Shown piece after piece: positions 1-64,000 of a stretch of 64,000 nt of DNA (position 1 is its first letter; every line of letters begins with the position of its first letter). Origin of the DNA: Microbacterium marinum (lineage in GTDB: Bacteria > Actinomycetota > Actinomycetes > Actinomycetales > Microbacteriaceae); assembly GCF_014204835.1 (NCBI RefSeq), contig NZ_JACHMD010000001.1, forward strand, positions 496,001 to 560,000. Direction: 5' to 3'. The notes under the pieces are model-generated. The model made no database searches. It saw nothing but the letters and a program-made list of their open reading frames with translations, and was not told where the DNA came from. The position numbers were made by a program, and so were the translations under genes.

Positions 1-1
1 C

Positions 2-262
2 GCCGACCCGAAAGACGGCCCGCTCATCGCGGTGAAGCTCCACATCCTGACGCGGAAGAGCCTCGGCGGCATCGAGACCGACCTGTTGGGCCGCGCGCTC
101 GGCGCCGACGGGGCGCCCGTAGCAGGGCTGTACGCAGCGGGCGAGGCGAGCGGCTTCGGCGGGGGTGGCGTGCACGGCTACCGCGCCCTCGAGGGGACGT
201 TCCTCGGCGGCTGCGTCTTCTCGGGCCGCGCGGCCGGTCGCGCGATGGCCGCTGCGGTCTGA
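2..262 (+). CDS. FAD-binding dehydrogenase, C-terminal fragment
   Basis: Only the last 86 codons lie in the window; the frame is open from base 2. The segment has the glycine-rich end typical of fumarate-reductase/succinate-dehydrogenase-type and 3-ketosteroid-dehydrogenase-like flavoproteins: GLYAAGEASGFGGGG followed by HGYRALEGTFLGGC and a closing SGRAAGRAMA helix. In this family the AAGEASG stretch closes over the FAD. The substrate cannot be told from this piece. The stop at 260-262 is followed by 84 bases without a gene before the aldo/keto reductase. Confidence 0.8.
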   Translation, partial: ADPKDGPLIAVKLHILTRKSLGGIETDLLGRALGADGAPVAGLYAAGEASGFGGGGVHGYRALEGTFLGGCVFSGRAAGRAMAAAV

Positions 263-1177
<915 letters not shown>

Positions 1178-1183
1178 CGCACT

Positions 1184-1220
1184 CGAACGGGCTCCGCTGC
1201 CGCGGGGCCCGTTCGTCGTT
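1184..1220 (+). terminator. Intrinsic terminator after aldo/keto reductase
   Basis: CGAACGGGC at 1184-1192 pairs with GCCCGTTCG at 1207-1215, followed by a short T-rich run (GTCGTTT). It sits 7 bases after the stop codon. Confidence 0.8.
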
Positions 1221-1227
1221 TCCGGGC

Positions 1228-1277
1228 TTTCAGGCGGTGCGGCATCCGCCGTACAATGGATCCTCGAATCGATTCGA
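1228..1277 (+). promoter_or_regulatory. Promoter and 14-bp palindromic operator of the MATE gene
   Basis: A -10-like TACAAT lies at 1252-1257, with only a weak -35 candidate (TTTCAG, 1228-1233). Right at the expected start of transcription is a perfect 14-bp palindrome, TCGAATCGATTCGA (1264-1277). Its position suggests a repressor site of the TetR or MarR type. No such regulator gene is adjacent, so the partner is unknown. Confidence 0.5.
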
Positions 1278-1313
1278 ACCTGCCCTTGAGGCACTTCCAG
1301 CCTGAAAGACCGA

Positions 1314-2819
1314 ATGGCCACCTCCCTCACGACGGGCCGCCCCTGGCGCGTCATCCTCCTGTTCACCGTGCCGCTGATGATCGGCAACGTGGTGCAGCAG
1401 CTGTACCACTTCGCCGACACCGTCGTCGTGGGCCGGCTGCTCGGCGTCGAGGCGCTCGCCGCCGTCGGCGCGACCGGGAGTCTGCTGTTCCTGCTGCTCG
1501 GGTTCGCGTGGGGCCTCACCTCGGGCTTCGCGATCCCGACGGCCACCGCCTACGGCGCCCGCGACGCCGACGCGGTCCGCCGTTCGGTGGCCACCGGGGC
1601 GATCCTCAGCGGCGTGACGAGCGTGCTGCTCACCATCGGCGCGCCGTTCCTGTCGCGCCCGGCGCTCATCGCGCTGCAGACGCCGCCCGAGCTGCTCGAC
1701 GACGCGACGACGTTCACCGTCATCAGCTTCCTCGGCGCGGGCGCGCTGATGTTCTTCAACTTCCTGTCCGCGGTCATCCGGGCGATCGGCGACTCGCGGA
1801 CCCCGCTGGTGTTCCTCATCATCGCGTGCGTCCTGAACGTCGTCCTCGTGATCGCGGCGATCGCGTGGCTCGGGCTCGGCGTCGGTGGAGCCGCGCTCGC
1901 GACCGTCGTCTCGCAGGCCGTCTCGGTGCTGCTCTGCCTCGCGTACGTGCGCCGCCGCATCCCGGCGCTGCGCTTGCGCCGCGACGACTGGCGCGTCACC
2001 CGCGCCGACGTCCTCGAGCACCTGCGCCTCGGCCTGCCGATGGGGTTCCAGGCGTCGATCATCGCGATCGGCGCGCTGACCGTGCAGGTCGCGCTGAACA
2101 CCCTCGGCTCCGACGCCGTCGCCGCCTACACCGCGGCATCCCGTGTCGACGGACTTGCGGTCGCGCTCCTCCAGTCGATGTCGCTGGCCGTGTCGATGTA
2201 CGTCGCGCAGAACTACGGCGCCGGTCGCCCCGACCGCATCCGCAGGGGGGTCGTCCAGGCGATCTGGATGGCGATCATCGGCGCGGTCGCGCTCGGCCTG
2301 CTCCTCGTCACCCTGGGCGGTCCTCTTGTGCGACTGTTCGTCGGCGACAGCGCCGACGTCGTCGTCCACATGGCCGTCTCGATGCTCATCATCAACGGCG
2401 TCAGCTACACGTTCCTCGGGGTGCTGTTCGTCACCCGCGGGGCGCTGCAGGGGCTTGGCGATGCGATCATCCCGACCGTCACCGGTGTGGTCGAGCTCTT
2501 CGCGCGCGCGGGGGCGGCGATCATCCTCGGCGCGACGATGGGCTTCGTCGGCGTCGCGTGGTCGAATCCGTTCGCGTGGATCGGCGCCGCGCTGATCCTG
2601 GTTCCCGCCTACATCCGGGCGCACAAGCGCCTCGCGACCATGCCGATGGCGCCGATGACGATCACGCCGACCACGCCGATCGCGGTGATCGGACCCGTCG
2701 ACGGATCGATGAACGTCGAAGCCGTCGTCACGCAGCCGGTGCGGCTCCCGCAGCCGTCGTCGCGCATGCAGCGCGCGCTGCGTCGGCGCCCCACCCGGCG
2801 TCGGGTCCGCAAGGACTGA
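1314..2819 (+). CDS. MATE family multidrug/metabolite exporter
   Basis: A 501-residue integral membrane protein of the multidrug and toxic compound extrusion family, which exchanges cations or drugs for H+ or Na+ in the cytoplasmic membrane. The MATE N-terminus is clear (FTVPLMIGNVVQQLYHFADT, then VVVGRLLGVEALAAVGATGS) and the second half repeats the fold (VALNTLGSDAVAAYTAASRV). About 12 transmembrane segments are visible, and the length is slightly above the usual 450 because of a basic 50-residue C-terminal tail with no clear function. The gene stands alone behind a possible palindromic operator. Confidence 0.93.
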   Translation: MATSLTTGRPWRVILLFTVPLMIGNVVQQLYHFADTVVVGRLLGVEALAAVGATGSLLFLLLGFAWGLTSGFAIPTATAYGARDADAVRRSVATGAILSGVTSVLLTIGAPFLSRPALIALQTPPELLDDATTFTVISFLGAGALMFFNFLSAVIRAIGDSRTPLVFLIIACVLNVVLVIAAIAWLGLGVGGAALATVVSQAVSVLLCLAYVRRRIPALRLRRDDWRVTRADVLEHLRLGLPMGFQASIIAIGALTVQVALNTLGSDAVAAYTAASRVDGLAVALLQSMSLAVSMYVAQNYGAGRPDRIRRGVVQAIWMAIIGAVALGLLLVTLGGPLVRLFVGDSADVVVHMAVSMLIINGVSYTFLGVLFVTRGALQGLGDAIIPTVTGVVELFARAGAAIILGATMGFVGVAWSNPFAWIGAALILVPAYIRAHKRLATMPMAPMTITPTTPIAVIGPVDGSMNVEAVVTQPVRLPQPSSRMQRALRRRPTRRRVRKD

Positions 2820-2886
2820 CGGCGAGCGGATGCCGCGCCGGTGGCATCCACTCTGCCCGTCAGCCGCGAGGGTGCACAATCGTGTG

Positions 2887-3684
2887 ATGGCTTCACCGTT
2901 TCCCGCGCTGACCGAGATACCCGACCCGCGCTACGTCATGGTCGGCGACGGATACCGTGTCGCCACGTACGAGTGGGGTCCGGCAGAGGCGACGACGGTC
3001 CTGGTCGTGCACGGCTTCGCGTCCAACGCGCGCGACAACTGGGTCAACACCGGGTGGGTGCGCGACCTCCTCCGCGCGGGCTATCGCGTGCTCGGGGTCG
3101 ATCAGCGCGGTCACGGCCTCAGCGACAAGCCGCACGAGGCCGCCGCGTACGCGCTGCGCACCCTCGTCACCGACGTGGAGGCGGTTCTCGACACCTACCT
3201 CGTCGATCAGGCTCTCTACGTCGGATACTCGCTCGGCGCACGGGTCGGGTGGGAGGTCGCCCGCGACCTGGCGCCGCGCATCGACCGCGTCGTGCTCGGC
3301 GGGGTTCCCGACGGAGTGCCGCTCGGCCGGCTCGACCTCGACCAGGTGCGCGCGTACGTCGACGAGGGCGTCCCGGTGACAGATGCCGTGACGCAGAACT
3401 ACATCGCCCTGACCGAGCGCGTGCCCGGGAACGACCTCCGCGCGCTCCTGGCGATCGCGGGTGGGATGCGGGCCACCGGCACGGTCGATCCCGACCCTGC
3501 GAGCGCACCGTCTCAGCCGGTGCTCTTCGCGACCGGCTCGAAGGACGGGATCATCGAGGGCTCGAAGGCGCTCGCCGCCGCGACCCCGCAGGGCCGCTTC
3601 GTCGAGATCCCCGACCGTCACCACTTCAACGCGCCCGGCTCCCGCGCCTTCCGCGAGGCCGCCCTCGCGTTCCTCGCGGAGTAA
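2887..3684 (+). CDS. Alpha/beta hydrolase
   Basis: A 265-residue cytosolic alpha/beta-fold hydrolase. The oxyanion region VVHGFASNARDNW is near residue 40, DQRGHGLSDKP follows at 72, the nucleophile elbow is GYSLG (Ser115), an acidic residue sits in ATGSKDGIIEG and the catalytic histidine is probably in PDRHHFNAPG. The ATG at 2887 is chosen over an upstream in-frame ATG because the fold starts there and a CACAAT hexamer ends 6 bases before it, which fits a leaderless mRNA. The substrate is unknown. Confidence 0.88.
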   Translation: MASPFPALTEIPDPRYVMVGDGYRVATYEWGPAEATTVLVVHGFASNARDNWVNTGWVRDLLRAGYRVLGVDQRGHGLSDKPHEAAAYALRTLVTDVEAVLDTYLVDQALYVGYSLGARVGWEVARDLAPRIDRVVLGGVPDGVPLGRLDLDQVRAYVDEGVPVTDAVTQNYIALTERVPGNDLRALLAIAGGMRATGTVDPDPASAPSQPVLFATGSKDGIIEGSKALAAATPQGRFVEIPDRHHFNAPGSRAFREAALAFLAE

Positions 3685-3705
3685 CGGCGCGCCGCGCCGA
3701 CGCCC

Positions 3706-4617
3706 TCAGCCGCGAGGCGCTGCGCGCCACGGGGCGCGGGGGACGAGTTCAAGACGCGCCACCCACCGCGCGAGGATCACAGCGACCAGCGTGGCGATGA
3801 CCTTGTCGACGATCGATACGAGGAACCCGACGGAGAAGACCGCGGGGACGATTCCCGACGCGGCCTCCATGGCGATCACGTAGGCGTTGCTCGCGTGCCC
3901 CATCCCGCTGTACATGAGGACGTTCAGCGGCACGCTGACGAGGGTGCACGCGAGCGCGACGGCCACGGTCAGCAGGAGCAGTCGGCCCCATGTCCGCCCG
4001 TATCTCCGCATGCCGTACCCCCAGATGAGCGCGCCCACGACGTTGACGAGCGCGAACACGATCGTCTCGGGGCTCGACGTGATCGCGCCGAGTGTGTTCG
4101 TCGCGACGGCGACCGCGACGGCATGCCAGGGTCCGAAGACGAAGGCCACGAGGGCGGTACCGGCCATGTCGAGGAAGAGGGGGAGCTGCAGCTTCACGGC
4201 GATCGTGCCGCCGAAGAGATTCATGAACACGGCTGCCGCCATGATGGCGACGATGAGCGCTGCGCGCAGCCGGGGGATGAGCGGGTCCGGCCCGTTCGGG
4301 GTGGGCTCGCCTCGATCGACGAGGTGTCGTTCGAGCGAGCGAGCGCGCCACCCGGCGGCCTCCGCATCACTCTCGCCCAGCGCGAGCGCGATGTCCGCGA
4401 TGAGGTCGGCGTCGACTCGCCGACGCCCCGGTTGGAAGGCGTCGTACACGGTCGACCGGGCCACACGCGCCGCCGAAGCGTTCGCCCCGCGAGCTTCGCG
4501 GGCCGCCGCCACCCGCTCCGCTATCGCCGAGTACGAGACGTTGCCCGCGGAGATCCGCAGTCGCTGCAGGTCCTCCGCGAACGCGTCGTACACGATCGCC
4601 GAATCGTCCGTTCCCAT
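3706..4617 (-). CDS. Helix-turn-helix protein fused to ECF S-component-like membrane domain
   Basis: A 303-residue protein with two parts. Residues 1-110 hold a predicted DNA-binding region (AGNVSYSAIAERVAAAREAR, then ARSTVYDAFQPGRRRVDADL) in which an AT-SR-type recognition pattern precedes a helix. Residues 125-295 hold five or six hydrophobic segments resembling the S components of ECF vitamin transporters (LPLFLDMAGTALVAFVFGPW, then ATNTLGAITS). The ATG at 4617 follows a GGGGGAG ribosome site, so I prefer it to an in-frame ATG at 4788. No ECF ATPase gene is near. It may be a membrane-bound one-component regulator sensing a small ligand; that role is inference. Confidence 0.6.
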   Translation of the reverse strand: MGTDDSAIVYDAFAEDLQRLRISAGNVSYSAIAERVAAAREARGANASAARVARSTVYDAFQPGRRRVDADLIADIALALGESDAEAAGWRARSLERHLVDRGEPTPNGPDPLIPRLRAALIVAIMAAAVFMNLFGGTIAVKLQLPLFLDMAGTALVAFVFGPWHAVAVAVATNTLGAITSSPETIVFALVNVVGALIWGYGMRRYGRTWGRLLLLTVAVALACTLVSVPLNVLMYSGMGHASNAYVIAMEAASGIVPAVFSVGFLVSIVDKVIATLVAVILARWVARLELVPRAPWRAAPRG

Positions 4618-4786
4618 CGCTCCCCCACACGCCCCAGAACTGCTCCGACTGTAACCGAGTGGGGGCCCGAACGAGCGCGCGGCCGTGTTCTCGCAGTGGC
4701 GTCCGGACGACGGCGATAGTGATCCGTGTCCCCGCTCGACGCTGTCGCCGCCGCTCGCGCGAAGCTCGAGCGATACGCTCGGCCCC

Positions 4787-4861
4787 ATGGTCGACTAGGG
4801 CGTGCACGATTGGGCCGTACGCGACCCCGCCGGCAACCTGCTCCGCATCCGCCAGAACTGA
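4787..4861 (+). pseudogene. Remnant of a glyoxalase/bleomycin-resistance (VOC) gene
   Basis: ATG-GTC-GAC is followed at once by TAG (4796-4798), then in the same frame by 20 codons reading GVHDWAVRDPAGNLLRIRQN and a TGA. That peptide is the typical C-terminal end of VOC-fold proteins (WAVRDPDGNLLRI). The whole middle of the gene is missing. It looks like an internally deleted gene whose ends remain just upstream of the DUF1801-like gene. Confidence 0.65.
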
Positions 4862-4878
4862 CACACGAAAGGCAGACC

Positions 4879-5334
4879 ATGACCGGCAAGACCAGTGAGG
4901 GCGCGGGCTTCAGCGACGACGAGAAGGCGGCGATGAAGCAGCGCGCCGAAGAACTCAAGGCGATGAAGGGGCTCAAGGGCGCCGCCAAGCTCGCGAAAGA
5001 GAACGAGGCGTGCCTCGACGCGATCGAGAAGCTCGAGGGCGGCGACCGTGCGATCGGACAGCGCGTCCACGTCATCGTGCTCGAAGAGGCGCCGCACCTG
5101 CGCCCGAAGACCTTCTACGGCTTCCCGGCGTACGCGAACGAGGACGGCAAGGTCGTCGTCTTCTACCAGCCGGCATCCAAGTTCAAGACCCGCTACGGCA
5201 CAGTCACCTTCGACGAGCCGGCCGCCCTCGACGACGGCCCGATGTGGCCGGTCTCGTTCGCGGTGCTCGAGGTGACGGATGCCGTTGAGTCGAAGCTCCG
5301 CGAACTCGTCAGGACCGCGGCACCGACAGGCTGA
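4879..5334 (+). CDS. DUF1801/YdhG-like protein
   Basis: A 151-residue soluble protein. The N-terminal 40 residues are a charged helix (FSDDEKAAMKQRAEELKAMK); the rest matches the DUF1801 (YdhG-like, sometimes called iron-chaperone-like) fold with ETLxxxAPHLRPKTFYGFPAY and a DGKVVVFYQPASKFKTRYGT strand pair. The ATG at 4879 follows GAAAGGCAG. Function is not established for the family. It is preceded by the VOC remnant and followed by about 150 bases without a gene. Confidence 0.7.
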   Translation: MTGKTSEGAGFSDDEKAAMKQRAEELKAMKGLKGAAKLAKENEACLDAIEKLEGGDRAIGQRVHVIVLEEAPHLRPKTFYGFPAYANEDGKVVVFYQPASKFKTRYGTVTFDEPAALDDGPMWPVSFAVLEVTDAVESKLRELVRTAAPTG

Positions 5335-5492
5335 CGATCCGGTCGTCGCCGCGGCGGACGTTGCTCGAAACGAAGGGTCGTCGAGCGCGGTGCATGCGTC
5401 CAGTCAGCCCGGCATCCTGCTGCGGAGGAAGCGTCCCAGGCAGGACGACCTAAACTGGAAGGGTTCCTTTCCCGTCTGTGAGAAGCATCCCC

Positions 5493-6128
5493 GTGCCTGA
5501 CGCCGCCCCCCGCACCTTCGAGGTGCGTCATCTTCAGCTCGCGCGCGCCCTCTTCGCGGCGATCGCGGCCGTCATGATCACCTTCTCGGGCGACCACTCC
5601 GCCGCAGTCGGGGTCTCGGTCTTCAGCGGCTTCGCCGTTGCCACCGCGCTGGGCTTCTTCCTCGCGGTGTGGCTCGTCTTCCCCGCGGGTGAGCGGTGGC
5701 CGTCCGTCGTTCTGGGGCTGCTGACCCTCGTCGCCGGCATCGTGGGAAGCTTCCCCGGCCTGCGGACCACTGCGGCGTTCTTCGTCCTCGTCGCCGTGTG
5801 GGCACTCGTCGCCGGCGCCGCAGAGCTCATCATCGGTCTCGTCGGTCGCCGCCGCGGCTGGGCGATCTCACGCGAGTCGGTGTTCGTCGGCATCCTCACC
5901 GTGGTGCTCGGCGTCGCGCTTCTTGTGATCGACCCCGATTACCGCCTCGAGTACTACATCGAACAGGCCAAGCGCTCGTTCACCCTGACCGGCATCACGA
6001 TCGGAGTGGGCGTGTTCGGCGCGTACGCGGCGATCGTCGCCGTCTACCTCGGCATCGCGGCATTCTCGCCGCGCCCCGAGCCCGCGGTCACCGCGGACCG
6101 GGCCGACAACCCCGGAGGCCACGCATGA
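5493..6128 (+). CDS. DUF308-like membrane protein
   Basis: A 211-residue membrane protein with six to seven hydrophobic segments and no catalytic motif that I recognise. The repeated pattern of paired helices joined by GRRRGW resembles DUF308/HdeD-type proteins. GTG at 5493 has GAGAAG 8 bases before it; an in-frame GTG at 5478 is the alternative. The ATGA overlap with the next gene indicates co-translation. A TAAACT hexamer at about 5451 may be the -10 box. Function unknown. Confidence 0.7.
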   Translation: MPDAAPRTFEVRHLQLARALFAAIAAVMITFSGDHSAAVGVSVFSGFAVATALGFFLAVWLVFPAGERWPSVVLGLLTLVAGIVGSFPGLRTTAAFFVLVAVWALVAGAAELIIGLVGRRRGWAISRESVFVGILTVVLGVALLVIDPDYRLEYYIEQAKRSFTLTGITIGVGVFGAYAAIVAVYLGIAAFSPRPEPAVTADRADNPGGHA

Positions 6129-6490
6129 GCGAGCAGAACCCCACCCGTCGCGACCTGATGCGCCCCGCGCAGCTGGTCGGACTCGCCCTGATCGCGGCCG
6201 TGTTCGCCGGCATCGTCACCCTCGTGTCGATGGGCATCCTGCAGGATCCGCGTCCCGTGCCCGAGGGTGCCATGCACCCGCACCTGCGAGCCTGGATGGT
6301 GAGCGGGATCGTCGCCGGCATCACGTTCATCGCGACGCTCGTGATCATCGCGCTGTCGCTGCTGGCCGTCGACCCCGCCAAGGCGGCCAAGCCCGTCACC
6401 CGCGGTCTGCTGCTCGATCCTGAGACGGATGCCGACGGCGGCGACGCCCCCGACGGTCAGGACCGCCCCGCTCCGCCCCGCGGCCACTGA
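6125..6490 (+). CDS. Small two-helix membrane protein
   Basis: A 121-residue protein with two transmembrane helices (residues 15-38 and 58-85) and an acidic, proline-rich cytosolic tail (DPETDADGGDAPDGQDRPAP). It overlaps the preceding membrane protein by four bases, so the two are very likely a pair. No family is recognised. The next gene is convergent (purB). Confidence 0.65.
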   Translation: MSEQNPTRRDLMRPAQLVGLALIAAVFAGIVTLVSMGILQDPRPVPEGAMHPHLRAWMVSGIVAGITFIATLVIIALSLLAVDPAKAAKPVTRGLLLDPETDADGGDAPDGQDRPAPPRGH

Positions 6491-6517
6491 CCCGGACGCC
6501 CGCGGCGTCGCCCGCGG

Positions 6518-7903
6518 CTACGCGCGCAGCTCGTCGACCAGGCGGTCCGCGAGGCCGGCGTAGGTGGCGGGGGTGAGCGCGAGCAGGCGCTGCTTCGCGG
6601 CATCCCCGATGTCGAGGCCGCGCACGAACTCGGCGAGCTCGGGCGCGCCGACGCGACGTCCGCGGGTGAGGTCCTTCAGCAGCGCGTAGGGGTCGGTGAT
6701 CTGCGAGCGGCCGGCGACGATCTCGGCGCGGACGACGGTCTGGATCGCCTCGGCGAGGACCTCCCAGTTCGCGTCGAGGTCGGCCAGCAGCACGTCGCGC
6801 GAGAGCGAGATCTCGGTGAGGCCGCGCTGCAGGTTGTCGAGGGCGAGCAGCGAGTGGCCGAAGGCGACGCCGATGTTGCGCTGCGTCGTCGAGTCGGTGA
6901 GGTCGCGCTGCTGACGCGAAGTGACGAGGGTCTGCGCGAGCGTCGTGAACAGACCGCCGGCGATCTCGAGGTTCGCCTCGGCGTTCTCGAACCGGATCGG
7001 GTTGATCTTGTGCGGCATCGTCGACGAGCCGGTCGCCCCGGCGACGGGGATCTGCGCGAAGAAGCCCATCGAGATGTAGGTCCACACATCGGTCGCGAGG
7101 TTGTGCAGGATGCCGCCGGCGTGACGCACGCGGTCGTACAGCTCCACCTGCCAGTCGTGCGACTCGATCTGCGTGGTCAGGACGTTGAAGCCGATCCCGA
7201 GACCCTCGATGAACTCCCGCGAGAGCGTCGGCCAGTCGAGGTCCGGCTCTGCGGACAGGTGCGCCGACCAGGTGCCGGTCGCGCCGGAGAACTTCGCGAG
7301 GTACTCGCCGCCCGCGATCTGCGCCGCGACGCGCTGCAGGCGCCACGCGAAGACCGCGAGCTCCTTGCCCATCGTCGACGGCGTGGCCGGCTGACCGTGC
7401 GTGCGCGAGAGCATGACCGCGTCGCGGTGCTCGTCGGCCAGTGCGGCGAGGGCGTCGATGACGGCGTGCAGCTTCGGCAGCCAGACCTGCGTCACGGCGC
7501 GCTGCACCGTCAGGGCGTACGAGGCGGAGTTGATGTCCTCGCTCGTGCACGCGAAGTGGGTGAGCTCGGCGACGGCGTCGAGACCGAGCGTCGACAGGCG
7601 GTCGCGGACGAGGTACTCGACGGCCTTCACGTCGTGACGGGTCACGGCCTCCTTCTCGGCCAGCCACCCGATCTCGGCCTCGCCGAAGCCTTCGTAGAGG
7701 GCGCGGAGCGAGCTCTTCTGCTCGTCGGTGAGCGCGGCCGAGCCGAACAGGCCGCGATCGGTCAGCGCGATGATCCACTCGACCTCCACCTCGACCCGAG
7801 CGCGGTTGAGCCCCGCTTCCGAGAGGAATTCGGCGAGGGGAGCGACAGCTGCGGCGTACCGTCCGTCGAGAGGGCTGAGGGACTGGGAGGGCAGGGCGGT
7901 CAC
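6518..7903 (-). CDS. purB: Adenylosuccinate lyase
   Basis: A 461-residue cytosolic enzyme of purine synthesis; it cleaves SAICAR to AICAR and adenylosuccinate to AMP, each time releasing fumarate. The fumarate-lyase signature GSSTMPHKINP spans residues 292-302 with the catalytic serine loop; TSEDIN (120-125) and SRTHGQPATP (His169) are the other two active-site blocks. The N-terminus LSPLDGRY is diagnostic of bacterial PurB. Length is normal. It is transcribed towards the small membrane gene and is probably monocistronic. Confidence 0.97.
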   Translation of the reverse strand: MTALPSQSLSPLDGRYAAAVAPLAEFLSEAGLNRARVEVEVEWIIALTDRGLFGSAALTDEQKSSLRALYEGFGEAEIGWLAEKEAVTRHDVKAVEYLVRDRLSTLGLDAVAELTHFACTSEDINSASYALTVQRAVTQVWLPKLHAVIDALAALADEHRDAVMLSRTHGQPATPSTMGKELAVFAWRLQRVAAQIAGGEYLAKFSGATGTWSAHLSAEPDLDWPTLSREFIEGLGIGFNVLTTQIESHDWQVELYDRVRHAGGILHNLATDVWTYISMGFFAQIPVAGATGSSTMPHKINPIRFENAEANLEIAGGLFTTLAQTLVTSRQQRDLTDSTTQRNIGVAFGHSLLALDNLQRGLTEISLSRDVLLADLDANWEVLAEAIQTVVRAEIVAGRSQITDPYALLKDLTRGRRVGAPELAEFVRGLDIGDAAKQRLLALTPATYAGLADRLVDELRA

Positions 7904-7945
7904 GCGGCTCCGTTCGGGGGTGCGGGCCCGGGGCAGATCGTGGCC

Positions 7946-8446
7946 TCAGGGGCGAATCGCGGGTTCGAGCTGCCGGAAGAGCGCCCGGCATGCGCTCTCG
8001 ATCATACCGAGCACCTCGTCGAACATCTCGGAGCTGCCGTAGTAGGGATCGGGCACGTCGAGCACCCCGTCACCGCGGGAGTCGAAGGGGAGCAGGAGGC
8101 TCAGCTTGTCGGCATCCGTCGGGGTGCGGGCCCATTCCGACAGGGCGCGTTCGTGCGACCGGTCGAGCGCGACGATCAGGTCGTTGCGGTCGAAGTCGTC
8201 GAGGGAGAACTGGCGGGCGCGGTGCCTCGACCCGTCGTATCCGTGACGTGTCAGCGCCTCGAGCGTGCGGAGGTCGGCGCGCTCGCCGACGTGCCAGTCG
8301 CCGGTGCCCGCGCTCGACGAGATCACCCGGTCGGCCATGCCCGCCTGGTCGGCGAACCAGCGGAAGACGACCTCGGCCATGGGCGATCGGCAGATGTTTC
8401 CCGTGCACACGAAGACGACGCGGAAGGCGGCGTCGGATCCAGGCAC
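7946..8446 (-). CDS. Low-molecular-weight protein-tyrosine phosphatase
   Basis: About 166 residues. The P-loop CTGNICRSP (Cys14 to Arg20, C-X5-R) opens the protein and the general acid lies in DPYYG near residue 135, both diagnostic of LMW phosphatases that act on phosphotyrosine in bacterial kinases or exopolysaccharide proteins. The start is uncertain: GTG at 8446 fits the family N-terminus but a GGAGG lies almost touching it. It diverges from the WXG100-like gene. Arsenate reductases share the fold, but the DPYYG loop favours a phosphatase. Confidence 0.87.
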   Translation of the reverse strand: MPGSDAAFRVVFVCTGNICRSPMAEVVFRWFADQAGMADRVISSSAGTGDWHVGERADLRTLEALTRHGYDGSRHRARQFSLDDFDRNDLIVALDRSHERALSEWARTPTDADKLSLLLPFDSRGDGVLDVPDPYYGSSEMFDEVLGMIESACRALFRQLEPAIRP

Positions 8447-8558
8447 CCCTCCATTGTGGTGATCCGAGCGCCTTCTGCACAGACGGAGTCTCCCCGAAGC
8501 TTTCCCCGCGGCGGTGCTGAGCCCTCCTCGAACGGATGCCGCAGCCCAGAGTCGACGC

Positions 8559-8867
8559 ATGACCACGAGCATCTCGCCCGGAACCCTCCTGTTCGGCACC
8601 TTCTCGGACGGCGCCGTCCAGGCGATCGGCGCGGCCCTCGACCCGGCGGTCAGAGCGGACGGCCAGGCATTCCGCCTGCAGACGGCGGCGGCATCCATTG
8701 CCCGCGCGACCGACTGGCAGGCACGCGCGGCCGAGGCCTACCGGGCGGCGATGGACGCGTGGCTCGTCGACCTGGCGCTGCTGCGGATCGACCTCGACGC
8801 CATCCTCGGCGATCTGCGTGCCGAGTACTCGCGGCTGTCGGCGCTGAGCGGCCGGGCCGATGGGTGA
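8559..8867 (+). CDS. WXG100-like small helical protein
   Basis: A 102-residue, almost wholly alpha-helical protein with a central WQARAAEAYRAAM stretch that resembles the W-x-G turn of ESX/WXG100 proteins, though the exact WXG is absent. It overlaps the next gene by 8 bases. Small helical proteins of this size usually pair with a larger partner with a similar N-terminal helix, as seen here. It may be a chaperone-like partner of the hydrolase; that is inference. Confidence 0.6.
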   Translation: MTTSISPGTLLFGTFSDGAVQAIGAALDPAVRADGQAFRLQTAAASIARATDWQARAAEAYRAAMDAWLVDLALLRIDLDAILGDLRAEYSRLSALSGRADG

Positions 8868-10176
8868 CGACGCTCTCGAGCTTCGCAGCGGGAGCGTGGT
8901 CGCCGTCGACACCGAGACCCTCCGCGCAGCGGCCGCCCGGTTGGAGCTGCTGTCCGACGACACCGAAGCGGTGCGCGCGAGTCTGAGCGAGGCGCTCTCG
9001 GCGCTGTACGCGACGCGGTCGGTGTCGGCCTCGGCGGGGTCGCTGCAGCACCTGATGCACCGCGCCAGCGACCTCGTCACCCGGGCGGGCGACCTCGCGC
9101 GGGGCCTGCGAACGATGGCGACCACGTACGAGTTCGTCGAGCTCGAGGCGCGGAAAGCCGCCGCCCTGGCGGCGGGCGACACCGCGGCGGCCCTCGACTA
9201 CACGCTCCGCTCGCAGGAGCTCGCCGCGTCGTCCCCCGATGCGGCGCGACTGGCCGAGCTCGTCGTGCAGGCGCGCCCCGATCCGCACGGCGACATCCTG
9301 ACGCAGCTGTTCTTCGGCACGCTCCCGTTCGGCGCGGTCGGTGCGGGTGTCTTCGGACTCGGCGGCGTCCTCCTGGCCGCTGCCAAGGGATTCGGGCTCG
9401 GCGCGGTCCCTGCCGACAGCCGGCACCTCCGCCTCGCCCCGACGCCCCGCGTCACCCTCCGCGAGGCGAACGCCGGCACGGCTCCGGCGACCCTGCGCGA
9501 CGTCGCGGCACGCGTGCCGACCGGCGATCCCGGCGGCATCCGTGTCGAGAGGTATGCGATGCCCGGCGGCGGGCGACGCTTCGCGCTGTACCTCACCGGG
9601 ACGCGCTCGATCGGCGGCCCCGACGTGTTCGACATGGGATCGAACACGAACCTGTATCTGCGGAAGGATGCCGAGTCGCTCGCCGCCGCGCGCATCGCGC
9701 TGCAGCGCGCCGGCGCCGAGCCGGGCGATGCCGTGCTCGTCAGCGGGCACTCGCAGGGAGCGATGGCCGCGAGCCGGCTCGCGCTCGAGGGGGAGTACGA
9801 CATCACCGCGATGGTCGGCTTCGGCAATCCGATCCAGGCCGACCTCGGGCCGGACACCCTGCAGGTCGACGTGCGTCACACCGACGACCCGGTGTCGGCG
9901 CTCGCCGCCGGAGGGCACGACGCCTCGATCGGCGCTCCCGGAAGCTTCGTCGCGGAGCGTTCGGCGGACCCGCTGCCCACCCTCGGCGACCTCCGCGTGC
10001 AGGTGCATCAGATGGACGCCTACATGGCGTCGGCCGAGATGCTCGATGCGTCGACCGACCCGCGCATGGACGCGGTGAGGGAGCGTCTCGCGGAGCTCGG
10101 GACGGCGGCATCCGTGGAGGTGTTCGTCTACGACGCCGAGTCCACCGTCAGCGCTTCGTCTGAGGACGGAGGATGA
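8860..10176 (+). CDS. Lipase-like alpha/beta hydrolase with helical N-terminal domain
   Basis: A 438-residue protein. Residues 1-140 form a helical, WXG100/PPE-like region (VDTETLRAAAARLELLSDDT onward); a glycine-rich hydrophobic segment (FGAVGAGVFGLGGVLLAAAK) lies at about 155-178; the C-terminal half carries the nucleophile elbow GHSQG near residue 297 (VLVSGHSQGAMAASRL). The architecture matches actinobacterial hydrolases made next to ESX-like small proteins. It starts inside the upstream gene (8-base overlap) and its 3' end overlaps the convergent holin-like gene by 29 bases. Substrate and export route are unknown. Confidence 0.75.
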   Translation: MGDDALELRSGSVVAVDTETLRAAAARLELLSDDTEAVRASLSEALSALYATRSVSASAGSLQHLMHRASDLVTRAGDLARGLRTMATTYEFVELEARKAAALAAGDTAAALDYTLRSQELAASSPDAARLAELVVQARPDPHGDILTQLFFGTLPFGAVGAGVFGLGGVLLAAAKGFGLGAVPADSRHLRLAPTPRVTLREANAGTAPATLRDVAARVPTGDPGGIRVERYAMPGGGRRFALYLTGTRSIGGPDVFDMGSNTNLYLRKDAESLAAARIALQRAGAEPGDAVLVSGHSQGAMAASRLALEGEYDITAMVGFGNPIQADLGPDTLQVDVRHTDDPVSALAAGGHDASIGAPGSFVAERSADPLPTLGDLRVQVHQMDAYMASAEMLDASTDPRMDAVRERLAELGTAASVEVFVYDAESTVSASSEDGG

Positions 10177-10540
10177 TGCCGAAGATCCAGTTGATGATCG
10201 AGATCACGAGAGCCGCGATCACACCGAGCCAGAAGCTCTCGACCGTGAGACCCCAGCCCCACCACTCGGTGAACCAGCCGGTGAGCCAGAACAGGAAGCC
10301 GTTGATGATCAGCGAGATCAGGCCGAGGGTCAGGATGTAGAGCGGGAACGCGAGGATCTTCAGAACGGTGCCGATCACCGTGTTCACGATCGCGAAGACG
10401 GCGGCCACGGCGAGCAGCGACAGGACGAACTGCAGTGTCTCGCCGGGGGCGAACGGGGTCACCTCGACCCGCAGCGGCTCGATCAGGGTGACGACCCAGA
10501 TCGCGAACGCGTTGATCACGACGCGGATGATGAAGCGCAT
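10148..10540 (-). CDS. Phage holin family 4-like membrane protein
   Basis: A 130-residue protein with four transmembrane helices, matching the mycobacterial 4-TMS 'holin superfamily IV' (Phage_holin_4_2): FIIRVVINAFAIWVV, then FAIVNTVIGTVLKILAFPLY and LTLGLISLIINGFLFWLTGW. In actinobacteria this family is chromosomal and its role is unknown; there is no phage context here. It is convergent with the lipase-like gene and overlaps its end by 29 bases. Confidence 0.82.
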   Translation of the reverse strand: MRFIIRVVINAFAIWVVTLIEPLRVEVTPFAPGETLQFVLSLLAVAAVFAIVNTVIGTVLKILAFPLYILTLGLISLIINGFLFWLTGWFTEWWGWGLTVESFWLGVIAALVISIINWIFGIILRPQTKR

Positions 10541-10628
10541 ATCCGCAGTCTCCCACGGCCGACCGCACCCGCACAGGGTCTTGCGCGGGGGACACAGGTC
10601 CGTGCTCCCCGACCGGAGAGCGGCCTCC

Positions 10629-10641
10629 TAGACTCGGGTGC
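10629..10641 (+). promoter_or_regulatory. -10 box of leaderless hisC transcript
   Basis: TAGACT at 10629-10634 ends seven bases before the GTG start at 10642, so transcription probably begins on the start codon. No Shine-Dalgarno sequence fits in the gap. Confidence 0.5.
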
Positions 10642-11706
10642 GTGACCGACATCCCCGTCCGCGTTCGTCCCGAGATCGCCGCACTCCCCGCCTACAAGCA
10701 GGGCAAGCAGGCCGGTGCGACGGCGTACAAACTGTCCAGCAACGAGAACCCGTTCGACCCGCTGCCCGGCGTCGTCTCGGCCGTGCAGGCGGCGACCGCG
10801 TTCAACCGGTACCCCGACGCGCTCGCCGGCCGGCTGCGCGATCGTCTCGCGCAGCGCTACGACGTCAGCGCCGACCGCGTGCACGTGGCGGCGGGGTCTG
10901 TCTCGATCCTGTACCAGCTCGCCCAGGCCGTGGCGACGGTGGGCGACGAGATCGTCCTCCCGTGGCGTTCGTTCGAGGCCTACCCCGGGATCGTCACGGT
11001 CACGGGAGCCACCGCGGTCATGGTCCCCCTGACGGATGCCGCGGAGAACGACCTCACCGCGATGGCCGCCGCGGTGACCGACCGCACCCGCGCGATCTTC
11101 GTCTGCACGCCCAACAACCCGACGGGGGCGATCGTGACGCAGGCCGCGTTCGACGCGTTCGTCGCGGCGATCCCGTCCGACGTGCTCATCGTCCTCGACG
11201 AGGCCTACGCCGAGTTCGTCACGACGCCCGACGCGGTGGACGGGACGGCGGTCGTCGCCGCCGGCCACGAGAACGTCGTCGTGCTCCGCACCTTCTCGAA
11301 GGCCTACGGCCTCGCGGGCCTGCGCATCGGGTACGCGATCGGGCATCCGCGCATCCTCGATGTCGCCCGCAGCGCCGGCATCCCGCTGTCGGTCACGGCG
11401 CAGGCCGAGGCGGCGGCGCTCGCCAGCCTCGACGCCGAGGAGGAGCTCCGGGCACGCGTCGCCGCGGTGTCCGCGCGGCGCGACGCACTGGTGTCCCGCC
11501 TGCGCGACGCAGGCTGGGACGTGCCCGACGCACAGGGCAACTTCGTGTGGCTTCCCGCGGGGGAGCGGTCGCTCGAGGTCGCTGCCGCGTTCGAGGCCGC
11601 CGACCTCGTCGTCCGTCCCTTCGCCGGCGACGGCGTGCGTGTCTCGGTCGGCGAAGAGGAGTCCGTCGAGCGGGTCGTCGCCGTCGCGGCATCCGTTCGT
11701 CCCTGA
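10642..11706 (+). CDS. hisC: Histidinol-phosphate aminotransferase
   Basis: A 354-residue PLP-dependent fold-type I aminotransferase that forms histidinol phosphate from imidazole-acetol phosphate in histidine synthesis; homologs also take aromatic amino acids. Seen: KLSSNENPF (30-38), TPNNPTG (Asn159), DEAYAEF (Asp186, Tyr189), and the Schiff-base lysine Lys220 in RTFSKAYGLAGLRIGY. Length is typical. It is not next to other his genes, so an aromatic aminotransferase role is also possible. Confidence 0.9.
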   Translation: MTDIPVRVRPEIAALPAYKQGKQAGATAYKLSSNENPFDPLPGVVSAVQAATAFNRYPDALAGRLRDRLAQRYDVSADRVHVAAGSVSILYQLAQAVATVGDEIVLPWRSFEAYPGIVTVTGATAVMVPLTDAAENDLTAMAAAVTDRTRAIFVCTPNNPTGAIVTQAAFDAFVAAIPSDVLIVLDEAYAEFVTTPDAVDGTAVVAAGHENVVVLRTFSKAYGLAGLRIGYAIGHPRILDVARSAGIPLSVTAQAEAAALASLDAEEELRARVAAVSARRDALVSRLRDAGWDVPDAQGNFVWLPAGERSLEVAAAFEAADLVVRPFAGDGVRVSVGEEESVERVVAVAASVRP

Positions 11707-11738
11707 CGCGACGCCGCGGCCATGCCGCGCCGCGCGGG

Positions 11739-13196
11739 TCAGGTCCGCGTCGTCTTCGGCGTGCGCGTGAAGAGGGTCTCGGTCTGCTCGAGCTCCATGC
11801 CCTTGGTCTCGGGCACACGCCACGCGACATAGACGAACGAGAGCGCGGCGAACAGGGCGTACATGCCGTATGTGACCGGCAGCGACCACCCCGACATCGC
11901 CGGGAACGAGACCGTGATGAGGAAGTTCGCGATCCACTGCGCCGCGGCGGCGACGCCGAGCGCCTTGCCGCGGATGCGGCTGGGGAAGATCTCGCCGAGG
12001 AGCACCCACACGAGCGGACCCCACGAGGCGCCGAAGCCGACGACGAAGAGGTTCGCCGCGACCAGCGCGATCGGTCCCCAGGCGCCGGGGAGCGTCGGCT
12101 CGCCGTCGACCTGCTCCGCGAACGAGAACGCGAGCGCCATCGTCGCGAGCGACAGGGTCATGAGCACCGACCCGGTCAGCAGGATGGGCTTGCGCCCGAC
12201 CCGGTCGACGAGCCAGATCGCGATGAGGGTCACGACGACGTTGGTGACCGAGGTGATCACGCTGATGAGCAGGGAGTCGCTCTCCTCGAAGCCGACCGCC
12301 TTCCACAGCGTCGTCGAGTAGTAGAAGATCACGTTGATGCCGACGAACTGCTGGAACGTCGACAGGATGATGCCGACCCAGACGATGCCCTGCAGGCCGA
12401 GGACGGGGCCGCGCAGCGACGCGCCCTTGCTCTTCTGGTCCTGTTCGATCGCCGAGCGGATCTCGTTGACCGACTTGTCGAGGTCGGCCTGCGGCACGAG
12501 GCGGGCGAAGATCTCGCGGGCCTCGTCGGTGCGCCCCTTCGCGAGGAGGTACCGCGGCGACTCCGGCATCGTGAACGCGAGCGCGCCGTAGACCAGGGCG
12601 GGGATGACGCCGACGAGGAACATCCAGCGCCAGGCTTCGAGGCCCCACCACAGCTGTTCGGCGGCGCCGCCCGCGGTGTTCGCGAGCACGGCATCCGAGA
12701 GAAGGGCCGCGAAGATGCCGAGCGTGATCGCGAGCTGCTGCAGCGATGCGAGGCCACCGCGGATCTGGCGCGGGGCGATCTCGGCGATGTACGCGGGGGC
12801 GACGACCGAGGCGATGCCGATGCCGATGCCGCCGACGACGCGCCAGATGATCAGGTCGGGCACGCTGAAGGTCAGTCCCGAACCGATCGACGAGACGAGG
12901 AACATCACGGCGCCGAGCATCATCGTCTTGAGGCGGCCCCACCGGTCGGAGAGTCCGCCGGCGATGATCGCACCGGCGGCGCAGCCCAGCAGTGCGACGG
13001 CGACGACGAAGCCGGTGAGCACCGGGTCGAGCTCGAAGTTGCCAGAGATCGCATCGACCGCGCCGTTGATGACCGACGAGTCGAAGCCGAACAGGAAGCC
13101 ACCCACCGCGGCGGCGACCGACAGTCCGATCGCCCGCCTTCCGTAGGGGCTCTTCAACGAGAAGGCGTCGGCGGGGATCGTTCCTGTCTTGCTCAT
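11739..13196 (-). CDS. Sugar porter family MFS transporter
   Basis: A 485-residue, 12-helix sugar:H+ symporter of the major facilitator superfamily. Family signatures are all present: GGFLFGFDSSVINGA in helix 1, DRWGRLK between helices 2 and 3, PESPRYLLAKGR before the central loop, QQFVGINVIFYYS in helix 7, DRVGRKP and the closing PETKGMELEQ. It lies downstream of lacI on the same strand, separated by a broken small gene and a strong GC hairpin, so it is a likely member of the LacI-controlled sugar regulon. The sugar is not determined; the gene context points to glucosides. Confidence 0.94.
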   Translation of the reverse strand: MSKTGTIPADAFSLKSPYGRRAIGLSVAAAVGGFLFGFDSSVINGAVDAISGNFELDPVLTGFVVAVALLGCAAGAIIAGGLSDRWGRLKTMMLGAVMFLVSSIGSGLTFSVPDLIIWRVVGGIGIGIASVVAPAYIAEIAPRQIRGGLASLQQLAITLGIFAALLSDAVLANTAGGAAEQLWWGLEAWRWMFLVGVIPALVYGALAFTMPESPRYLLAKGRTDEAREIFARLVPQADLDKSVNEIRSAIEQDQKSKGASLRGPVLGLQGIVWVGIILSTFQQFVGINVIFYYSTTLWKAVGFEESDSLLISVITSVTNVVVTLIAIWLVDRVGRKPILLTGSVLMTLSLATMALAFSFAEQVDGEPTLPGAWGPIALVAANLFVVGFGASWGPLVWVLLGEIFPSRIRGKALGVAAAAQWIANFLITVSFPAMSGWSLPVTYGMYALFAALSFVYVAWRVPETKGMELEQTETLFTRTPKTTRT

Positions 13197-13223
13197 GAGC
13201 GACGACGCTACGCCTGTCGTGAT

Positions 13224-13251
13224 CGCCGCGCGCGGCCTTGCGCGCGCGGCG
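13224..13251. terminator. Strong GC hairpin ahead of the sugar porter
   Basis: CGCCGCGCGCG (13224-13234) pairs perfectly with CGCGCGCGGCG (13241-13251) around a 6-base loop. It lies between the broken small gene and the sugar porter start. There is no T-run on the minus strand, so it may act as an attenuator or an mRNA boundary rather than a full terminator. Confidence 0.5.
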
Positions 13252-13266
13252 AAAACCGCCTAGCGG

Positions 13267-13523
13267 CTAGGCGGGGGTGAAGCCGAGCTTGTCCGCGCCG
13301 CGGGCAATCCACGGATGCCGAGCGAACGCGTCCCACACGAGAGTCGACCCGAGAGCGGCGGCGCCGAGCAGTGCGGTCGCCCCCTTGTTCAACCCGTAGC
13401 GGGGCTCCGCGTACCAGGGCTCGTCGCCTTCGAGGTTCACGCCGTCGGTGGCGCCCCATTCGTTCCAGGCGCCCGGGTGCTCGTCGCGGAGTACCCGGAG
13501 CGCGGGCGCGACCTCGTCTTCAT
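13267..13523 (-). pseudogene. Small gene with a frameshift at its start
   Basis: A frame of about 85 codons ending at TAG 13267-13269 reads like a real protein (VLRDEHPGAWNEWGATDG, then a hydrophobic GATALLGAAALGSTLVWDAF, ending GADKLGFTPA), but it contains no start codon back to the lacI stop. An ATG at 13523 with a good AAGGAGG site lies one base out of frame with it. Adding one G after that ATG would join start and body. It is either a one-base deletion, a sequencing error, or a frameshifted gene. The family is not recognised. Confidence 0.55.
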
Positions 13524-13575
13524 CGGAACCTCCTTGTTCCTCGTGTGGGCCGGACGGTCCTCGTCCGGCGGAGTG

Positions 13576-14625
13576 TCAGCCGGCCGCTCCCGGGAGGGCG
13601 CTCGGTGCGTCGGACGGTGCGCAGCCGCACGACTCGCGGATCACGAGTCGGGTCTCGAGCACGGTGCGGGAGGCGAGGTCGTCGCCGAGCGCTCCGGCCG
13701 CAGCGTGCGCGCCGAGTTCGGCGACGGGCTGATGGACGGTGGTGAGTCGGGGCGACGCGATCTCGGCGAGCGACTGATCGTCGAAGCCGGTGATCGCGAC
13801 ATCGGCCGGGATACGGTGCCCGAGGCCGGGGAGAGTGGCGAGCAAGCCGATCGCGAGCTCGTCGTTGGCGCACACCAGCGCGTCGGGCAACGCGCCATTC
13901 TCGTGGACCTGGCGGGCCGCGAGGGCGCCGCTGCGCACATCGAGTCCGTAGTGGAGCGGGTCGCCCGCCTCGGCGAGGTCGTGCGCGGCGAGGGCATCGC
14001 GGAATCCGGCGTAGCGGAGCGTCGTGTCGGGGGAGCCGGCGGGCTCGCCGACGAACTGCAGCCGTCGGTGGCCGTGCACCTCGATCAGGTGCCGCGTGAG
14101 CTCCTCGGCCGCAGCGCGACCATCGGTGAGGACGGACGGCGCGGTGTCGCTCTCGCCCGCGACGAGGACGATGCGCGAGGTCTTCGCGAGCCGCTCGAGC
14201 TCCTGCTCGGGCAGCGTGCCGCCGGCGATGATGAGTCCGTCGGTGCGCTCGGCGAGCTGGCGGACGGATGCCGCGGCGTCGGGGCGCAGGTGCGTGCCGA
14301 GCACGTTGATCGCGACGCCGCGCTGGATCGCGACCGACTCGGCACCCTCGATGAGCGCGGCGAAGTACGGACCGCCGAGACCGGGGAGGACGATGCCGAG
14401 GGTGTTGGTCCGCTGGTATGACAGGGCGCGACCGAGCGAGGAGGGCGTGTAGCCGAGACGGTCGATCGCTTCCTGCACGCGCTGCTTCGTCTCGCCGGTG
14501 ACGCGTGGGTCGTCGTGGGTGACCCGCGACACGGTGGCGACGGAGACGCCGGCTTCGCGGGCGATGTCGCGGATGGTGGGCCGTGTGGGCGCGGCGCCGG
14601 ATCGGCGGGTGGTGCGAGTGCTCAT
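13576..14625 (-). CDS. LacI-family transcription regulator
   Basis: A 349-residue sugar-responsive repressor. The N-terminal HTH and hinge are clear (TIRDIAREAGVSVATVSRVT, residues 17-36; RLGYTPSSLGRAL), followed by a periplasmic-binding-protein-like effector domain (NTLGIVLPGLGGPYFAALIE). ATG 14625 follows GAGGAGG; an in-frame ATG at 14664 is rejected because it overlaps the operator. Two operator palindromes lie just upstream and two more in front of the GH13-GH1 operon, so it very likely represses itself, the downstream sugar porter and those glycosidases. Confidence 0.93.
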   Translation of the reverse strand: MSTRTTRRSGAAPTRPTIRDIAREAGVSVATVSRVTHDDPRVTGETKQRVQEAIDRLGYTPSSLGRALSYQRTNTLGIVLPGLGGPYFAALIEGAESVAIQRGVAINVLGTHLRPDAAASVRQLAERTDGLIIAGGTLPEQELERLAKTSRIVLVAGESDTAPSVLTDGRAAAEELTRHLIEVHGHRRLQFVGEPAGSPDTTLRYAGFRDALAAHDLAEAGDPLHYGLDVRSGALAARQVHENGALPDALVCANDELAIGLLATLPGLGHRIPADVAITGFDDQSLAEIASPRLTTVHQPVAELGAHAAAGALGDDLASRTVLETRLVIRESCGCAPSDAPSALPGAAG

Positions 14626-14662
14626 CCCAGCGTCACCTCCTCGTGAGTGCGGGATTACGGTC

Positions 14663-14710
14663 ATGTAACCGGATACATCGAGCGACTGTAGCGGATGGTA
14701 ACCGGTTACA
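14663..14710. promoter_or_regulatory. Two LacI operators at the lacI promoter
   Basis: ATGTAACCGGATACAT (14663-14678, imperfect) and GTAACCGGTTAC (14698-14709, perfect) share the core of the two sites before the GH13 gene. Their centres are 33 bp apart, about three helical turns. Palindromes with a central CG are typical LacI/GalR-family sites. Confidence 0.85.
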
Positions 14711-14733
14711 TCAACCCCTCGTCCGCACGCGGG

Positions 14734-15180
14734 TCAGGACGAAACGGCGCGCAACGCGTCGCCGTACCAGCGGTCGTAGGCCGCCCAGGGCTCGCCCCGC
14801 TCCGCCCGGATCGCCGCGATGTGGGTCGTCAGCGGGTCGACCAGCGTGAACCACTCGCCGCCCTCGCGCAGCGCGGCGAACTCCCGGTGACGCTGCTGCT
14901 CGAGCGCCCGTCCGCCGGGCTCGAAGGCGAGGAGCTCATCGTGCCGGATGACGCTCAAGCGCTGCTGGGGACTGGCCGACGTGCCGATCTTCACCCGGTC
15001 GGCGTAGCGCAGGTAGTAGACGACCGCGACGCGCGGACGCGGCAGGTCGCCGTCCGGTGCGTCACCCAAGCGCCAGCCGCACCGGTCGCAGTGCCACGCG
15101 GAGCATCCGATGCCGGTCCGCAGGCGCTCGCCGAGCTCACCTCCGCAGACGCGGCACGGCGAAGGCATGGTCTCGGGCAC
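14734..15180 (-). CDS. Zinc-ribbon plus GIY-YIG (T5orf172-like) protein
   Basis: A 148-residue protein. The first 40 residues hold four cysteines in two CxxC pairs (CRVCG and CDRCG), a probable zinc ribbon. Residues 50-120 match the T5orf172/GIY-YIG fold (VYYLRYADRVKIGTSASPQQ, then ALEQQRHREFAALREGGEWF), with Tyr-Tyr, Lys-Ile-Gly and a Glu in EWF. This suggests a nicking or DNA-binding role, unproven. Start may be at 15180 or the in-frame ATG at 15168. It lies between the lacI operators and a palindromic repeat, unrelated in function to the sugar genes. Confidence 0.7.
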   Translation of the reverse strand: MPETMPSPCRVCGGELGERLRTGIGCSAWHCDRCGWRLGDAPDGDLPRPRVAVVYYLRYADRVKIGTSASPQQRLSVIRHDELLAFEPGGRALEQQRHREFAALREGGEWFTLVDPLTTHIAAIRAERGEPWAAYDRWYGDALRAVSS

Positions 15181-15239
15181 CGGCCCAGTCTGCGCCAGCC
15201 CTCCGACACCGCGGCATCCGCTTGTCGCTCGGTCTGATT

Positions 15240-15312
15240 CCGCGAGACAGCAGGCGGAACCCCAGACGTCGACAACGAACCGACGTCTCGGGTTCCCACT
15301 GCTGTCTCGCGG
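15240..15312. repeat. 73-bp palindromic intergenic element
   Basis: CCGCGAGACAGCAG (15240-15253) is answered by CTGCTGTCTCGCGG (15299-15312). Inside, GGAACCC and CGACGT-type arms also pair, leaving only a short loop. It lies between divergent genes. Nearly the whole length can fold, like the two other palindromic families in the window. Confidence 0.8.
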
Positions 15313-15369
15313 TCAGGGGAGCCAGGGGGTTGCGGAGCCGGGCGTCGCCAGCGCCCCGAGAATGGAACG

Positions 15370-15954
15370 ATGGCCACGCTGATCGTCACCGCGAACCCCG
15401 AGCCCGCCTCCCTGACCCGCGCGGTCGCCGACCGTCTCGCCGACGCGCTGCCCGAAGGATCGGCCGAGATCGCCGACCTCACCGCTGAGGGGTTCGACCC
15501 CCGGTGGACGACTGCCGACCGGCACGCCTACCTCGTCGCGGGCGACTACCCCGACGATGTCGCCGCCGAGATGGCGCGCGTCGACCGCAACGACCACATC
15601 GTCCTGGTCTTCCCGGTCTACTGGTGGTCGATGCCCGGGCTCCTCAAGGGCTGGATCGACCGCGTCTTCACGAACGGCTGGGCCTACGGGGTCGGCGACG
15701 GTGTCGGCATCCGTCCCGGCCTTGGACGCGTCACGATGCATCTGATCCCGATCGCCGGATCGGATGCCGCGCTCTATGCGCGCCGCGGTTACGACCGTTC
15801 CTTCGAGACGCAGATCACCGCCGGCATCATCGACTACTGCGGCATGACGCGCGGCGCGACCGCCTTCCTGTACGAGTCCGAGGAGCAGGGGACCGACGTG
15901 CCCGCGGCGATCGACGCCGTCGTCGCCGAGGTCGCCGCCGCCATCTCCGCCTGA
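15370..15954 (+). CDS. NAD(P)H-dependent flavodoxin-fold oxidoreductase
   Basis: A 194-residue cytosolic flavoprotein of the Flavodoxin_2/MdaB-KefG type, reducing quinones or similar acceptors. Seen: the nucleotide-binding start LIVTANPEPASLTRAV, the VLVFPVYWWSMPGLLKGWID block near 78-96 that packs on FMN/FAD, and FTNGWAYG after it. A GAGAAT hexamer ends 6 bases before the ATG, compatible with a leaderless start. It stands alone between two palindromic elements. Confidence 0.9.
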   Translation: MATLIVTANPEPASLTRAVADRLADALPEGSAEIADLTAEGFDPRWTTADRHAYLVAGDYPDDVAAEMARVDRNDHIVLVFPVYWWSMPGLLKGWIDRVFTNGWAYGVGDGVGIRPGLGRVTMHLIPIAGSDAALYARRGYDRSFETQITAGIIDYCGMTRGATAFLYESEEQGTDVPAAIDAVVAEVAAAISA

Positions 15955-16066
15955 CCCTCCGCGGCCCGCCCGCGGCTCAGCCGCCGCGGCGCGGCAACAC
16001 CTCCGGAGAAGCCGTCGCCTCGCCGATGCGAGCCGTGGAAATCCCGACGGCGCGCCACCGAGCGTC

Positions 16067-16146
16067 CATAACTCCTCAAAAACTGCGTCGCCGCCGCCGA
16101 AATTGCACGAATCCAGCCCCACTGGCGCGCCTTCTGAGGAGTTATG
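16067..16146. repeat. 80-bp palindromic element, TAACTCCTCA type, copy 1
   Basis: CATAACTCCTCA (16067-16078) and TGAGGAGTTATG (16135-16146) are perfect 12-bp terminal inverted repeats. The interior contains GGCGCGCC and a GAATCC block also present in the related copy at 51409-51498. No coding sequence inside. It lies between the oxidoreductase and the LacI operators. Confidence 0.8.
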
Positions 16147-16210
16147 AGCGGCGGAGTACGAACACCGCGCTGCCGCCGACCATCTCCAGCCCAGCCGCGC
16201 AGCGGTAGAG

Positions 16211-16253
16211 GTAACCGGTTACATCGGGTATCGTCCCCGTGGTAACCGGTTAC
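16211..16253. promoter_or_regulatory. Two LacI operators before the GH13-GH1 operon
   Basis: The 12-bp palindrome GTAACCGGTTAC occurs twice, at 16211-16222 and 16242-16253, centres 31 bp apart. It is identical to the perfect site in front of lacI (14698-14709). The pair brackets the likely promoter of the glycosidase operon. Confidence 0.88.
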
Positions 16254-16320
16254 ATCGAGGTCCCGGTCGCGACGGAGCGACCGGCCGGGACTGCACAGAC
16301 GCAGACAGGAGAGCGACCGG

Positions 16321-17967
16321 ATGACTCGAGGCACCCTCGCCGACCGGCTCGACCGGATCGTGCTCTACCAGGCCTACCCGCAGAGCTTCGCCGATGCCGA
16401 CGGAGACGGCATCGGCGACCTCGACGGCCTCGCCGCGCGCCTGGACTACCTCGGCTGGCTCGGTGTCGACGCGGTCTGGATCAACCCCTGCTTCGTCTCC
16501 CCGATGCGCGACGCCGGGTACGACGTCGCCGACTTCGACCACATCGATCCCCGGTACGGCGGCGATGCCGCCCTCGATCGGCTCGTCACGGAGGCAGACC
16601 GGCACGGGATCGCCCTGCTGCTCGATCTCGTCGCGGGCCACACGTCGGACCAGCACCCCTGGTTCCAGCGGGCGATCGCCGACGACAGCGACCACCGCTA
16701 CGTCCTCTCCGACCGGCAGGCCGAGGGGTTCGAGCCGGTTCCTGGCCCCCGCGGCGGGTTCTACAAGCCCAACTTCTTCGCCTTCCAGCCCGCGCTGAAC
16801 TTCGGCTACGCCCGGGCGGATGCCGCCGAGCCCTGGCGCCAGCCGGTCGACGCCGACGGCCCGCGACAGAACCGCGATGCGCTCGTCGACATCATCCGCC
16901 GCTGGTACGACCGCGGCGTGCAGGGATTCCGCGTCGACATGGCGGCATCCCTCGTCAAAGACGACCCCGGCCACATCGAGACCGCGAAGCTGTGGAACGA
17001 CATCCGCCGCCGGCTCGACGCGAGCCACCCGGGGAACATCCTCATCTCGGAATGGGGTGACCCGAAGCGTTCGATCGCCGCCGGATTCCACAGCGACTTC
17101 TTCCTCCAGTTCGGCGGTGATGACGACGGCCACCCGCTCAAGTCGCTGTTCAACAACAACAGCGGAACCGTCCACGAGGCGTGGGATCAGACGGAGGTGT
17201 GGGCGGATGCCGCGGGCACCGGCACTGCGGCCGACTTCATCGCCGCGTGGCGCGAGGCCGCGTCCGCGATCGAGGCCGACGGCCGTGGCGGCGTGGTGGG
17301 ACTTCCGACCGCGAACCACGACTTCACCCGGATGGTGAGCGGTTCGCGCGACGCGGAGCAGGCGCGCTCGGCGCTGCTGCTGGTCCTCACGTGGCCGGCG
17401 ATGCCGTCGGTCTACTACGGCGACGAGATCGGCATGCGGTACGTCCCGGGCCTCGCCTCGCTCGAAGGGTCGTCCCTCGGCCCGCGGTACGAGCGCGCCG
17501 GCTCGCGGACGCCGATGCAGTGGGGCGCGCTCGACGACACCGACACGGTGGGAGTGTCCCGCTATCTGCCGGAGGACCCCGATCCCGAGCGTCCGACCGT
17601 CGCCGCACAGCTCGGCGACGCGGCATCCCTGCTGCACTTCGTGCGCGACGCGATCGCGCTGCGCCGCAGCGACCCGCGCCTGTCGGCTCGCAGCGAGGTG
17701 GATGTGCAGGAGACGGACTACCCCTTCGTCTACGTTCGCGGCGGTTCGCTGCTGGTCGCCCTCAACCCCTCGGCGGCTCCTCGCACGGTGGCTCTCCCCG
17801 AGCGAGGGCCGGCCCCGGCCGTCCGGCTCGCCTTCGCGGCGCGCATCGCCGACGGCGCCCTGCAGCTCGACGCCTTCGGGTGCGCGGTCGTCGATCTCGC
17901 CCCCGAACCGCTGACCGATACCGACCCCGCCGCGTCCGCGGCATCCGATGGAAGGACATCCGCATGA
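16321..17967 (+). CDS. GH13 alpha-glucosidase-like glycoside hydrolase
   Basis: A 548-residue intracellular (no signal peptide) alpha-amylase-family enzyme that most likely cleaves or rearranges alpha-glucosides. The four conserved regions are seen: DLVAGHTSD (102-110), GFRVDMA with nucleophile Asp206, ISEWGDP with acid/base Glu244, and TANHDF with Asp334. The opening YQAYPQSFADADGDGIGDLD is shared with oligo-1,6-glucosidases and trehalose synthases. ATG 16321 follows AGGAGA. It overlaps the GH1 gene by four bases and is preceded by two LacI operators. Confidence 0.93.
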   Translation: MTRGTLADRLDRIVLYQAYPQSFADADGDGIGDLDGLAARLDYLGWLGVDAVWINPCFVSPMRDAGYDVADFDHIDPRYGGDAALDRLVTEADRHGIALLLDLVAGHTSDQHPWFQRAIADDSDHRYVLSDRQAEGFEPVPGPRGGFYKPNFFAFQPALNFGYARADAAEPWRQPVDADGPRQNRDALVDIIRRWYDRGVQGFRVDMAASLVKDDPGHIETAKLWNDIRRRLDASHPGNILISEWGDPKRSIAAGFHSDFFLQFGGDDDGHPLKSLFNNNSGTVHEAWDQTEVWADAAGTGTAADFIAAWREAASAIEADGRGGVVGLPTANHDFTRMVSGSRDAEQARSALLLVLTWPAMPSVYYGDEIGMRYVPGLASLEGSSLGPRYERAGSRTPMQWGALDDTDTVGVSRYLPEDPDPERPTVAAQLGDAASLLHFVRDAIALRRSDPRLSARSEVDVQETDYPFVYVRGGSLLVALNPSAAPRTVALPERGPAPAVRLAFAARIADGALQLDAFGCAVVDLAPEPLTDTDPAASAASDGRTSA

Positions 17968-19136
17968 CGACGATCCCCGCACCGAACGGCTTCATCTGGG
18001 GTGCAGCGACCGCCGCGCACCAGATCGAGGGTGGCAACACGAACACGGCGCACTGGGAGTTCGAGCACGCCGCCGACACGACTGTCGAGGAGCCCTCGGG
18101 TGACGCGGTCGACTCCTACCACCGCTTCCCCGAGGACATCCGGCTGCTCGCGGAGTGCGGCCTGAAGGCGTACCGCTTCTCGATCGAGTGGGCGCGCATC
18201 GAGCCCGAGAAGGGAATCGTCTCGAAGGCGCAGCTCGACCACTACCGCCGCATGATCGACACCTGCCACGATCACGGCGTCCAGCCGATCGTGACGCTTC
18301 ACCACTTCACGGTGCCGCGCTGGCAGGGCCGCGACGGCGGCTGGTACGCCGACGACGTCGTCGACCGGTTCCGCCGGTACACCGAGACGGCGACGCGCAT
18401 CCTCGACGACGTCGAGTGGGTCGTCACGATCAATGAGCCGAACATGATGGTCAACCAGACCGAGGCGAAGATCGACACCGAGCAGGGCGTCAACTTCCCT
18501 GGTCCCTCGCCGCACGTCGCGCAGGTGATCGCAAAGGCGCATCACGCCTCGACCGAGGTGCTGAAGGGTCTCGGCCACGTGAAGAGCGGCTGGACGGTCG
18601 CGAACCAGGTGTACCAGGCGGTGCCCGGGTACGAGAAGGAGCGCGACGAGTGGGGGTACTGGCGCGAGGACTACTACCTCGAGCAGGCCCGGAACGACGA
18701 CTTCATCGGCGTGCAGTCCTACCTGCGCACGATTGTCGGCCCCGACGGGCCGGTGCCCTTCCCTGACGACGTCGAGCGCACCCTCACCGGGTGGGAGTAC
18801 TACCCCGAAGCGCTCGGTCACGCGCTGCGCCACACGTGGGAGGTCACCGGCGGCGTGCCGATGCTGGTGACCGAGAACGGCATGGCGACGCAGGACGACA
18901 GCCGCCGCATCGATTACACGACCGGCGCCCTCCAGGGCCTCGCATCGGCGCTGCAGGATGGCCTCGACATTCGCGGCTACCTGCACTGGTCGCTGCTCGA
19001 CAACTACGAGTGGGGTTCGTTCCGCCCCACGTTCGGCCTCATCGGGGTCGACCGTGAGACGTTCGAGCGCACCCCCAAGCCGAGTCTCGCCTGGCTCGGC
19101 GACCTCGCTCAGCGCGGCGTCATCCCCGCCGGCTGA
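17964..19136 (+). CDS. GH1 beta-glucosidase
   Basis: A 390-residue cytosolic glycoside hydrolase of family 1. The family start FIWGAATAAHQIEG is at 10-23; the acid/base is Glu158 in TINEPN, the nucleophile Glu304 in VTENG, and SLLDNYEW follows near the end. It is shorter than the usual 440-470 residues, with the loops between residues 190 and 280 trimmed. The ATGA overlap puts it in one operon with GH13 under LacI control, giving the cell both alpha- and beta-glucosidase activity on the same signal. Confidence 0.95.
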   Translation: MTTIPAPNGFIWGAATAAHQIEGGNTNTAHWEFEHAADTTVEEPSGDAVDSYHRFPEDIRLLAECGLKAYRFSIEWARIEPEKGIVSKAQLDHYRRMIDTCHDHGVQPIVTLHHFTVPRWQGRDGGWYADDVVDRFRRYTETATRILDDVEWVVTINEPNMMVNQTEAKIDTEQGVNFPGPSPHVAQVIAKAHHASTEVLKGLGHVKSGWTVANQVYQAVPGYEKERDEWGYWREDYYLEQARNDDFIGVQSYLRTIVGPDGPVPFPDDVERTLTGWEYYPEALGHALRHTWEVTGGVPMLVTENGMATQDDSRRIDYTTGALQGLASALQDGLDIRGYLHWSLLDNYEWGSFRPTFGLIGVDRETFERTPKPSLAWLGDLAQRGVIPAG

Positions 19137-19141
19137 CCCGG

Positions 19142-19175
19142 CGCGGGCGGGGCGCCATCCGCGCCGCCGCCCGCG
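19142..19175 (+). terminator. Hairpin after the glycosidase operon
   Basis: CGCGGGCGG (19142-19150) pairs with CCGCCCGCG (19167-19175). There is no T-run, but it lies directly after the GH1 stop and is the only strong stem before the next gene. Confidence 0.5.
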
Positions 19176-19307
19176 AGCTCCGGGGACGTACCGTGCAGCT
19201 CGGCCGTTTCGCCTGGCGCACGTTGCGTCCCTCGAGCGTTTCCGAGCGGATGCCGCGAAACCGTGCCCCGCTACGCTGGGTGGTTCTGCTGTGCGAAGGA
19301 GCCCCGG

Positions 19308-20333
19308 ATGACGACGATCGATGACCTGACCGACCTGGATGCCGCGACGGGGAACCCGTTCTTCAGCGGCGTCGCCTCGATCGACGTCGGCGATTCCCGC
19401 GTCTACGAACGGGCGGGTGGGTTCGCGAACCGTGCGCATCGCGTTCCGATCACCCCGGTAACGCGGCTGGCGATCGCCAGCGGCAGCAAGATCTTCACGG
19501 CGCTCGCCGTGCTCCGCCTCGTCGAGGAGGGCACGCTGACCCTCGACCAGCCGGTGCGGACAGTCCTCGGCTCCGATCTGCCGCTGATCGACGACGGCGT
19601 GACGATCGAGCACCTGCTGAGCCACACCTCGGGTATCGGCGATTACATCGACGAGTCCGCCGGCGGTGAGATCGACGACTACATCATGACGCTGCCGGTT
19701 CACACGCTGACCACTGCCGAGGCATTCCTGCCGATGCTCGACGGTCGCGAGCAGGTCTCTGCTCCCGGCGAGGAGTTCGCGTACAACAACAGCGGCTACG
19801 TCGTGCTCGCGGTGGTCATCGAGCGTGCGACGGGCGAGACATTCCACGATGTCGTGCGCCGGCTGGTGCTCGATCCGGCGGGTCTCAGCCTCACCGACTA
19901 CGACCGCAGCGACTATCTGACCGGTGATGTCGCGCTGGGCTACCTCGACGAGGACGGCGGCCACCGCACCAACGTGCTGCACCTGCCGGTGCTCGGCAAC
20001 GGTGACGGCGGCGCGTACACGACCACGGGCGATCTCCACCGGTTCTGGCGGGCGCTGGTGCGCGGCGACATCGTCTCGCCGGAGACATATCGCGTGCTCG
20101 TCGCGCCGCGTCATCACGACGAGGACGAGGGTAAGCGCTTCGGTCTCGCGGTGTGGCTGCATGAGGTCGCCGACGTGCTGGTTCTCGAGGGTTACGACGC
20201 GGGGGTGTCCTTCGTCTCGTCGCACGATCCGGCGGCCGACGCGACCTACACCGTCATCGCGAACTCGTCCGAGGGCGCGTGGCCCGCGGCCAGTGCGATG
20301 CGGGGCGTGCTGGAGGCGCGGCTCGGCATCTGA
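19308..20333 (+). CDS. Beta-lactamase-family serine hydrolase
   Basis: A 341-residue protein of the class C beta-lactamase/DD-peptidase/esterase fold. The nucleophile motif SxxK is S58-G-S-K61 (ASGSKIFTALAVLRL) and the second motif YxN is FAYNNSGYVVL. Downstream LLSHTSGIGDYIDE is a family hallmark. No signal peptide, so it is probably a cytosolic esterase or amidase rather than a penicillin-binding protein. ATG 19308 has GAAGGAG six bases upstream. It is monocistronic, followed by a perfect hairpin. Confidence 0.88.
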   Translation: MTTIDDLTDLDAATGNPFFSGVASIDVGDSRVYERAGGFANRAHRVPITPVTRLAIASGSKIFTALAVLRLVEEGTLTLDQPVRTVLGSDLPLIDDGVTIEHLLSHTSGIGDYIDESAGGEIDDYIMTLPVHTLTTAEAFLPMLDGREQVSAPGEEFAYNNSGYVVLAVVIERATGETFHDVVRRLVLDPAGLSLTDYDRSDYLTGDVALGYLDEDGGHRTNVLHLPVLGNGDGGAYTTTGDLHRFWRALVRGDIVSPETYRVLVAPRHHDEDEGKRFGLAVWLHEVADVLVLEGYDAGVSFVSSHDPAADATYTVIANSSEGAWPAASAMRGVLEARLGI

Positions 20334-20343
20334 CCCGTGGACG

Positions 20344-20382
20344 CACGGATGCCGCGAGGCACATGGCCCCGCGGCATCCGTG
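20344..20382. terminator. Bidirectional hairpin between convergent genes
   Basis: CACGGATGCCGCG (20344-20356) and CGCGGCATCCGTG (20370-20382) are a perfect 13-bp stem between the convergent serine hydrolase and PepSY-like genes. The stem contains the window's frequent word GGATGCC. Confidence 0.65.
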
Positions 20383-20394
20383 AATCGGGATCGG

Positions 20395-21249
20395 TCAGTC
20401 GTCGATCTCCGTGCCGATGACGGCGCCCGACTCGTCGAGGGTGATCTCGACGATCTGGCGGTCGGCGGTCACGATCGTCACGTCGAACGGGGAGCGGCCG
20501 TCGTCGTCGGCGTCGATCTCGATGACGCGACCGTCGGCCTCGGCGAGGGCTGCCGCGACGATGGTGTTCAGCGTCGCCGCGTCGAGGATGTTCTCGGGAG
20601 CGCGGTCGTCGTCGTCGGGTCCCTCGGTCTCGCGGACGGTTGCGGTGCCGTCGGCCGAGACGAGGACCTCGGCCTCGGACCCGTCGGTGCCGCGGAGCTT
20701 CACGTCCCAGCTGCCGTCCCGGTTGGCGTCGATCGAGACGGGCTCGCCCTCGGCGACGGATGCCGCGGCGCGGGCGATCGCGTCGAGTTCGTCGGCGGAC
20801 GTCGCCCCGACGGTGCCGGATGCAGCGGACGCGTCGCCTGAACCGCGGTCGTCGGTGCCGTCGTCGTCCGCACCCTGTGCGGCGGATCCCTGCGCTCCGG
20901 AGTTCACGTCGCCGGATCCCTGGTCGGCCGTACCGTCGTCGTCCGCGACCGAGTCGCTCGCCGACTGCTCATCGGCGACGAGGCCGGCCACGCGATCGTC
21001 GTCGTCATCTCCGTCGGCGACAGCCGCGCCGATGGCCGCGCCGCCTCCGACGAGGAGGATCGCGCCGAGCGCGGCCCCGCCGGCGATCAGGGCTGTGCGT
21101 CCGCGACGCTTCGCGGGCTTCTCTTCCGACGTAGTCGTCGGGACCACCGTCTCGGCGGGGTAGGCCTGCGTCGGCGCGGTGGGGTTGCTGCCTGCGGGCG
21201 CCGAGTCGGAGGTCGGGGACTGGTCGGGGGTGCTGTTGTGCTCGCTCAT
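20395..21249 (-). CDS. Membrane-anchored PepSY-like protein
   Basis: A 284-residue protein. Residues 1-45 are a Pro/Thr-rich cytosolic tail, 46-80 a basic patch and one transmembrane helix (TALIAGGAALGAILLVGGGA), 85-140 an Asp/Ser/Gly-rich extracellular linker, and 145-284 two PepSY-type modules (ELDAIARAAASVAEGEPVSI, then DVTIVTADRQIVEITLDESG). ATG 21249 is chosen because the next upstream start overlaps the promoter repeats. The promoter carries GCTTCAG repeats also found before the response regulator gene at 32998, so it is probably a target of that two-component system. Confidence 0.75.
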   Translation of the reverse strand: MSEHNSTPDQSPTSDSAPAGSNPTAPTQAYPAETVVPTTTSEEKPAKRRGRTALIAGGAALGAILLVGGGAAIGAAVADGDDDDDRVAGLVADEQSASDSVADDDGTADQGSGDVNSGAQGSAAQGADDDGTDDRGSGDASAASGTVGATSADELDAIARAAASVAEGEPVSIDANRDGSWDVKLRGTDGSEAEVLVSADGTATVRETEGPDDDDRAPENILDAATLNTIVAAALAEADGRVIEIDADDDGRSPFDVTIVTADRQIVEITLDESGAVIGTEIDD

Positions 21250-21272
21250 GCTTCGAGGATGTCCCGCGGGCA

Positions 21273-21309
21273 CTGAAGCCATCCTGAAGCGACCTGAAGC
21301 CGCTTTCAG
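21273..21309 (-). promoter_or_regulatory. Response-regulator-type direct repeats upstream of the PepSY gene
   Basis: CTGAAGC occurs on the plus strand at 21273-21279, 21284-21290 and 21294-21300 (steps of 11 and 10 bp), with an inverted partial copy GCTTTCAG at 21302-21309. For the minus-strand gene these read GCTTCAG and cover the -35 region. One-turn direct repeats are typical OmpR/PhoB-family sites. Confidence 0.7.
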
Positions 21310-21329
21310 GAAGGTGCGAGGATCGAAGA

Positions 21330-21842
21330 ATGCCCGCGAACATCTCCTCCGCAGCTCTGCCGCTCGACCGTCCCGCTGCCGACCGCATGTGGGAGGCGTA
21401 CCGCGCGGCGCGCCCGCGCGCGGTCGCGGCGGGACCCGACTACACCGTCGAACACTTCGGAGACTCGGCGCGCCTTGCGGACGAGCTGCTCGAGATCGTG
21501 CTTTCCGGGCGCAAGCGAGCGACCTCCGAACTGGTGGACGACTTCATCGCTCGGGGAGACGCCGTGCCGCGCATCGGTTCGCATTGGATCGCGTGTGACA
21601 GCACCGGCGAACCCCGCATCGTGATCCGCAGCGTCGAGCTGCGCGTCGGCGCTTTCGACTCCGTCGACGCCGAGTTCGCCGCTGACGAGGGCGAGGACGA
21701 CCTCAGTCTGGAGAGCTGGCAGCGCGAGCATCGTCGCTACTGGACGCGCGTCGCCGCCGCGCGCGGAGCAGCGTGGTCGGAGGAGGACGAGATCGTCTTC
21801 GAGCGGTTCGCGGTCGTCTGGCCGCCCGAACACGCGGACTGA
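21330..21842 (+). CDS. ASCH domain protein
   Basis: A 170-residue cytosolic ASCH-fold protein, a family related to PUA RNA-binding domains. Marks are LSGRKRATSELVDDF (residues 52-66), the IGSHWIACDSTGEPRIVI strand pair, and the closing ADEGEDDLSLESWQREHRRY. Related proteins bind RNA or hydrolyse N4-acylcytidine; the role here is unknown. It diverges from the PepSY-like gene over the repeat promoter. Confidence 0.85.
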   Translation: MPANISSAALPLDRPAADRMWEAYRAARPRAVAAGPDYTVEHFGDSARLADELLEIVLSGRKRATSELVDDFIARGDAVPRIGSHWIACDSTGEPRIVIRSVELRVGAFDSVDAEFAADEGEDDLSLESWQREHRRYWTRVAAARGAAWSEEDEIVFERFAVVWPPEHAD

Positions 21843-21938
21843 CGATGCGACGGAGCTTGGCTCCTTGACCTTCATCCAGGTCGATCCCGAAGAGGGGGAG
21901 CAGTTGCCCATCGAGGTCCAATCTGATCAGCTGTGATC

Positions 21939-22148
21939 ATGAACCGATTCGTGTGGATTGCGTTGGTGGTCGGGGGAGTGCTTCTCGCCGCGAGCGCATT
22001 CATCGGGCAGGGGGTGGAATGCGCCACCACCTGCGTGTCGTCCATGCTCCCCGACGATCCACAACGAGTCGCCAGACTCATCATTGGTGGTCTGATCGCA
22101 GTGGCTGGTGTAGCGCTGGCAATCGGAAGACGCACCAAGCTGCGGTAG
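21939..22148 (+). CDS. Small two-helix membrane protein
   Basis: A 69-residue protein with two transmembrane helices (FVWIALVVGGVLLAASAFIG and RLIIGGLIAVAGVALAIG) joined by a loop with two cysteines (VECATTCVSS). GTG at 21933 is an in-frame alternative. No family is recognised. GC falls here compared with the genes before it, and this is about where the first accessory region begins. Confidence 0.55.
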   Translation: MNRFVWIALVVGGVLLAASAFIGQGVECATTCVSSMLPDDPQRVARLIIGGLIAVAGVALAIGRRTKLR

Positions 22149-22200
22149 AGCCCCAGCGACCGGCAGCTGGCCCCGATGACCAAGAAGGAATGCGGGCGAT

Positions 22201-22569
22201 CTACGGAAAGTGAAACAAATGTGGTGGCCCCCGCTCGGGAGACCACCACATTTGCATTTGTGGGTCAGCTGCGCAAACCATTCCGCGTAAGGGAGATCCC
22301 GCTGCGTGTGCGCCGTGAGATCGTTCGGCACGTCCAAGACCTTCCGTTGCTTCCGTCCCGTCGACCTCGATATCGAGGACGCCGAAGACCTGGCCGAGCG
22401 CATCGGTGGCGACAAGACCGATGGATGGTGCATCGAGCTTGCGGCGGCGAGGCTTGACATCGTCGTAGTACTGAGTCGTCAGAAAAGCCAGCGTGCGACA
22501 CCGGACCCACCCGTCCTCGTCGTCGGGAGTGAACGGTCGGACGTTGTAGTTGGTGGGGGTGACTCTCAT
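22201..22569 (-). pseudogene. GNAT acetyltransferase, 3'-truncated
   Basis: The first 75 codons from ATG 22569 read as a GNAT N-acetyltransferase (NVRPFTPDDEDGWVRCRTLA, then GLVATDALGQVFGVLDIEVD). After TEAT the expected IDTIAVHPDH and acetyl-CoA loop are missing and the frame runs into unrelated sequence. A perfect 12-bp stem, CAAATGTGGTGG at 22216-22227 with its complement at 22243-22254, lies in the replaced part. The gene is broken, probably by the event that brought in the neighbouring accessory DNA. Confidence 0.65.
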
Positions 22570-22629
22570 TCAGAGCAGTGTCCCGCAAAACTCCCGCAGC
22601 CGTACGTGCCTCCCAGCGAGTTCGGGCCG

Positions 22630-22657
22630 TCTGCCGAAAACGATCGTTTTCGGCAGA
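22630..22657. repeat. 28-bp perfect palindrome before the NUDIX gene
   Basis: CTGCCGAAAACGATCGTTTT followed by CGGCAG is a perfect palindrome with flanking T and A included. A related 20-base half (18 identical) lies after the NUDIX gene at 23225-23244. Confidence 0.8.
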
Positions 22658-22759
22658 TCGGCGCCGCGAGGGTGTTGAGCCTGCCGTTAACGCCAGTCAA
22701 GCGAACCGGGCGAGACCAAGCTGCGGCACCCGTCCCGGCAGGATCGTACGCTGGAGCAC

Positions 22760-23221
22760 ATGCCAATCTCGCCCTACCTAAAGTCGCTGCGCGAGCGTGT
22801 CGGTAACGACCTACTCCTTCTCCCCGCGGTGTCAGCAGTGATCCGCAATGACGTCGGGGAGGTTCTGCTCGCGCGGTCGTACGGTGACGATGAGTGGGCT
22901 CTCATCGGCGGGGGCTTGGAGCCTGGTGAAGAGCCGGCCGCCGCGATCCTCCGAGAGATCCGTGAAGAACTCGGTGTCGAGGCAGAGGTTTCGCAGATCG
23001 TCGGGGCGTACGGAGGCGAAGGCATGTTTATCACCTACCCGAACGGTGATCGCTGTGCGTACGTGACGACTGCGTACGCATGTCAGCTCGTGTCAGAGGC
23101 GTTGACCATCGAAGAAGATGAGCTGCGTGAAGTGGCCTGGTTCACGCCCGACGAGGTATCCGGACTCGACACACAACCTTGGGTAGCGCGCATCCTGACG
23201 GATGCCGGCATCGCCACCTGA
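22760..23221 (+). CDS. NUDIX hydrolase
   Basis: A 153-residue NUDIX pyrophosphohydrolase. The Nudix box GGLEPGEEPAAAILREIREE (start about residue 51) is complete, with LGVEAEV following and a FTPDEVSGLDTQPW C-terminus as in ADP-ribose/nucleoside-diphosphate sugar or 8-oxo-dGTP type enzymes. A TACGCT hexamer ends seven bases before the ATG, so the mRNA may be leaderless. The gene is bracketed by related CTGCCGAA palindromes, as if it were a small inserted unit. Confidence 0.92.
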   Translation: MPISPYLKSLRERVGNDLLLLPAVSAVIRNDVGEVLLARSYGDDEWALIGGGLEPGEEPAAAILREIREELGVEAEVSQIVGAYGGEGMFITYPNGDRCAYVTTAYACQLVSEALTIEEDELREVAWFTPDEVSGLDTQPWVARILTDAGIAT

Positions 23222-23224
23222 CCC

Positions 23225-23332
23225 CTGCCGAACACGATCGTTTCTGGGACGGTCGATTCGTGCGCCGCGGAAGCCTGCCGAAACTCAGGGCCGTATCGAA
23301 ACCCGGTTTCGGGACAAACGGTTTCGGCGGGG
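23225..23332. repeat. CTGCCGAA/TTTCGG palindrome cluster after the NUDIX gene
   Basis: CTGCCGAACACGATCGTTTC at 23225-23244 matches 18 of 20 bases of the palindrome at 22631. It is followed by CCGAAAC, a CGAAACCCGGTTTCG near-palindrome (about 23297-23311) and GTTTCGGCGG, so several stems can form. No coding sequence seen. Confidence 0.65.
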
Positions 23333-23346
23333 GGTTTTGACGTGCC

Positions 23347-23850
23347 TCAGGGGCGGCGGCGCTCGATGAGTATCGTGTCGCGCCAGTTGCCTGCCCAGGG
23401 GCCGTGGGTCATGTACGCGATGCGTTCGCGGTGGCCGATGCGGCGGAAGCCGGCACGCTCGTGAAGGGCCAGGCTGGCGGTGTTCTCGGGGAAGATGCTT
23501 GCTTGTACCGTCCAGATGTCAGCGGTGTCAGCTGCGCGCAGGAAGGAGGTGAGAAGTGCTGTGCCGACGCCGCGCCCGTGGGCGCGATCGGCAACATAGA
23601 CGGAGTGTTCTACGACTCCGCGGTAGACCTCGCGTGCAGAGACGCGGGATGCGGCAACCCAGCCGAGGACTGAGCCGGCGGGATTGGTGGCGACGAGTCG
23701 GCCATCCTGGAGCTTTCTTTGGTCGAAGTCGGCCCAGGATGGGGGCCCGCTTTCGAACGTCGCGTTTCCGGCGGCGATGCCTTCGCGGTAGATCGTTTCG
23801 ACCTCGGGCCAGTCGCTCTCAGTCAGGGCCCGTACGGCGATGTCGCTCAT
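23347..23850 (-). CDS. arsN1: ArsN1-like GNAT N-acetyltransferase
   Basis: A 167-residue GNAT enzyme of the phosphinothricin acetyltransferase type. Features: VRALTESDWPEVETIYREGI at the start, YRGVVEHSVYVADRAHGRGV with the acetyl-CoA loop (HGRGVGTALL), and SIFPENTASLALHERAGFRR. In ars operons this family (ArsN1) acetylates the antibiotic arsinothricin; free-standing homologs act on phosphinothricin. It overlaps arsR by four bases, so regulation by arsenite is likely. The choice of ArsN1 rests on the context. Confidence 0.82.
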   Translation of the reverse strand: MSDIAVRALTESDWPEVETIYREGIAAGNATFESGPPSWADFDQRKLQDGRLVATNPAGSVLGWVAASRVSAREVYRGVVEHSVYVADRAHGRGVGTALLTSFLRAADTADIWTVQASIFPENTASLALHERAGFRRIGHRERIAYMTHGPWAGNWRDTILIERRRP

Positions 23851-24197
23851 GCGCGGAGGGCGCGGGATGCGGCGTCGAGAGCGCGGGTGATGACGCGGTA
23901 GTAGGCCCATCGGCCGCGCTGCTCGCGGGTAACGAGACCGGCGTCGACGAGCTGCTTCATGTGGTGTGACACGGTCGGCTGCGATAGGCGGACGGGCTCG
24001 GTGAGATCGCAGATGCACGCCTCCCCGTCAGCGGATGCGGCGATCAAGGACAGCAGGCGTACGCGCGTAGGGTCGCCGAGTGCTTTGAACGTCCGGGCGG
24101 TGCGCTCAGCGTCTTCCAGCGATATGACCGCCCCGGTCACAGGAGCGCAGCATGTTTCGCTTTCCGCGGGAGCAAGGAGCGGGAACTGTGCAGTCAT
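23847..24197 (-). CDS. arsR: ArsR-family arsenite-responsive repressor
   Basis: A 116-residue winged-helix repressor. The DNA-reading helix is LSQPTVSHHMKQLVDAGLVT. Possible arsenite ligands are the vicinal pair Cys16-Cys17 near the N-terminus and Cys61/Cys63 (ACICDL). The arrangement resembles the corynebacterial ArsR, where an N-terminal Cys pair of one subunit joins a Cys of the other, unlike the classical CxC in the recognition helix. It is co-translated with arsN1 and diverges from arsO over a symmetric promoter. Confidence 0.93.
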   Translation of the reverse strand: MTAQFPLLAPAESETCCAPVTGAVISLEDAERTARTFKALGDPTRVRLLSLIAASADGEACICDLTEPVRLSQPTVSHHMKQLVDAGLVTREQRGRWAYYRVITRALDAASRALRA

Positions 24198-24218
24198 ACT
24201 GCGATCCTCTCACGTCGT

Positions 24219-24270
24219 ATTGACAGTCACCGATGTATCGATGATGCTCTACCCATCGATGTTCGTCAAT
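24219..24270. promoter_or_regulatory. Symmetric divergent arsR/arsO promoter-operator
   Basis: TTGACA (24220-24225) faces right and TTGACG (complement of 24264-24269) faces left, each followed by a CGATG half-site: ATTGAC-n6-CGATG on both strands. -10 positions are weak. The arrangement lets one ArsR dimer block both directions. Confidence 0.6.
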
Positions 24271-24272
24271 GA

Positions 24273-25601
24273 ATGAGTGAGGTTGCTGTGGAAGACGTCT
24301 TGCCGGTGGCTGTGATCGGCGCGGGCCCCCAGGGTCTTGCCGCGGCCGCGCATTTGGTCGAGCGAAGTGTGCCCGTTGTGGTGCTTGAGGCTGGCAGTTC
24401 TCCCGCGGCTGCGGTTGCGGAATGGGGGCACGTGCGGCTGTTCTCCGAGTGGCCTGAGCTGATTGATGCGGCGGGCGCTCGTCTCCTCGACGGCTCGGGG
24501 TGGCAGGCTCCGACGACGGGGTACCCCACTGGGGCGCAGTGGATCGAGAAATACCTCGCGCCCCTGGCTGCTGCCCTGGGTGATCGCGTCCACTTCGGTG
24601 CCCGGGTGACGGGAGTTTCGCGGCTCGGACGGGACCGCCTTGTTGATGCTGGCCGCGGGGATCAGCCGTTTACCGTTCACGTCTCGCCCGCCCAAGGGGA
24701 GGAGTACCGGCTGCAAGCCCGAGCTGTGATTGACGCATCCGGCACCTGGTCGACCCCCAACCCCGCGGGGGCTGACGGGCTCCCCGCCATCGGTGAGGCG
24801 GCATCCGCGGACCTGCTCTCGTACCGCATCCCCGACTTTCGTGACCGTGCTGGTTTCGCCGGCAAGCACACCGTTGTCATCGGTTCGGGGCACTCGGCCG
24901 TGACGGCCGTGCTGGCCCTTGCCCGCATGGCTCGCCGGGACCCGTCGACGACGGTGACCTGGGCGCTACGCCGAGCCACCGCCGGGAACACCTTCGGTGG
25001 GGGCGACGCTGACGAGCTGCCCGCACGCGGCGCGCTGGGGATCAAAGCGAAAGAGCACGTCGACGCCGGCCTGGTATCCCTCCTCACCGGGTTCCGGGTC
25101 GAACGCGTGACCCGTGACCGTGAGCGCCCCGTCCTGGTCGCGGAGGACGGTCGCACTCTCACAGCCGATCGGGTGGTGGTGCTCACTGGCTTCCGCCCCG
25201 ACCTGTCGTTCCTCTCCGAGCTGCGGTTGGAGCTGGACCCGACGTTGCAGGCGCCGGTTCGGATCGCCGCGGAGGTCGATCCGAACGTCCACTCCTGCGG
25301 GTCCGTCGCCGCGACCGGCGCCGCCGACCTCGCGCAGCCCGAACCTGGCTTCTACCTCGTCGGGGCGAAGTCCTACGGCCGTGCGCCGACATTCCTCGCG
25401 CTCACCGGATACGAGCAAGTCCGCAGCGTTGCAGCTGAAATTGCGGGCGACCGCGAAGCCGCCCGCCGCGTCGAGCTCGTCCTCCCGGATACCGGTGTCT
25501 GCGGCGGCGCAGGGCTGTTTGATGCATCCGGGGCGTCGCTCGGCGGGGCGTGCTGCGCGCCTCCTGTATTGCAGATCGGACGGGCGCCGGCGCCCGCTTA
25601 A
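24273..25601 (+). CDS. arsO: ArsO-like FAD-dependent monooxygenase
   Basis: A 442-residue flavoprotein with two Rossmann folds: VAVIGAGPQGLAAAAHLVER (FAD, 12-31) and VVIGSGHSAVTAVLALARM (NADPH, near 207). A flavin monooxygenase-like block IDASGTW lies between them. The C-terminus is cysteine-rich (GVCGGAGLF, GGACCAPP), as seen in ars-cluster ArsO proteins. It probably oxidises an arsenical or a thiol adduct; the reaction is unproven. Its ATG lies at the edge of the shared ars promoter. Confidence 0.85.
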   Translation: MSEVAVEDVLPVAVIGAGPQGLAAAAHLVERSVPVVVLEAGSSPAAAVAEWGHVRLFSEWPELIDAAGARLLDGSGWQAPTTGYPTGAQWIEKYLAPLAAALGDRVHFGARVTGVSRLGRDRLVDAGRGDQPFTVHVSPAQGEEYRLQARAVIDASGTWSTPNPAGADGLPAIGEAASADLLSYRIPDFRDRAGFAGKHTVVIGSGHSAVTAVLALARMARRDPSTTVTWALRRATAGNTFGGGDADELPARGALGIKAKEHVDAGLVSLLTGFRVERVTRDRERPVLVAEDGRTLTADRVVVLTGFRPDLSFLSELRLELDPTLQAPVRIAAEVDPNVHSCGSVAATGAADLAQPEPGFYLVGAKSYGRAPTFLALTGYEQVRSVAAEIAGDREAARRVELVLPDTGVCGGAGLFDASGASLGGACCAPPVLQIGRAPAPA

Positions 25602-25605
25602 AAAC

Positions 25606-25640
25606 GATGAGGGGGGAGACCTGCGGCCTGCCCCCTCATC
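25606..25640. terminator. Bidirectional terminator between arsO and arsC
   Basis: GATGAGGGGG (25606-25615) pairs with CCCCCTCATC (25631-25640). It separates two convergent genes, with an A-run (TAAAAACGATG) on the left that reads as a T-run for the minus strand. Confidence 0.85.
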
Positions 25641-25646
25641 ACCAGC

Positions 25647-26036
25647 TCAACGGGTGAGGAGAGTCGCCTGGATCTTGTCGGACATTGCTTCGCGCAGCGG
25701 GCGGACAGCGTCGGCATCCCAGGACTCGGGGTTGGGGAAGGACCATTCCAGGACCTCCCCGCGCGGAGCGCTGGGTAACGCCAGCCCGGGCTTCATGAGA
25801 ACCACGACATCGGCAGCCTCCAGATCAGCAGGCGTCACCGCGCGGGGCACGCGCCCCGTGATGTCCATTCCCAGCTCGGCAACGGTCGCAGCGATGGAAG
25901 GGTTTACCGTCTCGGCCGGGGCGAGACCGGCGGAGGCTGCGGTGAAGCGGTCCCCTGCAAGGTGCTCGAGGAGAGCGGCGCCGAGCTGAGAGCGGCCGGC
26001 ATTGTGCTGACAGATGAACAGGACGGTCGGTTTCAC
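25647..26036 (-). CDS. arsC: Arsenate reductase, LMW-phosphatase type
   Basis: A 129-residue enzyme that reduces arsenate to arsenite, probably with thioredoxin or mycothiol. The P-loop CQHNAGRS (C-X5-R) is at residues 9-16 in [20 protein letters not shown]. In place of the usual C-terminal cysteines it has [18 protein letters not shown], so it lacks a second redox Cys near 82-89 and may act as a single-cysteine, mycothiol-dependent enzyme. GTG 26036 follows GAGGAGA. It diverges from trxB across a 75-base regulatory gap. Confidence 0.88.
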
Positions 26037-26096
26037 GCGGCTCTCCTCGGTACGTTGCGGGTGTCGATAATCAGGATTGCGCCTTGCATAGGCATC

Positions 26097-26110
26097 TGTC
26101 AATATAGACA
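26097..26110. promoter_or_regulatory. Palindromic ArsR-type site directly before trxB
   Basis: TGTCAATATAGACA is a perfect TGTC-n6-GACA palindrome one base before the trxB start codon (26112). It includes TATAGA, a fair -10 hexamer (26103-26108). Control by an ArsR protein is inferred from the neighbours. Confidence 0.6.
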
Positions 26111-26111
26111 C

Positions 26112-27074
26112 ATGTCGATTCAAGAGGTTGAGCTGGTCATCGTCGGGTCGGGCCCTTCGGGCTACACGGCGGCGGTGTACGCGGCGCGGGCCGGGCTCGC
26201 CCCCGTTGTCATCGCGGGTTCTGTCACCGCGGGCGGTGCGCTTATGACGACTACGGAGGTGGAGAACTTCCCCGGATTCGTCGATGGCATCCAGGGCCCT
26301 GATCTGATGGACACGATGCGCCGACAGGCCGAACGCTTCGGCGCCCGCATCCTCCTCGACGACGCGATCCGCGTTGATCTCGAATCCGACACGAAAGTCA
26401 TCGAGACGGGCGCCGGGCAGACTTTCCATGCTCGCGCGGTGATCCTCACCATGGGCTCGGCGTACCGGAAGCTGGGGCTTCCCGACGAGGAGCGCTTGTC
26501 GGGTCATGGCGTGTCGTGGTGTGCGACGTGCGATGGTTTCTTCTTCCGGGACCAGGACATCGTCGTGGTCGGCGGCGGTGATTCGGCCATGGAGGAGGCC
26601 CTGTTCCTGACGCGGTTCGCGCGGAAGGTGACCGTTGTTCACCGCCGGGACTCGTTCCGGGCGTCGAAGATCATGGCGCAACGGGTGCTTGAGCACCCGA
26701 AGATCGACGTCGCGTGGAGCAGCGAGATCACGGCGTTGCAGGGGGAAGAGAAGGTGCGCGGCGTTCGCCTGCGGGACACCGTCTCCGGTGCTGAGCGTGA
26801 CCTCCCCGTGTCGGGTGTGTTCGTTGCTATCGGTCACGACCCTCGCTCCGAACTCGTCACCGGCCAGGTCGCCACCGATGCCGATGGTTACGTGCTGGTG
26901 GAGCACCCGTCCACGCGCACCTCGCTCACCGGGGTGTTCGCCGCCGGCGACCTCGTCGACCACACCTACCGGCAGGCGATCACCGCTGCCGGGACCGGAT
27001 GCGCCGCAGCACAGGACGCGCAGCACTACCTCGCCGCCCTCGATGTTCCCGCCCTGGCGGAGGCTTTCGCGTGA
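26112..27074 (+). CDS. trxB: Thioredoxin reductase
   Basis: A 320-residue NADPH:thioredoxin disulfide reductase. FAD motif [18 protein letters not shown] (11-28), redox pair Cys137-Ala-Thr-Cys140 (WCATCDG), NADPH motif [16 protein letters not shown] (about 154-169), and the FAD closing [20 protein letters not shown]. It supplies reducing power to arsenate reduction in this operon. There is no ribosome site before the ATG; transcription may begin at the start codon. GTGA overlap with acr3. Confidence 0.95.
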
Positions 27075-28165
27075 GCAACGCAGCACCCGCTACCCGCCGC
27101 CTCTCGACCCTCGACCGGTGGCTGCCGCTGTGGATCGGCTTGGCGATGGCCGGCGGCATCCTCCTGGGCCGGTTCGTCCCGGGGCTGTCCGAACTGCTGT
27201 CACACCTTGAGGTTGGTGGGATCTCTGTTCCGATCGCGCTCGGGCTGCTGATCATGATGTACCCGGTGCTGGCGAAGGTTCGCTACGACAAGGTCGCCGC
27301 CGTGACCGGCGACAAGAAGCTGCTGGTTTCGTCGCTGGCGCTGAACTGGATCGCGGGCCCTGCCTTGATGTTCGCCCTGGCGTGGGTGTTTCTGCCGGAC
27401 CTGCCCGAGTATCGGACGGGACTGATCATCGTCGGCCTGGCACGCTGCATCGCCATGGTCGTGATCTGGAACGACCTCGCGTGCGGTGACCGGGAAGCGG
27501 CCGCCGTGCTTGTTGCGATCAACTCGGTGTTCCAGGTCATCGCGTTCTCGATCCTCGGCTGGTTCTACCTCACCGTTCTCCCCGGTTGGCTCGGCCTCGA
27601 CAGCCAAGGCCTGGACGTGTCCGTGTGGCAGATCGCACTCAACGTGCTCATCTTCCTCGGCGTGCCACTGGCCGCCGGGTTCGCGTCCCGTCTCATCGGG
27701 GAACGCCGCAAGGGCCGCGCCTGGTACGAGGGCTCATTCCTGCCCAGAATCGGACCGTGGGCGCTCTACGGGCTGCTGTTCACGATCGTGCTGCTGTTCG
27801 CCCTCCAGGGGGAACAGGTCACCTCCCGGCCGCTCGACGTCGTGCGGATCGCGGTTCCTCTGCTGGTGTACTTCGCCGTCATGTGGTTCGCCGGCCTCAT
27901 CACCGGAAAGACCCTCGGCCTGGGCTACGCTCGCTCGTCGACGCTTGCATTCACCGCGGCGGGCAACAACTTCGAACTCGCCATCGCCGTCGCGATCGGC
28001 ACCTTCGGGGCCACCTCCGGGCAGGCCCTCGCCGGTGTCGTCGGACCCTTGATCGAAGTACCCGTGCTGGTCGGCCTGGTTTACGTCTCACTGTGGGCCG
28101 CGCGGGCATGGTTCCACACCGACCCTTACGCGATCTCCGAACCTGCCCTGGAAAGGACTCGATGA
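27071..28165 (+). CDS. acr3: ACR3-family arsenite efflux permease
   Basis: A 364-residue, ten-helix plasma-membrane exporter for As(III). The conserved cysteine is Cys126 in [19 protein letters not shown]; the second key block is [19 protein letters not shown] with the essential Glu. It starts inside the trxB stop codon (GTGA) and overlaps the next gene start (ATGATGA), so trxB, acr3 and the arsR-arsC fusion are translated together. Confidence 0.96.
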
Positions 28166-29148
28166 TGAGCGCCACCACCACAGAAGACACCTGCGCCCCG
28201 TCCCCAACGCACGCGATCGGGGACGACGCGGCCGCCGCGATCGCGACGACACTGAAGGCGCTGTCCGATCCGCTGCGGTTGCGGATGCTGTCCGCGATCG
28301 CGACGGACGCGCGCGGAGAATCGTGCGTATGCGACCTCGCGGAACTGGCCGACGTGTCCCAGCCCACGGTGTCGCACCACCTGAAGGTGCTCCGCGACAC
28401 CGGGGTGCTCACCTCTGAGCGACGCGGCACGTGGGTCTGGTACCGGATCGCCCCGGCCCTTCGCCCGGCGGTGACGACACTGCTCGACTCGTTCGCGCCC
28501 GCAGCCGTCGCCCCCGTCCGCGCTGAGCATGCGGGACTCGAGAACGTCGACGACGCTCTCACCCGCCTTGCAGAAGCGCTCAGTCAGGACTACCCGCAGC
28601 TCGACGGCAGCCTGGTGGCAACGATCGTGCGAGAGTCGTACACGGCCTTGGCCAAGAGCGCTCGGGTGAAGAACCACCTGTTGTCCCTCACCGAACGTTT
28701 CGCGCGCCAACGACTCACCGACATCACCCGTGACCGCACGCAGGGACAGCCGCAGGTGCTGTTTGTCTGTGTCGCGAACGCAGGTAGGTCGCAGCTCGCC
28801 GCGGCGCTGCTGAATCAGCGCTCGGGCGGCGCCGTTGTGGCGCGCTCGGCTGGATCGACCCCGGCCGCTGAGATCCACCCCCATGTGCAGCCCCTCATCG
28901 ACGAGCTGACCTTAGGCGACGACGAACCGAGGTTCCCGAAACCTTTGACCGATGACGCAGTGCGCGCAGCTGACGTCGTCATCACCATGGGTTGCGGCGA
29001 CGTCTGCCCCATCATCCCCGGCGTCCGTTACGAGGACTGGACCGTCGGTGACCCAGCCCTCGCCTCCGCGGAAGGCGTCGCCGCGATCCGCGACGACATT
29101 GCCCGCCGCGTCGACGTCCTGCTTGCCACACTCACCCCCACCCGCTGA
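28162..29148 (+). CDS. ArsR-ArsC fusion protein
   Basis: A 328-residue three-part protein. Residues 10-105: ArsR winged helix (LSDPLRLRMLSAIA, CVCDLAELADVSQPTVSHHL). Residues 120-190: a helical bundle (LTRLAEALSQDYPQLDGSLV) like that of mycothiol-linked actinobacterial arsenate reductases. Residues 200-328: LMW-phosphatase-type arsenate reductase with CVANAGRSQL and VVITMGCGDVCP. Either a self-regulating reductase or a bifunctional sensor; both are inference. ATG 28162 follows GGAAAGG; 28165 is an alternative ATG. Confidence 0.9.
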   Translation: MMSATTTEDTCAPSPTHAIGDDAAAAIATTLKALSDPLRLRMLSAIATDARGESCVCDLAELADVSQPTVSHHLKVLRDTGVLTSERRGTWVWYRIAPALRPAVTTLLDSFAPAAVAPVRAEHAGLENVDDALTRLAEALSQDYPQLDGSLVATIVRESYTALAKSARVKNHLLSLTERFARQRLTDITRDRTQGQPQVLFVCVANAGRSQLAAALLNQRSGGAVVARSAGSTPAAEIHPHVQPLIDELTLGDDEPRFPKPLTDDAVRAADVVITMGCGDVCPIIPGVRYEDWTVGDPALASAEGVAAIRDDIARRVDVLLATLTPTR

Positions 29149-29159
29149 CCGGAGCCCTC

Positions 29160-29561
29160 ATGACCGACACCAAGCCCTCCGTCCTCTTCGTTTGCGTCCA
29201 CAACGCCGGCCGCTCACAGATGGCCGCGGGATTCCTCCGCGACATCGCCGGCGACCGCATCGAGGTCCGCTCCGCCGGGTCAATGCCCGCCGACCAGATC
29301 AACCCCACCGCGGTCGAGGCGATGGCGGAGCTCGGCATCGACATCACCGCTGAACAGCCCAAGGTCCTCACGACCGAGGCCGTGCGGGCCTCCGACGTCG
29401 TCATCACCATGGGCTGCGGAGACGCGTGTCCCTTCTTCCCGGGCAAGCGTTACGAGGACTGGAAGCTCGACGATCCCGCCGGGCAGGGCATTGACGCGGT
29501 GCGTCCGATCCGCGATGACATCCGCACGCGTATCGAGCAGCTCGTGAGCGAGCTCGTCTGA
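29160..29561 (+). CDS. arsC: Arsenate-mycothiol-type arsenate reductase
   Basis: A 133-residue arsenate reductase. P-loop CVHNAGRSQMAAGFL at residues 12-26 (Cys12), then VVITMGCGDACPFFPGKRYE with two further cysteines. It is very similar to the C-terminal domain of the fusion just upstream (shared VVITMGCGDxCP and PGxRYEDW), so the two probably arose by duplication. Last gene of the ars operon, followed by a terminator. Confidence 0.93.
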   Translation: MTDTKPSVLFVCVHNAGRSQMAAGFLRDIAGDRIEVRSAGSMPADQINPTAVEAMAELGIDITAEQPKVLTTEAVRASDVVITMGCGDACPFFPGKRYEDWKLDDPAGQGIDAVRPIRDDIRTRIEQLVSELV

Positions 29562-29583
29562 GGTGGCGGCACCCCGCGCATGA

Positions 29584-29617
29584 CGGAGGCCCGCACGCCT
29601 GAGCGTGCGTGCCTCCG
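29584..29617. terminator. Terminator between the ars operon and the HRSA-repeat gene
   Basis: CGGAGGC plus CGCACGC pairs with GCGTGCG plus GCCTCCG (29584-29617), with a 4-base CTGA loop. It serves two convergent genes. Confidence 0.8.
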
Positions 29618-29625
29618 AGTGGGGA

Positions 29626-29832
29626 TCAGACGCGCTGGCTGATCGTTCCATCCGGGTTGCGCTTGGCAGTCGACTCGGTCACGAACCGGCCGGACGAGGC
29701 CGAACGGTGCACCGTGGTCGAGTTGCTGGTGCCGGAGCCCACAGGCTCGGTGGTGGTCTTACCGGGCCAGCGGGCGGTGGTTGCCTTCGACACGAAACGG
29801 CCGGTCGTGGCGGAGCGGTGAACGGTTCCCAT
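29626..29832 (-). CDS. Small protein with two HRSAxxGRFV repeats
   Basis: A 68-residue basic protein made of two copies of TVHRSA(S/T)(S/T)GRFV(S/T), at about residues 3-15 and 42-54, separated by a Gly/Thr/Ser linker. ATG 29832 follows GAAGAAGGA. Similar short repeat proteins occur in actinobacteria but I know no function; the motif could be a DNA- or RNA-binding or a phospho-recognition segment. It precedes the sigma-like gene module on the same strand. Confidence 0.65.
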   Translation of the reverse strand: MGTVHRSATTGRFVSKATTARWPGKTTTEPVGSGTSNSTTVHRSASSGRFVTESTAKRNPDGTISQRV

Positions 29833-29913
29833 GAGAAATCCTTCTTCCGGTGTCAGGCGCAGTGAGGAGGAATGCCGCTGGTTCGCGGCTGCTGACTCCG
29901 GTACAGTCAGTGC

Positions 29914-29977
29914 TCTGGATGAGACCTGACTTCTCAGGGCTTGTGAGCCGTCCCGTTGCAGCGGGGCGGCTCTTTTC
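29914..29977 (+). ncRNA. Candidate small RNA, about 63 nt
   Basis: A -10-like TACAGT (29902-29907) is followed by a 5-bp hairpin (CCTGA-CTTC-TCAGG) and then an intrinsic terminator: AGCCGTCCCG pairs with CGGGGCGGCT and is followed by CTTTTC (29945-29977). No open frame of note lies between. It is antisense to nothing annotated and lies in the gap between two minus-strand genes. Confidence 0.45.
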
Positions 29978-30016
29978 AGTTGTGGTCCCGACATCTCGGT
30001 ATACATCCGCCGGAGC

Positions 30017-30178
30017 TCACTTCCCCCCGCCGGATCGGAACTTTCCTGCGGTTGATCCCTTCATGGACCGGGCGACCAGCGACCGAGCCTTGGTCGATGG
30101 CACCGATCGCCGGGCGGCTTTGGCGCTCTGCGTCCCAAACGAGGAACGTTCGATCTTGGCTCTGAACTGATCGCTCAT
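30017..30178 (-). CDS. Small basic protein coupled to the sigma factor
   Basis: A 53-residue basic, serine-rich protein (starts MSDQFRAKIERSSFG, ends STAGKFRSGGGK). Its ATG overlaps the sigma-like gene stop (ATGA at 30175-30178), which strongly suggests translation. It shares a GKF/GRF-with-flanking-Ser/Thr feature with the 68-residue repeat protein downstream. It could be an anti-sigma or partner peptide; that is inference. Confidence 0.5.
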   Translation of the reverse strand: MSDQFRAKIERSSFGTQSAKAARRSVPSTKARSLVARSMKGSTAGKFRSGGGK

Positions 30179-30792
30179 GCTGACTCCTTGCTCTCTCGTA
30201 GCTGCTGACGAGCCCGCGCCATCGCAGACTCCACCGCTTTCGCCGTCATGCTCAACTTCTCACCGATCTCGGCGTGGGTGTAGCCGTGCACCGCGTGAAG
30301 GTAGAACGCCGACCGGACCCACCCATCAGTGATCTTCCCGAAAGCCCTCCGCAGCTCATCCTTGACCTGTGCTGCTTCCCCCGCATCCGGCATCGTTGGC
30401 GCCGAAGGGTCGTCTTCGAAATCGTCTAACCAGTCCAACGTGGCGGGCGGTGCTTCGGGCTCAACGTAGGACCGGATCTCTTCGCGCAGCCACCGCTTGT
30501 AGACGTTGCTGAACTGGAACAGGCACTGCCCCACGAGAAACGTTCGCAGGGAGGCCCCCTTAGCTGGATCCCATCTCCCAGGGATGAGTACCTTGTCGCG
30601 GAACGCGATCAGCGCTCGGACGACTGTCTCGTCCGCGAGGCTTTCCGCGTCCTCGATCATCGCGCCAGGCGTCTGCTCGAGGAGGCTCGGGACGCCACCC
30701 CTGACGTCGAGCAGCAGCGGCGCGCGATCGGACTCGCCGGCCCGCCGGGTGCCGGCAAGAGCACCGTCCTCGAGCATGTGCTCGGGGAGCAC
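30175..30792 (-). CDS. Sigma-70-like factor with odd N-terminus
   Basis: A 205-residue frame. From about residue 48 it reads as an actinobacterial sigma-70/ECF-like protein: ADETVVRALIAFRDKVLIPG, then GRWDPAKGASLRTFLVGQCL and a C-terminal region-4 helix-turn-helix (GYTHAEIGEKLSMTAKAVES). The first 45 residues do not look like region 2 and lie antisense to a zeta-toxin reading frame, so the original start was probably lost and replaced. It is co-translated with the 53-residue protein. It may be inactive. Confidence 0.65.
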   Translation of the reverse strand: MLPEHMLEDGALAGTRRAGESDRAPLLLDVRGGVPSLLEQTPGAMIEDAESLADETVVRALIAFRDKVLIPGRWDPAKGASLRTFLVGQCLFQFSNVYKRWLREEIRSYVEPEAPPATLDWLDDFEDDPSAPTMPDAGEAAQVKDELRRAFGKITDGWVRSAFYLHAVHGYTHAEIGEKLSMTAKAVESAMARARQQLRESKESA

Positions 30793-30921
30793 CGAGGCAA
30801 GTACCTCGTGATCGACGCGGACGAGTTCAAACGTTCCCTTCTGCGGGAGGCGCAGGCAGATGGGAGCTACGTCCAGTGGCTTGTCCCTGATGCCATTCGG
30901 GAACGCGAGGGGCGGGCGGCC
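30670..30921 (+). pseudogene. Zeta-toxin/P-loop kinase, N-terminal fragment
   Basis: The plus-strand frame reads RRAIGLAGPPGAGKSTVLEH (Walker A), then KYLVIDADEFKRSLLREAQA and WLVPDAIREREGRA, as in zeta toxins that phosphorylate UDP-N-acetylglucosamine. It stops being zeta-like at about 30914 where it meets the 3' end of the sensor kinase gene; the rest of the kinase, including the catalytic core, is missing. Upstream the frame runs antisense into the sigma-like gene. This marks the right edge of the accessory region. Confidence 0.65.
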
Positions 30922-32316
30922 TCAGGAAGCCGGCAGCGACACGACGAACCTCGCCCCGCCGAGGGGCGCATCGGTCACCGTGACCGTGCCCCCCGCGGCG
31001 GTCACCACCGCCGCGACGATCGCGAGTCCGAGGCCCGAGCCACCGGCATCCCGCGCCCGACCCTCGTCGAGGCGCACGAACCGTTCGAACACCCGCGCTC
31101 GCTCGGACGACGGGATGCCGCTGCCGTCGTCGTCGACCGTGAGCACGGCCCGCCCGGCGGTGACCCGCACGCCGATCGCGACCTTCGAGGTCGCGTGGCG
31201 GGCGGCGTTGTCGGCGAGGTTCCGCACGACGCGGCCCAGCAGATGCGCATCCCCGGAAACGCGCGCGGGGGCGATGCCCGACCCGTCGACCGTGACGCCC
31301 GCCGCCCGCAGGCGCGACACCTCGGTGAGGGCGAGGTCGTCGAGGTCGACGGCGTCGCGCCGCTGCGGTGCATGCTCGTCGATGCGGGTGAGGACGAGGA
31401 GTCCGTCGACGAGGTCCTGCATGCGCAGCCCCTCCTCGGTGACGACACCGGCGAGGTCATCGAGGGTCGTCGCGTCGGGGTGCACTCGGGCGAGCTCGGC
31501 ATGCTGCCGCATGGTCGCGAGCGGCGAGCGCAGCTCGTGCGAGGCATCCGAGACGAATCGACGTTGCGCGGTGGCCGACGCGTCGAGGCGATCGAGCATG
31601 CGGTTCATGGTCGCCGCGAGTGCGGCGATCTCGTCACCGGATGCCGGTTCCGCGACGCGCCGGTCGAGTCTGTCCGCCGAGATGTCGTCGACCTCGCGAC
31701 GGATCCGGTTCACGGGGCGCAGCGCGCGGCCGACGACCCACCAGGTGACACCGGCGACGACGACCACGACGAGCACGGTGGATCCGGCCAGGAGCAGGGC
31801 GGCGGTCGCGAGGGTCGCGTCGTCGTCCTCAACCGGCACAGCGAGGACGAGCCGCAGATCCGCAGCGGCATCCTCTGCCTCATCGTCGTCATCGTCATCC
31901 CCTCGCGATCCGCCCCGGCCGGACGAGTCGTCGTCGAGACTCTGGACCACGACGAGGACCCGGTCGCCCTGGTACGAGGAGAACGTGCCATCCGCGTCGA
32001 CCGGGAGCGCGCCGTCCTCCGCGTCGTCGGAGGCCACGAGGACACGCCCCGAGCCGTCCACCACCTGCGCGATGTCGTCATCGAGGTCGCCGACGGCGCT
32101 CGTTCCGAACTCATCGGCTCGCAGGGCGATCTCCTGCGCTCGCGCCTCGGCGGCGCGCGCGGTCGTGTCGCGGACCTCGGCTCCGAGCAGCGCGGAGAAG
32201 GCGAGCGAGCCGACGACCATGACCGCTGCGACGATGAGGGTCGCCGCGACGGTGATCCGTGCGCGGAGCGACCGCCACGGCCGACGCGGGATGCGGTCGG
32301 GCGAGCGCGGCGGCAT
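30922..32316 (-). CDS. Sensor histidine kinase
   Basis: A 464-residue membrane kinase. Helix 1 at 20-43 and helix 2 at 168-192 enclose an extracellular sensor that contains an Asp-rich stretch (RGDDDDDDEAEDAAADLRL, about 138-156), which could bind cations. HAMP follows (200-245), then the H-box His260 (SDASHELRSPLATMRQH), N-box NLADNAARH, and G boxes DDDGSGIP and GGSGLGLAIV. It starts just after the response regulator stop (ATG 32316; GTG 32328 is an alternative). No partner is needed other than the adjacent regulator. Confidence 0.93.
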   Translation of the reverse strand: MPPRSPDRIPRRPWRSLRARITVAATLIVAAVMVVGSLAFSALLGAEVRDTTARAAEARAQEIALRADEFGTSAVGDLDDDIAQVVDGSGRVLVASDDAEDGALPVDADGTFSSYQGDRVLVVVQSLDDDSSGRGGSRGDDDDDDEAEDAAADLRLVLAVPVEDDDATLATAALLLAGSTVLVVVVVAGVTWWVVGRALRPVNRIRREVDDISADRLDRRVAEPASGDEIAALAATMNRMLDRLDASATAQRRFVSDASHELRSPLATMRQHAELARVHPDATTLDDLAGVVTEEGLRMQDLVDGLLVLTRIDEHAPQRRDAVDLDDLALTEVSRLRAAGVTVDGSGIAPARVSGDAHLLGRVVRNLADNAARHATSKVAIGVRVTAGRAVLTVDDDGSGIPSSERARVFERFVRLDEGRARDAGGSGLGLAIVAAVVTAAGGTVTVTDAPLGGARFVVSLPAS

Positions 32317-32320
32317 CCGC

Positions 32321-32998
32321 TCAGCCACCGTCGGCCGCCAACCGGTAACCGGCGCCGCGCACCGTTTCGATCGCCTGACGACCGAACGGACGGTCCAGCT
32401 TCCGCCGCAGGTGGCCGACGTACACCTCGACGATGTTCGGATCGCCGTCGAAGTCGTCATTCCAGACGCCCGAGATGAGGTCGCGCTTGGAGAGCACCTG
32501 ACCACGGTGCCGCATGAGGTGCTCCAGAACCGCAAACTCCCGCGAGGTCAGCTCCACGGGTATCTCGCCGCGCCACACCTTCCGCGACCCGGGATCGACG
32601 CGCAGGTCGCCTGCCTCGAGGGTGACCGGCCGCTCCACGCCACCGCGACGGATCAGCGCGCGCAGACGCGCCACCAGCACCGGGTACGAGAACGGCTTCG
32701 TGACGTAGTCGTCGGCGCCGCTGTCGAGGGCGTCGACCTGGTCCCACTCTCCGTCCTTCGCGGTCAGCATGAGGACGGGCGTCCAGTTCTCCTCGGCACG
32801 CAGCGCCTCGCAGACCTTCCACCCGCTCATCCCCGGCATCATCAGGTCGAGCACGATCGCGTCGTACCGGTTCTCCCGCGCCCGCCACAGACCGTCGACT
32901 CCGTTGTGGGCCACGTCGACCGCGAACCCCTCGGCCTCCAGACCGCGCCGCACACCGTCGGCGAGGCGCACTTCGTCGTCGACCACCAGTACACGCAT
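32321..32998 (-). CDS. OmpR/PhoB-family response regulator
   Basis: A 225-residue regulator. Receiver: acidic pair Asp7/Asp8, phospho-acceptor Asp51 (IVLDLMMPGMSGW), Thr79 and Lys101 (YVTKPF). C-terminal winged helix: ELTSREFAVLEHLMRHRGQV and VEVYVGHLRRKLD, ending TVRGAGYRL. It precedes its kinase by 4 bases. Its own promoter carries two GCTTCAG repeats 11 bp apart, as does the PepSY-like gene at 21249, so it likely regulates both. Confidence 0.95.
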   Translation of the reverse strand: MRVLVVDDEVRLADGVRRGLEAEGFAVDVAHNGVDGLWRARENRYDAIVLDLMMPGMSGWKVCEALRAEENWTPVLMLTAKDGEWDQVDALDSGADDYVTKPFSYPVLVARLRALIRRGGVERPVTLEAGDLRVDPGSRKVWRGEIPVELTSREFAVLEHLMRHRGQVLSKRDLISGVWNDDFDGDPNIVEVYVGHLRRKLDRPFGRQAIETVRGAGYRLAADGG

Positions 32999-33005
32999 GC
33001 GATCA

Positions 33006-33039
33006 GTCTGGCCGGTCCGCGCTGAAGCCGCGCTGAAGC
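33006..33039 (-). promoter_or_regulatory. Response-regulator boxes and -10 of its own promoter
   Basis: On the minus strand GCTTCAG occurs twice (33039-33033 and 33028-33022), 11 bp apart, over the -35 region; CAGACT at 33011-33006 fits a -10 box six bases before the ATG, giving a leaderless mRNA. The repeats match those at 21273-21300. Confidence 0.7.
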
Positions 33040-33129
33040 GCGTCGCTTATCGGTCGGACACCGCGATTCGCGGCATCCGTTGTCGACCTCATGCAGAACC
33101 GGTCATACTCCGAGGGCTAGCGTGGGAGG

Positions 33130-34269
33130 GTGACCCCCTCTTTCGAGGCTCCGGCCGAAGCTCCCGACGTGGTCCGCGTTCTCGCGGCAGACGGATCGTA
33201 CGCACCATCCCCGACGGCGGAGAGGTACCTCCCGCTCATCGAGGCGCTCCCCGACTCCGACCTCGAGACGTTCTACCGCGACATGGTCGTGGTGCGCGCC
33301 TTCGACCGTCAGGCGACGAACCTGCAGCGACAGGGTCAGCTCGCGCTCTGGCCGCCGTCCTTCGGGCAGGAAGCAGCCCAGGTCGGTTCGGTGCGGGCCA
33401 CGCGGGCGCACGATCACGTCTTCCCGTCGTACCGCGAGCACGTCGTCGCGACCACGCGCGGGGTCGACCCGATCGACATCATCCGCCTCATGCGCGGACT
33501 CACGCACGGGGGCTGGAACCCCGCCGAGCACCAGAACACCCACATCTACACGCTCGTCCTCGGCGCCCAGACCCTGCACGCCACGGGCCTCGGCATGGGG
33601 CTCGTCTTCGACGGACGCACCGGAACGGGCGACCCCGAGAAAGACGAGGCGGTCATCGTCTACTACGGCGACGGCGCGTCCAGCCAGGGCGACGTCCACG
33701 AGGCGATGGTGTTCGCGGCGAGCTACCAGACCCCGCAGGTCTTCTTCCTGCAGAACAACCACTGGGCGATCTCCGTGCCCGTGACCACGCAGTCGCGCGT
33801 GCCGCTCGTGCGGCGCGGCGAGGGCTACGGCATCCCGTCGGTCCGCGTCGACGGCAACGACGTCCTCGCCAGCTACGCCGTCAGCAAGTTCGCCCTCGAC
33901 GAGGCGCGCGCGGGTGGCGGACCGCGGGCGATCGAGGCGCTCACCTACCGTATGGGCGCGCACACGACGAGCGATGACCCCACCAAGTACCGCACCTCCG
34001 ACGAGGAGCAGTCGTGGGCGCAACGCGACCCGATCGCCCGGATGCGCGCGTTCCTCGAGGGCCGAGGCGCCTCGGCGGCGTTCTTCGACGACGTGGATGC
34101 CGCGGCCGCCGCGTACGCCGACGATGTGCGCGTGCGTACCAACGCCCTGGGCGACATCCCCACCACCGTCATGTTCGATCACGTCTACGGCGACGTCCAC
34201 CCGCTCGTGCAGGAGCAGCAGCGCTGGCTTGCCGAGTACGAGGCCTCGTTCGAGGAGGGGGACGCGTGA
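33130..34269 (+). CDS. bkdA: 2-oxoacid dehydrogenase E1 alpha subunit
   Basis: A 379-residue thiamine-diphosphate enzyme subunit that decarboxylates pyruvate or branched-chain 2-oxo acids. TPP motif GDGASSQGDVHEAMVFAASY runs to QNN (GDG...NN), and the phosphorylation-loop region YRMGAHTTSDDPTKYR is present. GTG 33130 lies six bases after TAGCGT. It overlaps the E1 beta start (GTGA). Substrate class (branched-chain versus pyruvate) is inferred only from the operon order. Confidence 0.92.
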   Translation: MTPSFEAPAEAPDVVRVLAADGSYAPSPTAERYLPLIEALPDSDLETFYRDMVVVRAFDRQATNLQRQGQLALWPPSFGQEAAQVGSVRATRAHDHVFPSYREHVVATTRGVDPIDIIRLMRGLTHGGWNPAEHQNTHIYTLVLGAQTLHATGLGMGLVFDGRTGTGDPEKDEAVIVYYGDGASSQGDVHEAMVFAASYQTPQVFFLQNNHWAISVPVTTQSRVPLVRRGEGYGIPSVRVDGNDVLASYAVSKFALDEARAGGGPRAIEALTYRMGAHTTSDDPTKYRTSDEEQSWAQRDPIARMRAFLEGRGASAAFFDDVDAAAAAYADDVRVRTNALGDIPTTVMFDHVYGDVHPLVQEQQRWLAEYEASFEEGDA

Positions 34270-35249
34270 GCGACATCCAGACCCTGCCCTTCGCGAAAGC
34301 GCTCAACGCGGGCCTGCGCGCCGCGATGGCCGCCGACGACCACGTCCTGCTCATGGGCGAGGACATCGGGCCGCTCGGCGGCGTGTTCCGTGTCACCGAG
34401 GGCCTGCACGCCGAGTTCGGGTCGCAGCGCGTCCTCGACACCCCGCTCGCCGAGTCGGGGATCGTCGGCACCGCGATCGGCCTCACGATGGCCGGTTTCC
34501 GTCCCGTCATCGAGATCCAGTTCGACGGCTTCGTCTTCCCCGCGTTCGACCAGATCACCACGCAGCTCGCGAAGCTCACGAACCGGCACGAGGGCAAGGC
34601 GAACTTCCCCGTCGTCATCCGCATCCCCTACGGCGGGCACATCGGTGCCGTCGAGCACCACCAGGAAAGCCCCGAGGCGTACTTCGCGCACACCCCGGGA
34701 CTGCGGGTCGTCTCTCCCTCGACGCCGAACGACGCGTACTGGATGATCCAGGACGCGATCGCCTCGCCCGATCCGGTGATCTTCTTCGAACCGAAGGCGA
34801 AGTACTGGATGAAGGGCGAGGTTGACGTCGCCGAGCGCGCACTGCCGCTCCACGCTTCCCGCGTCGTCCGTCGCGGTACCGACGTCACCCTCGTGGGCCA
34901 CGGTGCGATGGTGACGACCCTGCTGCAGGCGGCGGCGCTCGCCGAGAGCGAGGGCACGTCGTGCGAGGTCATCGACATCCGCTCGCTCGCCCCCATCGAC
35001 TACGAGCCCATCATCGAGTCGGTCCGCCGCACCGGGCGCATGGTCTACGCGCAGGAAGCCCCGGGCAACGTCTCGGTGGGGTCGGAGGTCGCCGCAACCG
35101 TCATGGAGCGTGCGTTCTTCGCCCTCGAAGCGCCCGTCCTTCGTGTGTCGGGCTTCGACGTGCCGTTCCCACCCGCCAAGCTCGAAGGGCAGTACCTGCC
35201 CGATGCCGACCGCATCCTCGAGGCCGTCGACCGCGCCCTCGCCTACTGA
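34266..35249 (+). CDS. bkdB: 2-oxoacid dehydrogenase E1 beta subunit
   Basis: A 327-residue partner of E1 alpha. Seen are MGEDIGPLGGVFRVTEGL (TPP-binding Glu), DTPLAESGIVGTAIGLTMAG, the HHQESPEAYFAHTPGL block with the active-site histidines, and the transketolase C-terminal domain (VTLVGHGAMVTTLLQAA). It starts inside the E1 alpha stop and is followed 24 bases later by the E2 gene. Confidence 0.94.
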   Translation: MSDIQTLPFAKALNAGLRAAMAADDHVLLMGEDIGPLGGVFRVTEGLHAEFGSQRVLDTPLAESGIVGTAIGLTMAGFRPVIEIQFDGFVFPAFDQITTQLAKLTNRHEGKANFPVVIRIPYGGHIGAVEHHQESPEAYFAHTPGLRVVSPSTPNDAYWMIQDAIASPDPVIFFEPKAKYWMKGEVDVAERALPLHASRVVRRGTDVTLVGHGAMVTTLLQAAALAESEGTSCEVIDIRSLAPIDYEPIIESVRRTGRMVYAQEAPGNVSVGSEVAATVMERAFFALEAPVLRVSGFDVPFPPAKLEGQYLPDADRILEAVDRALAY

Positions 35250-35273
35250 TCCCCGATTGACTGGAGTGCACCG

Positions 35274-36617
35274 ATGAGCACGCAGACCTTCCACCTCCCG
35301 GACGTCGGCGAAGGCCTCACCGAGGCCGAGATCGTGCAGTGGCGCGTCGCGCCCGGTGACGACGTCGCCGTCAACGACGTGCTCGTCGAGATCGAGACGG
35401 CCAAGTCGCTCGTCGAACTGCCCTCGCCGTTCACGGGTCGGGTCGGCGACATTCTCGCCGCCGAGGGGGCGACCGTCGAGGTCGGTGCCGCGATCATCAC
35501 CATCGCCGGTGGCGAGGGCGAGCCCGACAGTGACATCGGCCAGTCCGAGCACGGTGAGAAGGCGGCGGAGAAGCCTGCCGACGACGGCGCCGGCGCGGTG
35601 CTCGTCGGCTACGGCACGGGGGGCGAGGTCAAGTCCCGTCGCCGCATGCCCGCGGAGAAGCCGGTCACGAAAGCTGTCGGTGTCGTCGCGAAGCCCCCGA
35701 TCCGCAAGCTCGCCCGCGACCTCGGCGTCGACCTCGCCGACGTCGCGCCGTCGGGCGCAGCCGGCGAGGTGACCCGCGACGACGTCGTGCGCCACGCGCA
35801 ACAGGCGTCGGTGTTCCGCAACATCGCGACACCCGAGGTTCCGGCCGAGCGGGAGCTGTCCATCCCGGTGGCGGCCTCCGCGGCATCCGTCCCCTCCGCT
35901 GCGCCCATGGCTGATGCTCGCGAAGAGGCCATCACCGTCAAGGGCGTGCGCAAGGCGACCGCGAACGCGATGACATCGAGCGCGTACACCGCACCGCACG
36001 TGTCGGTGTGGACCGATGTCGACGCGACCCGCACGATGGAGCTCGTCAAGCGGCTGAAGGCCTCGCCCGACTTCGCCGACGTGAAGATCTCTCCGCTGCT
36101 GATCTTCTCGCGTGCGGTCATCTGGGCGCTGCGTCGCACGCCGATGATCAACGCGGCGTGGGTCGAGACCGAGAGCGGCGCCGAGATCCGGGTGCGGCAC
36201 TACGTGAACCTCGGCATCGCCGCCGCGACGCCGCGCGGCCTGCTCGTCCCCAACATCAAGGACGCGCAGGACCTGAATATGCGCGGCCTCGCGAAGGCGC
36301 TCGAGAAGCTCACCGTCACCGCCCGCGACGGAAAAACGACTCCCGCCGACCAGCAGGGCGGCACGTTCACGATCACGAACATCGGCGTCTTCGGGATGGA
36401 TGCCGGTACCCCGATCATCAACCCGGGCGAGTCGGGCATCATCGCGATGGGCACGATCCGTCAGAAGGCGTGGGTCGTCGATGGTGAGGTGCGTCCCCGC
36501 TACGTCACGACGGTGTCGGGTTCGTTCGACCACCGCGTGATCGACGGCGACGGCATCAGCCGGTTCATCGCCGACGTGGCATCCGTCCTCGAGGAACCCG
36601 CGCTCCTCCTCGACTGA
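35274..36617 (+). CDS. bkdC: 2-oxoacid dehydrogenase E2 acyltransferase
   Basis: A 447-residue core enzyme. One lipoyl domain with the lipoyl-lysine Lys44 ([17 protein letters not shown]), a linker, the peripheral subunit-binding domain ([19 protein letters not shown]), and the acyltransferase domain ending SFDHRVIDG (catalytic His/Asp). It lacks an adjacent E3 gene; lipoamide dehydrogenase must be encoded elsewhere. One lipoyl domain rather than two or three is typical of branched-chain enzymes. Confidence 0.95.
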
Positions 36618-36621
36618 CGGG

Positions 36622-36969
36622 CTAGACGCCGAGTCTGCTCAGCAGGGACGACGCGGCGTTCGCGACGACCCCGATTTGAAACGCGACGATTGCGACGGCG
36701 ATCGCGGAGAACCACGCGATCTCGCCGATCGGGCTCCGACGGACGACGCGGTGCAACACGAGGCCGACGACCGTGCCGATCGCGACCGTCGCGCCGGCGA
36801 CCTGCGCGAACGCCATCCGCACATAGTCGGACGGTTCCGGAGCGCTCCAGCTGTTGAAGACGACCATGAGCGCGACGGGGGCAAGGAACACGCCGGCGAC
36901 CAAGATCACGCTGGCTGAGTACCCACGCAGACGGGTACCGGGCATCGGGTGCGTCGTGGTCTCGCTCAT
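36622..36969 (-). CDS. Small three-helix membrane protein
   Basis: A 115-residue protein with three hydrophobic helices (SASVILVAGVFLAPVALMVV; AGATVAIGTVVGLVLHRVV; IAWFSAIAVAIVAFQIGVV). No ribosome site precedes ATG 36969 or an in-frame ATG at 36981. It is convergent with the E2 gene, almost touching it. Function unknown. Confidence 0.55.
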   Translation of the reverse strand: MSETTTHPMPGTRLRGYSASVILVAGVFLAPVALMVVFNSWSAPEPSDYVRMAFAQVAGATVAIGTVVGLVLHRVVRRSPIGEIAWFSAIAVAIVAFQIGVVANAASSLLSRLGV

Positions 36970-37050
36970 GCTCGCGAGCATAGGGGAGATGCCGTGTGCA
37001 GACCTGCTCGAAATCGGATGCAACGGATCGGGCCCCAGTGGGCATGTACT

Positions 37051-37073
37051 GGGTGAGGGTGAGGGTGAGGGGG
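37051..37073 (+). repeat. GGGTGA tandem repeat, potential G-quadruplex
   Basis: Three GGGTGA units followed by GGGGG give four G-runs with 3-base loops on the coding strand, five bases before the ATG at 37078. It also could serve as ribosome site. It sits where accessory region 2 begins. Confidence 0.75.
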
Positions 37074-37077
37074 ACCG

Positions 37078-37191
37078 ATGACACGAATCGACCTGGACAG
37101 AAAGCTCGGCGACATGGCGATCGGCCTGCCGCGCGTTGTGACGAGCGCGGTTGCGGGCGGAGGGGGCGCCCTTCAACCTCGCCAGCTCTGA
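37078..37191 (+). pseudogene. Chimeric 37-codon frame at the element edge
   Basis: ATG 37078 opens MTRIDLDRKLGDMAIGLPR, then a glycine-rich tail and TGA at 37189. The first part looks like the beginning of a longer gene; the frame then enters the truncated SCO6880-like sequence in another register. It is probably a junction product, not a functional gene. Confidence 0.35.
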
Positions 37192-37483
37192 CAAGCCCAC
37201 CGCTCGCAATCTGACCAGTGCGCGTGCGGCTGTCGCGACGGCCGCTGAGGAGGCCGCAGGAGCCGGGCTGATCCAGTTCGGCATGCTCGTCACGGCCACC
37301 GTGCTCGACGCCTCGCAGGAGGCCGACGCAAAGGCCGCGATCGACAACCTCTCCGCTACGGCGCGACTCCGCCTGCGCCTGGTGCACGGCTCGCAGGACT
37401 CCGCTTTCGCGGCGGCGCTGCCCCTCGGTCTCGTCCTGCCGAAGCATCTGCAGGTACCCAACGAGGTTAGGGAGCAGCTGTAA
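37151..37483 (+). pseudogene. SCO6880-like conjugation protein, C-terminal fragment
   Basis: About 105 codons ending TAA at 37481-37483. ATVLDASQEADAKAAIDNLS and LRLRLVHGSQDSAFAAALPL resemble the C-terminal end of SCO6880-family proteins, which are found next to VirB4-like ATPases in actinobacterial conjugative elements. The first 300 or more codons are missing. TAATG couples it to the next gene. Confidence 0.5.
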
Positions 37484-39129
37484 TGCCCGCACTCGACGAC
37501 CAGCGCCGCCGCCGGCCTCAGAAGCGCAAGCCGCAAGAGCTCACTCCGGCCGCGAAGAGCACCCGCACGGAGAGGGAGAAGAAGCCGGCCGTCAAGCGTC
37601 CCGGCCCCCGAGGGTGGCTGGGACGTGGCCGCGGTGAGGTGGGCGTCGTCGCCCCCGTCGACGAGTGGCGCGGGACGACCGTGCAGGTGTGCGGCCTGCA
37701 CCCGTTCTCGGTCGGGAGCGGCACGCCGATGATCGGTGTGCCGATGGGATTGCAACTGTTCACGGGCGCGACGGTGTGCGCGGATCCCATTTCCTGGTTC
37801 CAGGACGCGGATCTCATCAACAACCCGTCGATGTTCGTCCTCGGGCTGCCGGGTCTCGGCAAGTCGACGTACACGCGCCGCACCGCGGCCGGTCTCGCGG
37901 GCCTGGGGACGCTGCCCTTGGTGCTCGGTGACTTGAAGCCGGACTACGTCGACATGATCCGCGCTCTAGGCGGGCAGGTCATCACCCTCGGCCGCGGTCG
38001 CGGTCACCTGAACATCCTCGACCCTGGCGAGGCATTCGAGGCTGCCGAACGACTCCGCGAAGCGGGCAAGGAGAAGGAGCGCGCGCAGGTCCTCGCGGAC
38101 GCTCACGGCCGCCGGCACACGATGGTGTCGGCGCTGCTGACGATTCTCCGCAAGGAACCGCCCACCGACCGTGAAGAGTCGATCATCGACCGTGCTCTCC
38201 GCGTGCTCGACGAGCACCACGACGGCGTACCGGTTCTCGGCGACCTGCTGCGAGTCATCCAGGAGGCACCGCAGGAGGTCCGTGACGTGGCCCTCGATCG
38301 TGGTGACCTCGGCCGCTACAAGGCGATCACCGAGAACCTCGAGGCGTCCCTGATCAGTCTCACCTCGGGCGGTCGCCTCGGTGAGACCTTCGCCCACGCC
38401 ACCGACGTTCCGATGCTGCGTGACCGTCCTGTCGTCTACGACGTCTCGTCGATCGACGATTCGGACACCGATATGCAGGCGGCGATCCTGCTCGCCTGCT
38501 GGTCGGCAGGGTTCGGCACAGTGAACGTCGCGAACGCCCTCGCGGATGCTGGGCTCGAGCCGCGCCGCCACTACTTCGTCATCCTCGACGAGCTGTGGCG
38601 TGCCCTGCGGGCCGGGCGAGGCATGGTCGACCGTGTCGACGCGCTCACGCGCCTGAACCGTCAGCGCGGCGTGGGTCTCGCAATGATTTCGCACACCATG
38701 AGCGATCTTCTGGCCCTGCCTAGCGAGGACGACCGGATGAAGGCTCGCGGCTTCGTCGAGCGCTCCGGGATGGTGGTCTGCGGTGGGCTCCCGGTGGCTG
38801 AGATGCCGCAGCTGACGACAGCGGTACCGCTGTCTCACGCGGAGCAAGAGCTTCTGACGTCCTGGCAGGACCCCGGCACGTGGGAGTCCGGGCCTGGTTC
38901 GGAACCTCCCGGGCGAGGGAAGTTCCTCATCAAGGTCGGCGGTCACCCCGGCATCCCGATCAAGGTGGAGCTCGTCGAGGCAGAGCGCTCGATCAACGAC
39001 ACCAACAAGCTCTGGCACGCGACGACCGCGTTCCCGGAACCGGACGAGTCGAACCCGATGATCGGCCTCGACGACGCCGCCCACGCGGTGCAAGAGGTTC
39101 CCGATGACCTGGAAGAGGGCGCCGCGTGA
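37483..39129 (+). CDS. VirB4/TraC-like conjugation ATPase
   Basis: A 548-residue ATPase of the type IV secretion class in actinobacterial ICEs. A basic N-terminus (1-55), then the P-loop GLPGLGKST (121-129), DLKPDYVDMIRALGGQVI, and Walker B YFVILDELW (near 366), followed by MISHTMSDLLALPSEDDRMK. It powers DNA or protein transfer across the membrane. ATG overlaps the preceding fragment stop and its end overlaps the VirD4-like gene (GTGA). Confidence 0.85.
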   Translation: MPALDDQRRRRPQKRKPQELTPAAKSTRTEREKKPAVKRPGPRGWLGRGRGEVGVVAPVDEWRGTTVQVCGLHPFSVGSGTPMIGVPMGLQLFTGATVCADPISWFQDADLINNPSMFVLGLPGLGKSTYTRRTAAGLAGLGTLPLVLGDLKPDYVDMIRALGGQVITLGRGRGHLNILDPGEAFEAAERLREAGKEKERAQVLADAHGRRHTMVSALLTILRKEPPTDREESIIDRALRVLDEHHDGVPVLGDLLRVIQEAPQEVRDVALDRGDLGRYKAITENLEASLISLTSGGRLGETFAHATDVPMLRDRPVVYDVSSIDDSDTDMQAAILLACWSAGFGTVNVANALADAGLEPRRHYFVILDELWRALRAGRGMVDRVDALTRLNRQRGVGLAMISHTMSDLLALPSEDDRMKARGFVERSGMVVCGGLPVAEMPQLTTAVPLSHAEQELLTSWQDPGTWESGPGSEPPGRGKFLIKVGGHPGIPIKVELVEAERSINDTNKLWHATTAFPEPDESNPMIGLDDAAHAVQEVPDDLEEGAA

Positions 39130-40901
39130 GTGCGACCAACAAGCGCGGCCAGGGCGTCGACGGCTCGACGATCGCACTGCTGATCGCGATGGTGACCGTC
39201 TTTCTGGTGCTGGGAGTGGTGTGGGGCGCCGTTGCGCTCGGCTCACAGCTCGACGGCGTGAATGAGGGGCAGACCTCGGACCCCTTCGAGGTGTTCTTCG
39301 GCGTGCTCCGCGGCAAGGTCGTCTGGCCGGCATCCGCCACCTGGATCGTGGCGGTGCTCGGCGGCGCCGTTCTCGCTCTGGGCATCCTCGTCGCTGTCGC
39401 GGCTGCTCGAGCACGGGGGCGCCGGTCGTCTGTTGACGCCGCCGCGACGCACATGGGCAAGGGCCGGCAGCTGCAGTCCCTCTCCGCCTCGGGCGCCCGT
39501 CAGACCGCGCAGCGTCTCGGCGTCCGCGACTGGGTCGGTGTCCTCATCGGCATCACCGTCGCCGGCAGGCAACGCATCTACGCCTCCCCCGAGGACATGA
39601 TCACGCTGGTTGCCGGCCCGCGAATCGGTAAGTCCACCGCATACGTCATCCCGGCGATCGCTGATGCTCCCGGTGCTGTGCTGACGACGTCGAACAAGCG
39701 CGACGTCCTGGACGCCACTCGCGAGCTCCGTGCCACTAAGGGGCAGGTGTGGGCCTTCGACCCGCAGAGCATCGCCCTCGGATCTCCCACCTGGTGGTGG
39801 AACCCGCTCAGCTACGTGACCGACGACGTGAAGGCCGCGAAACTGGCCGCGCACTTCGCCTCGGGCTCCCGCTCTGGCGACAGCCGCGGGGATGCCTACT
39901 TCGACAACGCCGGTCAGGATCTCCTCGCCGGCTTCCTGCTCGCCGCAGCGCTCGAGGGACTACCGATCACGACCGCCTTCACCTGGACGACCACGCCCGG
40001 TGATGATGAGCCGGTGCGGATCCTCCGCCGTCACGGGTACGAACACATGGCGGATGCCGTCTCCGGGCAGGTCAACGGCGAGTCTCGCCGTCGCGACAGT
40101 GTCTACGGCACCGCCGCGCAGATGGCGTCGTGCCTCAAGGTCCGCGCGATCGCGCAATGGGTGACACCGCAGGGCAACTCCGACTCGCGGCCGCAGTTCG
40201 ACCCGCACGCTTTCGTGCGCGGGAGCGACACGCTCTACAGCCTCTCCAAGGAGGGCCGCGGCACCGCCGGCCCGCTGGTGACCGCGCTCACGGCCGCAAC
40301 CGTCGAAGCGGCCGAGGACTATGCGACCACGCAGCCGGGCGGGCGCCTGCAGGTACCCATGGTCGGTGTTCTCGACGAGGCCGCGAACGTGTGCCGCTGG
40401 CACGACCTCCCCGACCTTTACAGCCACTACGGATCCCGTGGAATCGTCCTGATGACGATTCTGCAGTCCTGGTCTCAGGGCGTACAGGTGTGGGGCCGCG
40501 ACGGGATGCGCAAGCTCTGGAGCGCCTCGAACGTGGCCGTCTACGGCGGGGGAGTGAAGGAGCCCGAGTTCCTCAACGAGCTCTCGCAGATGATCGGTGA
40601 CTACGACCGCCGCACGACCTCCACCAGCGTCGGCCGCGGCACCCGGTCGACCTCTCACGGAGTGCAACGCGAACGCACCCTCGACGTCGCCGACCTCGGC
40701 GCACTGCCGCGAGGCCGCGCTGTCGTGTTCGCCTCTGGCGCCCCAGCCACGCTCGTCGAGACGATCCCGTGGATGAACGGGCCGCACGCGACAGCGTTGC
40801 GCGCGTCGATCGCTGCTCATGATCCCGCTCACAGCGCGCCCGCCGGTACGGATCCTGCTCGAGCTGCCGCTATTGAAGAAAGCGAGCCTCGCAATGAGTG
40901 A
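39126..40901 (+). CDS. VirD4/TraG-like coupling protein
   Basis: A 591-residue type IV coupling protein. Two membrane helices (16-40 and 72-97), P-loop GPRIGKST near 165, then NKRDVLDATRELRATKGQVW, Walker B MVGVLDEAANVC near 420, and an all-purpose QSWSQG motif. It would deliver the relaxosome to the transfer channel. No relaxase gene is visible in the window, so the element cannot transfer itself as seen. Confidence 0.9.
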   Translation: MSATNKRGQGVDGSTIALLIAMVTVFLVLGVVWGAVALGSQLDGVNEGQTSDPFEVFFGVLRGKVVWPASATWIVAVLGGAVLALGILVAVAAARARGRRSSVDAAATHMGKGRQLQSLSASGARQTAQRLGVRDWVGVLIGITVAGRQRIYASPEDMITLVAGPRIGKSTAYVIPAIADAPGAVLTTSNKRDVLDATRELRATKGQVWAFDPQSIALGSPTWWWNPLSYVTDDVKAAKLAAHFASGSRSGDSRGDAYFDNAGQDLLAGFLLAAALEGLPITTAFTWTTTPGDDEPVRILRRHGYEHMADAVSGQVNGESRRRDSVYGTAAQMASCLKVRAIAQWVTPQGNSDSRPQFDPHAFVRGSDTLYSLSKEGRGTAGPLVTALTAATVEAAEDYATTQPGGRLQVPMVGVLDEAANVCRWHDLPDLYSHYGSRGIVLMTILQSWSQGVQVWGRDGMRKLWSASNVAVYGGGVKEPEFLNELSQMIGDYDRRTTSTSVGRGTRSTSHGVQRERTLDVADLGALPRGRAVVFASGAPATLVETIPWMNGPHATALRASIAAHDPAHSAPAGTDPARAAAIEESEPRNE

Positions 40902-41307
40902 CCTTCTCGATGACTTCCGCGATGACGGCGACGACGTCGATGAGCCGACCCCTGAGCTGGTTTACGGCTCCGTCGACGAGTTCGTTCGGGAGTACCTGCG
41001 CCACATGTACACGCGCCCTGTCGGGCCCGGAAACGCCCGCTACCGGTGGGCTGCGGACTGGTGGCGCTATCCGGAGGCAGTCGCCCGCCTCGAGGGCCTG
41101 TGGCGGTCCTGGGAGCACCTGCGACTCGACCCCGCGACCGGCGCAAGCGTCTGGTGGCGCGACCACGCAGACCCCCACATGCACCTACTGCTGAGCCCAG
41201 ACGGACCCTTCGCAAAGTCGAAAGATGCGTGCGAGCCCGGCGAGCCGTTGCCGTACACGGAACCGCCCAAGATGTGGTTTCCCGATGTGAGACTCATGGG
41301 CGATTGA
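40894..41307 (+). CDS. DUF4913 domain protein
   Basis: A 137-residue protein with an acidic start and a tryptophan-rich DUF4913 domain (RWAADWWRYPEAVARLEGLW, then DPATGASVWWRDHADPHM). This family regularly follows TraG-like genes in actinobacterial conjugative elements. It overlaps the coupling protein by 8 bases. The next 210 bases (41308-41518) hold no gene I can support. Confidence 0.85.
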   Translation: MSDLLDDFRDDGDDVDEPTPELVYGSVDEFVREYLRHMYTRPVGPGNARYRWAADWWRYPEAVARLEGLWRSWEHLRLDPATGASVWWRDHADPHMHLLLSPDGPFAKSKDACEPGEPLPYTEPPKMWFPDVRLMGD

Positions 41308-41518
41308 CTCTCATCATCGGCAGTTCGACTAGCCGTACTGCAATCGGGAACACGGCAGCGCACCTGCTCGACCTCCTTGCATGTCGCGATACAGCTCTCA
41401 GCACATCTGCGAGATCCGCGCTCGCGACCGCCTCGCTCAGCTTCTCCAGCGCCGAGGTGACGGATACATGAGGTCCCGGCAGCACCCTTGCGAGGCCACC
41501 GGGACTTCTGTGTCTAGA

Positions 41519-41860
41519 TCAGCGCCCGAGGTTCGCGATCGCGCGCTGGTAGGCGTCGAGGTTGAGACGCCTACCCACAGCGACAGCCTCGATTGCGACG
41601 GCGTTGATTTCATCAGGCGTGTAGCGGTACACAAGCCGATAACGAGGCTTGCCGGACCCGTCCGGGTCGAAGTAGAGCTTGTAGCAATCGCCCAGGTCGC
41701 CCGTCCCGACTCGGGAGTCGAGCTTCATTCCCGTGAACTTGCCGTCCCGGACGAGCACCAGCATGTCGAGAGCCATCTTCTTGGTGGCCTGGTCGGGAAG
41801 CGCGTCGATGTCTTGCTGAAAGCCGGGCAGGATGGCTGTCAGCTTGAGCGGTGCCGTCAT
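41519..41860 (-). CDS. RelE-like toxin
   Basis: A 113-residue protein of the RelE/ParE fold (ILPGFQQDIDALPDQATKKM, then YKLYFDPDGSGKPRYRLVYR and EAVAVGRRLNLDAYQRAI). It probably cleaves mRNA at the ribosome. It starts in the stop codon of its antitoxin (TGATG overlap). The usual order, antitoxin first, is kept. Confidence 0.75.
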   Translation of the reverse strand: MTAPLKLTAILPGFQQDIDALPDQATKKMALDMLVLVRDGKFTGMKLDSRVGTGDLGDCYKLYFDPDGSGKPRYRLVYRYTPDEINAVAIEAVAVGRRLNLDAYQRAIANLGR

Positions 41861-42162
41861 CAGCGGTAGCTGTCAGGATCAAGCCCCAAACCGGCGGCGA
41901 TGTCGGACAGCGAACCAGACTGGCCGGCTGCGACGCGCTCGCGAACCTGGTGGGCGATCTCGAGATCCTCGATCACCGGCAGCAGTTCGGCATACAGCTC
42001 GAACGGGATGACGACGCCCTCAGCACGGCGGTGACCGCCGAACACAACGGGCTGCGCCAGGGCACCCTCCGAGCGAAATCGCCGCAGGGCATCCGGTAAG
42101 GCCGCTCGCGCCTCGGAGGTGGGCAGCACGGACAGAATTGGCAGAGCGAATCCGAACGACAT
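41860..42162 (-). CDS. Phd/YefM-like antitoxin
   Basis: A 100-residue protein with an N-terminal Phd-like fold (LPILSVLPTSEARAALPDAL, then VVFGGHRRAEGVVIPFELYA) and an acidic C-terminal helix likely to cap the toxin. ATG 42162 is chosen over the upstream in-frame ATG at 42240 because the fold begins there. TGTACG direct repeats at about 42171 and 42194 may be the autorepression site. Confidence 0.75.
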   Translation of the reverse strand: MSFGFALPILSVLPTSEARAALPDALRRFRSEGALAQPVVFGGHRRAEGVVIPFELYAELLPVIEDLEIAHQVRERVAAGQSGSLSDIAAGLGLDPDSYR

Positions 42163-42492
42163 GGCTCTACTGTACGCGAATTGGTGCAAAAGTTGTACGA
42201 GTTTTTGCGCTGGTAGCTGCTCCGAATTGCTCTCTGTCACGGCGGATCTGAGTCAGGTACTCGAACGAGGCTGCCGCTTAGTGCTTTTCAAGCGTCGGCG
42301 CGGTTCGCATTCGTCCTGGCCCGGATGCTCGGGCTTGCGGGGCGTCGTCCTCGTGCACGAAATCGCAGAGGTTGTCATCATCCTGATACGGCATCCGCGC
42401 GGCCCGCGGGTCAGGACCTCGTCAGGCGGACACACCGACACACTTCCGGGCGAACACTCCTGCAATCGCCCGGTTGATATAGTTTCACCGCC
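42163..42492. other. Gap without a gene
   Basis: 330 bases between the antitoxin and the membrane gene. It holds the presumed toxin-antitoxin promoter (TGTACG repeats, 42171-42200) and a TATAGT -10 box at 42478-42483 for the next gene. The reading frames inside it look like noise. Confidence 0.6.
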
Positions 42493-42912
42493 ATGGTTGG
42501 GATGCCGCTCACGCACGCGACATCAGTAGCCATCACCGCCCGACCGATAACGAAACTCATTACGGTCGCCATCGCAGTCCTCTTGCTGATGGGCGGGATC
42601 CTGGCGATGTCCCATGTGGACGGTGTCGCGGGCACGCCGGTACCCGCGGTGAGCAACGCCTCCCCGTCCTCTACGGAGGCGACCGCATCTCTCACGGCTC
42701 CTTCCGACGACGTTGTTGCGATGACAGTAGGCGTTTGCATCTTCGGCGTGGTTTGCTGCCTGCTTGGATTCGCGTGGCTGCATCGAGTTTTCGCGCTCTT
42801 CGGTCGACGTCGACTCATCGGTTCAACACGACGTGTGCGACTGGCGATCACCCCGCGCCGCGCACACGTCCCGAGGTCGACGCTCGCTCTTCTTTGCATT
42901 GCCCGGATCTGA
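42493..42912 (+). CDS. DUF6153-like two-helix membrane protein
   Basis: A 139-residue protein. Helix 1 (TVAIAVLLLMGGILAMSHV) and helix 2 (MTVGVCIFGVVCCLLGFAWL) flank a Ser/Thr-rich extracellular loop; a basic cytosolic tail follows. The LAMSHV ending of helix 1 and two-helix plan resemble DUF6153 proteins seen near metal resistance genes. TATAGT ends nine bases before the ATG. It precedes the CDF operon by 201 bases. Confidence 0.5.
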   Translation: MVGMPLTHATSVAITARPITKLITVAIAVLLLMGGILAMSHVDGVAGTPVPAVSNASPSSTEATASLTAPSDDVVAMTVGVCIFGVVCCLLGFAWLHRVFALFGRRRLIGSTRRVRLAITPRRAHVPRSTLALLCIARI

Positions 42913-43113
42913 GCACAGTCTCCACCGCCTAATCGGCTGGCACCCGCCTCTTCGCGGCTGCCGCCGGCACCGGCCGCGAGGGTCACGCCGCGGGCGACGA
43001 TGCGTGCTGCTTGTCGGCGACAACTCAGCATGCACCCCATCTGCGCGTTCGCCGGTGGCGGTCGCGTGATGAGTGCCTAGCGAATCCATCTTTCCTGCGA
43101 GAGGAGCGGACAC

Positions 43114-44025
43114 ATGGGAGCAGATCACAGCCATGGGACAGTGCAGGGAGCGCCGCGACGGCGTCTGCTGATCGCTTTCGCGATAACAGGCTCGGTCTTT
43201 GTGATCGAGGTCGTGGGCTCAGTGATCACTGGCAGCCTGGCCCTACTCATCGACGCAGCACACATGCTTACCGATGTCATTGGTTTGGGCCTCGCAGTCA
43301 CCGCGGCCCATCTGATGAATCGTGCCCCGACAGACCGCCACACGTGGGGGCTGCGTCGCGCTGAAGTGTTGGGCGCTTTGACTCAGGCGGCCTTGCTGTT
43401 GGGGGTCGGGTTGTTTGCCCTTGTCGAGGGAATCCGGCGTCTATTTGAACCTCCCGAGATTTCTTCCGGCGCGCTCCTCTTCTTCGGTGTCGTCGGCCTG
43501 GTCGCGAATATCGCTTCATTGCTCGTGCTGCTGAGCGGGCGCAAGAAGAACCTCAACATGCGGGCCGCCTTCCTGGAGGTTCTCAACGATGCGCTGGGGT
43601 CGGTCGGTGTGATCGCCAGCGCAATCGCGATCACAGCATTCGGGTGGTATCAGGCCGACGCGGTCGCAGGAATCCTGATCGCACTGCTCATCATTCCCCG
43701 AACACTAATCCTGCTCCGCACTGCAGGGAGCGTGCTGCTTGAGTCCACCCCACCGGGCCTAAACCTCCAGGACGTGCGTCGGCACCTGCTGGAGCTACCC
43801 CATGTCATCGCCGTCCACGACCTTCACGCATCGCAGGTGTCGACAGACTTGCCGACCCTGACCGCGCATGTGGTGGTGGATGACGGGCTCAACGGCGAGG
43901 AATCCGCGCAGCTGCTGCGGTCACTGCAGGTGTGTGTGAGTGATCACTTCCCGGTCATCATCGAGCACTCGACCTTCCAGATCGAACCCCAATCGCACTT
44001 CGGAGAGCACCGCACCCATGCGTAA
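43114..44025 (+). CDS. Cation diffusion facilitator metal exporter
   Basis: A 303-residue CDF/CzcD transporter of Zn, Cd or Co out of the cell by proton antiport. Six helices; the metal site is in LLIDAAHMLTDVIGLGLAV (helix 2, His/Asp) and AAFLEVLNDALGSVG (helix 5, Asn/Asp), followed by a cytosolic domain with DLHASQVSTDLPTLTAHVVV. A short N-terminal His stretch (GADHSHG) is present. GAGAGGAG precedes the start. It overlaps the next gene by 8 bases, the first of six coupled junctions. Confidence 0.94.
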   Translation: MGADHSHGTVQGAPRRRLLIAFAITGSVFVIEVVGSVITGSLALLIDAAHMLTDVIGLGLAVTAAHLMNRAPTDRHTWGLRRAEVLGALTQAALLLGVGLFALVEGIRRLFEPPEISSGALLFFGVVGLVANIASLLVLLSGRKKNLNMRAAFLEVLNDALGSVGVIASAIAITAFGWYQADAVAGILIALLIIPRTLILLRTAGSVLLESTPPGLNLQDVRRHLLELPHVIAVHDLHASQVSTDLPTLTAHVVVDDGLNGEESAQLLRSLQVCVSDHFPVIIEHSTFQIEPQSHFGEHRTHA

Positions 44026-44371
44026 TAGACACTGTCGGTGGTTCACCGTCACGATGCTCGCCGCGGTAGTCGCCGGATCGGCGATCGTCGCACCGGCTGC
44101 CGCAGCCGAGCCCCGCGAGCTCACCACAGTGCCCCCGACGCCCAAGGCGAGCGGCTCGGAACCAACCCTCAGCCCGTCACCCCCGCCCACTCCCGCGGGA
44201 GACGTACACAACGAACCCAACTCAACCGGCCAAGTCTTGCCGCTCGTAGGACTTGTCAGTGGGGTCGCAATCATTGGCGGCTGTCTGATCGTCGTGGTCA
44301 TGATGGGCCGAGAACGGCGCCGCCGCGATCTCGCCGAACTGGAAACTGGGGAGGGATCCGATGAGCGCTAA
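44018..44371 (+). CDS. Secreted or anchored Pro/Ser-rich protein
   Basis: A 117-residue protein with a signal peptide (residues 1-31, FTVTMLAAVVAGSAIVAPAA), a Pro/Thr/Ser linker and one C-terminal transmembrane helix (LVGLVSGVAIIGGCLIVVVM) before a basic-acidic tail. It starts inside the CDF gene and overlaps lspA by 11 bases. No family is recognised. Confidence 0.65.
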   Translation: MRNRHCRWFTVTMLAAVVAGSAIVAPAAAAEPRELTTVPPTPKASGSEPTLSPSPPPTPAGDVHNEPNSTGQVLPLVGLVSGVAIIGGCLIVVVMMGRERRRRDLAELETGEGSDER

Positions 44372-44897
44372 TCGGCTCCGCCTCGTCGCTCTCGCAGTCA
44401 TCACCGCCGGGCTCACCGTCCTCATTGACCAAGGCACCAAAGCCAACGCATTAAGCGGGTTGAGCCCTAGCGAGCGCATCCCCTTGATTGGGGATCTCCT
44501 CGGTTTGCAGCTGGCTTTCAACGCAGGAGCGTTTCTCTCCTGGGGTTCGAACATGACCTGGGTGCTGACCACGCTCGGCGTGGTCGCGACCGCGCTTCTC
44601 GGTATTGCCGCGTGGCGCTCGCGAACGCCGGGGTGGGCTGTCGGAATGGGGCTCGTCCTCGGCGGTGCGATAGGGAACCTCATTGACAGGCTCTTCTTCT
44701 ACCCCGCGTTCGGTCGCGGCTACGTCATCGACTTCTTGGCGTACGGGAACCTCTTCATCGGAAATCTTGCTGATGTCGCACTCGGTGCCGGTGGAGGTGT
44801 TCTGCTTATCAGCCTGTGGCGGCGACGGCGGCACCACCGGGCGACGGCACAACACGGTGACTCGCACGCACGGGTGCCGGATGAGCGTGCGCTATGA
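44361..44897 (+). CDS. lspA: Lipoprotein signal peptidase II
   Basis: A 178-residue, four-helix aspartyl protease that cleaves prolipoproteins. Conserved blocks: VLIDQGTKANAL, AFNAGAFLSWG, GGAIGNLIDRLF (catalytic Asp about 110) and IDFLAYGNLFIGNLADVALG (catalytic Asp about 138), where FN-AD reads GN-LAD. This is an accessory copy in a metal cluster. The secretory protein before it has no lipobox, so its substrate lies elsewhere. Confidence 0.92.
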   Translation: MSANRLRLVALAVITAGLTVLIDQGTKANALSGLSPSERIPLIGDLLGLQLAFNAGAFLSWGSNMTWVLTTLGVVATALLGIAAWRSRTPGWAVGMGLVLGGAIGNLIDRLFFYPAFGRGYVIDFLAYGNLFIGNLADVALGAGGGVLLISLWRRRRHHRATAQHGDSHARVPDERAL

Positions 44898-45229
44898 CCA
44901 AGAAGCAGCGCACCCCCTCCACCTACCAGCGCAACGCTCTGGCGCCGGCACTCATCGCAGCGGCGGTGTTGTTCCTGGCCCCCACCCTGCTCGAGAGCGA
45001 CTGGTTTACGGTCGTGCGGTTCGTGGTCGCCATCCTCGCGGCGATCGCCGCGTGGTTCGCTTTCCAGGCCCGACAGTGGTGGTGGATCCCAGTGCTCGCG
45101 ACGATCGTCGTGCTCTGGAATCCCATCTTCCCGTTCCCCTTCTCAGGGCCCGTGTGGTCGGCGGCGCAACCGGTCGCCGCGGTTGCGTTCCTCATTGCCG
45201 GTCCACTCATCAAGGTGCGTCGACCGTGA
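44894..45229 (+). CDS. Small four-helix membrane protein
   Basis: A 111-residue protein with a basic start and four hydrophobic helices (ALIAAAVLFLAPTLLES onward, ending AAVAFLIAGPLIKVRRP), compatible with DUF6804. A WNPIFPFPFSGPVW loop with two prolines lies between helices 3 and 4. ATGA overlap with lspA. Function unknown. Confidence 0.65.
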   Translation: MTKKQRTPSTYQRNALAPALIAAAVLFLAPTLLESDWFTVVRFVVAILAAIAAWFAFQARQWWWIPVLATIVVLWNPIFPFPFSGPVWSAAQPVAAVAFLIAGPLIKVRRP

Positions 45230-45327
45230 GATCACGCGAACACCCCAGCGGCACGGCACCGCCGCAGCACGCCCCACCGAGGAGGACAACGAAGCAGTGG
45301 CTGCCGGGGTGGGGGGCCATGCGGTGA
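45226..45327 (+). CDS. Possible 33-residue coupling peptide
   Basis: GTGA overlap with the gene before (45226-45229) and GTGA overlap with the start of the CtaG-like gene (45324-45327) frame a 33-codon, basic, proline-rich frame. It may be only a spacer that keeps ribosomes moving; an alternative start for the next gene at 45297 (after GAGGAGG) would make it unnecessary. Confidence 0.3.
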   Translation: MRSREHPSGTAPPQHAPPRRTTKQWLPGWGAMR

Positions 45328-46265
45328 GCGCTTGGATCCCCGACGCGCCGCCTTCGTTCCTCGCGTTTCTCACTCCCTATCCGCAGCCGTTTCCGGTGCT
45401 TCCGGTCGTCGCGATCGTGCTTGCGGCCGCGTACGTGGCAGGAGTGGTCCGATTGCGGCAGCAGCGGAGACGCTGGTCGGTGGCGCGCGCGGGGTCGTTC
45501 CTGCTGGGATGTGTGATCCTGTTTGTCGTCACCGGTCTGGGTGTCGAGAACTACAGCTACGCACTGTTCTCCGTTTCGATGTTCCAGCAGCTGACCTTGA
45601 TGTTCACCATCCCGCCGCTGCTGATCCTGGGGTCTCCCGGAACGTTGCTTCTGCGCTCGACACCACACCACGGCCTGGGCCTCATCCTCCTTCGACTGGC
45701 GCATGCGGGCCTGCGCAGCAGAGCCGCTCGATGGGCGCTGAGCCCCGCCGTCGCGGTGCCCCTACACCTGTTGGCGTTCTACGGGTTGTACCTCGCCAAA
45801 CTTGCCGACCCGATCCTCACCGTGCCCGGCGGACATCAGCTCCTCGATGTCGCATTTTTGACGGTCGGGGTCCTGTTCACGGTACCGATTCTTTCCAACG
45901 ATCCGCTGCCCTCGCGGATGTCCTACCCGGGCAGGGCTCTCGATCTGTTTGCCGAGGCGGCGCTCCACGCGTTCTTCGGGGTGTTTCTCATGATGAGCAC
46001 CACCCTCCTGGTCGACCGCTTCGCCGCTCCGCCCGCCGCGTGGGGCATTGAACCTCTCGATGATCAGTGGCTGGCAGGTGCACTTGCATGGTCCTACGGC
46101 GAAGGTCCCACGCTTCTCATGCTGATCTACGTCGTGCATCGGTGGTTCCGCGACGACACACGACGCGCCGTCGAAGCCGACCGGCACGCTGACGCGCACG
46201 GGCACGCCGACCTCGACGCGTACAACGAATACCTCACCGCCCTCGCCCGAAAGGACGCCCAATGA
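45324..46265 (+). CDS. CtaG-like cytochrome c oxidase assembly protein
   Basis: A 313-residue, seven-helix caa3_CtaG-type membrane protein. Family marks: LFSVSMFQQLTLMFTIPPLL, ILGSPGTLLLRST, LLDVAFLTVGVLFTVPILSN, and FAEAALHAFFGVFLMMSTTL. In CtaG proteins the His residues near the membrane surface bind copper; several such His are seen (ALHAFF, VVHRWF). The C-terminal tail is rich in His/Asp (ADRHADAHGHADLD), a likely metal ligand patch. GTG 45324 or 45297. Confidence 0.85.
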   Translation: MSAWIPDAPPSFLAFLTPYPQPFPVLPVVAIVLAAAYVAGVVRLRQQRRRWSVARAGSFLLGCVILFVVTGLGVENYSYALFSVSMFQQLTLMFTIPPLLILGSPGTLLLRSTPHHGLGLILLRLAHAGLRSRAARWALSPAVAVPLHLLAFYGLYLAKLADPILTVPGGHQLLDVAFLTVGVLFTVPILSNDPLPSRMSYPGRALDLFAEAALHAFFGVFLMMSTTLLVDRFAAPPAAWGIEPLDDQWLAGALAWSYGEGPTLLMLIYVVHRWFRDDTRRAVEADRHADAHGHADLDAYNEYLTALARKDAQ

Positions 46266-47695
46266 GACGCCGCAACCCGGAGGGACCCCTGCATGTGCCT
46301 GACGTTGACTGCGGGTGCGCCCCCACAGCCGACGAGCTGCGATCGCTCCGCACCATTTCCCGCCGTGGCGTCGTCGGCTTGGCCGCGATAGGAGTCGTGG
46401 TCGGATCGGTGGGGCTGGGCGTAGCGGTACCGGCGTTCGCGGCGAAGTATCCCACGTGGGACGACGTGGAGAAAGCGCGTGCCAATCAGGCCGCAAAGAG
46501 CACTGAGATTGCCCGTATCGAAGGCCTCATCCGCGGCCTCGAACGCGACGTCGACGCGAAACAAGCCGAGGCGGAACGGCTGGGGCAGGAGTATCTGCTC
46601 GCTCTTGAAGCGTTTGAGGATGCCGTCGACCGGGCGCAGACCCTCCAGGATCAGGCTGACGCCGAAACTGCCCGTGCTCGTGAGGCAGCGGCGAAGCTCG
46701 GCGACCTCGCCGCGTTGCAGTACCGCAACGGGAAAAGTGATCCTACCCTCGAACTGTTCTTCTCGGGTTCCGGGGCGGATGCCGACGACCTGCTTGCGCG
46801 TCTCGGCGCCGTCGACAAGCTCGTCGACGCGAATCGTGACGTGTATGCGGACGCCGCCGGCGCACGTGACAGCGCCCAGAGCCTCACCGACCAGGCCAAG
46901 GTCGCGCGCGATGAGCGAGACCGTTTGAAGCTGCAAGCTGAGGAGCGCATGGACGCGGCGCGACAGGCCGCGCAGGCCGCGCAGGCAGCACTCCTCGCGC
47001 AGAGTGAGCACCGGCTCACCCTCGAAGCGCAGCTCTCGGCGCTGCAAGACACCACCGCCAAAACCACTGCCGGATATCGGGCAGGTGTGGTAGCCGAGCG
47101 CAAGCGCCGTGAAGAAGCACAGCGGAAAGCCAGAGAGCAAGCCGCCCAGCGGGCACGCGAGGAAGAACGCCGCCGGCTCGAGGAAGAGGAACGCCGCCGC
47201 CAACAAGCCGCAGCAGGCGGAGGCAGCCAGCCGGGAAGACCCAGTGCCGGTAGCTCACCCGGCGGCCGTCCCGGCTCCGCCGGGTGGGTGCGGCCTGCGC
47301 ACGGAGGGGTGACATCTCCCTTCGGGTCGCGCGGCACAATCTGCAGTAACGGGTACTGCACATCCAGCGGCCACCGCGGACTCGACTTCTCCGCAGGCTG
47401 CGGCGCACCGCTATACGCCGCAGCAGCAGGAACGGTCATCTTTGCCGGGTGGAGTGGTTCTTGGGGCAACTACGTCAAGATTCAACACCGCGACGGCAGC
47501 GTCACCGCCTACGCGCATATCCTCAACGGTGGGTACAACGTCAGCTATGGGCAGACGGTGCGCGCCGGGCAGGTCATCGCCTATGCCGGCACCACCGGAG
47601 CCTCCACCGGATGCCACCTCCATTTCGAGGTATACATCGGCGGGGTGCGGGTCGACCCAGCAGCCTTCCTCCGAGCACGCGGAGTCGGCCTCTGA
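46262..47695 (+). CDS. M23 family metallopeptidase with coiled coil
   Basis: A 477-residue secreted or anchored peptidoglycan endopeptidase. TM or signal helix (residues 40-60, VVGLAAIGVVVGSVGLGVAV), a long coiled coil (75-300; EEERRRLEEEERRRQQAA), then the LytM domain with zinc ligands in SGHRGLDFS and HLHFE and a GASTGCHLHF motif. A four-cysteine start (VDCGCAP) may bind metal. ATGA overlap with the CtaG-like gene. Coiled-coil M23 proteins usually act as cell-division or export hydrolases or activators. Confidence 0.9.
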   Translation: MRRRNPEGPLHVPDVDCGCAPTADELRSLRTISRRGVVGLAAIGVVVGSVGLGVAVPAFAAKYPTWDDVEKARANQAAKSTEIARIEGLIRGLERDVDAKQAEAERLGQEYLLALEAFEDAVDRAQTLQDQADAETARAREAAAKLGDLAALQYRNGKSDPTLELFFSGSGADADDLLARLGAVDKLVDANRDVYADAAGARDSAQSLTDQAKVARDERDRLKLQAEERMDAARQAAQAAQAALLAQSEHRLTLEAQLSALQDTTAKTTAGYRAGVVAERKRREEAQRKAREQAAQRAREEERRRLEEEERRRQQAAAGGGSQPGRPSAGSSPGGRPGSAGWVRPAHGGVTSPFGSRGTICSNGYCTSSGHRGLDFSAGCGAPLYAAAAGTVIFAGWSGSWGNYVKIQHRDGSVTAYAHILNGGYNVSYGQTVRAGQVIAYAGTTGASTGCHLHFEVYIGGVRVDPAAFLRARGVGL

Positions 47696-47957
47696 CAATG
47701 CAACCCTCGACATCGCTAGTCGTACGGAGGCTCCGACGCTCAGTGTCGGTTCCTCTCCTCATCAACTACCGAGCCAAACCGGCGATGGTAGGCGGGGCGC
47801 ACTCCCTCGTCGCCCTGCGGCAGCTGCGTGATGGTGCCACGACTCTGCCAGTTCGAGCAGGCCCACACCCCCGATGGGTCTGCCCGAACCCCTACCCGAT
47901 GCCCGCATGTCAGGCGCCAATAGATCGCACACACCGTCAGAATGATCAGGAGTTTCC

Positions 47958-48629
47958 GTGAAACCTGCAGCAAGAGCCACTATCGTGACGATCGCCGTGG
48001 TCGTTGTCCTCGTCGCACTTGTTGCCGCGATCGCGTTCATCAACCGTCCGGAAGCGCCCACACCCCCGGCCGCGACCGACGGGGCACTCCCCGGGGCTCG
48101 TGCCAATTCCCATGTTCTCGATGACGCCGGGCCCGACGCGCCAACCCTGGTCGAGTTCCTCGACTTCGAATGCGAGGCGTGCGGAGCGTTCTACCCGGTC
48201 GTAGAACAGCTTCGTGAGGAGTACGCCGGGGACATCAATTTCGTGGTCCGGTATTTCCCGCTTCCAGGGCACTTCAACTCGATGAACGCCGCCCTCGCGG
48301 CAGAAGCGGCCGCTCAACAAGACGAGTTCGAAGCCATGCACAGCCGTCTCTTCGAAACCCAAGCTGAATGGGGGGAACTCCGCGAGTCCCGCGCGGAGCT
48401 GTTCCGCAGCTACGCCGAAGACCTCGGCCTCGACATGGATGCCTATGACGCTGCGGTTGCGGACCCGGCAACGCAGCAGCGGGTAGAGGAGGACTTCAAC
48501 GATGGGCAGTACCTTAACGTCACCGGCACTCCCACCTTCTTCCTCGACGGCGAGAAGCTGGAACTCGAGCAACTTTCCGACCTCACCGACGCGCTCGACC
48601 AAGCAACAGGTCGCGCACCGCAGCAATGA
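47958..48629 (+). CDS. Membrane-anchored DsbA-like thioredoxin
   Basis: A 223-residue protein: one helix (10-28, IVTIAVVVVLVALVAAIAF), then a thioredoxin fold with redox pair Cys72-Glu-Ala-Cys75 (FLDFECEACGAFYPVV) and the cis-proline loop TGTPTFFLDG. It would form disulfides outside the membrane. A gap of 262 bases separates it from the M23 gene, so it may have its own promoter; CAGGAG precedes the GTG at 47958. Confidence 0.9.
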   Translation: MKPAARATIVTIAVVVVLVALVAAIAFINRPEAPTPPAATDGALPGARANSHVLDDAGPDAPTLVEFLDFECEACGAFYPVVEQLREEYAGDINFVVRYFPLPGHFNSMNAALAAEAAAQQDEFEAMHSRLFETQAEWGELRESRAELFRSYAEDLGLDMDAYDAAVADPATQQRVEEDFNDGQYLNVTGTPTFFLDGEKLELEQLSDLTDALDQATGRAPQQ

Positions 48630-48640
48630 CGGATTTCTGA

Positions 48641-48877
48641 CGATGCCTCTATGACACCAGTACGAGAGTTTCTCAAACCGCGTCTTTCGTCGAGAGTTAC
48701 CTACAGTTTGAGAAGATTCCCGGCAATCTGATCGTCGATGCATGCGCAGAGGTTGCCCTCATCCTGAGCCGTCATACCGGCGCCGATCGAGTCGCCATAA
48801 GGAGAGCCCTGCGACAAAGTCTCGCCGAATGCGAAGGCTGCAGGCTAATCAGCCTGGAGTTGCTCAGCCGCATTTAG
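48641..48877 (+). other. Gap with inverted repeat and an open frame lacking a start
   Basis: TTCTCAAAC at 48670-48678 is inverted at 48706-48714 (GTTTGAGAA). The frame 48641-48877 is open and reads like protein in part (VESYLQFEKIPGNLIVDA, then ECEGCRLISLELLSRI) but has no ATG or GTG. It may be the 3' remnant of a lost gene. The following 95 bases hold nothing I can name. Confidence 0.35.
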
Positions 48878-48972
48878 ACAGCGCGCCACTCGGCCCCTCA
48901 CCCGTCTCGGGTTGACCGATAATCGACGTTATGTCAGAAGACTGACGCGGCCGCCGCGGTGGGCGTCTCCCC

Positions 48973-49497
48973 TCACTGTTCCGGAAGTACGGAATCGAAC
49001 TTTTCGTTAGCCTTTCTGGACCGCCAGTAGGTGCGCTCGACGGTGGGCATATCTACCCCGAAAGTCTGATCTTCGAAGGGGTGGTGATGCGGTCGCCGAT
49101 CGCCTTCTGCGCCTTCTACAGGCATCAGAAGCGACCCGCTTACGACGATCCGCTGGACTTCGTCCACATCGGCGTCGCGGGGCCCTTTGTAGTTGACCTG
49201 AAGCACCGCGGCGCGCTTCGCGATGCGGGTGCCGTTGGGATTGACGTCATCGACGAGCTGGACCCACTCAGCGACAGTCCGTGAGATGGTCACATCTACT
49301 TCCACCGACTCGCCGGGGTGCAGCTGCTCTCGGAAAGGGTTCATGGACACGCCCCGTGTCCCGATGAACCGAAGTGTTGCCGAGCTCGGCCCATCGTTGC
49401 GTGCCGTGAATGAGTAGGCCGTTTCGATAGAGGTGCCAGCGTCTCGCGGGAGCTTAAAGACGTCGCTATCCGTTGTCGGCCTGCGCACAGTGATCAC
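48973..49497 (-). CDS. Hypothetical protein
   Basis: A 174-residue soluble protein with a beta-rich middle (ETAYSFTARNDGPSSATLRF, HPGESVEVDVTISRT) that could be an immunoglobulin-like fold, and a C-terminal EDQTFGVDMPTVERTYWRSR stretch. GTG 49497 has no ribosome site. I do not recognise a family. GC and neighbours put it at the right edge of accessory region 2. Confidence 0.5.
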   Translation of the reverse strand: MITVRRPTTDSDVFKLPRDAGTSIETAYSFTARNDGPSSATLRFIGTRGVSMNPFREQLHPGESVEVDVTISRTVAEWVQLVDDVNPNGTRIAKRAAVLQVNYKGPRDADVDEVQRIVVSGSLLMPVEGAEGDRRPHHHPFEDQTFGVDMPTVERTYWRSRKANEKFDSVLPEQ

Positions 49498-49608
49498 TCC
49501 GGCTGAGGAGCGTTAGCCGCGAACCGCTCCCAGACGGAGGGACTGCCGGATGCCGCGTGCGAGCGCAACCCCGTCGCGCGGGCGGAGCGGGCGGTGCACG
49601 CTCGGAGC

Positions 49609-49941
49609 ATGAACGACGACGAGAAGCGGCGGATCGCTGACGAGTTCGACGACGCGGTGAACATGACTCCGAAGGAGATCGAGGACTGGCTCGACACCGA
49701 CGAGTCGCGCTCGGTCGGTCAGAAGAACGGTGGCGGCGAGTCGGTCGGGCACGCGTCGGGACGGCGGATCGTGAAGATCCTCCGCACGAAGAAGGCGGAT
49801 CTCACCGACGCCGACTACGCGCACATGAAGAAGGTGCACGGCTACGTCGCCCGCCACGCGAAGCAGCGGCCGAAGGGCGACATCACCCACACCGATTGGC
49901 GGTACTCGCTGATGAACTGGGGAAACGACCCCGAGAAGTGA
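49609..49941 (+). CDS. DUF3140 protein
   Basis: A 110-residue protein with the DUF3140 pattern NMTPKEIEDWLDTDESRSVG, then HASGRRIVKILRTKKADLTD and WRYSLMNWGNDP. Its function is unknown; a DNA-binding role has been proposed for the family because it is small and basic. GTGA overlap with the hydrolase. Confidence 0.9.
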   Translation: MNDDEKRRIADEFDDAVNMTPKEIEDWLDTDESRSVGQKNGGGESVGHASGRRIVKILRTKKADLTDADYAHMKKVHGYVARHAKQRPKGDITHTDWRYSLMNWGNDPEK

Positions 49942-50711
49942 GATCGGATCACGTCACCCGCGAGCTGGAGGTCGAGGGGCTTGCGTTCCGGGTCATCCAT
50001 TCCCCCGCGCCGTCCGCGTCGCGGACCTACGTCCTCGTGCACGGCATCGGTGTCTCGCATCGCTACCTGCGCCGCCTCCACGCGCAGCTCGCGCTCGACG
50101 CCGAGGTGATCTCGGTCGACCTTCCCGGCTTCGGCGGCCTGCCCAAACCGAGCGGCAACCCCGACGTCGCGGGGATGGCTCGCGGCCTTGCTGCCCTTCT
50201 CGATCAGTTGGATCCACGCGACGTCGCGGTCGTGGGCCACTCGATGGGCAGCCAGTGGGTCATCGAGCTGGCCGCACAGCGACCCGACCTCGTCTCGCAC
50301 GTCGTCGCAATGGGGCCGGTGGCCGACGACCGGCATCGGACGCCGCTCGCGCAGGCGCGCGCGCTCGCCGTCGACACGCTCGGCGAGTCACCCGCCGTCA
50401 ATTGGCTCGTGTTCACCGACTACCTGCGCTGCGGCATGCGCTGGTACTCGGCGCAACTGCGCCACATGCTCACCTATCCGATCGAGGATCGGGCGCGATC
50501 GCTCACACGCCCGCTGCTCGTGCTCCGCGGTCAGCGGGATCCGATCGCGGGCCTGGCGTGGTGTCGCCGGCTCAGGGATGCCGCGCAGGACGCCCTCCTC
50601 GTCGAGGTTCCCCGAGGACGCCACGTCGTGCAGGAGCGCGCACCACGCGCCGTCGCGGCCGCGATCGAGGCCTTCGTCGCCTCGCGACCGTCCGCGGGTG
50701 ACGCGCGATGA
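49938..50711 (+). CDS. Alpha/beta hydrolase
   Basis: A 257-residue hydrolase with the oxyanion HGIGVSHRYLRRL, DLPGFGGLPKPSGNP, nucleophile elbow GHSMGSQW (Ser near 101), and acid/base RGQRDPIAGLAW and GRHVVQERAP. It overlaps the DUF3140 and the following hydrolase genes. The substrate is unknown. Confidence 0.88.
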   Translation: MRSDHVTRELEVEGLAFRVIHSPAPSASRTYVLVHGIGVSHRYLRRLHAQLALDAEVISVDLPGFGGLPKPSGNPDVAGMARGLAALLDQLDPRDVAVVGHSMGSQWVIELAAQRPDLVSHVVAMGPVADDRHRTPLAQARALAVDTLGESPAVNWLVFTDYLRCGMRWYSAQLRHMLTYPIEDRARSLTRPLLVLRGQRDPIAGLAWCRRLRDAAQDALLVEVPRGRHVVQERAPRAVAAAIEAFVASRPSAGDAR

Positions 50712-51379
50712 CTTCGCCGCTCCGCATCGGCGCGTGGTGGGTGCGCGATTACGCGTACGCCCTGATCTGGCAGGCGCGCGCTCTCGTCAACCGCGTCGAT
50801 CCGCGGTCATTCCTGAACGGCGACCGTGCGCCGATCGTGATCCTGCCCGGCGTCTACGAGACGTGGAAGTTCATGCAGCCGCTGATCGTCGCCGTGCACG
50901 GGCGCGGCCATCCGGTGCACGTCCTCCCGGTCCTCCGTCACAACCGGCGACCCGTCGACGACGCGGCATCCCACGTCATCGCCTACCTCGCCGAGCACGA
51001 CCTGCGCGGATGCGTCCTGCTGGCGCACAGCAAGGGCGGGCTGGTTGGCAAACGGGCGATGGCGCTCGACGCCGAGGCGGGCAGGATCGACAGCATGCTC
51101 GCGGTGGCGACCCCGTTCGGCGGGTCGACCTACGGGCGAATCATGGTGCTGCCGTCGTTGCGGGTGTTTTCGCCGCGCAGCGCCACGATCCGGGCGCTCG
51201 CGACAGCCCTCGACGTCAACGCGCGCGTCGTCTCGGTTTACGGATGCTTCGACCCGCACATCCCCGAGGGAAGCGAGCTGGCGGGCGCCCGCAAGAACGT
51301 GCGGCTCGACACCGGAGGTCATTTTCGCGTGCTCGCCGACCCTCGTGTGATCGCCGAGCTCGCCGCGCTCGCGGAATGA
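50708..51379 (+). CDS. Lipase-like alpha/beta hydrolase
   Basis: A 223-residue protein. Entry PIVILPGVYETWKFMQPLIV, nucleophile elbow AHSKGGLVG near residue 107, then VATPFGGSTYGR, typical of small bacterial lipases/esterases related to EstA/PGAP1. ATGA overlap with the hydrolase upstream, so both belong to one operon with DUF3140. No signal peptide. Confidence 0.85.
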   Translation: MTSPLRIGAWWVRDYAYALIWQARALVNRVDPRSFLNGDRAPIVILPGVYETWKFMQPLIVAVHGRGHPVHVLPVLRHNRRPVDDAASHVIAYLAEHDLRGCVLLAHSKGGLVGKRAMALDAEAGRIDSMLAVATPFGGSTYGRIMVLPSLRVFSPRSATIRALATALDVNARVVSVYGCFDPHIPEGSELAGARKNVRLDTGGHFRVLADPRVIAELAALAE

Positions 51380-51408
51380 CGTCGACGTGTCCCGAGCAGT
51401 CGCGTGCG

Positions 51409-51498
51409 CTAACTCCTCACATCCGCGCGCGGCGCGGGCGGCGAGGTACTGAATTCCGGGGGTGGGGCGCGCCGTCCCGTGCGTTCTTGAGGAGTTAG
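51409..51498. repeat. 90-bp palindromic element, TAACTCCTCA type, copy 2
   Basis: CTAACTCCTCA (51409-51419) and TGAGGAGTTAG (51488-51498) are terminal inverted repeats. Inside it shares GGCGCGCC and a GAATTC-containing block with the inverse strand of copy 1 (16067-16146). It lies between the hydrolase operon and the Zur box. Confidence 0.8.
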
Positions 51499-51536
51499 AG
51501 ACGGGGCGCCGCTATGACCGACGCTGAGCGCCCGAG

Positions 51537-51566
51537 TTGATAACGATTATCAACAGCGTCTAGAGT
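51537..51566 (+). promoter_or_regulatory. Zur box and promoter of the zinc operon
   Basis: TTGATAACGATTATCAA (51537-51553) is a perfect Zur/Fur-type palindrome of the TGATAATnATTATCA class. It also supplies the -35 TTGATA, and TAGAGT (51561-51566) is the -10 box with an 18-base spacer. A bound repressor would cover the promoter. The znuA ATG lies six bases after the -10. Confidence 0.9.
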
Positions 51567-51572
51567 GGGGGC

Positions 51573-52556
51573 ATGATCTCCCGCGTGCCCGTCTCCATCG
51601 CCGTCCTCGGCGCAGCCGCCGTCGCCCTCGTGGGTTGCGCGACGCCTGTGGGGGAGGATGATCGCGCGCTGACGGTCGTCGCATCGACCAGCGTCTACGG
51701 CTCGCTCGCCGCGGCGATCGGCGGGGACAGCGTCGAGGTCGTCTCGATCATCGACTCGCTCTCGCAGGACCCGCACTCCTACGAGGCGTCCGCGCGCGAA
51801 CAGCTCACGGTCGCGGACGCCGACCTCATCCTCGAGAACGGCGGAGGCTACGACGCCTTCATCGACGCGCTCATCGACGCGAGCGGATCGGATGCCACCG
51901 TGCTCACCGCCGTCGAGTACTCGCACGACTACCCCGAGAACGACGGGCACGCAGACGACGGGCACGCCGAAGACGACGAGCACGCGGAAGACGACCACGC
52001 CCACGACCACGCGGGTCACGACCACATCGAGGGCTTCAACGAGCACGTCTGGTACGACCCGCACACCGTCGTCCACCTCGTCGAGGACATCGCTCACGAG
52101 CTGGGCGAACTGGATGCCGCGAACGCGGACACCTACGAGGCGAACGCGGCCGACCTGGTCGCTCAGATCGAGGGTCTCGAAGCATCGCTCGGCGAGATCG
52201 CGGCTGAGAACGAGGGCGAGCAGATCTTCGTGACGGAGCCGGTCCCGGTGTACCTCGCGGCGGCGGCCGGTCTCGTCGACGCGACGCCCGCCGCGTTCAG
52301 CGAGGCCGTGGAGGAGGGGCAGGACGTCCCGCCGGCGACGCTGCTGGAGGCACGCGACATCCTCGCGTCGGGCGATGTCCGCGCCGTGATCACCAACGCC
52401 CAAACGGGTGGCGCCGAGACGACGGAGATCGTCTCGCTCGCCGAGGATGAGGGTATTCCGGTCATCGAGTTCACCGAGCTCCTCCCCGAGGGACTCGACT
52501 ACGTGGAGTGGATGCAGGAGAACATCGACGCGCTCGCGGGTAGCCTGACGGAGTGA
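51573..52556 (+). CDS. znuA: Zinc ABC transporter substrate-binding lipoprotein
   Basis: A 327-residue lipoprotein; lipobox VALVGC with Cys22 for lipid attachment. Cluster A-I fold: VVASTSVYGSLAAAIGGDSV, then DPHSYEASAREQLTVADADL, a His/Asp-rich loop (HADDGHAEDDEHAEDDHAHD, about residues 127-146) typical of ZnuA, HVWYDPHTVVHLVEDIAHEL, and EFTELLPEGLDYVEWMQENI. It captures Zn(II) outside the membrane. First gene of the Zur-controlled operon, GTGA overlap with znuC. Confidence 0.96.
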   Translation: MISRVPVSIAVLGAAAVALVGCATPVGEDDRALTVVASTSVYGSLAAAIGGDSVEVVSIIDSLSQDPHSYEASAREQLTVADADLILENGGGYDAFIDALIDASGSDATVLTAVEYSHDYPENDGHADDGHAEDDEHAEDDHAHDHAGHDHIEGFNEHVWYDPHTVVHLVEDIAHELGELDAANADTYEANAADLVAQIEGLEASLGEIAAENEGEQIFVTEPVPVYLAAAAGLVDATPAAFSEAVEEGQDVPPATLLEARDILASGDVRAVITNAQTGGAETTEIVSLAEDEGIPVIEFTELLPEGLDYVEWMQENIDALAGSLTE

Positions 52557-53395
52557 GCGACCGCACGGCATCCGACCCGACGGGTGCGCAGCCGGTCCTC
52601 GAGATCCACGGTGCGGCCCTCCGTCGTGACGGCCGGGAGCTCTGGGCGGGCCTCGACCTCACCGTCGAGCCCGGAGAGCTGATCGCCGTCCTCGGCCCCA
52701 GCGGCTCGGGCAAGACCACGCTCCTGCGAGCGATCCTCGGCCTCGAGGACCTCAGCGAGGGAACCGTCTCGGTCAGCGGCAAGCCCGTCCGCCGCTCCGG
52801 CAACCGCAGCATCGGCTATCTGCCGCAGACGCGTCCGCTTCCCCGCGACACCGCCCTGCGCGGTCGCGACCTCGTCGCGCTCGGCGTCAACGGCCACCGG
52901 TTCGGCGTGCCCCTGTCGCGCCGCCGCGATCGCGAGCGGGTCGATGCGCTGGTGAGCGCCGTCGGCGCCGACAGCTTCGCGGACCGCCCCGTGGGCGTGC
53001 TCTCCGGCGGCGAGCAGCAACGACTGCGGGTCGGGCAGGCTCTCGCCGACGACCCTCAGCTGCTCCTGTGCGACGAGCCCCTCACGAGCCTCGACCTCGC
53101 CAACCAGCAGGGAGTCGTGAAGCTCATCGACTCACACCGGCGCACCGGTGCCGCGGTGCTGCTCGTCACCCACGACATCAACCCGGTGCTCGGCAAGGTC
53201 GACCGCATCCTCTACATCGCGAACGGCCGCTTCACCCTCGGCAAGCCGAAGGACGTGCTCACCTCGCCGGTGCTGACCGACCTCTACGGGGCGCCGGTGT
53301 TCGTGCTGCGCGCGGGCGACCGCCTCGTCGTCGTCGGTGCGCCGGATGCCGAGGCCTCGCACCACCACCATCACGATCACGAGGGCCACGCATGA
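52553..53395 (+). CDS. znuC: Zinc ABC transporter ATPase
   Basis: A 280-residue ATPase. Walker A GPSGSGKTT (48-56), Q-loop LPQTRPLPRD, signature VLSGGEQQRLRVGQAL, Walker B LLLCDEPLTSLD, switch VTHDINPVL. A C-terminal His tract (SHHHHHDHEGHA) may buffer zinc. Overlaps znuA and znuB by four bases each. Confidence 0.96.
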   Translation: MSDRTASDPTGAQPVLEIHGAALRRDGRELWAGLDLTVEPGELIAVLGPSGSGKTTLLRAILGLEDLSEGTVSVSGKPVRRSGNRSIGYLPQTRPLPRDTALRGRDLVALGVNGHRFGVPLSRRRDRERVDALVSAVGADSFADRPVGVLSGGEQQRLRVGQALADDPQLLLCDEPLTSLDLANQQGVVKLIDSHRRTGAAVLLVTHDINPVLGKVDRILYIANGRFTLGKPKDVLTSPVLTDLYGAPVFVLRAGDRLVVVGAPDAEASHHHHHDHEGHA

Positions 53396-54291
53396 CCTGG
53401 GACGACATCGGCGACGCGATGTTCGGCGGCCTCCCCGTGTACGGCGAGATCCTCGCGCTCGTGCAGAACTCGGTCTGGGCGGGCGCGATCCTCGGGCTCG
53501 TCGGCGGCCTGATCGGCGTCTTCGTGCTCCAGCGCGACATGGCGTTCGCTGTCCACGGCATCAGCGAGCTCTCCTTCGCCGGAGCCGCCGCCGCCCTCCT
53601 CATCGGGGCCGACGTCGTCACCGGGTCGATCTTCGGGTCGATCATCGCCGCGGCTCTCATCGGATGGCTCGGCTCGCGGGCACGGGACCGCAACTCGATC
53701 ATCGGTGTGCTCATGCCGTTCGGCCTCGGCCTCGGCATCCTGTTCCTCGCCCTCTACGACGGGCGCAGCGCCAACCGGTTCAGCCTCCTCACCGGGCAGA
53801 TCGTCTCGGTGCAGTCCTCCCAGCTGACGTGGCTCATCGCGATCGCCGCCGTCGTACTCGTGGCGCTGCTGCTCATCTGGCGGCCGCTGCGCTTCGACTC
53901 GCTCGACCCACAGTCCGCGGCCGCACGCGGCGTCCCCACCGTCGGGATCTCCCTCGCCTTCATGCTCCTCCTCGGCCTGACCGTCGCCGTCGCGGTGCAC
54001 ATCATCGGGGCGCTCCTGGTCATGGCGCTGCTCGTCACGCCGGCTGCCGCGGCCGTCCGGGTCGCCACCGGGGCGCTCGCCGTTCCGCTCCTGGCCGCAG
54101 CGTTCGGCGTGGTCTCGGCGGTGGGCGGCATCCTGCTCGCCGTCGCCGGCACCCTCCCGGTCAGCCCGTACATCACGACCATCTCGTTCGCGATCTACCT
54201 CGTCTGCCGCATCATCGGCGCCCGACGCGGTCGGGTCGTGCGAGCGGATGCCGCGCCTCGCACCCAGCCGTCCGTCAGCGCCCGCGGGTAG
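53392..54291 (+). CDS. znuB: Zinc ABC transporter permease
   Basis: A 299-residue, eight-helix ABC-3-family permease. Recognisable: VWAGAILGLVGGLIGVFVLQ, FAVHGISELSFAGAAAALL, and HIIGALLVMALLVTPAAAAV. It forms the membrane channel with znuC. A basic C-terminal tail follows. Ten bases separate it from zur. Confidence 0.95.
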   Translation: MTWDDIGDAMFGGLPVYGEILALVQNSVWAGAILGLVGGLIGVFVLQRDMAFAVHGISELSFAGAAAALLIGADVVTGSIFGSIIAAALIGWLGSRARDRNSIIGVLMPFGLGLGILFLALYDGRSANRFSLLTGQIVSVQSSQLTWLIAIAAVVLVALLLIWRPLRFDSLDPQSAAARGVPTVGISLAFMLLLGLTVAVAVHIIGALLVMALLVTPAAAAVRVATGALAVPLLAAAFGVVSAVGGILLAVAGTLPVSPYITTISFAIYLVCRIIGARRGRVVRADAAPRTQPSVSARG

Positions 54292-54301
54292 AATCCCGGC
54301 C

Positions 54302-54712
54302 ATGGTCCAGCGCAACACGTGGCAGCGCGAGCGCGTGCGCTCGGCGCTCGCGGGCGCCCCCGGATTCGTGAGTGCGCAAGACCTCCACGCGGAGCTGCGC
54401 GGCGAGAACACCGGCATCGGGCTCGCCACCGTCTACCGGGCCCTGGCGAACCTCGCCGCGACCGGCGAAGCCGACCAGCTGCAGTCGCCCGACGGCGAAG
54501 CCATCTACCGGGCCTGCGCCAGCACGGGCCACCACCACCACCTGATCTGCCGAGTGTGCGGCAAGGCGGTCGAGATCCAGGCCACCGAGGTCGAGACCTG
54601 GGCGCAGGCGACCGCCGCAGCGCACGGGTTCACGCAGGCCGAGCACGTCGTCGACATCTTCGGCACCTGCGCCGACTGCACCGCGGCCACCTCCGCGCGA
54701 GCCGACGCCTGA
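54302..54712 (+). CDS. zur: Zinc uptake regulator (Fur family)
   Basis: A 136-residue Fur-type repressor. Winged helix 10-75 (TWQRERVRSALAGAPGFVSA; TGIGLATVYRALANLA), then the metal domain: HHHHLICRVCGKAVEIQ (His cluster, CxxC) and CADCTAA (second CxxC of the structural zinc). It is the likely reader of the box at 51537. A TAGAAT at 54289-54294 seven bases before the ATG may give it a separate leaderless transcript. Confidence 0.93.
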   Translation: MVQRNTWQRERVRSALAGAPGFVSAQDLHAELRGENTGIGLATVYRALANLAATGEADQLQSPDGEAIYRACASTGHHHHLICRVCGKAVEIQATEVETWAQATAAAHGFTQAEHVVDIFGTCADCTAATSARADA

Positions 54713-54716
54713 CCCC

Positions 54717-55748
54717 GTGACGGACCGCACGTCACGGCCTGTCGCCACGGCGGCATCCCGCCCGCCCTCGACACCGGGGGCGCGGAGCGCGATCGTGCTC
54801 GGCGCGGGCATCGTGGTCGTCGCGGTGCTGATCGGTCTCGCCCTGTGGAGCCCGACCCCCGAGCTGCCCACCCGTGCGCAGGACGGGCTGACGCTCTCGC
54901 TCAGCGTGCTCATCGAGTCGCTGCCCTTCGTCGTGCTCGGTGTCGTCCTGTCGATCGTCGTGCAGGTCTGGGTGCCCCCGGGCGTGATCGAACGCTGGAT
55001 GCCGCGGAACCCGTGGGGCCGCCGCGCGGTGCTGTCCCTCCTCGGCATGCTGATCCCGGTCTGCGAGTGCGGCAACGTCCCGTTCGCGCGCGGCCTCATG
55101 ATGCGCGGGTTCGGGGTGGCCGAGACGCTGACCTTCCTCATCGCCGCACCGATCGTGAACCCGATCGTCATCATCACCACCCACCAGGCGTTCGGCTTCG
55201 ACGACGGCGTCCTCATCGCCCGCCTGCTCGGCGGCTACCTGATCGCCAACGTGATCGGATGGCTGTACAGCCGGCATCCCGACCCCGATTCGCTGCTGAC
55301 CGACCGGTTCCGCGACGCCTGCCTCATCGAGCAGGAGGCGACAGGCCACCGCTGGCGCCGCAGCCTCGCGCAATTCGTCGTCGAGCTGCGCGCGGTCATG
55401 CCGGCGCTGATCATCGGCTCCGCGATCGCCGGGCTCGTGCAGGTCGTGATCCCCCGCGACGTGCTGCTCGCCATCGGATCCAACCCCGCGCTGTCCATCG
55501 CCGCGATGATCCTGCTGGCCATGGTCGTCGCGATCTGCTCGAACGTCGACGCGTTCTTCGCGCTGTCGTTCGCGTCGACCTTCACGCCCGGTGCGATCGT
55601 CGCGTTCCTGCTCGTCGGGCCGCTCGTCGACGTGAAGATGCTGGCGCTCCTGCGCACCACGTTCCGCACCCGCGTGCTCGCGGTGCTCGTCGTCACGGTG
55701 ATCCTCTTCGCCGCCTCGATCGGAGGGGTGGTGAACCTCCTTGCGTGA
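54717..55748 (+). CDS. YraQ-like permease (ArsP_1/UPF0718)
   Basis: A 343-residue, eight-helix permease. Motif IPVCECGNVPFARGLMMRGF (residue 112 onward) is the family hallmark, with VVVAICSNVDAFFALSFAST in the second half. Homologs move organoarsenicals or are linked to Zur and CobW regulons without a proven substrate. It follows zur by four bases and overlaps the TIGR03943 gene by eight, the usual pair. Confidence 0.88.
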   Translation: MTDRTSRPVATAASRPPSTPGARSAIVLGAGIVVVAVLIGLALWSPTPELPTRAQDGLTLSLSVLIESLPFVVLGVVLSIVVQVWVPPGVIERWMPRNPWGRRAVLSLLGMLIPVCECGNVPFARGLMMRGFGVAETLTFLIAAPIVNPIVIITTHQAFGFDDGVLIARLLGGYLIANVIGWLYSRHPDPDSLLTDRFRDACLIEQEATGHRWRRSLAQFVVELRAVMPALIIGSAIAGLVQVVIPRDVLLAIGSNPALSIAAMILLAMVVAICSNVDAFFALSFASTFTPGAIVAFLLVGPLVDVKMLALLRTTFRTRVLAVLVVTVILFAASIGGVVNLLA

Positions 55749-56532
55749 CACCCTCTGGTTCCGGATGCTGGGCGTCGGCCTCGCCGCGTCGATCGCCGCG
55801 GTGACCGTCGCGCTCGCCGTGACCGGCCGGCTCGGTCTCTACATCAATCCCGATTCGGCATGGTTCGCGGTCTCGATGTCGGTGCTCGCGCTCGTCGGAA
55901 CGGTCCTCAGCTTCACCCTCCGGTTGGGCGACGCGGCCGATCACGGGCACGATCACGGGCACGACCACGGCGGTGATCACGGGCACGACCACGCGGACAC
56001 GCCCGCTCCCGCGCGCCCCGGCCAGCTCGCCGCCGCCGCCGCGACCGTCACCGGCGGCGTCCTCGCCGTCGGCGTCGCGGGAGCCATGCTGGTGGTGCCC
56101 CCGGCCACGCTGTCCGCCGAGCTCGCGATGCAGCGCGACACCGGGTCGCCGCCGCTGTTCCAGGGTGCCGACTCCGTCGCCCTCGCCGTCATGGGCGATA
56201 CCGCGTCGTTCGGCGTCGGAGACTGGGCCGGTGTCTTCGCGACGGCAACCGACCCGCAGGCCTTCGACGGCACCGAGATCTCGCTGACCGGCTTCGTCGC
56301 ACCCGGTGACTCCGCAGGCAATGGCTCCGGCTTCGACCTCACCCGCCTGGTCATCACCCACTGCGTGATCGACGCGCAACCGGCCAGCGTCCCCATCGCC
56401 GGCGCCGAGATCCCTTCCGAGGGGGAGTGGGTCACGGTGACCGGGACCATCCGAGACGTCGACGGTCGCCTCCGCGTCGACGCGGCATCCGTCGACGTGA
56501 TCGACGAGCCCGAGGACCCGTATGAGTTCTGA
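55741..56532 (+). CDS. TIGR03943-family membrane protein
   Basis: A 263-residue protein. Two helices (10-30, 42-60), then a His-rich loop (HGHDHGHDHGGDHGHDHAD, 68-86) and one helix (AAAAATVTGGVLAVGVAGAM) before an extracellular domain ending DGTEISLTGFVAPGD and ITHCVIDAQ. It pairs with the permease before it in Zur regulons, where a metallochaperone or transport role is proposed. TTG 55741 is the only start that fits; it overlaps the permease. Confidence 0.85.
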   Translation: MRDTLWFRMLGVGLAASIAAVTVALAVTGRLGLYINPDSAWFAVSMSVLALVGTVLSFTLRLGDAADHGHDHGHDHGGDHGHDHADTPAPARPGQLAAAAATVTGGVLAVGVAGAMLVVPPATLSAELAMQRDTGSPPLFQGADSVALAVMGDTASFGVGDWAGVFATATDPQAFDGTEISLTGFVAPGDSAGNGSGFDLTRLVITHCVIDAQPASVPIAGAEIPSEGEWVTVTGTIRDVDGRLRVDAASVDVIDEPEDPYEF

Positions 56533-57940
56533 CGCGGGCGCCTCGCGGCGCGGCGGTGAGCGAGACGCCCGGCGCCGCGCGAGGCTCGGGCGCGCGTTCG
56601 TCCTCCGCGCACTCGCCGTCGTGGGCGCGCTCGCGGTGGTCGCCGTGGTGACCGGCGTGCTGACGACGGTGCAGGGTCCGCGCGTCACCGCAGTCGAGTC
56701 CGACCCCGCCGCCTCAGTGGCATCGGCCGGCTCCCGCATCATCTTCACGACGACGCAGTCCCTCGCCGAGGTCGACGCCTCGCAGGTGACGGTCACGCCC
56801 GCGGCCGACTTCACGGTCGACACGTCGGGGCGGAGCGTCGGTCTCCGCTTCGCACTGCCCCTTTGGGACGAGACCGAGTACACCGTGCGGATCGACGACG
56901 TCCGCGGGATCGGCGGCGGGCCCGCGGCGGTCATCGAGGAGAGCTTCACCACCCCTCCGCTGCACGGATACGTCCTCCAGCGTGCCGACGGTGAACCCGA
57001 CACCATCTACCGTGTCGGGCTCGACGGCGACGCCGTGCCGGTCTTCCGCGACGAGCACATCGAGGACTTCCGTGCCACCGCGGCCCGCCTGGTCGTCTCG
57101 ACGATCGTCGACGATGTCTCGCACCTGATCGTGACCCGCCTCGACGGCTCGGCGCCCGAGGAACTCGCGCTCCCCGGCGACGGAACGGTCACCAACCTGC
57201 AGAGCGCCGAGGCCGGCAACACCATCGGCTACACGTTCACCGACGCCGACATCTCGGCCGACGGCGGCCGGGAGAGCCTGCTCTTCACGGGCTCGACGGC
57301 CGATCCGGATGCCGCGCCGGTGCCGGTCGAACGCTCCGGCCGCGATGCGCGGGTCGAGGACTGGCGGTTCGTGCCCGGCACCGACAGCATCCTGATGCTC
57401 ACCTTCGACGGCGCGCTCAGCCTGATCGCCCCCGACGGTGCCGATTCCGTGGCGCTCGGCAGCGCCATCGGCATCGACGACATCGCCGGGACGCAGGCCT
57501 ATGTCGAACGCGTCGACGGCCCGGCCGTCGTCGACCTCGCCACCGCCGAGGAGCAGGCGCTCGCTCCGACCGACACCGCCCTCGGCCAGGTCGGCACGGT
57601 GCTCGCCCTCCCCGGCGGCGACACCCTCCGTGCACTCACCCCCTTGGACGGCCTGGATGCGCTGGACACCGCCATCGCGCGTGTGGACGGTGAGGGCAAC
57701 GCCACCGAGCTCGCCCAGGTAGCCGCCACGGACGCGCTGCTGCAGGCGTGCGTCTCGCCGAGCGGCCGGTACGCCGCGCTCGTGGTGGCACCCGATGCGG
57801 TCTCGAACACATACGACGGCTACCTTCTGCCGCTGCCCCAGGAGGTGCAGACGCGCATCATCTCGCTGGATGACGGCGAAGAGGTGGTCGCCATCGCCGG
57901 CTTCGACCTGTCGTGGTGCCGGAAGGCGCCGAACCAGTGA
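56522..57940 (+). CDS. Anchored Ig-plus-propeller-like protein
   Basis: A 472-residue protein. One N-terminal helix (30-50, VLRALAVVGALAVVAVVTGV), an Ig-like domain (60-145; GSRIIFTTTQSLAEVDASQV), then repeated blades with VEDWRFVPGTDSILMLTFDG, RVDGPAVVDLATAEEQAL, and a closing ISLDDGEEVVAIAGFDLSW. No catalytic motif. It overlaps the TIGR03943 gene by 11 bases and lies in the Zur operon, but whether it handles metal is unknown. Confidence 0.7.
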   Translation: MSSDAGASRRGGERDARRRARLGRAFVLRALAVVGALAVVAVVTGVLTTVQGPRVTAVESDPAASVASAGSRIIFTTTQSLAEVDASQVTVTPAADFTVDTSGRSVGLRFALPLWDETEYTVRIDDVRGIGGGPAAVIEESFTTPPLHGYVLQRADGEPDTIYRVGLDGDAVPVFRDEHIEDFRATAARLVVSTIVDDVSHLIVTRLDGSAPEELALPGDGTVTNLQSAEAGNTIGYTFTDADISADGGRESLLFTGSTADPDAAPVPVERSGRDARVEDWRFVPGTDSILMLTFDGALSLIAPDGADSVALGSAIGIDDIAGTQAYVERVDGPAVVDLATAEEQALAPTDTALGQVGTVLALPGGDTLRALTPLDGLDALDTAIARVDGEGNATELAQVAATDALLQACVSPSGRYAALVVAPDAVSNTYDGYLLPLPQEVQTRIISLDDGEEVVAIAGFDLSWCRKAPNQ

Positions 57941-58605
57941 GCGGCGTCGACGGGTTGATCCCCGCGACACGGGAGGCGCTCCTCGGGCTGCCGGTCGAGG
58001 TCGCCCCGCGACTGCTCGGTGCCGTCCTCCGTGTGGAGACAGCCGAGTCGTCGGTGGCCGTTCGCCTCACGGAGGTCGAGGCGTATCACGGCCAAGGCAC
58101 CGGAGACCGGCCCGATCCCGGTTCCCACGCCCGCATGGGTCCGACCGCGCGCAACGCGACCATGTGGGGCGAGCCCGGCCACTTGTACGTCTACCTGAGC
58201 CACGGCATCCATTCGTGCGTCAACGTCGTCTGCGGCCCCGAGGGCGTGGCGGGCGGAATCCTGCTGCGCGCGGGGGAGGTCGTCGAAGGGGTGGATGCCG
58301 CGTTCGCCCGTCGCGCCGCGGCGCGCGTCGCGCGTGACCTCGCCCGTGGGCCGGGCCGCCTCGGCGACGCCGTCGGGCTGCGGCATCCGATCCACGACGG
58401 GATCGACGCCGTCACGGGAGCCGCCCTGGCCGGAGCGACCGCGAGGCTGTTCCTCCCCGCGCGCCCGCTGGTGGACGTGGCGTCCGGTCCTCGCGTTGGT
58501 GTGGCGGGCGTCGCCGGAACCGCTGCCTACCCGTGGCGATTCTGGATCCCCGGCGATCCAACGGTCTCGGCGTTCCGTTGGGGCCGCGGGGCGCGCGAGG
58601 CCTGA
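57937..58605 (+). CDS. mpg: DNA-3-methyladenine glycosylase
   Basis: A 222-residue Pur_DNA_glyco (AAG/MPG)-type enzyme that removes alkylated bases. Seen: LTEVEAYHGQGTGDRPDPGS (catalytic Glu and the base pocket), RNATMWGEPGHLYVYLSHGI, NVVCGPEGVAGGILLRAGEV, and YPWRFWIPGDPTVSAF. GTG 57937 overlaps the previous stop (GTGA). It is the last gene of the operon that begins at znuA. Confidence 0.93.
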   Translation: MSGVDGLIPATREALLGLPVEVAPRLLGAVLRVETAESSVAVRLTEVEAYHGQGTGDRPDPGSHARMGPTARNATMWGEPGHLYVYLSHGIHSCVNVVCGPEGVAGGILLRAGEVVEGVDAAFARRAAARVARDLARGPGRLGDAVGLRHPIHDGIDAVTGAALAGATARLFLPARPLVDVASGPRVGVAGVAGTAAYPWRFWIPGDPTVSAFRWGRGAREA

Positions 58606-58611
58606 GGTCCT

Positions 58612-58769
58612 CGCTTCAGGTGGCACTTCTTGCCGCTTTGCGCGCGGGGTAGCGGCGTGTCCTGCCACCTGGGCATGTTCGTGTGTCTCGACGCTGGTCG
58701 CTTCCCGCTTCAGGTGGCACGTCTTGCCGCTTCGCGCGCCGGGTTGCGGCGTGTTCTGCCACCTGAGCA
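58612..58769. repeat. Two tandem CAGGTGGCA palindromic elements
   Basis: Two 64-bp copies, 58612-58675 and 58706-58769, offset 94 bp, differ at only six positions. In each, CAGGTGGCA near the left end (58617-58625; 58711-58719) is answered by TGCCACCTG (58663-58671; 58757-58765). They lie directly after the operon end and before the HEAT-repeat gene. Confidence 0.88.
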
Positions 58770-58830
58770 GGCGGTGATGCGGCCCATACCCGTGCCGTGA
58801 TGTGGTGTGCTGGAGAGGGGGAGGTGCGAG

Positions 58831-59457
58831 ATGACCGAAACGGATGCCGCGGGGCGACTGCGCGCCGCGCTCGACGCGCCGGACTCCTCGGCGCGCGTGC
58901 AGGCGGCGATGACCGCGGGCACGCACCCGCACCCCACGTACGTGCCCGTGCTCGTGGCGCAATGCCGCTTCGAACCCGACTTCCTCGTGCGCGAGATGCT
59001 GACCTGGGCGCTCACCCGACACGATCACGAGCTGGTCACCGATCTCCTCCTCCCCGAGCTCCGATCGCGCGGCGCGCAGGTGCGGAGCCAGGCGCTCCAC
59101 ACCCTGTCGAAGATCGGCGGGCCGCGGGTTTGGGCCGCGATCACCACGGAACTCCTCACCGATCCCGAAGACTCGGTTGCGCGCGTTGCATGGCGGACGG
59201 CCGTACGCACGGCGCCCGAGACGGAGAAGGCCGAACTCGCGCGCGTCCTCGCAACGCAGTTCGCCCGCGGTGAGCGCGAGACCCGGCGCAGCTTGAGCGA
59301 AGCGCTTGTGGCGCTCGGCGAGTACGCCGACCCAGTCGTCGAGCGCGCGCTCGCGGAGGGCGGTCCGTACGTGCAGGCCCACGCCGCGATCACCGCCCGG
59401 ATGCTCCGCGACCCCGAAGCGACCTTCGACGCGGTCGAAACCGAGAGCCAGCCGTAA
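58831..59457 (+). CDS. HEAT-repeat protein
   Basis: A 208-residue all-helical protein of four to five HEAT repeats (ALHTLSKIGGPRVWAAITTE; RSLSEALVALGEYADPVVER). ATG 58831 follows GGAGGTGCGAG. HEAT proteins serve as scaffolds; the partner is unknown. It is alone between the repeat array and the ribosomal genes. Confidence 0.82.
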   Translation: MTETDAAGRLRAALDAPDSSARVQAAMTAGTHPHPTYVPVLVAQCRFEPDFLVREMLTWALTRHDHELVTDLLLPELRSRGAQVRSQALHTLSKIGGPRVWAAITTELLTDPEDSVARVAWRTAVRTAPETEKAELARVLATQFARGERETRRSLSEALVALGEYADPVVERALAEGGPYVQAHAAITARMLRDPEATFDAVETESQP

Positions 59458-59520
59458 TCGACGACCGGATGCCGCGTGAGCCGGCGGCATCCCGAGTCAA
59501 GGCGACACGCCCGGCCGTGC

Positions 59521-59685
59521 TAGACTGACTCTTTGTCTGCGCGCACTCCAGCACGCAGTTCGCATCCCACCCTCAGAAGACGGCCCAACAGCCGTGTCCG
59601 GGAGCGGGGTGCAGACAAGGGATCTTGGGTGGCACCGTCCGGTGTCACGGTAACTGCCTTTTCGAAGGCTTGAGGGAGAATCACT
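59521..59685 (+). promoter_or_regulatory. Promoter and 5' leader of rpmB-rpmG-rpsN
   Basis: TAGACT (59521-59526) is a -10-like box 165 bases upstream of rpmB. The leader holds a GCCTT-TTCG-AAGGC hairpin at about 59657-59670 and a GGTGGCACCGTCCGGTGTCAC region that can fold. GAGGGAGA precedes the ATG. There is no Zur box here. Confidence 0.5.
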
Positions 59686-59922
59686 ATGGCAGCAGTGTGC
59701 CAGGTGACAGGAGCTGTTCCCGGCTTCGGTCACAACATCTCGCACTCGCACCGCCGGACGAAGCGCCGCTTCGACCCGAACGTGCAGAAGAAGACCTACT
59801 ACGTTCCTTCGCTTGGTCGCAAGATCACGCTGAACGTCTCGGCTAAAGGCATCAAGGTCATCGACGCCCGCGGCATCGAGTCGGTCGTGAAGGACCTCAT
59901 CGCGAAGGGTGTGAAGCTCTAA
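59686..59922 (+). CDS. rpmB: 50S ribosomal protein L28
   Basis: A 78-residue ribosomal protein ([20 protein letters not shown], then [20 protein letters not shown]). Only one cysteine (Cys5) remains of the zinc ribbon of C+ forms, so it does not bind zinc. TAATG overlap with rpmG; first of the triad. Confidence 0.97.
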
Positions 59923-60092
59923 TGGCGAAGAAGGCTCAGGACGTCCGTCCGATCATCAAGCTGCGCTCGACCGCCGGCACGGGGTACACCTACGTGACGC
60001 GCAAGAACCGCCGCAACAACCCCGACCGCATCGTGCTCAAGAAGTACGACCCGGTGATCCGCAAGCACGTCGAATTCCGAGAGGAGCGCTGA
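59922..60092 (+). CDS. rpmG: 50S ribosomal protein L33
   Basis: A 56-residue L33 ([20 protein letters not shown], then [20 protein letters not shown]). It has no cysteine, i.e. the zinc-free form. The ATG overlaps the rpmB stop codon and the stop lies 4 bases before rpsN. Confidence 0.97.
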
Positions 60093-60096
60093 TCGC

Positions 60097-60402
60097 ATGG
60101 CGAAGAAGAGCAAGATCGCGCGCAACAACCAGCGCGAGGTCATCGTCGCCCGCTACGCCGAGAAGCGTGCCGAGCTGAAGAAGACCCTCGTCGACCCGAA
60201 CGCGACCGACGAGGCCCGCGAGGCCGCCCGCGTCGGCCTGCAGAAGCTCCCCCGCAACGCGTCGCCGGTCCGCCTGCGCAACCGCGACGCCATCGACGGA
60301 CGCCCCCGCGGCCACCTGTCGAAGTTCGGCATCTCGCGTGTCCGCTTCCGCGAGATGGCGCACCGTGGCGAGCTGCCCGGCGTGACCAAGTCGAGCTGGT
60401 AA
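60097..60402 (+). CDS. rpsN: 30S ribosomal protein S14
   Basis: A 101-residue, cysteine-free S14 of the long form ([20 protein letters not shown], ending [15 protein letters not shown]). It closes the L28-L33-S14 set. The same three genes are known as zinc-independent paralogs induced by zinc shortage in mycobacteria and streptomycetes. Confidence 0.97.
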
Positions 60403-60416
60403 GCACCACTTCCGCA

Positions 60417-60452
60417 CGAAGCCCCCGTCTCCGGACGGGGGCTTCGTCGTTT
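60417..60452 (+). terminator. Intrinsic terminator after rpsN
   Basis: CGAAGCCCCCGTC (60417-60429) pairs with GACGGGGGCTTCG (60434-60446), then GTCGTTTC. Strong, 14 bases after the stop. Confidence 0.9.
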
Positions 60453-60488
60453 CGGCGGGGCTACGCTCGAACGGTCGAAAGGAGCACC

Positions 60489-61532
60489 GTGCCGCTGGAT
60501 CCGTTCTTCCGCGATCGCCTGCGCACCCACCGCCGGTACCTCCTCGAGCAGGCGTGGAAGGCCGTCATCGGGCGGATGCCGCGTCGCGGCATCCCCATCC
60601 CTGATAGTGCGCCCGCGAGCCCAGCGACAAAGGCACGGGTGCCGCTCACTCCCCGCGAGCGGCACCGTCGCGCGGCCCTCAACTGGGATCGGACGGAACT
60701 TCGCACCGTCGGCCTCCCCGGACCCGACGTCGAGACGACCGAGCATCACGTCGATGTGCCGGGTCACCCGTCGGTGCGGGTGCGCGTCTACCGACCCTCC
60801 GACGCCGCGACGCCCGCGCCCGCCTGTCTCGTCCTGGCCGGAGGGGCGTTCCGCATCGGCGGCATCGACTACCCCACGGCGGATGCCGCCTGCCGTCGCC
60901 GCGCCGAACGCTCCGGCGTCGTCCTCGTGGCCGTGGATTACGCCCTCGCCCCGGAGCACCGGTACCCGGTCGCTGTCGAGCAGGCCTACGCCGCCTGGCT
61001 GTGGCTCCACGCCCACGCCGACGAGCTCGGGATCGACGCGGCGAGGATCGGGATCACCGGAACCTCCGCAGGCGGGTGCCTGGCGGCATCCGTCACCCTC
61101 ATGAACCGCGACCGCGACCGGCTGCCGATCGCGATTCAGATCCTCGAGGTCCCCGTGACCGATCTGACGGGGCGGTGGATCGACCTTCGCGCGACGTGGG
61201 CGCTTGGCATCCCCGCGTTCCTCGCCATCCGTGAGATGCGCTCCGTCGCCCGCACCTATCTGGGCGACCGCGCTCTCGCGCGCCACCCGTACGCGTCGCC
61301 GATGCGCGCGGCATCCCACCGCGACCTGCCTCCGGCCGTCGTGCTGACGGCCGAGTACGACCCGCTCCGCCGTGATGGCGCCGCCTACGCCGCCAAGCTG
61401 CGAGCTGCGGGTGTCGAAGCGAGTGCGACCCGGTACCTCGGGGTCACCCACGACACCCCGATCTTCGTCGGCGCGCTCCCGGCCGCGCGTCGGTGGGAGG
61501 ACGAGGTCGTCGCCGCCCTCCGCCGGATCTGA
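60489..61532 (+). CDS. HSL-family esterase with changed oxyanion motif
   Basis: A 347-residue alpha/beta hydrolase of the hormone-sensitive-lipase type. The usual HGGG oxyanion motif reads LAGGAFRIGG; the nucleophile elbow is GTSAGG (Ser near 195) instead of GDSAGG; DYALAPEHRYPV, EYDPLRRDG (Asp) and THDTPIF (His) are intact. GTG 60489 follows GAAAGGAG. With the His of HGGG gone it may have a narrower or other activity. Monocistronic. Confidence 0.85.
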   Translation: MPLDPFFRDRLRTHRRYLLEQAWKAVIGRMPRRGIPIPDSAPASPATKARVPLTPRERHRRAALNWDRTELRTVGLPGPDVETTEHHVDVPGHPSVRVRVYRPSDAATPAPACLVLAGGAFRIGGIDYPTADAACRRRAERSGVVLVAVDYALAPEHRYPVAVEQAYAAWLWLHAHADELGIDAARIGITGTSAGGCLAASVTLMNRDRDRLPIAIQILEVPVTDLTGRWIDLRATWALGIPAFLAIREMRSVARTYLGDRALARHPYASPMRAASHRDLPPAVVLTAEYDPLRRDGAAYAAKLRAAGVEASATRYLGVTHDTPIFVGALPAARRWEDEVVAALRRI

Positions 61533-61854
61533 CGCGCCCGGTCCGCGGCGCGTTCTCCGCGCGGATGGCGCCCGTCGGACCTGCGTGAGGAGTGCGTTCC
61601 GGATCCATCCGGAGAACGAGCCGCGAAAGCAACCCCCTCCGCGGAATTCCGCGGATTCCGGCCGAAACGGCCACATTCGCCCCAAAAGTCACATCCGACA
61701 CGCGACACGCCGGTCGATTACGGCGCTGATGACCGAAAATCCGCGGAAACACGCGGTTCGTGGGTATATTCGGGACCGGTCGCATCGACCAGCCGACGGT
61801 CACCCCGTCGGTCCGAGTAACTGAAGACGGCGATCAGCCGTCTGGAGGAGCACC
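61533..61854. promoter_or_regulatory. Intergenic region with HU promoter
   Basis: About 320 bases without a gene. It holds TATATT at 61765-61770 (extended by TGGG), the probable -10 box of hup, and GGAGGAG before its start. The rest shows no recognised feature. Confidence 0.6.
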
Positions 61855-62133
61855 ATGGCCATCACCAAGACCGAACTCGTCGCCAGCATCGCCAGCGCCA
61901 CCGGCGAGAGCCAGGCCACCGTCTCGCGCGTCGTCGACGGCCTGTTCTCGTCCGTCTCCGAGGCCGTCGCCAAGGGCGAGAAGGTCTCGATCCCGGGCTG
62001 GATCGCGTTCGAGCAGGTCGAGACCGCCGCTCGCACGGGCCGCAACCCGCAGACGGGTGCGGAGATCAAGATCCCCGCCGGCAAGCGCGTCAAGGTCAGC
62101 GCCGGCTCGAAGCTGAAGGCTGCCGTCAAGTAA
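61855..62133 (+). CDS. hup: HU-like nucleoid protein
   Basis: A 92-residue histone-like DNA-binding protein, MAITKTELVASIASATGESQ, with GRNPQTGAEIKIPAGKRVKV as the DNA-contacting arm (Pro near 74). It has no lysine-rich actinobacterial tail beyond KLKAAVK. It precedes a strong terminator. Confidence 0.97.
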   Translation: MAITKTELVASIASATGESQATVSRVVDGLFSSVSEAVAKGEKVSIPGWIAFEQVETAARTGRNPQTGAEIKIPAGKRVKVSAGSKLKAAVK

Positions 62134-62150
62134 GACGCTGCAGTCGTACG

Positions 62151-62182
62151 AAGGGGGATGCCACGCGGCATCCCCCTTCTGC
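62151..62182 (+). terminator. Intrinsic terminator after hup
   Basis: AAGGGGGATGCC (62151-62162) pairs with GGCATCCCCCTT (62167-62178), followed by CTGCATTC. The stem contains the word GGATGCC. Confidence 0.92.
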
Positions 62183-62234
62183 ATTCTCGGGCGCTCCGGG
62201 CATCCGTCCATACGGCCGCGCGTAGGCTGGAGCA

Positions 62235-64000
62235 GTGAACTCGCGCGCCTTCCGCTACGCCGGACCGGCGATCCTCGGGGGCGCGGCTCTGCTCGCCCTG
62301 CTGATCGGCCTGGCCTACGGTGGCGGTGCCGCGGAGCTCGCGATCGGCGACCCTGGACCGGTCGTGCGATGGGGTCTGCCGATCGCCGAACTGGTCGTCA
62401 ACCTGTCGGCCGCGCTGCTGGTGGGCTCGCTCGTCCTCGCGCTGTTCGCCCTCCGGTCGGGCACGCCCGAGTTCGACACGGCGTTGGATGCCGCGTCCGC
62501 CGGCGCCGCGATCCTCACCGTCGCCGCCGGCTCGACCGCCTTCCTGACCTTCCTCAACATCTTCAACGCGCAGCCGAGCGCGAGCGCGGCGTTCGGGGAA
62601 CAGCTGGGCCGGTTCCTGGTGGACACGGAGGCGGGCGTCGCGTGGCTCACCGTCACCATCGCGGCGGCGGGCCTCACCGTCCTGACCTTCGCGGTCCGGG
62701 GGTGGTTGCCGACCCTGCTCGTCACGGTGCTCGCGATCGCGGCCCTCGTGCCGATGGCATCCGTGGGTCACGTCGGCACCGAGGCGAACCACAACATCGC
62801 CGTCACCGCCCTCGCCCTGCACATCATCGGCGCAGCGGTCTGGCTCGGAGGCCTGCTCCTCCTGGTGCTGCTGCGACCGCTGCTCGGCAGCGAACGGGTC
62901 GCCGACGTGCTCTCGCGGTATTCGAGCATCGCCCTGGCCGCGTTCATCGTGGTCACCCTGTCGGGTGTCGCCCGTGCCGTCATCGGCGTCGTCTCGCCCG
63001 AGAACCTCTTGTCGCCGTACGGCGCGCTCCTCCTGGTGAAGGTCGTCGCGCTGCTCGCGATGGGTGTGCTCGGGGCGTTCTATCGGGGGCGCCTCATCTC
63101 CCGCATGCGGGATGCCGCGTCGGCGGCGCGCTTCTGGACGCTCGTCGGCGTCGAGGTCGTGTTCATGGGCATCGCGTCGGGTGCGGCGGTGGCGCTGTCG
63201 GTCACGCCGCCCCCCGTCGACACGGCGCTTCCCGCGCAGCAGACGGCCGCCGAGGTCTTGACGGGCTCAACGCTGCCGCCCGAGCTGACGCTCGACCGCT
63301 GGTTCACGATGTGGGACGTCGACCTGATCTGGGCCTTCGCGGTCGGCTTCGGGCTGTTCTTCTACCTCGCAGGGGTGCGCCGGCTGGCCGCCCGCGGCGA
63401 CCGGTGGCCGCTCTGGCGAACGGTCCTGTGGGTGTTCGGCCTGCTGCTGCTGCTGTGGGTCACCTGCGGTCCGGTGAACGCGTATCAGGACTACCTGTTC
63501 AGCGTGCACATGGTCGGGCACATGCTCCTGTCGATGGCGATCCCGATGTGTCTCGTGTTCGGCGCGCCGGTCACGCTCGCCTCTCGCGCCATCCGCAAGC
63601 GCGACGACGGCACCCGGGGCGGGCGTGAGTGGATCCTGTGGGCGGTGCACAGCCCGTACGCGAAGGTGATCACGCATCCGCTCGTGGCCGCCGGGCTGTT
63701 CATCGGCTCGCTGTGGGCGTTCTACTACACCGACCTGTTCCGCTGGACCCTGTACGAGCACCTCGGGCACGAGTGGATGGTCGTCCACTTCCTGACGACC
63801 GGGTACCTGTTCGTCCTCTCGCTCGTGGGCATCGACCCGGTGCCGTACCGACTGCCGCACGCCGGTCGCCTCCTGACGCTCATCGGCGTGATGGCGATGC
63901 ACGCCTTCTTCGGCATCGCGATCATGATGTCGTCGGGGCTGTTCGTGGCGGAGTGGTTCGGGTCGATGGGTCGGACGTGGGGCGCGGCTCCACTCGACGA
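62235..64000 (+). CDS. CopD-CtaG fusion, partial
   Basis: A reading frame open from GTG 62235 to the window end (588 codons seen). Residues 1-370 are CopD-like: helices with SVGHVGTEANHNIAVTALAL (copper-binding His), LHIIGAAVWLGGLLLLVLLR, and ARAVIGVVSPENLLS. Residues 375-588 are caa3_CtaG-like: FSVHMVGHMLLSMAIPMCLV, ITHPLVAAGLFIGSLWAFYY, and MAMHAFFGIAIMMSSGLFVA. It would import or deliver copper for cytochrome oxidase. TAGGCT ends six bases before the GTG. Confidence 0.92.
   Translation, partial: MNSRAFRYAGPAILGGAALLALLIGLAYGGGAAELAIGDPGPVVRWGLPIAELVVNLSAALLVGSLVLALFALRSGTPEFDTALDAASAGAAILTVAAGSTAFLTFLNIFNAQPSASAAFGEQLGRFLVDTEAGVAWLTVTIAAAGLTVLTFAVRGWLPTLLVTVLAIAALVPMASVGHVGTEANHNIAVTALALHIIGAAVWLGGLLLLVLLRPLLGSERVADVLSRYSSIALAAFIVVTLSGVARAVIGVVSPENLLSPYGALLLVKVVALLAMGVLGAFYRGRLISRMRDAASAARFWTLVGVEVVFMGIASGAAVALSVTPPPVDTALPAQQTAAEVLTGSTLPPELTLDRWFTMWDVDLIWAFAVGFGLFFYLAGVRRLAARGDRWPLWRTVLWVFGLLLLLWVTCGPVNAYQDYLFSVHMVGHMLLSMAIPMCLVFGAPVTLASRAIRKRDDGTRGGREWILWAVHSPYAKVITHPLVAAGLFIGSLWAFYYTDLFRWTLYEHLGHEWMVVHFLTTGYLFVLSLVGIDPVPYRLPHAGRLLTLIGVMAMHAFFGIAIMMSSGLFVAEWFGSMGRTWGAAPLD

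Follow-up and report, generated by a model that had tools for sequence, protein, structure and literature searches.

A metal-export and envelope-maturation operon of Microbacterium marinum, possibly a reduced member of a mobile cluster of the genus

Introduction

Explanations of metal resistance usually invoke export, sequestration and chemical conversion. The pbr lead-resistance operon additionally holds a gene of signal peptidase II type, encoding the signal-peptidase-like PbrC, but it differs from the locus described here in being proteobacterial, in its MerR control and in having no known respiratory assembly set. The nearest precedent is lit2/lgt2, an element of Listeria and Enterococcus that is induced by copper (Armbruster et al. 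2019, via PMC8275575, PMC7387801, PMC8689077), which, in the available excerpts, shares with the Microbacterium cluster the character of a mobile metal-resistance operon with second copies of lipoprotein-maturation enzymes. The two differ in that the lit2/lgt2 operon uses Lgt2 and Lit2 rather than LspA and Lnt, and no cytochrome c, CtaG, DsbA or M23 set is mentioned in these excerpts; its copper induction is reported there as shown, whereas metal induction of the Microbacterium cluster is putative.

In the portion of the text available, metal islands of Brevibacterium are likewise described as listing lspA with cmtR, czcD, resA and ctpG, which places lspA beside Cd/Zn genes and the ResA thiol oxidoreductase on genomic islands; that portion lists lspA without interpreting it, and mentions no DUF6804-linked cluster (PMC12467314). 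In plasmids of Rhodococcus (pBD2), Arthrobacter (FB24), Citricoccus, Cnuibacter and Cellulosimicrobium, a single stretch brings together differing selections of metal genes, CtaG, CopC, CcdA/TlpA/ResB, Lnt or Lgt, M23 and DsbA-like genes, although in another order and sometimes with Lgt, SURF1, VKOR or ctaD. DUF6804 had no match in these plasmid sets, the plasmid search matching two Microbacterium plasmids only, and a description of the cluster was not found among the matches listed in the open-licence literature.

Results

The window, a stretch of 64,000 nucleotides from Microbacterium marinum, contains an operon on a single strand whose gene content and order are those of the original prediction: a CDF exporter, a Pro/Ser protein, LspA, a small membrane protein now assigned to DUF6804, CtaG, an M23 peptidase and a DsbA-like protein (Table 1). 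Genes were called with a purpose-made codon model, and their starts are approximate.

Table 1 Location of the operon genes, the insertion and the conjugation remnant in the window
Feature	Coordinates	Strand	Evidence
CDF cation exporter (predicted)	43114..44025	+	PF01545 Cation_efflux 1.6e-42, PF16916 8.5e-10, TIGR01297 6.6e-73
Pro/Ser 'stalk' membrane protein	44018..44371	+	ATG start; signal peptide, Pro/Ser linker, one TM helix, RRRRD tail
Accessory LspA, lipoprotein signal peptidase (predicted)	44361..44897	+	PF01252 Peptidase_A8 2.4e-24
DUF6804 small membrane protein	44894..45229	+	PF20619 4.7e-17; ATGA overlap with lspA
CtaG-type copper/oxidase assembly factor (predicted)	45297..46265 (start inferred)	+	PF09678 Caa3_CtaG 1e-67
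M23 endopeptidase, secreted coiled-coil (predicted)	46262..47695	+	PF01551 1.9e-30
DsbA-like thioredoxin, membrane-anchored, CEAC	47958..48629	+	PF13462 Thioredoxin_4 4e-24, PF01323 4.8e-18
Insertion (~13 kb) relative to G015	36630..49595		blastn against L209: matches stop at 36629, restart at 49596
Conjugation remnant of three ORFs, ending with a coupling protein of TraG/VirD4 type	37151..40901	+	profile matches of the last ORF

The overlaps first claimed for the genes from CDF to M23 hold at four junctions (CDF/Pro-Ser, 8 bp; Pro-Ser/LspA, 11 bp; LspA/DUF6804 and CtaG/M23, 4 bp each), but DUF6804 and CtaG are probably separated by a gap of 67 bp; a further 262 bp lie between M23 and DsbA. 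The best CtaG start is a GTG at 45297 behind AGGAGG, the alternative, a TTG at 45183, giving a 47-bp overlap with DUF6804. When only ATG and GTG are counted, all in-frame CtaG starts lie beyond the DUF6804 stop in 23 of the 24 relatives with this gene pair, the remaining one (L033) having starts on either side. The original prediction had also opened the operon with the ORF at 42493–42912, for which profile, codon-usage and locus comparisons gave no support: it has no Pfam or NCBIfam match, is not predicted by the codon-usage model and was rejected as a cluster member, with no counterpart in 140 loci (80 + 40 + 20). Since 31 of 103 same-strand neighbour pairs elsewhere in the window also overlap, translational coupling alone is unremarkable and was set aside as special evidence; the feature that exceeds chance is the conserved neighbourhood.

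This neighbourhood was mapped around DUF6804 alone, in the best 80 loci of 100 relatives, with near-identical clusters counted separately so that all counts are inflated. LspA lies directly upstream, within 300 bp, in 64 of the 80. Around the pair we observe a recurrent set of metal pumps, CopC, CtaG, TlpA-CcdA-ResB-CcsB, Lnt, DsbA and M23: CopC/CtaG-type genes occur at all 64 loci, cytochrome c biogenesis genes at 59, DsbA-like genes at 58, metal exporters at 57, Lnt at 55 and M23 at 49. At the 16 loci where this LspA is missing, CopC/CtaG, cytochrome c biogenesis and DsbA-like genes occur once each and a metal exporter six times, with neither Lnt nor M23; nine of the 16 also have a metal-type gene, with ArsR in six. 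Separation of the genes in relatives, which would have spoken against a unit, is thus not what we see. The run CDF, CopC or short gene, LspA, DUF6804, CtaG is found in the window and at 16 of the 64 loci when CopC and zf-TFIIB between genes are passed over.

Members vary between loci, and while the families named in the prediction do recur together elsewhere, plasmids included, the exact order of the window was not found among the mapped loci; nor did the window operon give a match to Lnt or cytochrome c biogenesis genes. Species of different names, and two plasmids, carry cluster copies that share 99.4–99.99% DNA identity over 15–18 kb. The predicted combination of metal export with envelope maturation is therefore well supported as a real, mobile unit, recurring on plasmids and chromosomes, and a one-off island is ruled out by its recurrence in both DUF6804- and LspA-centred maps. 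Viral contigs gave 13 pattern matches, none confirmed.

The window LspA, a predicted signal peptidase II by its family match, retains Asp109 and Asp138, which we take to be the catalytic pair of the family; among accessory LspA sequences Asp109 is present in 123 of 123 and Asp138 in 122. Between the DF and NLAD motifs, 120 of these 123 have a loop of 9 residues, as against 11–17 in all 21 housekeeping enzymes. In the tree, a branch with support 100/99 sets the 21 housekeeping rows apart; the window LspA falls outside and does not group with the housekeeping enzymes of the FtsZ/DivIVA neighbourhood. It is divergent, its nearest matches being 63–69% identical. In six of six LspA pairs dN is well below dS. 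At the LspA/DUF6804 junction, 64 of 68 places have a start permitting the 4-bp overlap, a count that took the in-frame start nearest to that overlap and speaks for its existence, not its use.

Of 198 Microbacterium genomes, 69 score for a module-type LspA that is distinct from the housekeeping one (hand count; best E ≤ 2e-36, the remaining 129 having best E ≥ 3e-26). The best 40 accessory LspA places outside the own genome, many of which share genomes with the 80 DUF6804 loci and are not independent of them, all have cluster or metal genes nearby, with a metal gene within ~6 kb at 26 and none within that distance at 14, whereas 20 housekeeping LspA places have neither (0/20 for both counts). 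LspA also occurs alone at loci of the form ArsR-P-ATPase-LspA (L014, L172). In a phylum sample, 26 of 296 genomes, own included, have an LspA match at E ≤ 1e-20. Eight places outside the genus were inspected and held no cluster genes except one distant P-type ATPase match; of the six with genes listed, five adjoin an RluD-like gene and four lie near FtsZ (names assigned by eye). Module LspA therefore seems to belong mainly to Microbacterium and to have divergent relatives on plasmids.

Among the other operon proteins, the exporter combines the efflux domain with the CDF dimerisation domain, its metal range being putative. The Pro/Ser protein, whose signal peptide and transmembrane helix were assigned by eye, is 43% identical over 77 residues to the tail of the L006 CopC, and similar short genes occupy the matching position in relatives; this match and position are all that link it to CopC. 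No Pfam family, including the CopC domain PF04234, was found in the scanned ORF, which starts at 43940 and covers the whole protein; Pfam and NCBIfam scans gave a sub-cutoff match (0.0043) to the His-rich family BRANT, and the short window gene took no place in 85 + 60 mapped loci. It looks like the C-terminal half of CopC minus the copper domain, and is CopC-derived at most. Decay of the short CopC-like gene in relatives was down-weighted, dN/dS being below 1 in six of six pairs of relatives (0.28–0.82), a weaker constraint than that on LspA.

The window CtaG is 70% identical to that of L006, and His114 and His214 (numbered from 45327) are invariant in 48 unique sequences. Its predicted His-rich tail is present (RHADAHGHADL) but modest, the last 45 residues holding 1–4 histidines across the 48, window included, and a conserved role as metal sensor was discarded. 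CEAC occurs in 94 of 95 predictions related to the DsbA-like thioredoxin.

The operon sits, together with a conjugation remnant, inside a ~13-kb insertion that is absent from G015, where the homologues of the pyruvate dehydrogenase E2 gene and of the gene at 49609 lie 544 bp apart. The last remnant ORF (39126–40901; PF12696 TraG-D_C 5.1e-32, PF02534 1e-17) is the sole transfer component identified near the operon; profile scans gave no family match for the ORFs at 37151–37483 and 37483–39129. By eye, the latter contains a P-loop-like GLPGLGKST.

Discussion

We tentatively regard the operon, at a little under an even chance, as a reduced, divergent member of mobile Microbacterium clusters in which metal export is tied to a second, horizontally moved set for extracytoplasmic maturation. 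Pumps of CDF or P-type would drive out Zn/Cd(/Cu), and soft metal exported in this way might build up on the outer face of the membrane, attacking steps that depend on free thiols, haem or copper, namely lipoprotein maturation, attachment of haem c and insertion of oxidase copper. Spare enzymes would add capacity at these steps, so that lipoproteins and the cytochrome bcc-aa3 chain could keep assembling under Zn/Cd/Cu stress: LspA, with Lnt in full clusters, may serve lipoproteins (for example TlpA, or CtaC of the oxidase), ResB/CcsB/CcdA/TlpA cytochrome c, CopC/CtaG copper sites and DsbA disulfides. The window copy retains export, LspA, CtaG, M23 and DsbA. Metal induction, the substrates and a protective role are what we infer.

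A lipobox is present in 62 of 87 predicted module TlpA, 11 of 20 DUF3515-like and 6 of 14 DUF305 proteins, and the host's single COX2 match, CtaC, has the lipobox TLAAC. None was seen by eye in the window operon proteins, so their LspA must act on substrates elsewhere. The own genome also has a housekeeping LspA (L016), one Lnt and one ResB beside CcsB/CcdA/TlpA, which makes the module copies spare rather than sole. Against this reading, no ArsR adjoins the window operon, whose metal control is thus putative; the operator-like repeats that precede two ArsR-CDF pairs had no match in it, and no local ArsR-type operator was recognised. In the excerpts available, copper impairs lipoprotein acylation in E. 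coli, whose cutE locus harbours lnt, and acts at the Lgt step (PMC6538781), though Pfam and NCBIfam scans of the window operon proteins found no lgt or lit family. In R. gelatinosus without cadA, cadmium is described there as lowering both the amount of cytochrome c and the activity of cbb3 (PMC7283390), and CopC/CopD domains and CtaG are described as taking part in oxidase function in B. subtilis (PMC13344008).

As has been proposed for Lit2, the lipoprotein enzymes might instead remodel the surface, faster or altered maturation cutting metal binding at the membrane while the respiration genes confer a separate benefit on the same element. The copper-induced operon with lit2 and a second lgt is a precedent, the excerpted accounts suggest that N-acylation limits copper coordination (PMC8275575, PMC7387801, PMC8689077), and Lnt is present in 55 of the 64 clusters; LspA on its own, the situation in the window and at L014 and L172, would however leave the acylation type unchanged, and Lnt is no more frequent than the cytochrome c and CtaG-type genes. 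We consider this unlikely. The original prediction placed the emphasis on the wall, with M23 as effector of envelope remodelling under metal stress. Its link between metal and envelope stands, and the zinc-ligand motifs HxxxD (HRGLD) and HxH (HLH) are intact in the aligned window M23, which matches 8i6o_E over residues 81–474 (E 1e-8). Of the six classes of gene counted, M23 is nevertheless the one least regularly present; Asn replaces one HxH histidine in L006, both motifs are matched in 14 of 40 predicted M23/M23long proteins, to which truncated predictions may contribute, and M23 lies near 8 of 40 accessory LspA places, a weak count from stretches of ~6 kb with M23 often beyond Lnt. The higher frequencies of copper delivery, cytochrome c biogenesis, DsbA-like and Lnt genes point to maturation of lipoproteins and respiratory complexes, and make the wall reading very unlikely. 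M23 is in turn left unexplained by respiration, which counts against the reading we favour.

That CopC/CtaG feed oxidase copper when Zn or Cd compete, LspA maturing copper chaperones or CtaC, agrees with the presence of such genes in every one of these clusters and with the excerpted work on YcnJ and CtaG in B. subtilis; it seems quite unlikely, as the window CopC-like protein has no copper domain and Lnt, M23 and cytochrome c genes go unexplained. Chance gathering of unrelated envelope genes on resistance islands could account for the varying members, the unrepeated window order and the divergence of the window LspA, but is very improbable in view of the recurrent order, the possible 4-bp overlap, the selective constraint on LspA and block transfer. 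The slimmest chance falls to target duplication, as in Myxococcus, against LspA inhibitors of natural origin (globomycin, myxovirescin): producers are said in the available excerpt to carry extra lspA (PMC8689077), and the accessory loop differs from the housekeeping one, while metal and cytochrome genes would find no explanation.

Returning to the maturation set, its stronger form is possible but doubtful: the cluster would couple pumps to metal-tolerant stand-ins for everything that the host uses in extracytoplasmic assembly, that is, lipoprotein maturation, cytochrome c and oxidase assembly and disulfide formation, with accessory LspA, marked by its short pre-NLAD loop, as a metal-adapted isoenzyme and DUF6804 as its dedicated partner, so that the host could go on respiring with its housekeeping enzymes poisoned. 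The make-up of the cluster, which yields directly testable gene sets, suggests the replacement of poisoned assembly machinery as a possible part of metal resistance. If true, this would explain the presence of lspA, lnt, ctaG and cytochrome c genes on some actinobacterial metal plasmids, and transferable replacement of poisoned membrane assembly steps would add another class of resistance, the counterpart of target replacement in resistance to antibiotics.

Organisation of the window operon

Pfam and NCBIfam searches identified the CDF, LspA, DUF6804, CtaG, M23 and DsbA-like genes on the + strand in the order given by the original prediction, with the DsbA-like gene lying downstream of M23 after a 262-bp gap. 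The overlaps of 4–11 bases that had been proposed between neighbours are present at CDF/Pro-Ser (8 bp), Pro-Ser/LspA (11 bp), LspA/DUF6804 (4 bp) and CtaG/M23 (4 bp), but not at DUF6804/CtaG, which is probably a 67-bp gap. Overlaps are common locally, occurring in 31 of 103 same-strand neighbouring pairs outside the operon. The left end is unsupported: the open reading frame proposed there has no Pfam or NCBIfam match and no codon-usage prediction, and was found in 0 of 140 tallied loci. The window operon has no recognised regulator or operator.

Features of the window, the host genome and related clusters
Feature	Location	Observation
Arsenic-resistance genes	23847–29561	ArsR, ACR3 arsenite pump (TIGR00832, 7.3e-130), further ArsR-like and ArsC-like genes (ArsC-like by eye); ~14 kb left of operon
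Insertion	36630–49595	Alignment with G015 (relative genome without the insertion) stops at 36629, restarts at 49596; 544 bp between in G015
Small gene pair	41519–42240, - strand	Overlapping, toxin-antitoxin-like by eye; no Pfam or NCBIfam match
Proposed left-end ORF	42493–42912	
Pro/Ser protein	44018	Reading frame opens at ATG
CtaG	45297	Probable start, GTG behind AGGAGG
ZnuA/Fur block	51573–54712	ZnuA-like protein with His-rich loop (by eye), ABC ATPase, permease-like gene, Fur-family regulator; begins 2 kb right of island; follows the empty site in G015
Ribosomal set	59686–60402	L33 (NF001860) without cysteines; L28- and S14-like neighbours (by eye)
CtaG/CopD-type gene	62235–64000	66% identity to M. 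sediminis plasmid-cluster gene
Lone DUF6804 gene	L011:10857–11168	Own genome, without LspA, ~50 kb left of operon
Second own-genome cluster	L012	ArsR, P-type ATPase, DsbA, CcsB, LspA, M23, CopC, LspA, DUF6804, CtaG, opposed ArsR-CDF
Own-genome LspA	L014	Behind ArsR-P-type ATPase
Own-genome housekeeping LspA	L016	Beside FtsZ-cluster genes (neighbours named by eye)
M23 of cluster L006	L006:17923–19329	Asn replaces first His of HxH
DUF3515 protein	L076:3622–4194	PF12028, 3.3e-14; recurs in 20 cluster loci

Since its L33 lacks cysteines, the ribosomal set may comprise zinc-independent paralogues under a Zur-type regulator. Judged by its sequence, the CtaG/CopD-type gene is probably the housekeeping version corresponding to those of the module.

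LspA and DUF6804 define a conserved gene neighbourhood

A DUF6804 alignment, run against one genome per species, yielded 100 confirmed relatives, the best 80 of which were analysed. LspA lies ≤300 bp upstream of DUF6804 in 64 of these 80 loci, and a start codon permitting the ATGA-type 4-bp overlap between the two exists in 64 of 68 places (the 64 loci, clusters L006, L007 and L012, and the window). All 64 LspA–DUF6804 loci carry CopC or CtaG-type genes (a CopC match in 62), alongside cytochrome c biogenesis genes (59), DsbA-like genes (58), a metal exporter (57), Lnt (55) and M23 (49), with cytochrome c, copper, Lnt and metal genes combined in 47; these counts include near-identical copies and are thereby inflated. 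Among the 16 DUF6804 loci without upstream LspA, CopC/CtaG, cytochrome c and DsbA-like genes were each found once, a metal exporter six times, Lnt and M23 never, and any metal-type gene, ArsR included, in nine.

The gene run CDF–(CopC or short gene)–LspA–DUF6804–CtaG occurs in 16 of the 64 loci and LspA–DUF6804–TlpA–CcdA in 40. The window's CtaG–M23–DsbA end is absent from the mapped LspA–DUF6804 loci; in locus L052, on the other strand, one more distant CtaG is followed by M23. Microbacterium-like clusters are present on contigs titled Acidobacteria and Planococcus (L027, L094), titles that are probably wrong.

Among the matches listed, the protein encoded just upstream of LspA often shares the C-terminal layout of the window Pro/Ser protein: Pro/Ser linker, TM helix, RRRRDR tail. 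Pattern matching across 63 of these preceding genes found CopC motifs in 42 and none in 21, three of which retain CopC's first residues. The window Pro/Ser protein belongs to the short kind, and we read it, from a 43% match over 77 residues, as a putative CopC lacking the copper domain, whose retention may serve coupling to LspA.

Accessory LspA is distinct from the housekeeping enzyme

Matches of the window LspA to 198 genus genomes fall into two separate score ranges, with E ≤ 2e-36 in 69 genomes (hand count) and a best match of E ≥ 3e-26 in the remainder. Cluster or metal genes accompany accessory LspA in 40 of 40 opened places and housekeeping LspA in 0 of 20. A metal gene lies within ~6 kb of 26 of the 40 accessory genes (housekeeping, 0 of 20), and its absence from the other 14 counts against the metal-stress reading. 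A tree built from 100 LspA rows sets the 21 housekeeping ones apart by a 100/99 branch. The window LspA falls among mostly DUF6804-linked rows, on a long branch whose place is unsure, and the tree carries a warning that long branches may be drawn together. Both aspartates are kept in accessory LspA (123/123 and 122/123), and its DF-NLAD loop has 9 residues in 120 of 123 enzymes, compared with 11–17 in 21 of 21 housekeeping ones.

The operon lies on an insertion and related sets occur on plasmids

Among 28 genomes searched, G015 gave the best match (93%) to the adjacent pyruvate dehydrogenase E2. The insertion contains a TraG-type coupling protein and the operon. The host genome (3.12 Mb, one contig) has five lspA matches: one in the window, two in L012 and one each in L014 and L016. 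Compared between plasmids and contigs that bear different species names, clusters of the L006 group share 99.4–99.8% identity over 15–18 kb and those of the L007 group 99.6–99.99%; the remaining groups share 91–97%. Searching actinobacterial plasmids for the same order, as originally suggested, recovered related sets in five of six stretches from other genera, but in a different order. Lgt (L101, L103), Lnt (L100, L103), SURF1 (L099, L101) and ctaD (L100) occur on these five, and the sixth, L102 from Streptomyces, carries LspA but not the set. No paper listed in searches of the open-licence literature showed a description of the set's extent, the DUF6804-linked LspA clade or its spread in the genus.

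Lipoprotein substrates and a possible function

A lipobox is present in 62 of 87 predicted module TlpA, 11 of 20 predicted DUF3515-like and 6 of 14 predicted DUF305 proteins, and in the host's single COX2 match, CtaC (TLAAC); none was seen by eye within the window operon's own proteins. The DUF3515 protein may be a client of LspA/Lnt. The HxH motif is intact in the window and L012 copies of M23, and the substituted L006 protein may act as an activator and not as an enzyme.

The host carries its own Lnt and its own ResB–CcsB–CcdA–TlpA, so the cluster duplicates host functions. In published work, copper blocks lipoprotein acylation (PMC6538781; commentary PMC6593411), cadmium lowers cytochrome c and oxidase (PMC7283390), and CopC/CopD and CtaG take part in oxidase function (PMC13344008). 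A mobile copper operon of Firmicutes that carries additional lipoprotein enzymes (PMC8275575, PMC7387801, PMC8689077) provides a precedent for the principle of such enzymes on a mobile metal element. Lipoprotein substrates, duplicated host functions and the published metal effects together point to a reading that leaves M23 unexplained and to which we give slightly less than even weight: the cluster may provide a back-up assembly kit in metal-stressed cells.
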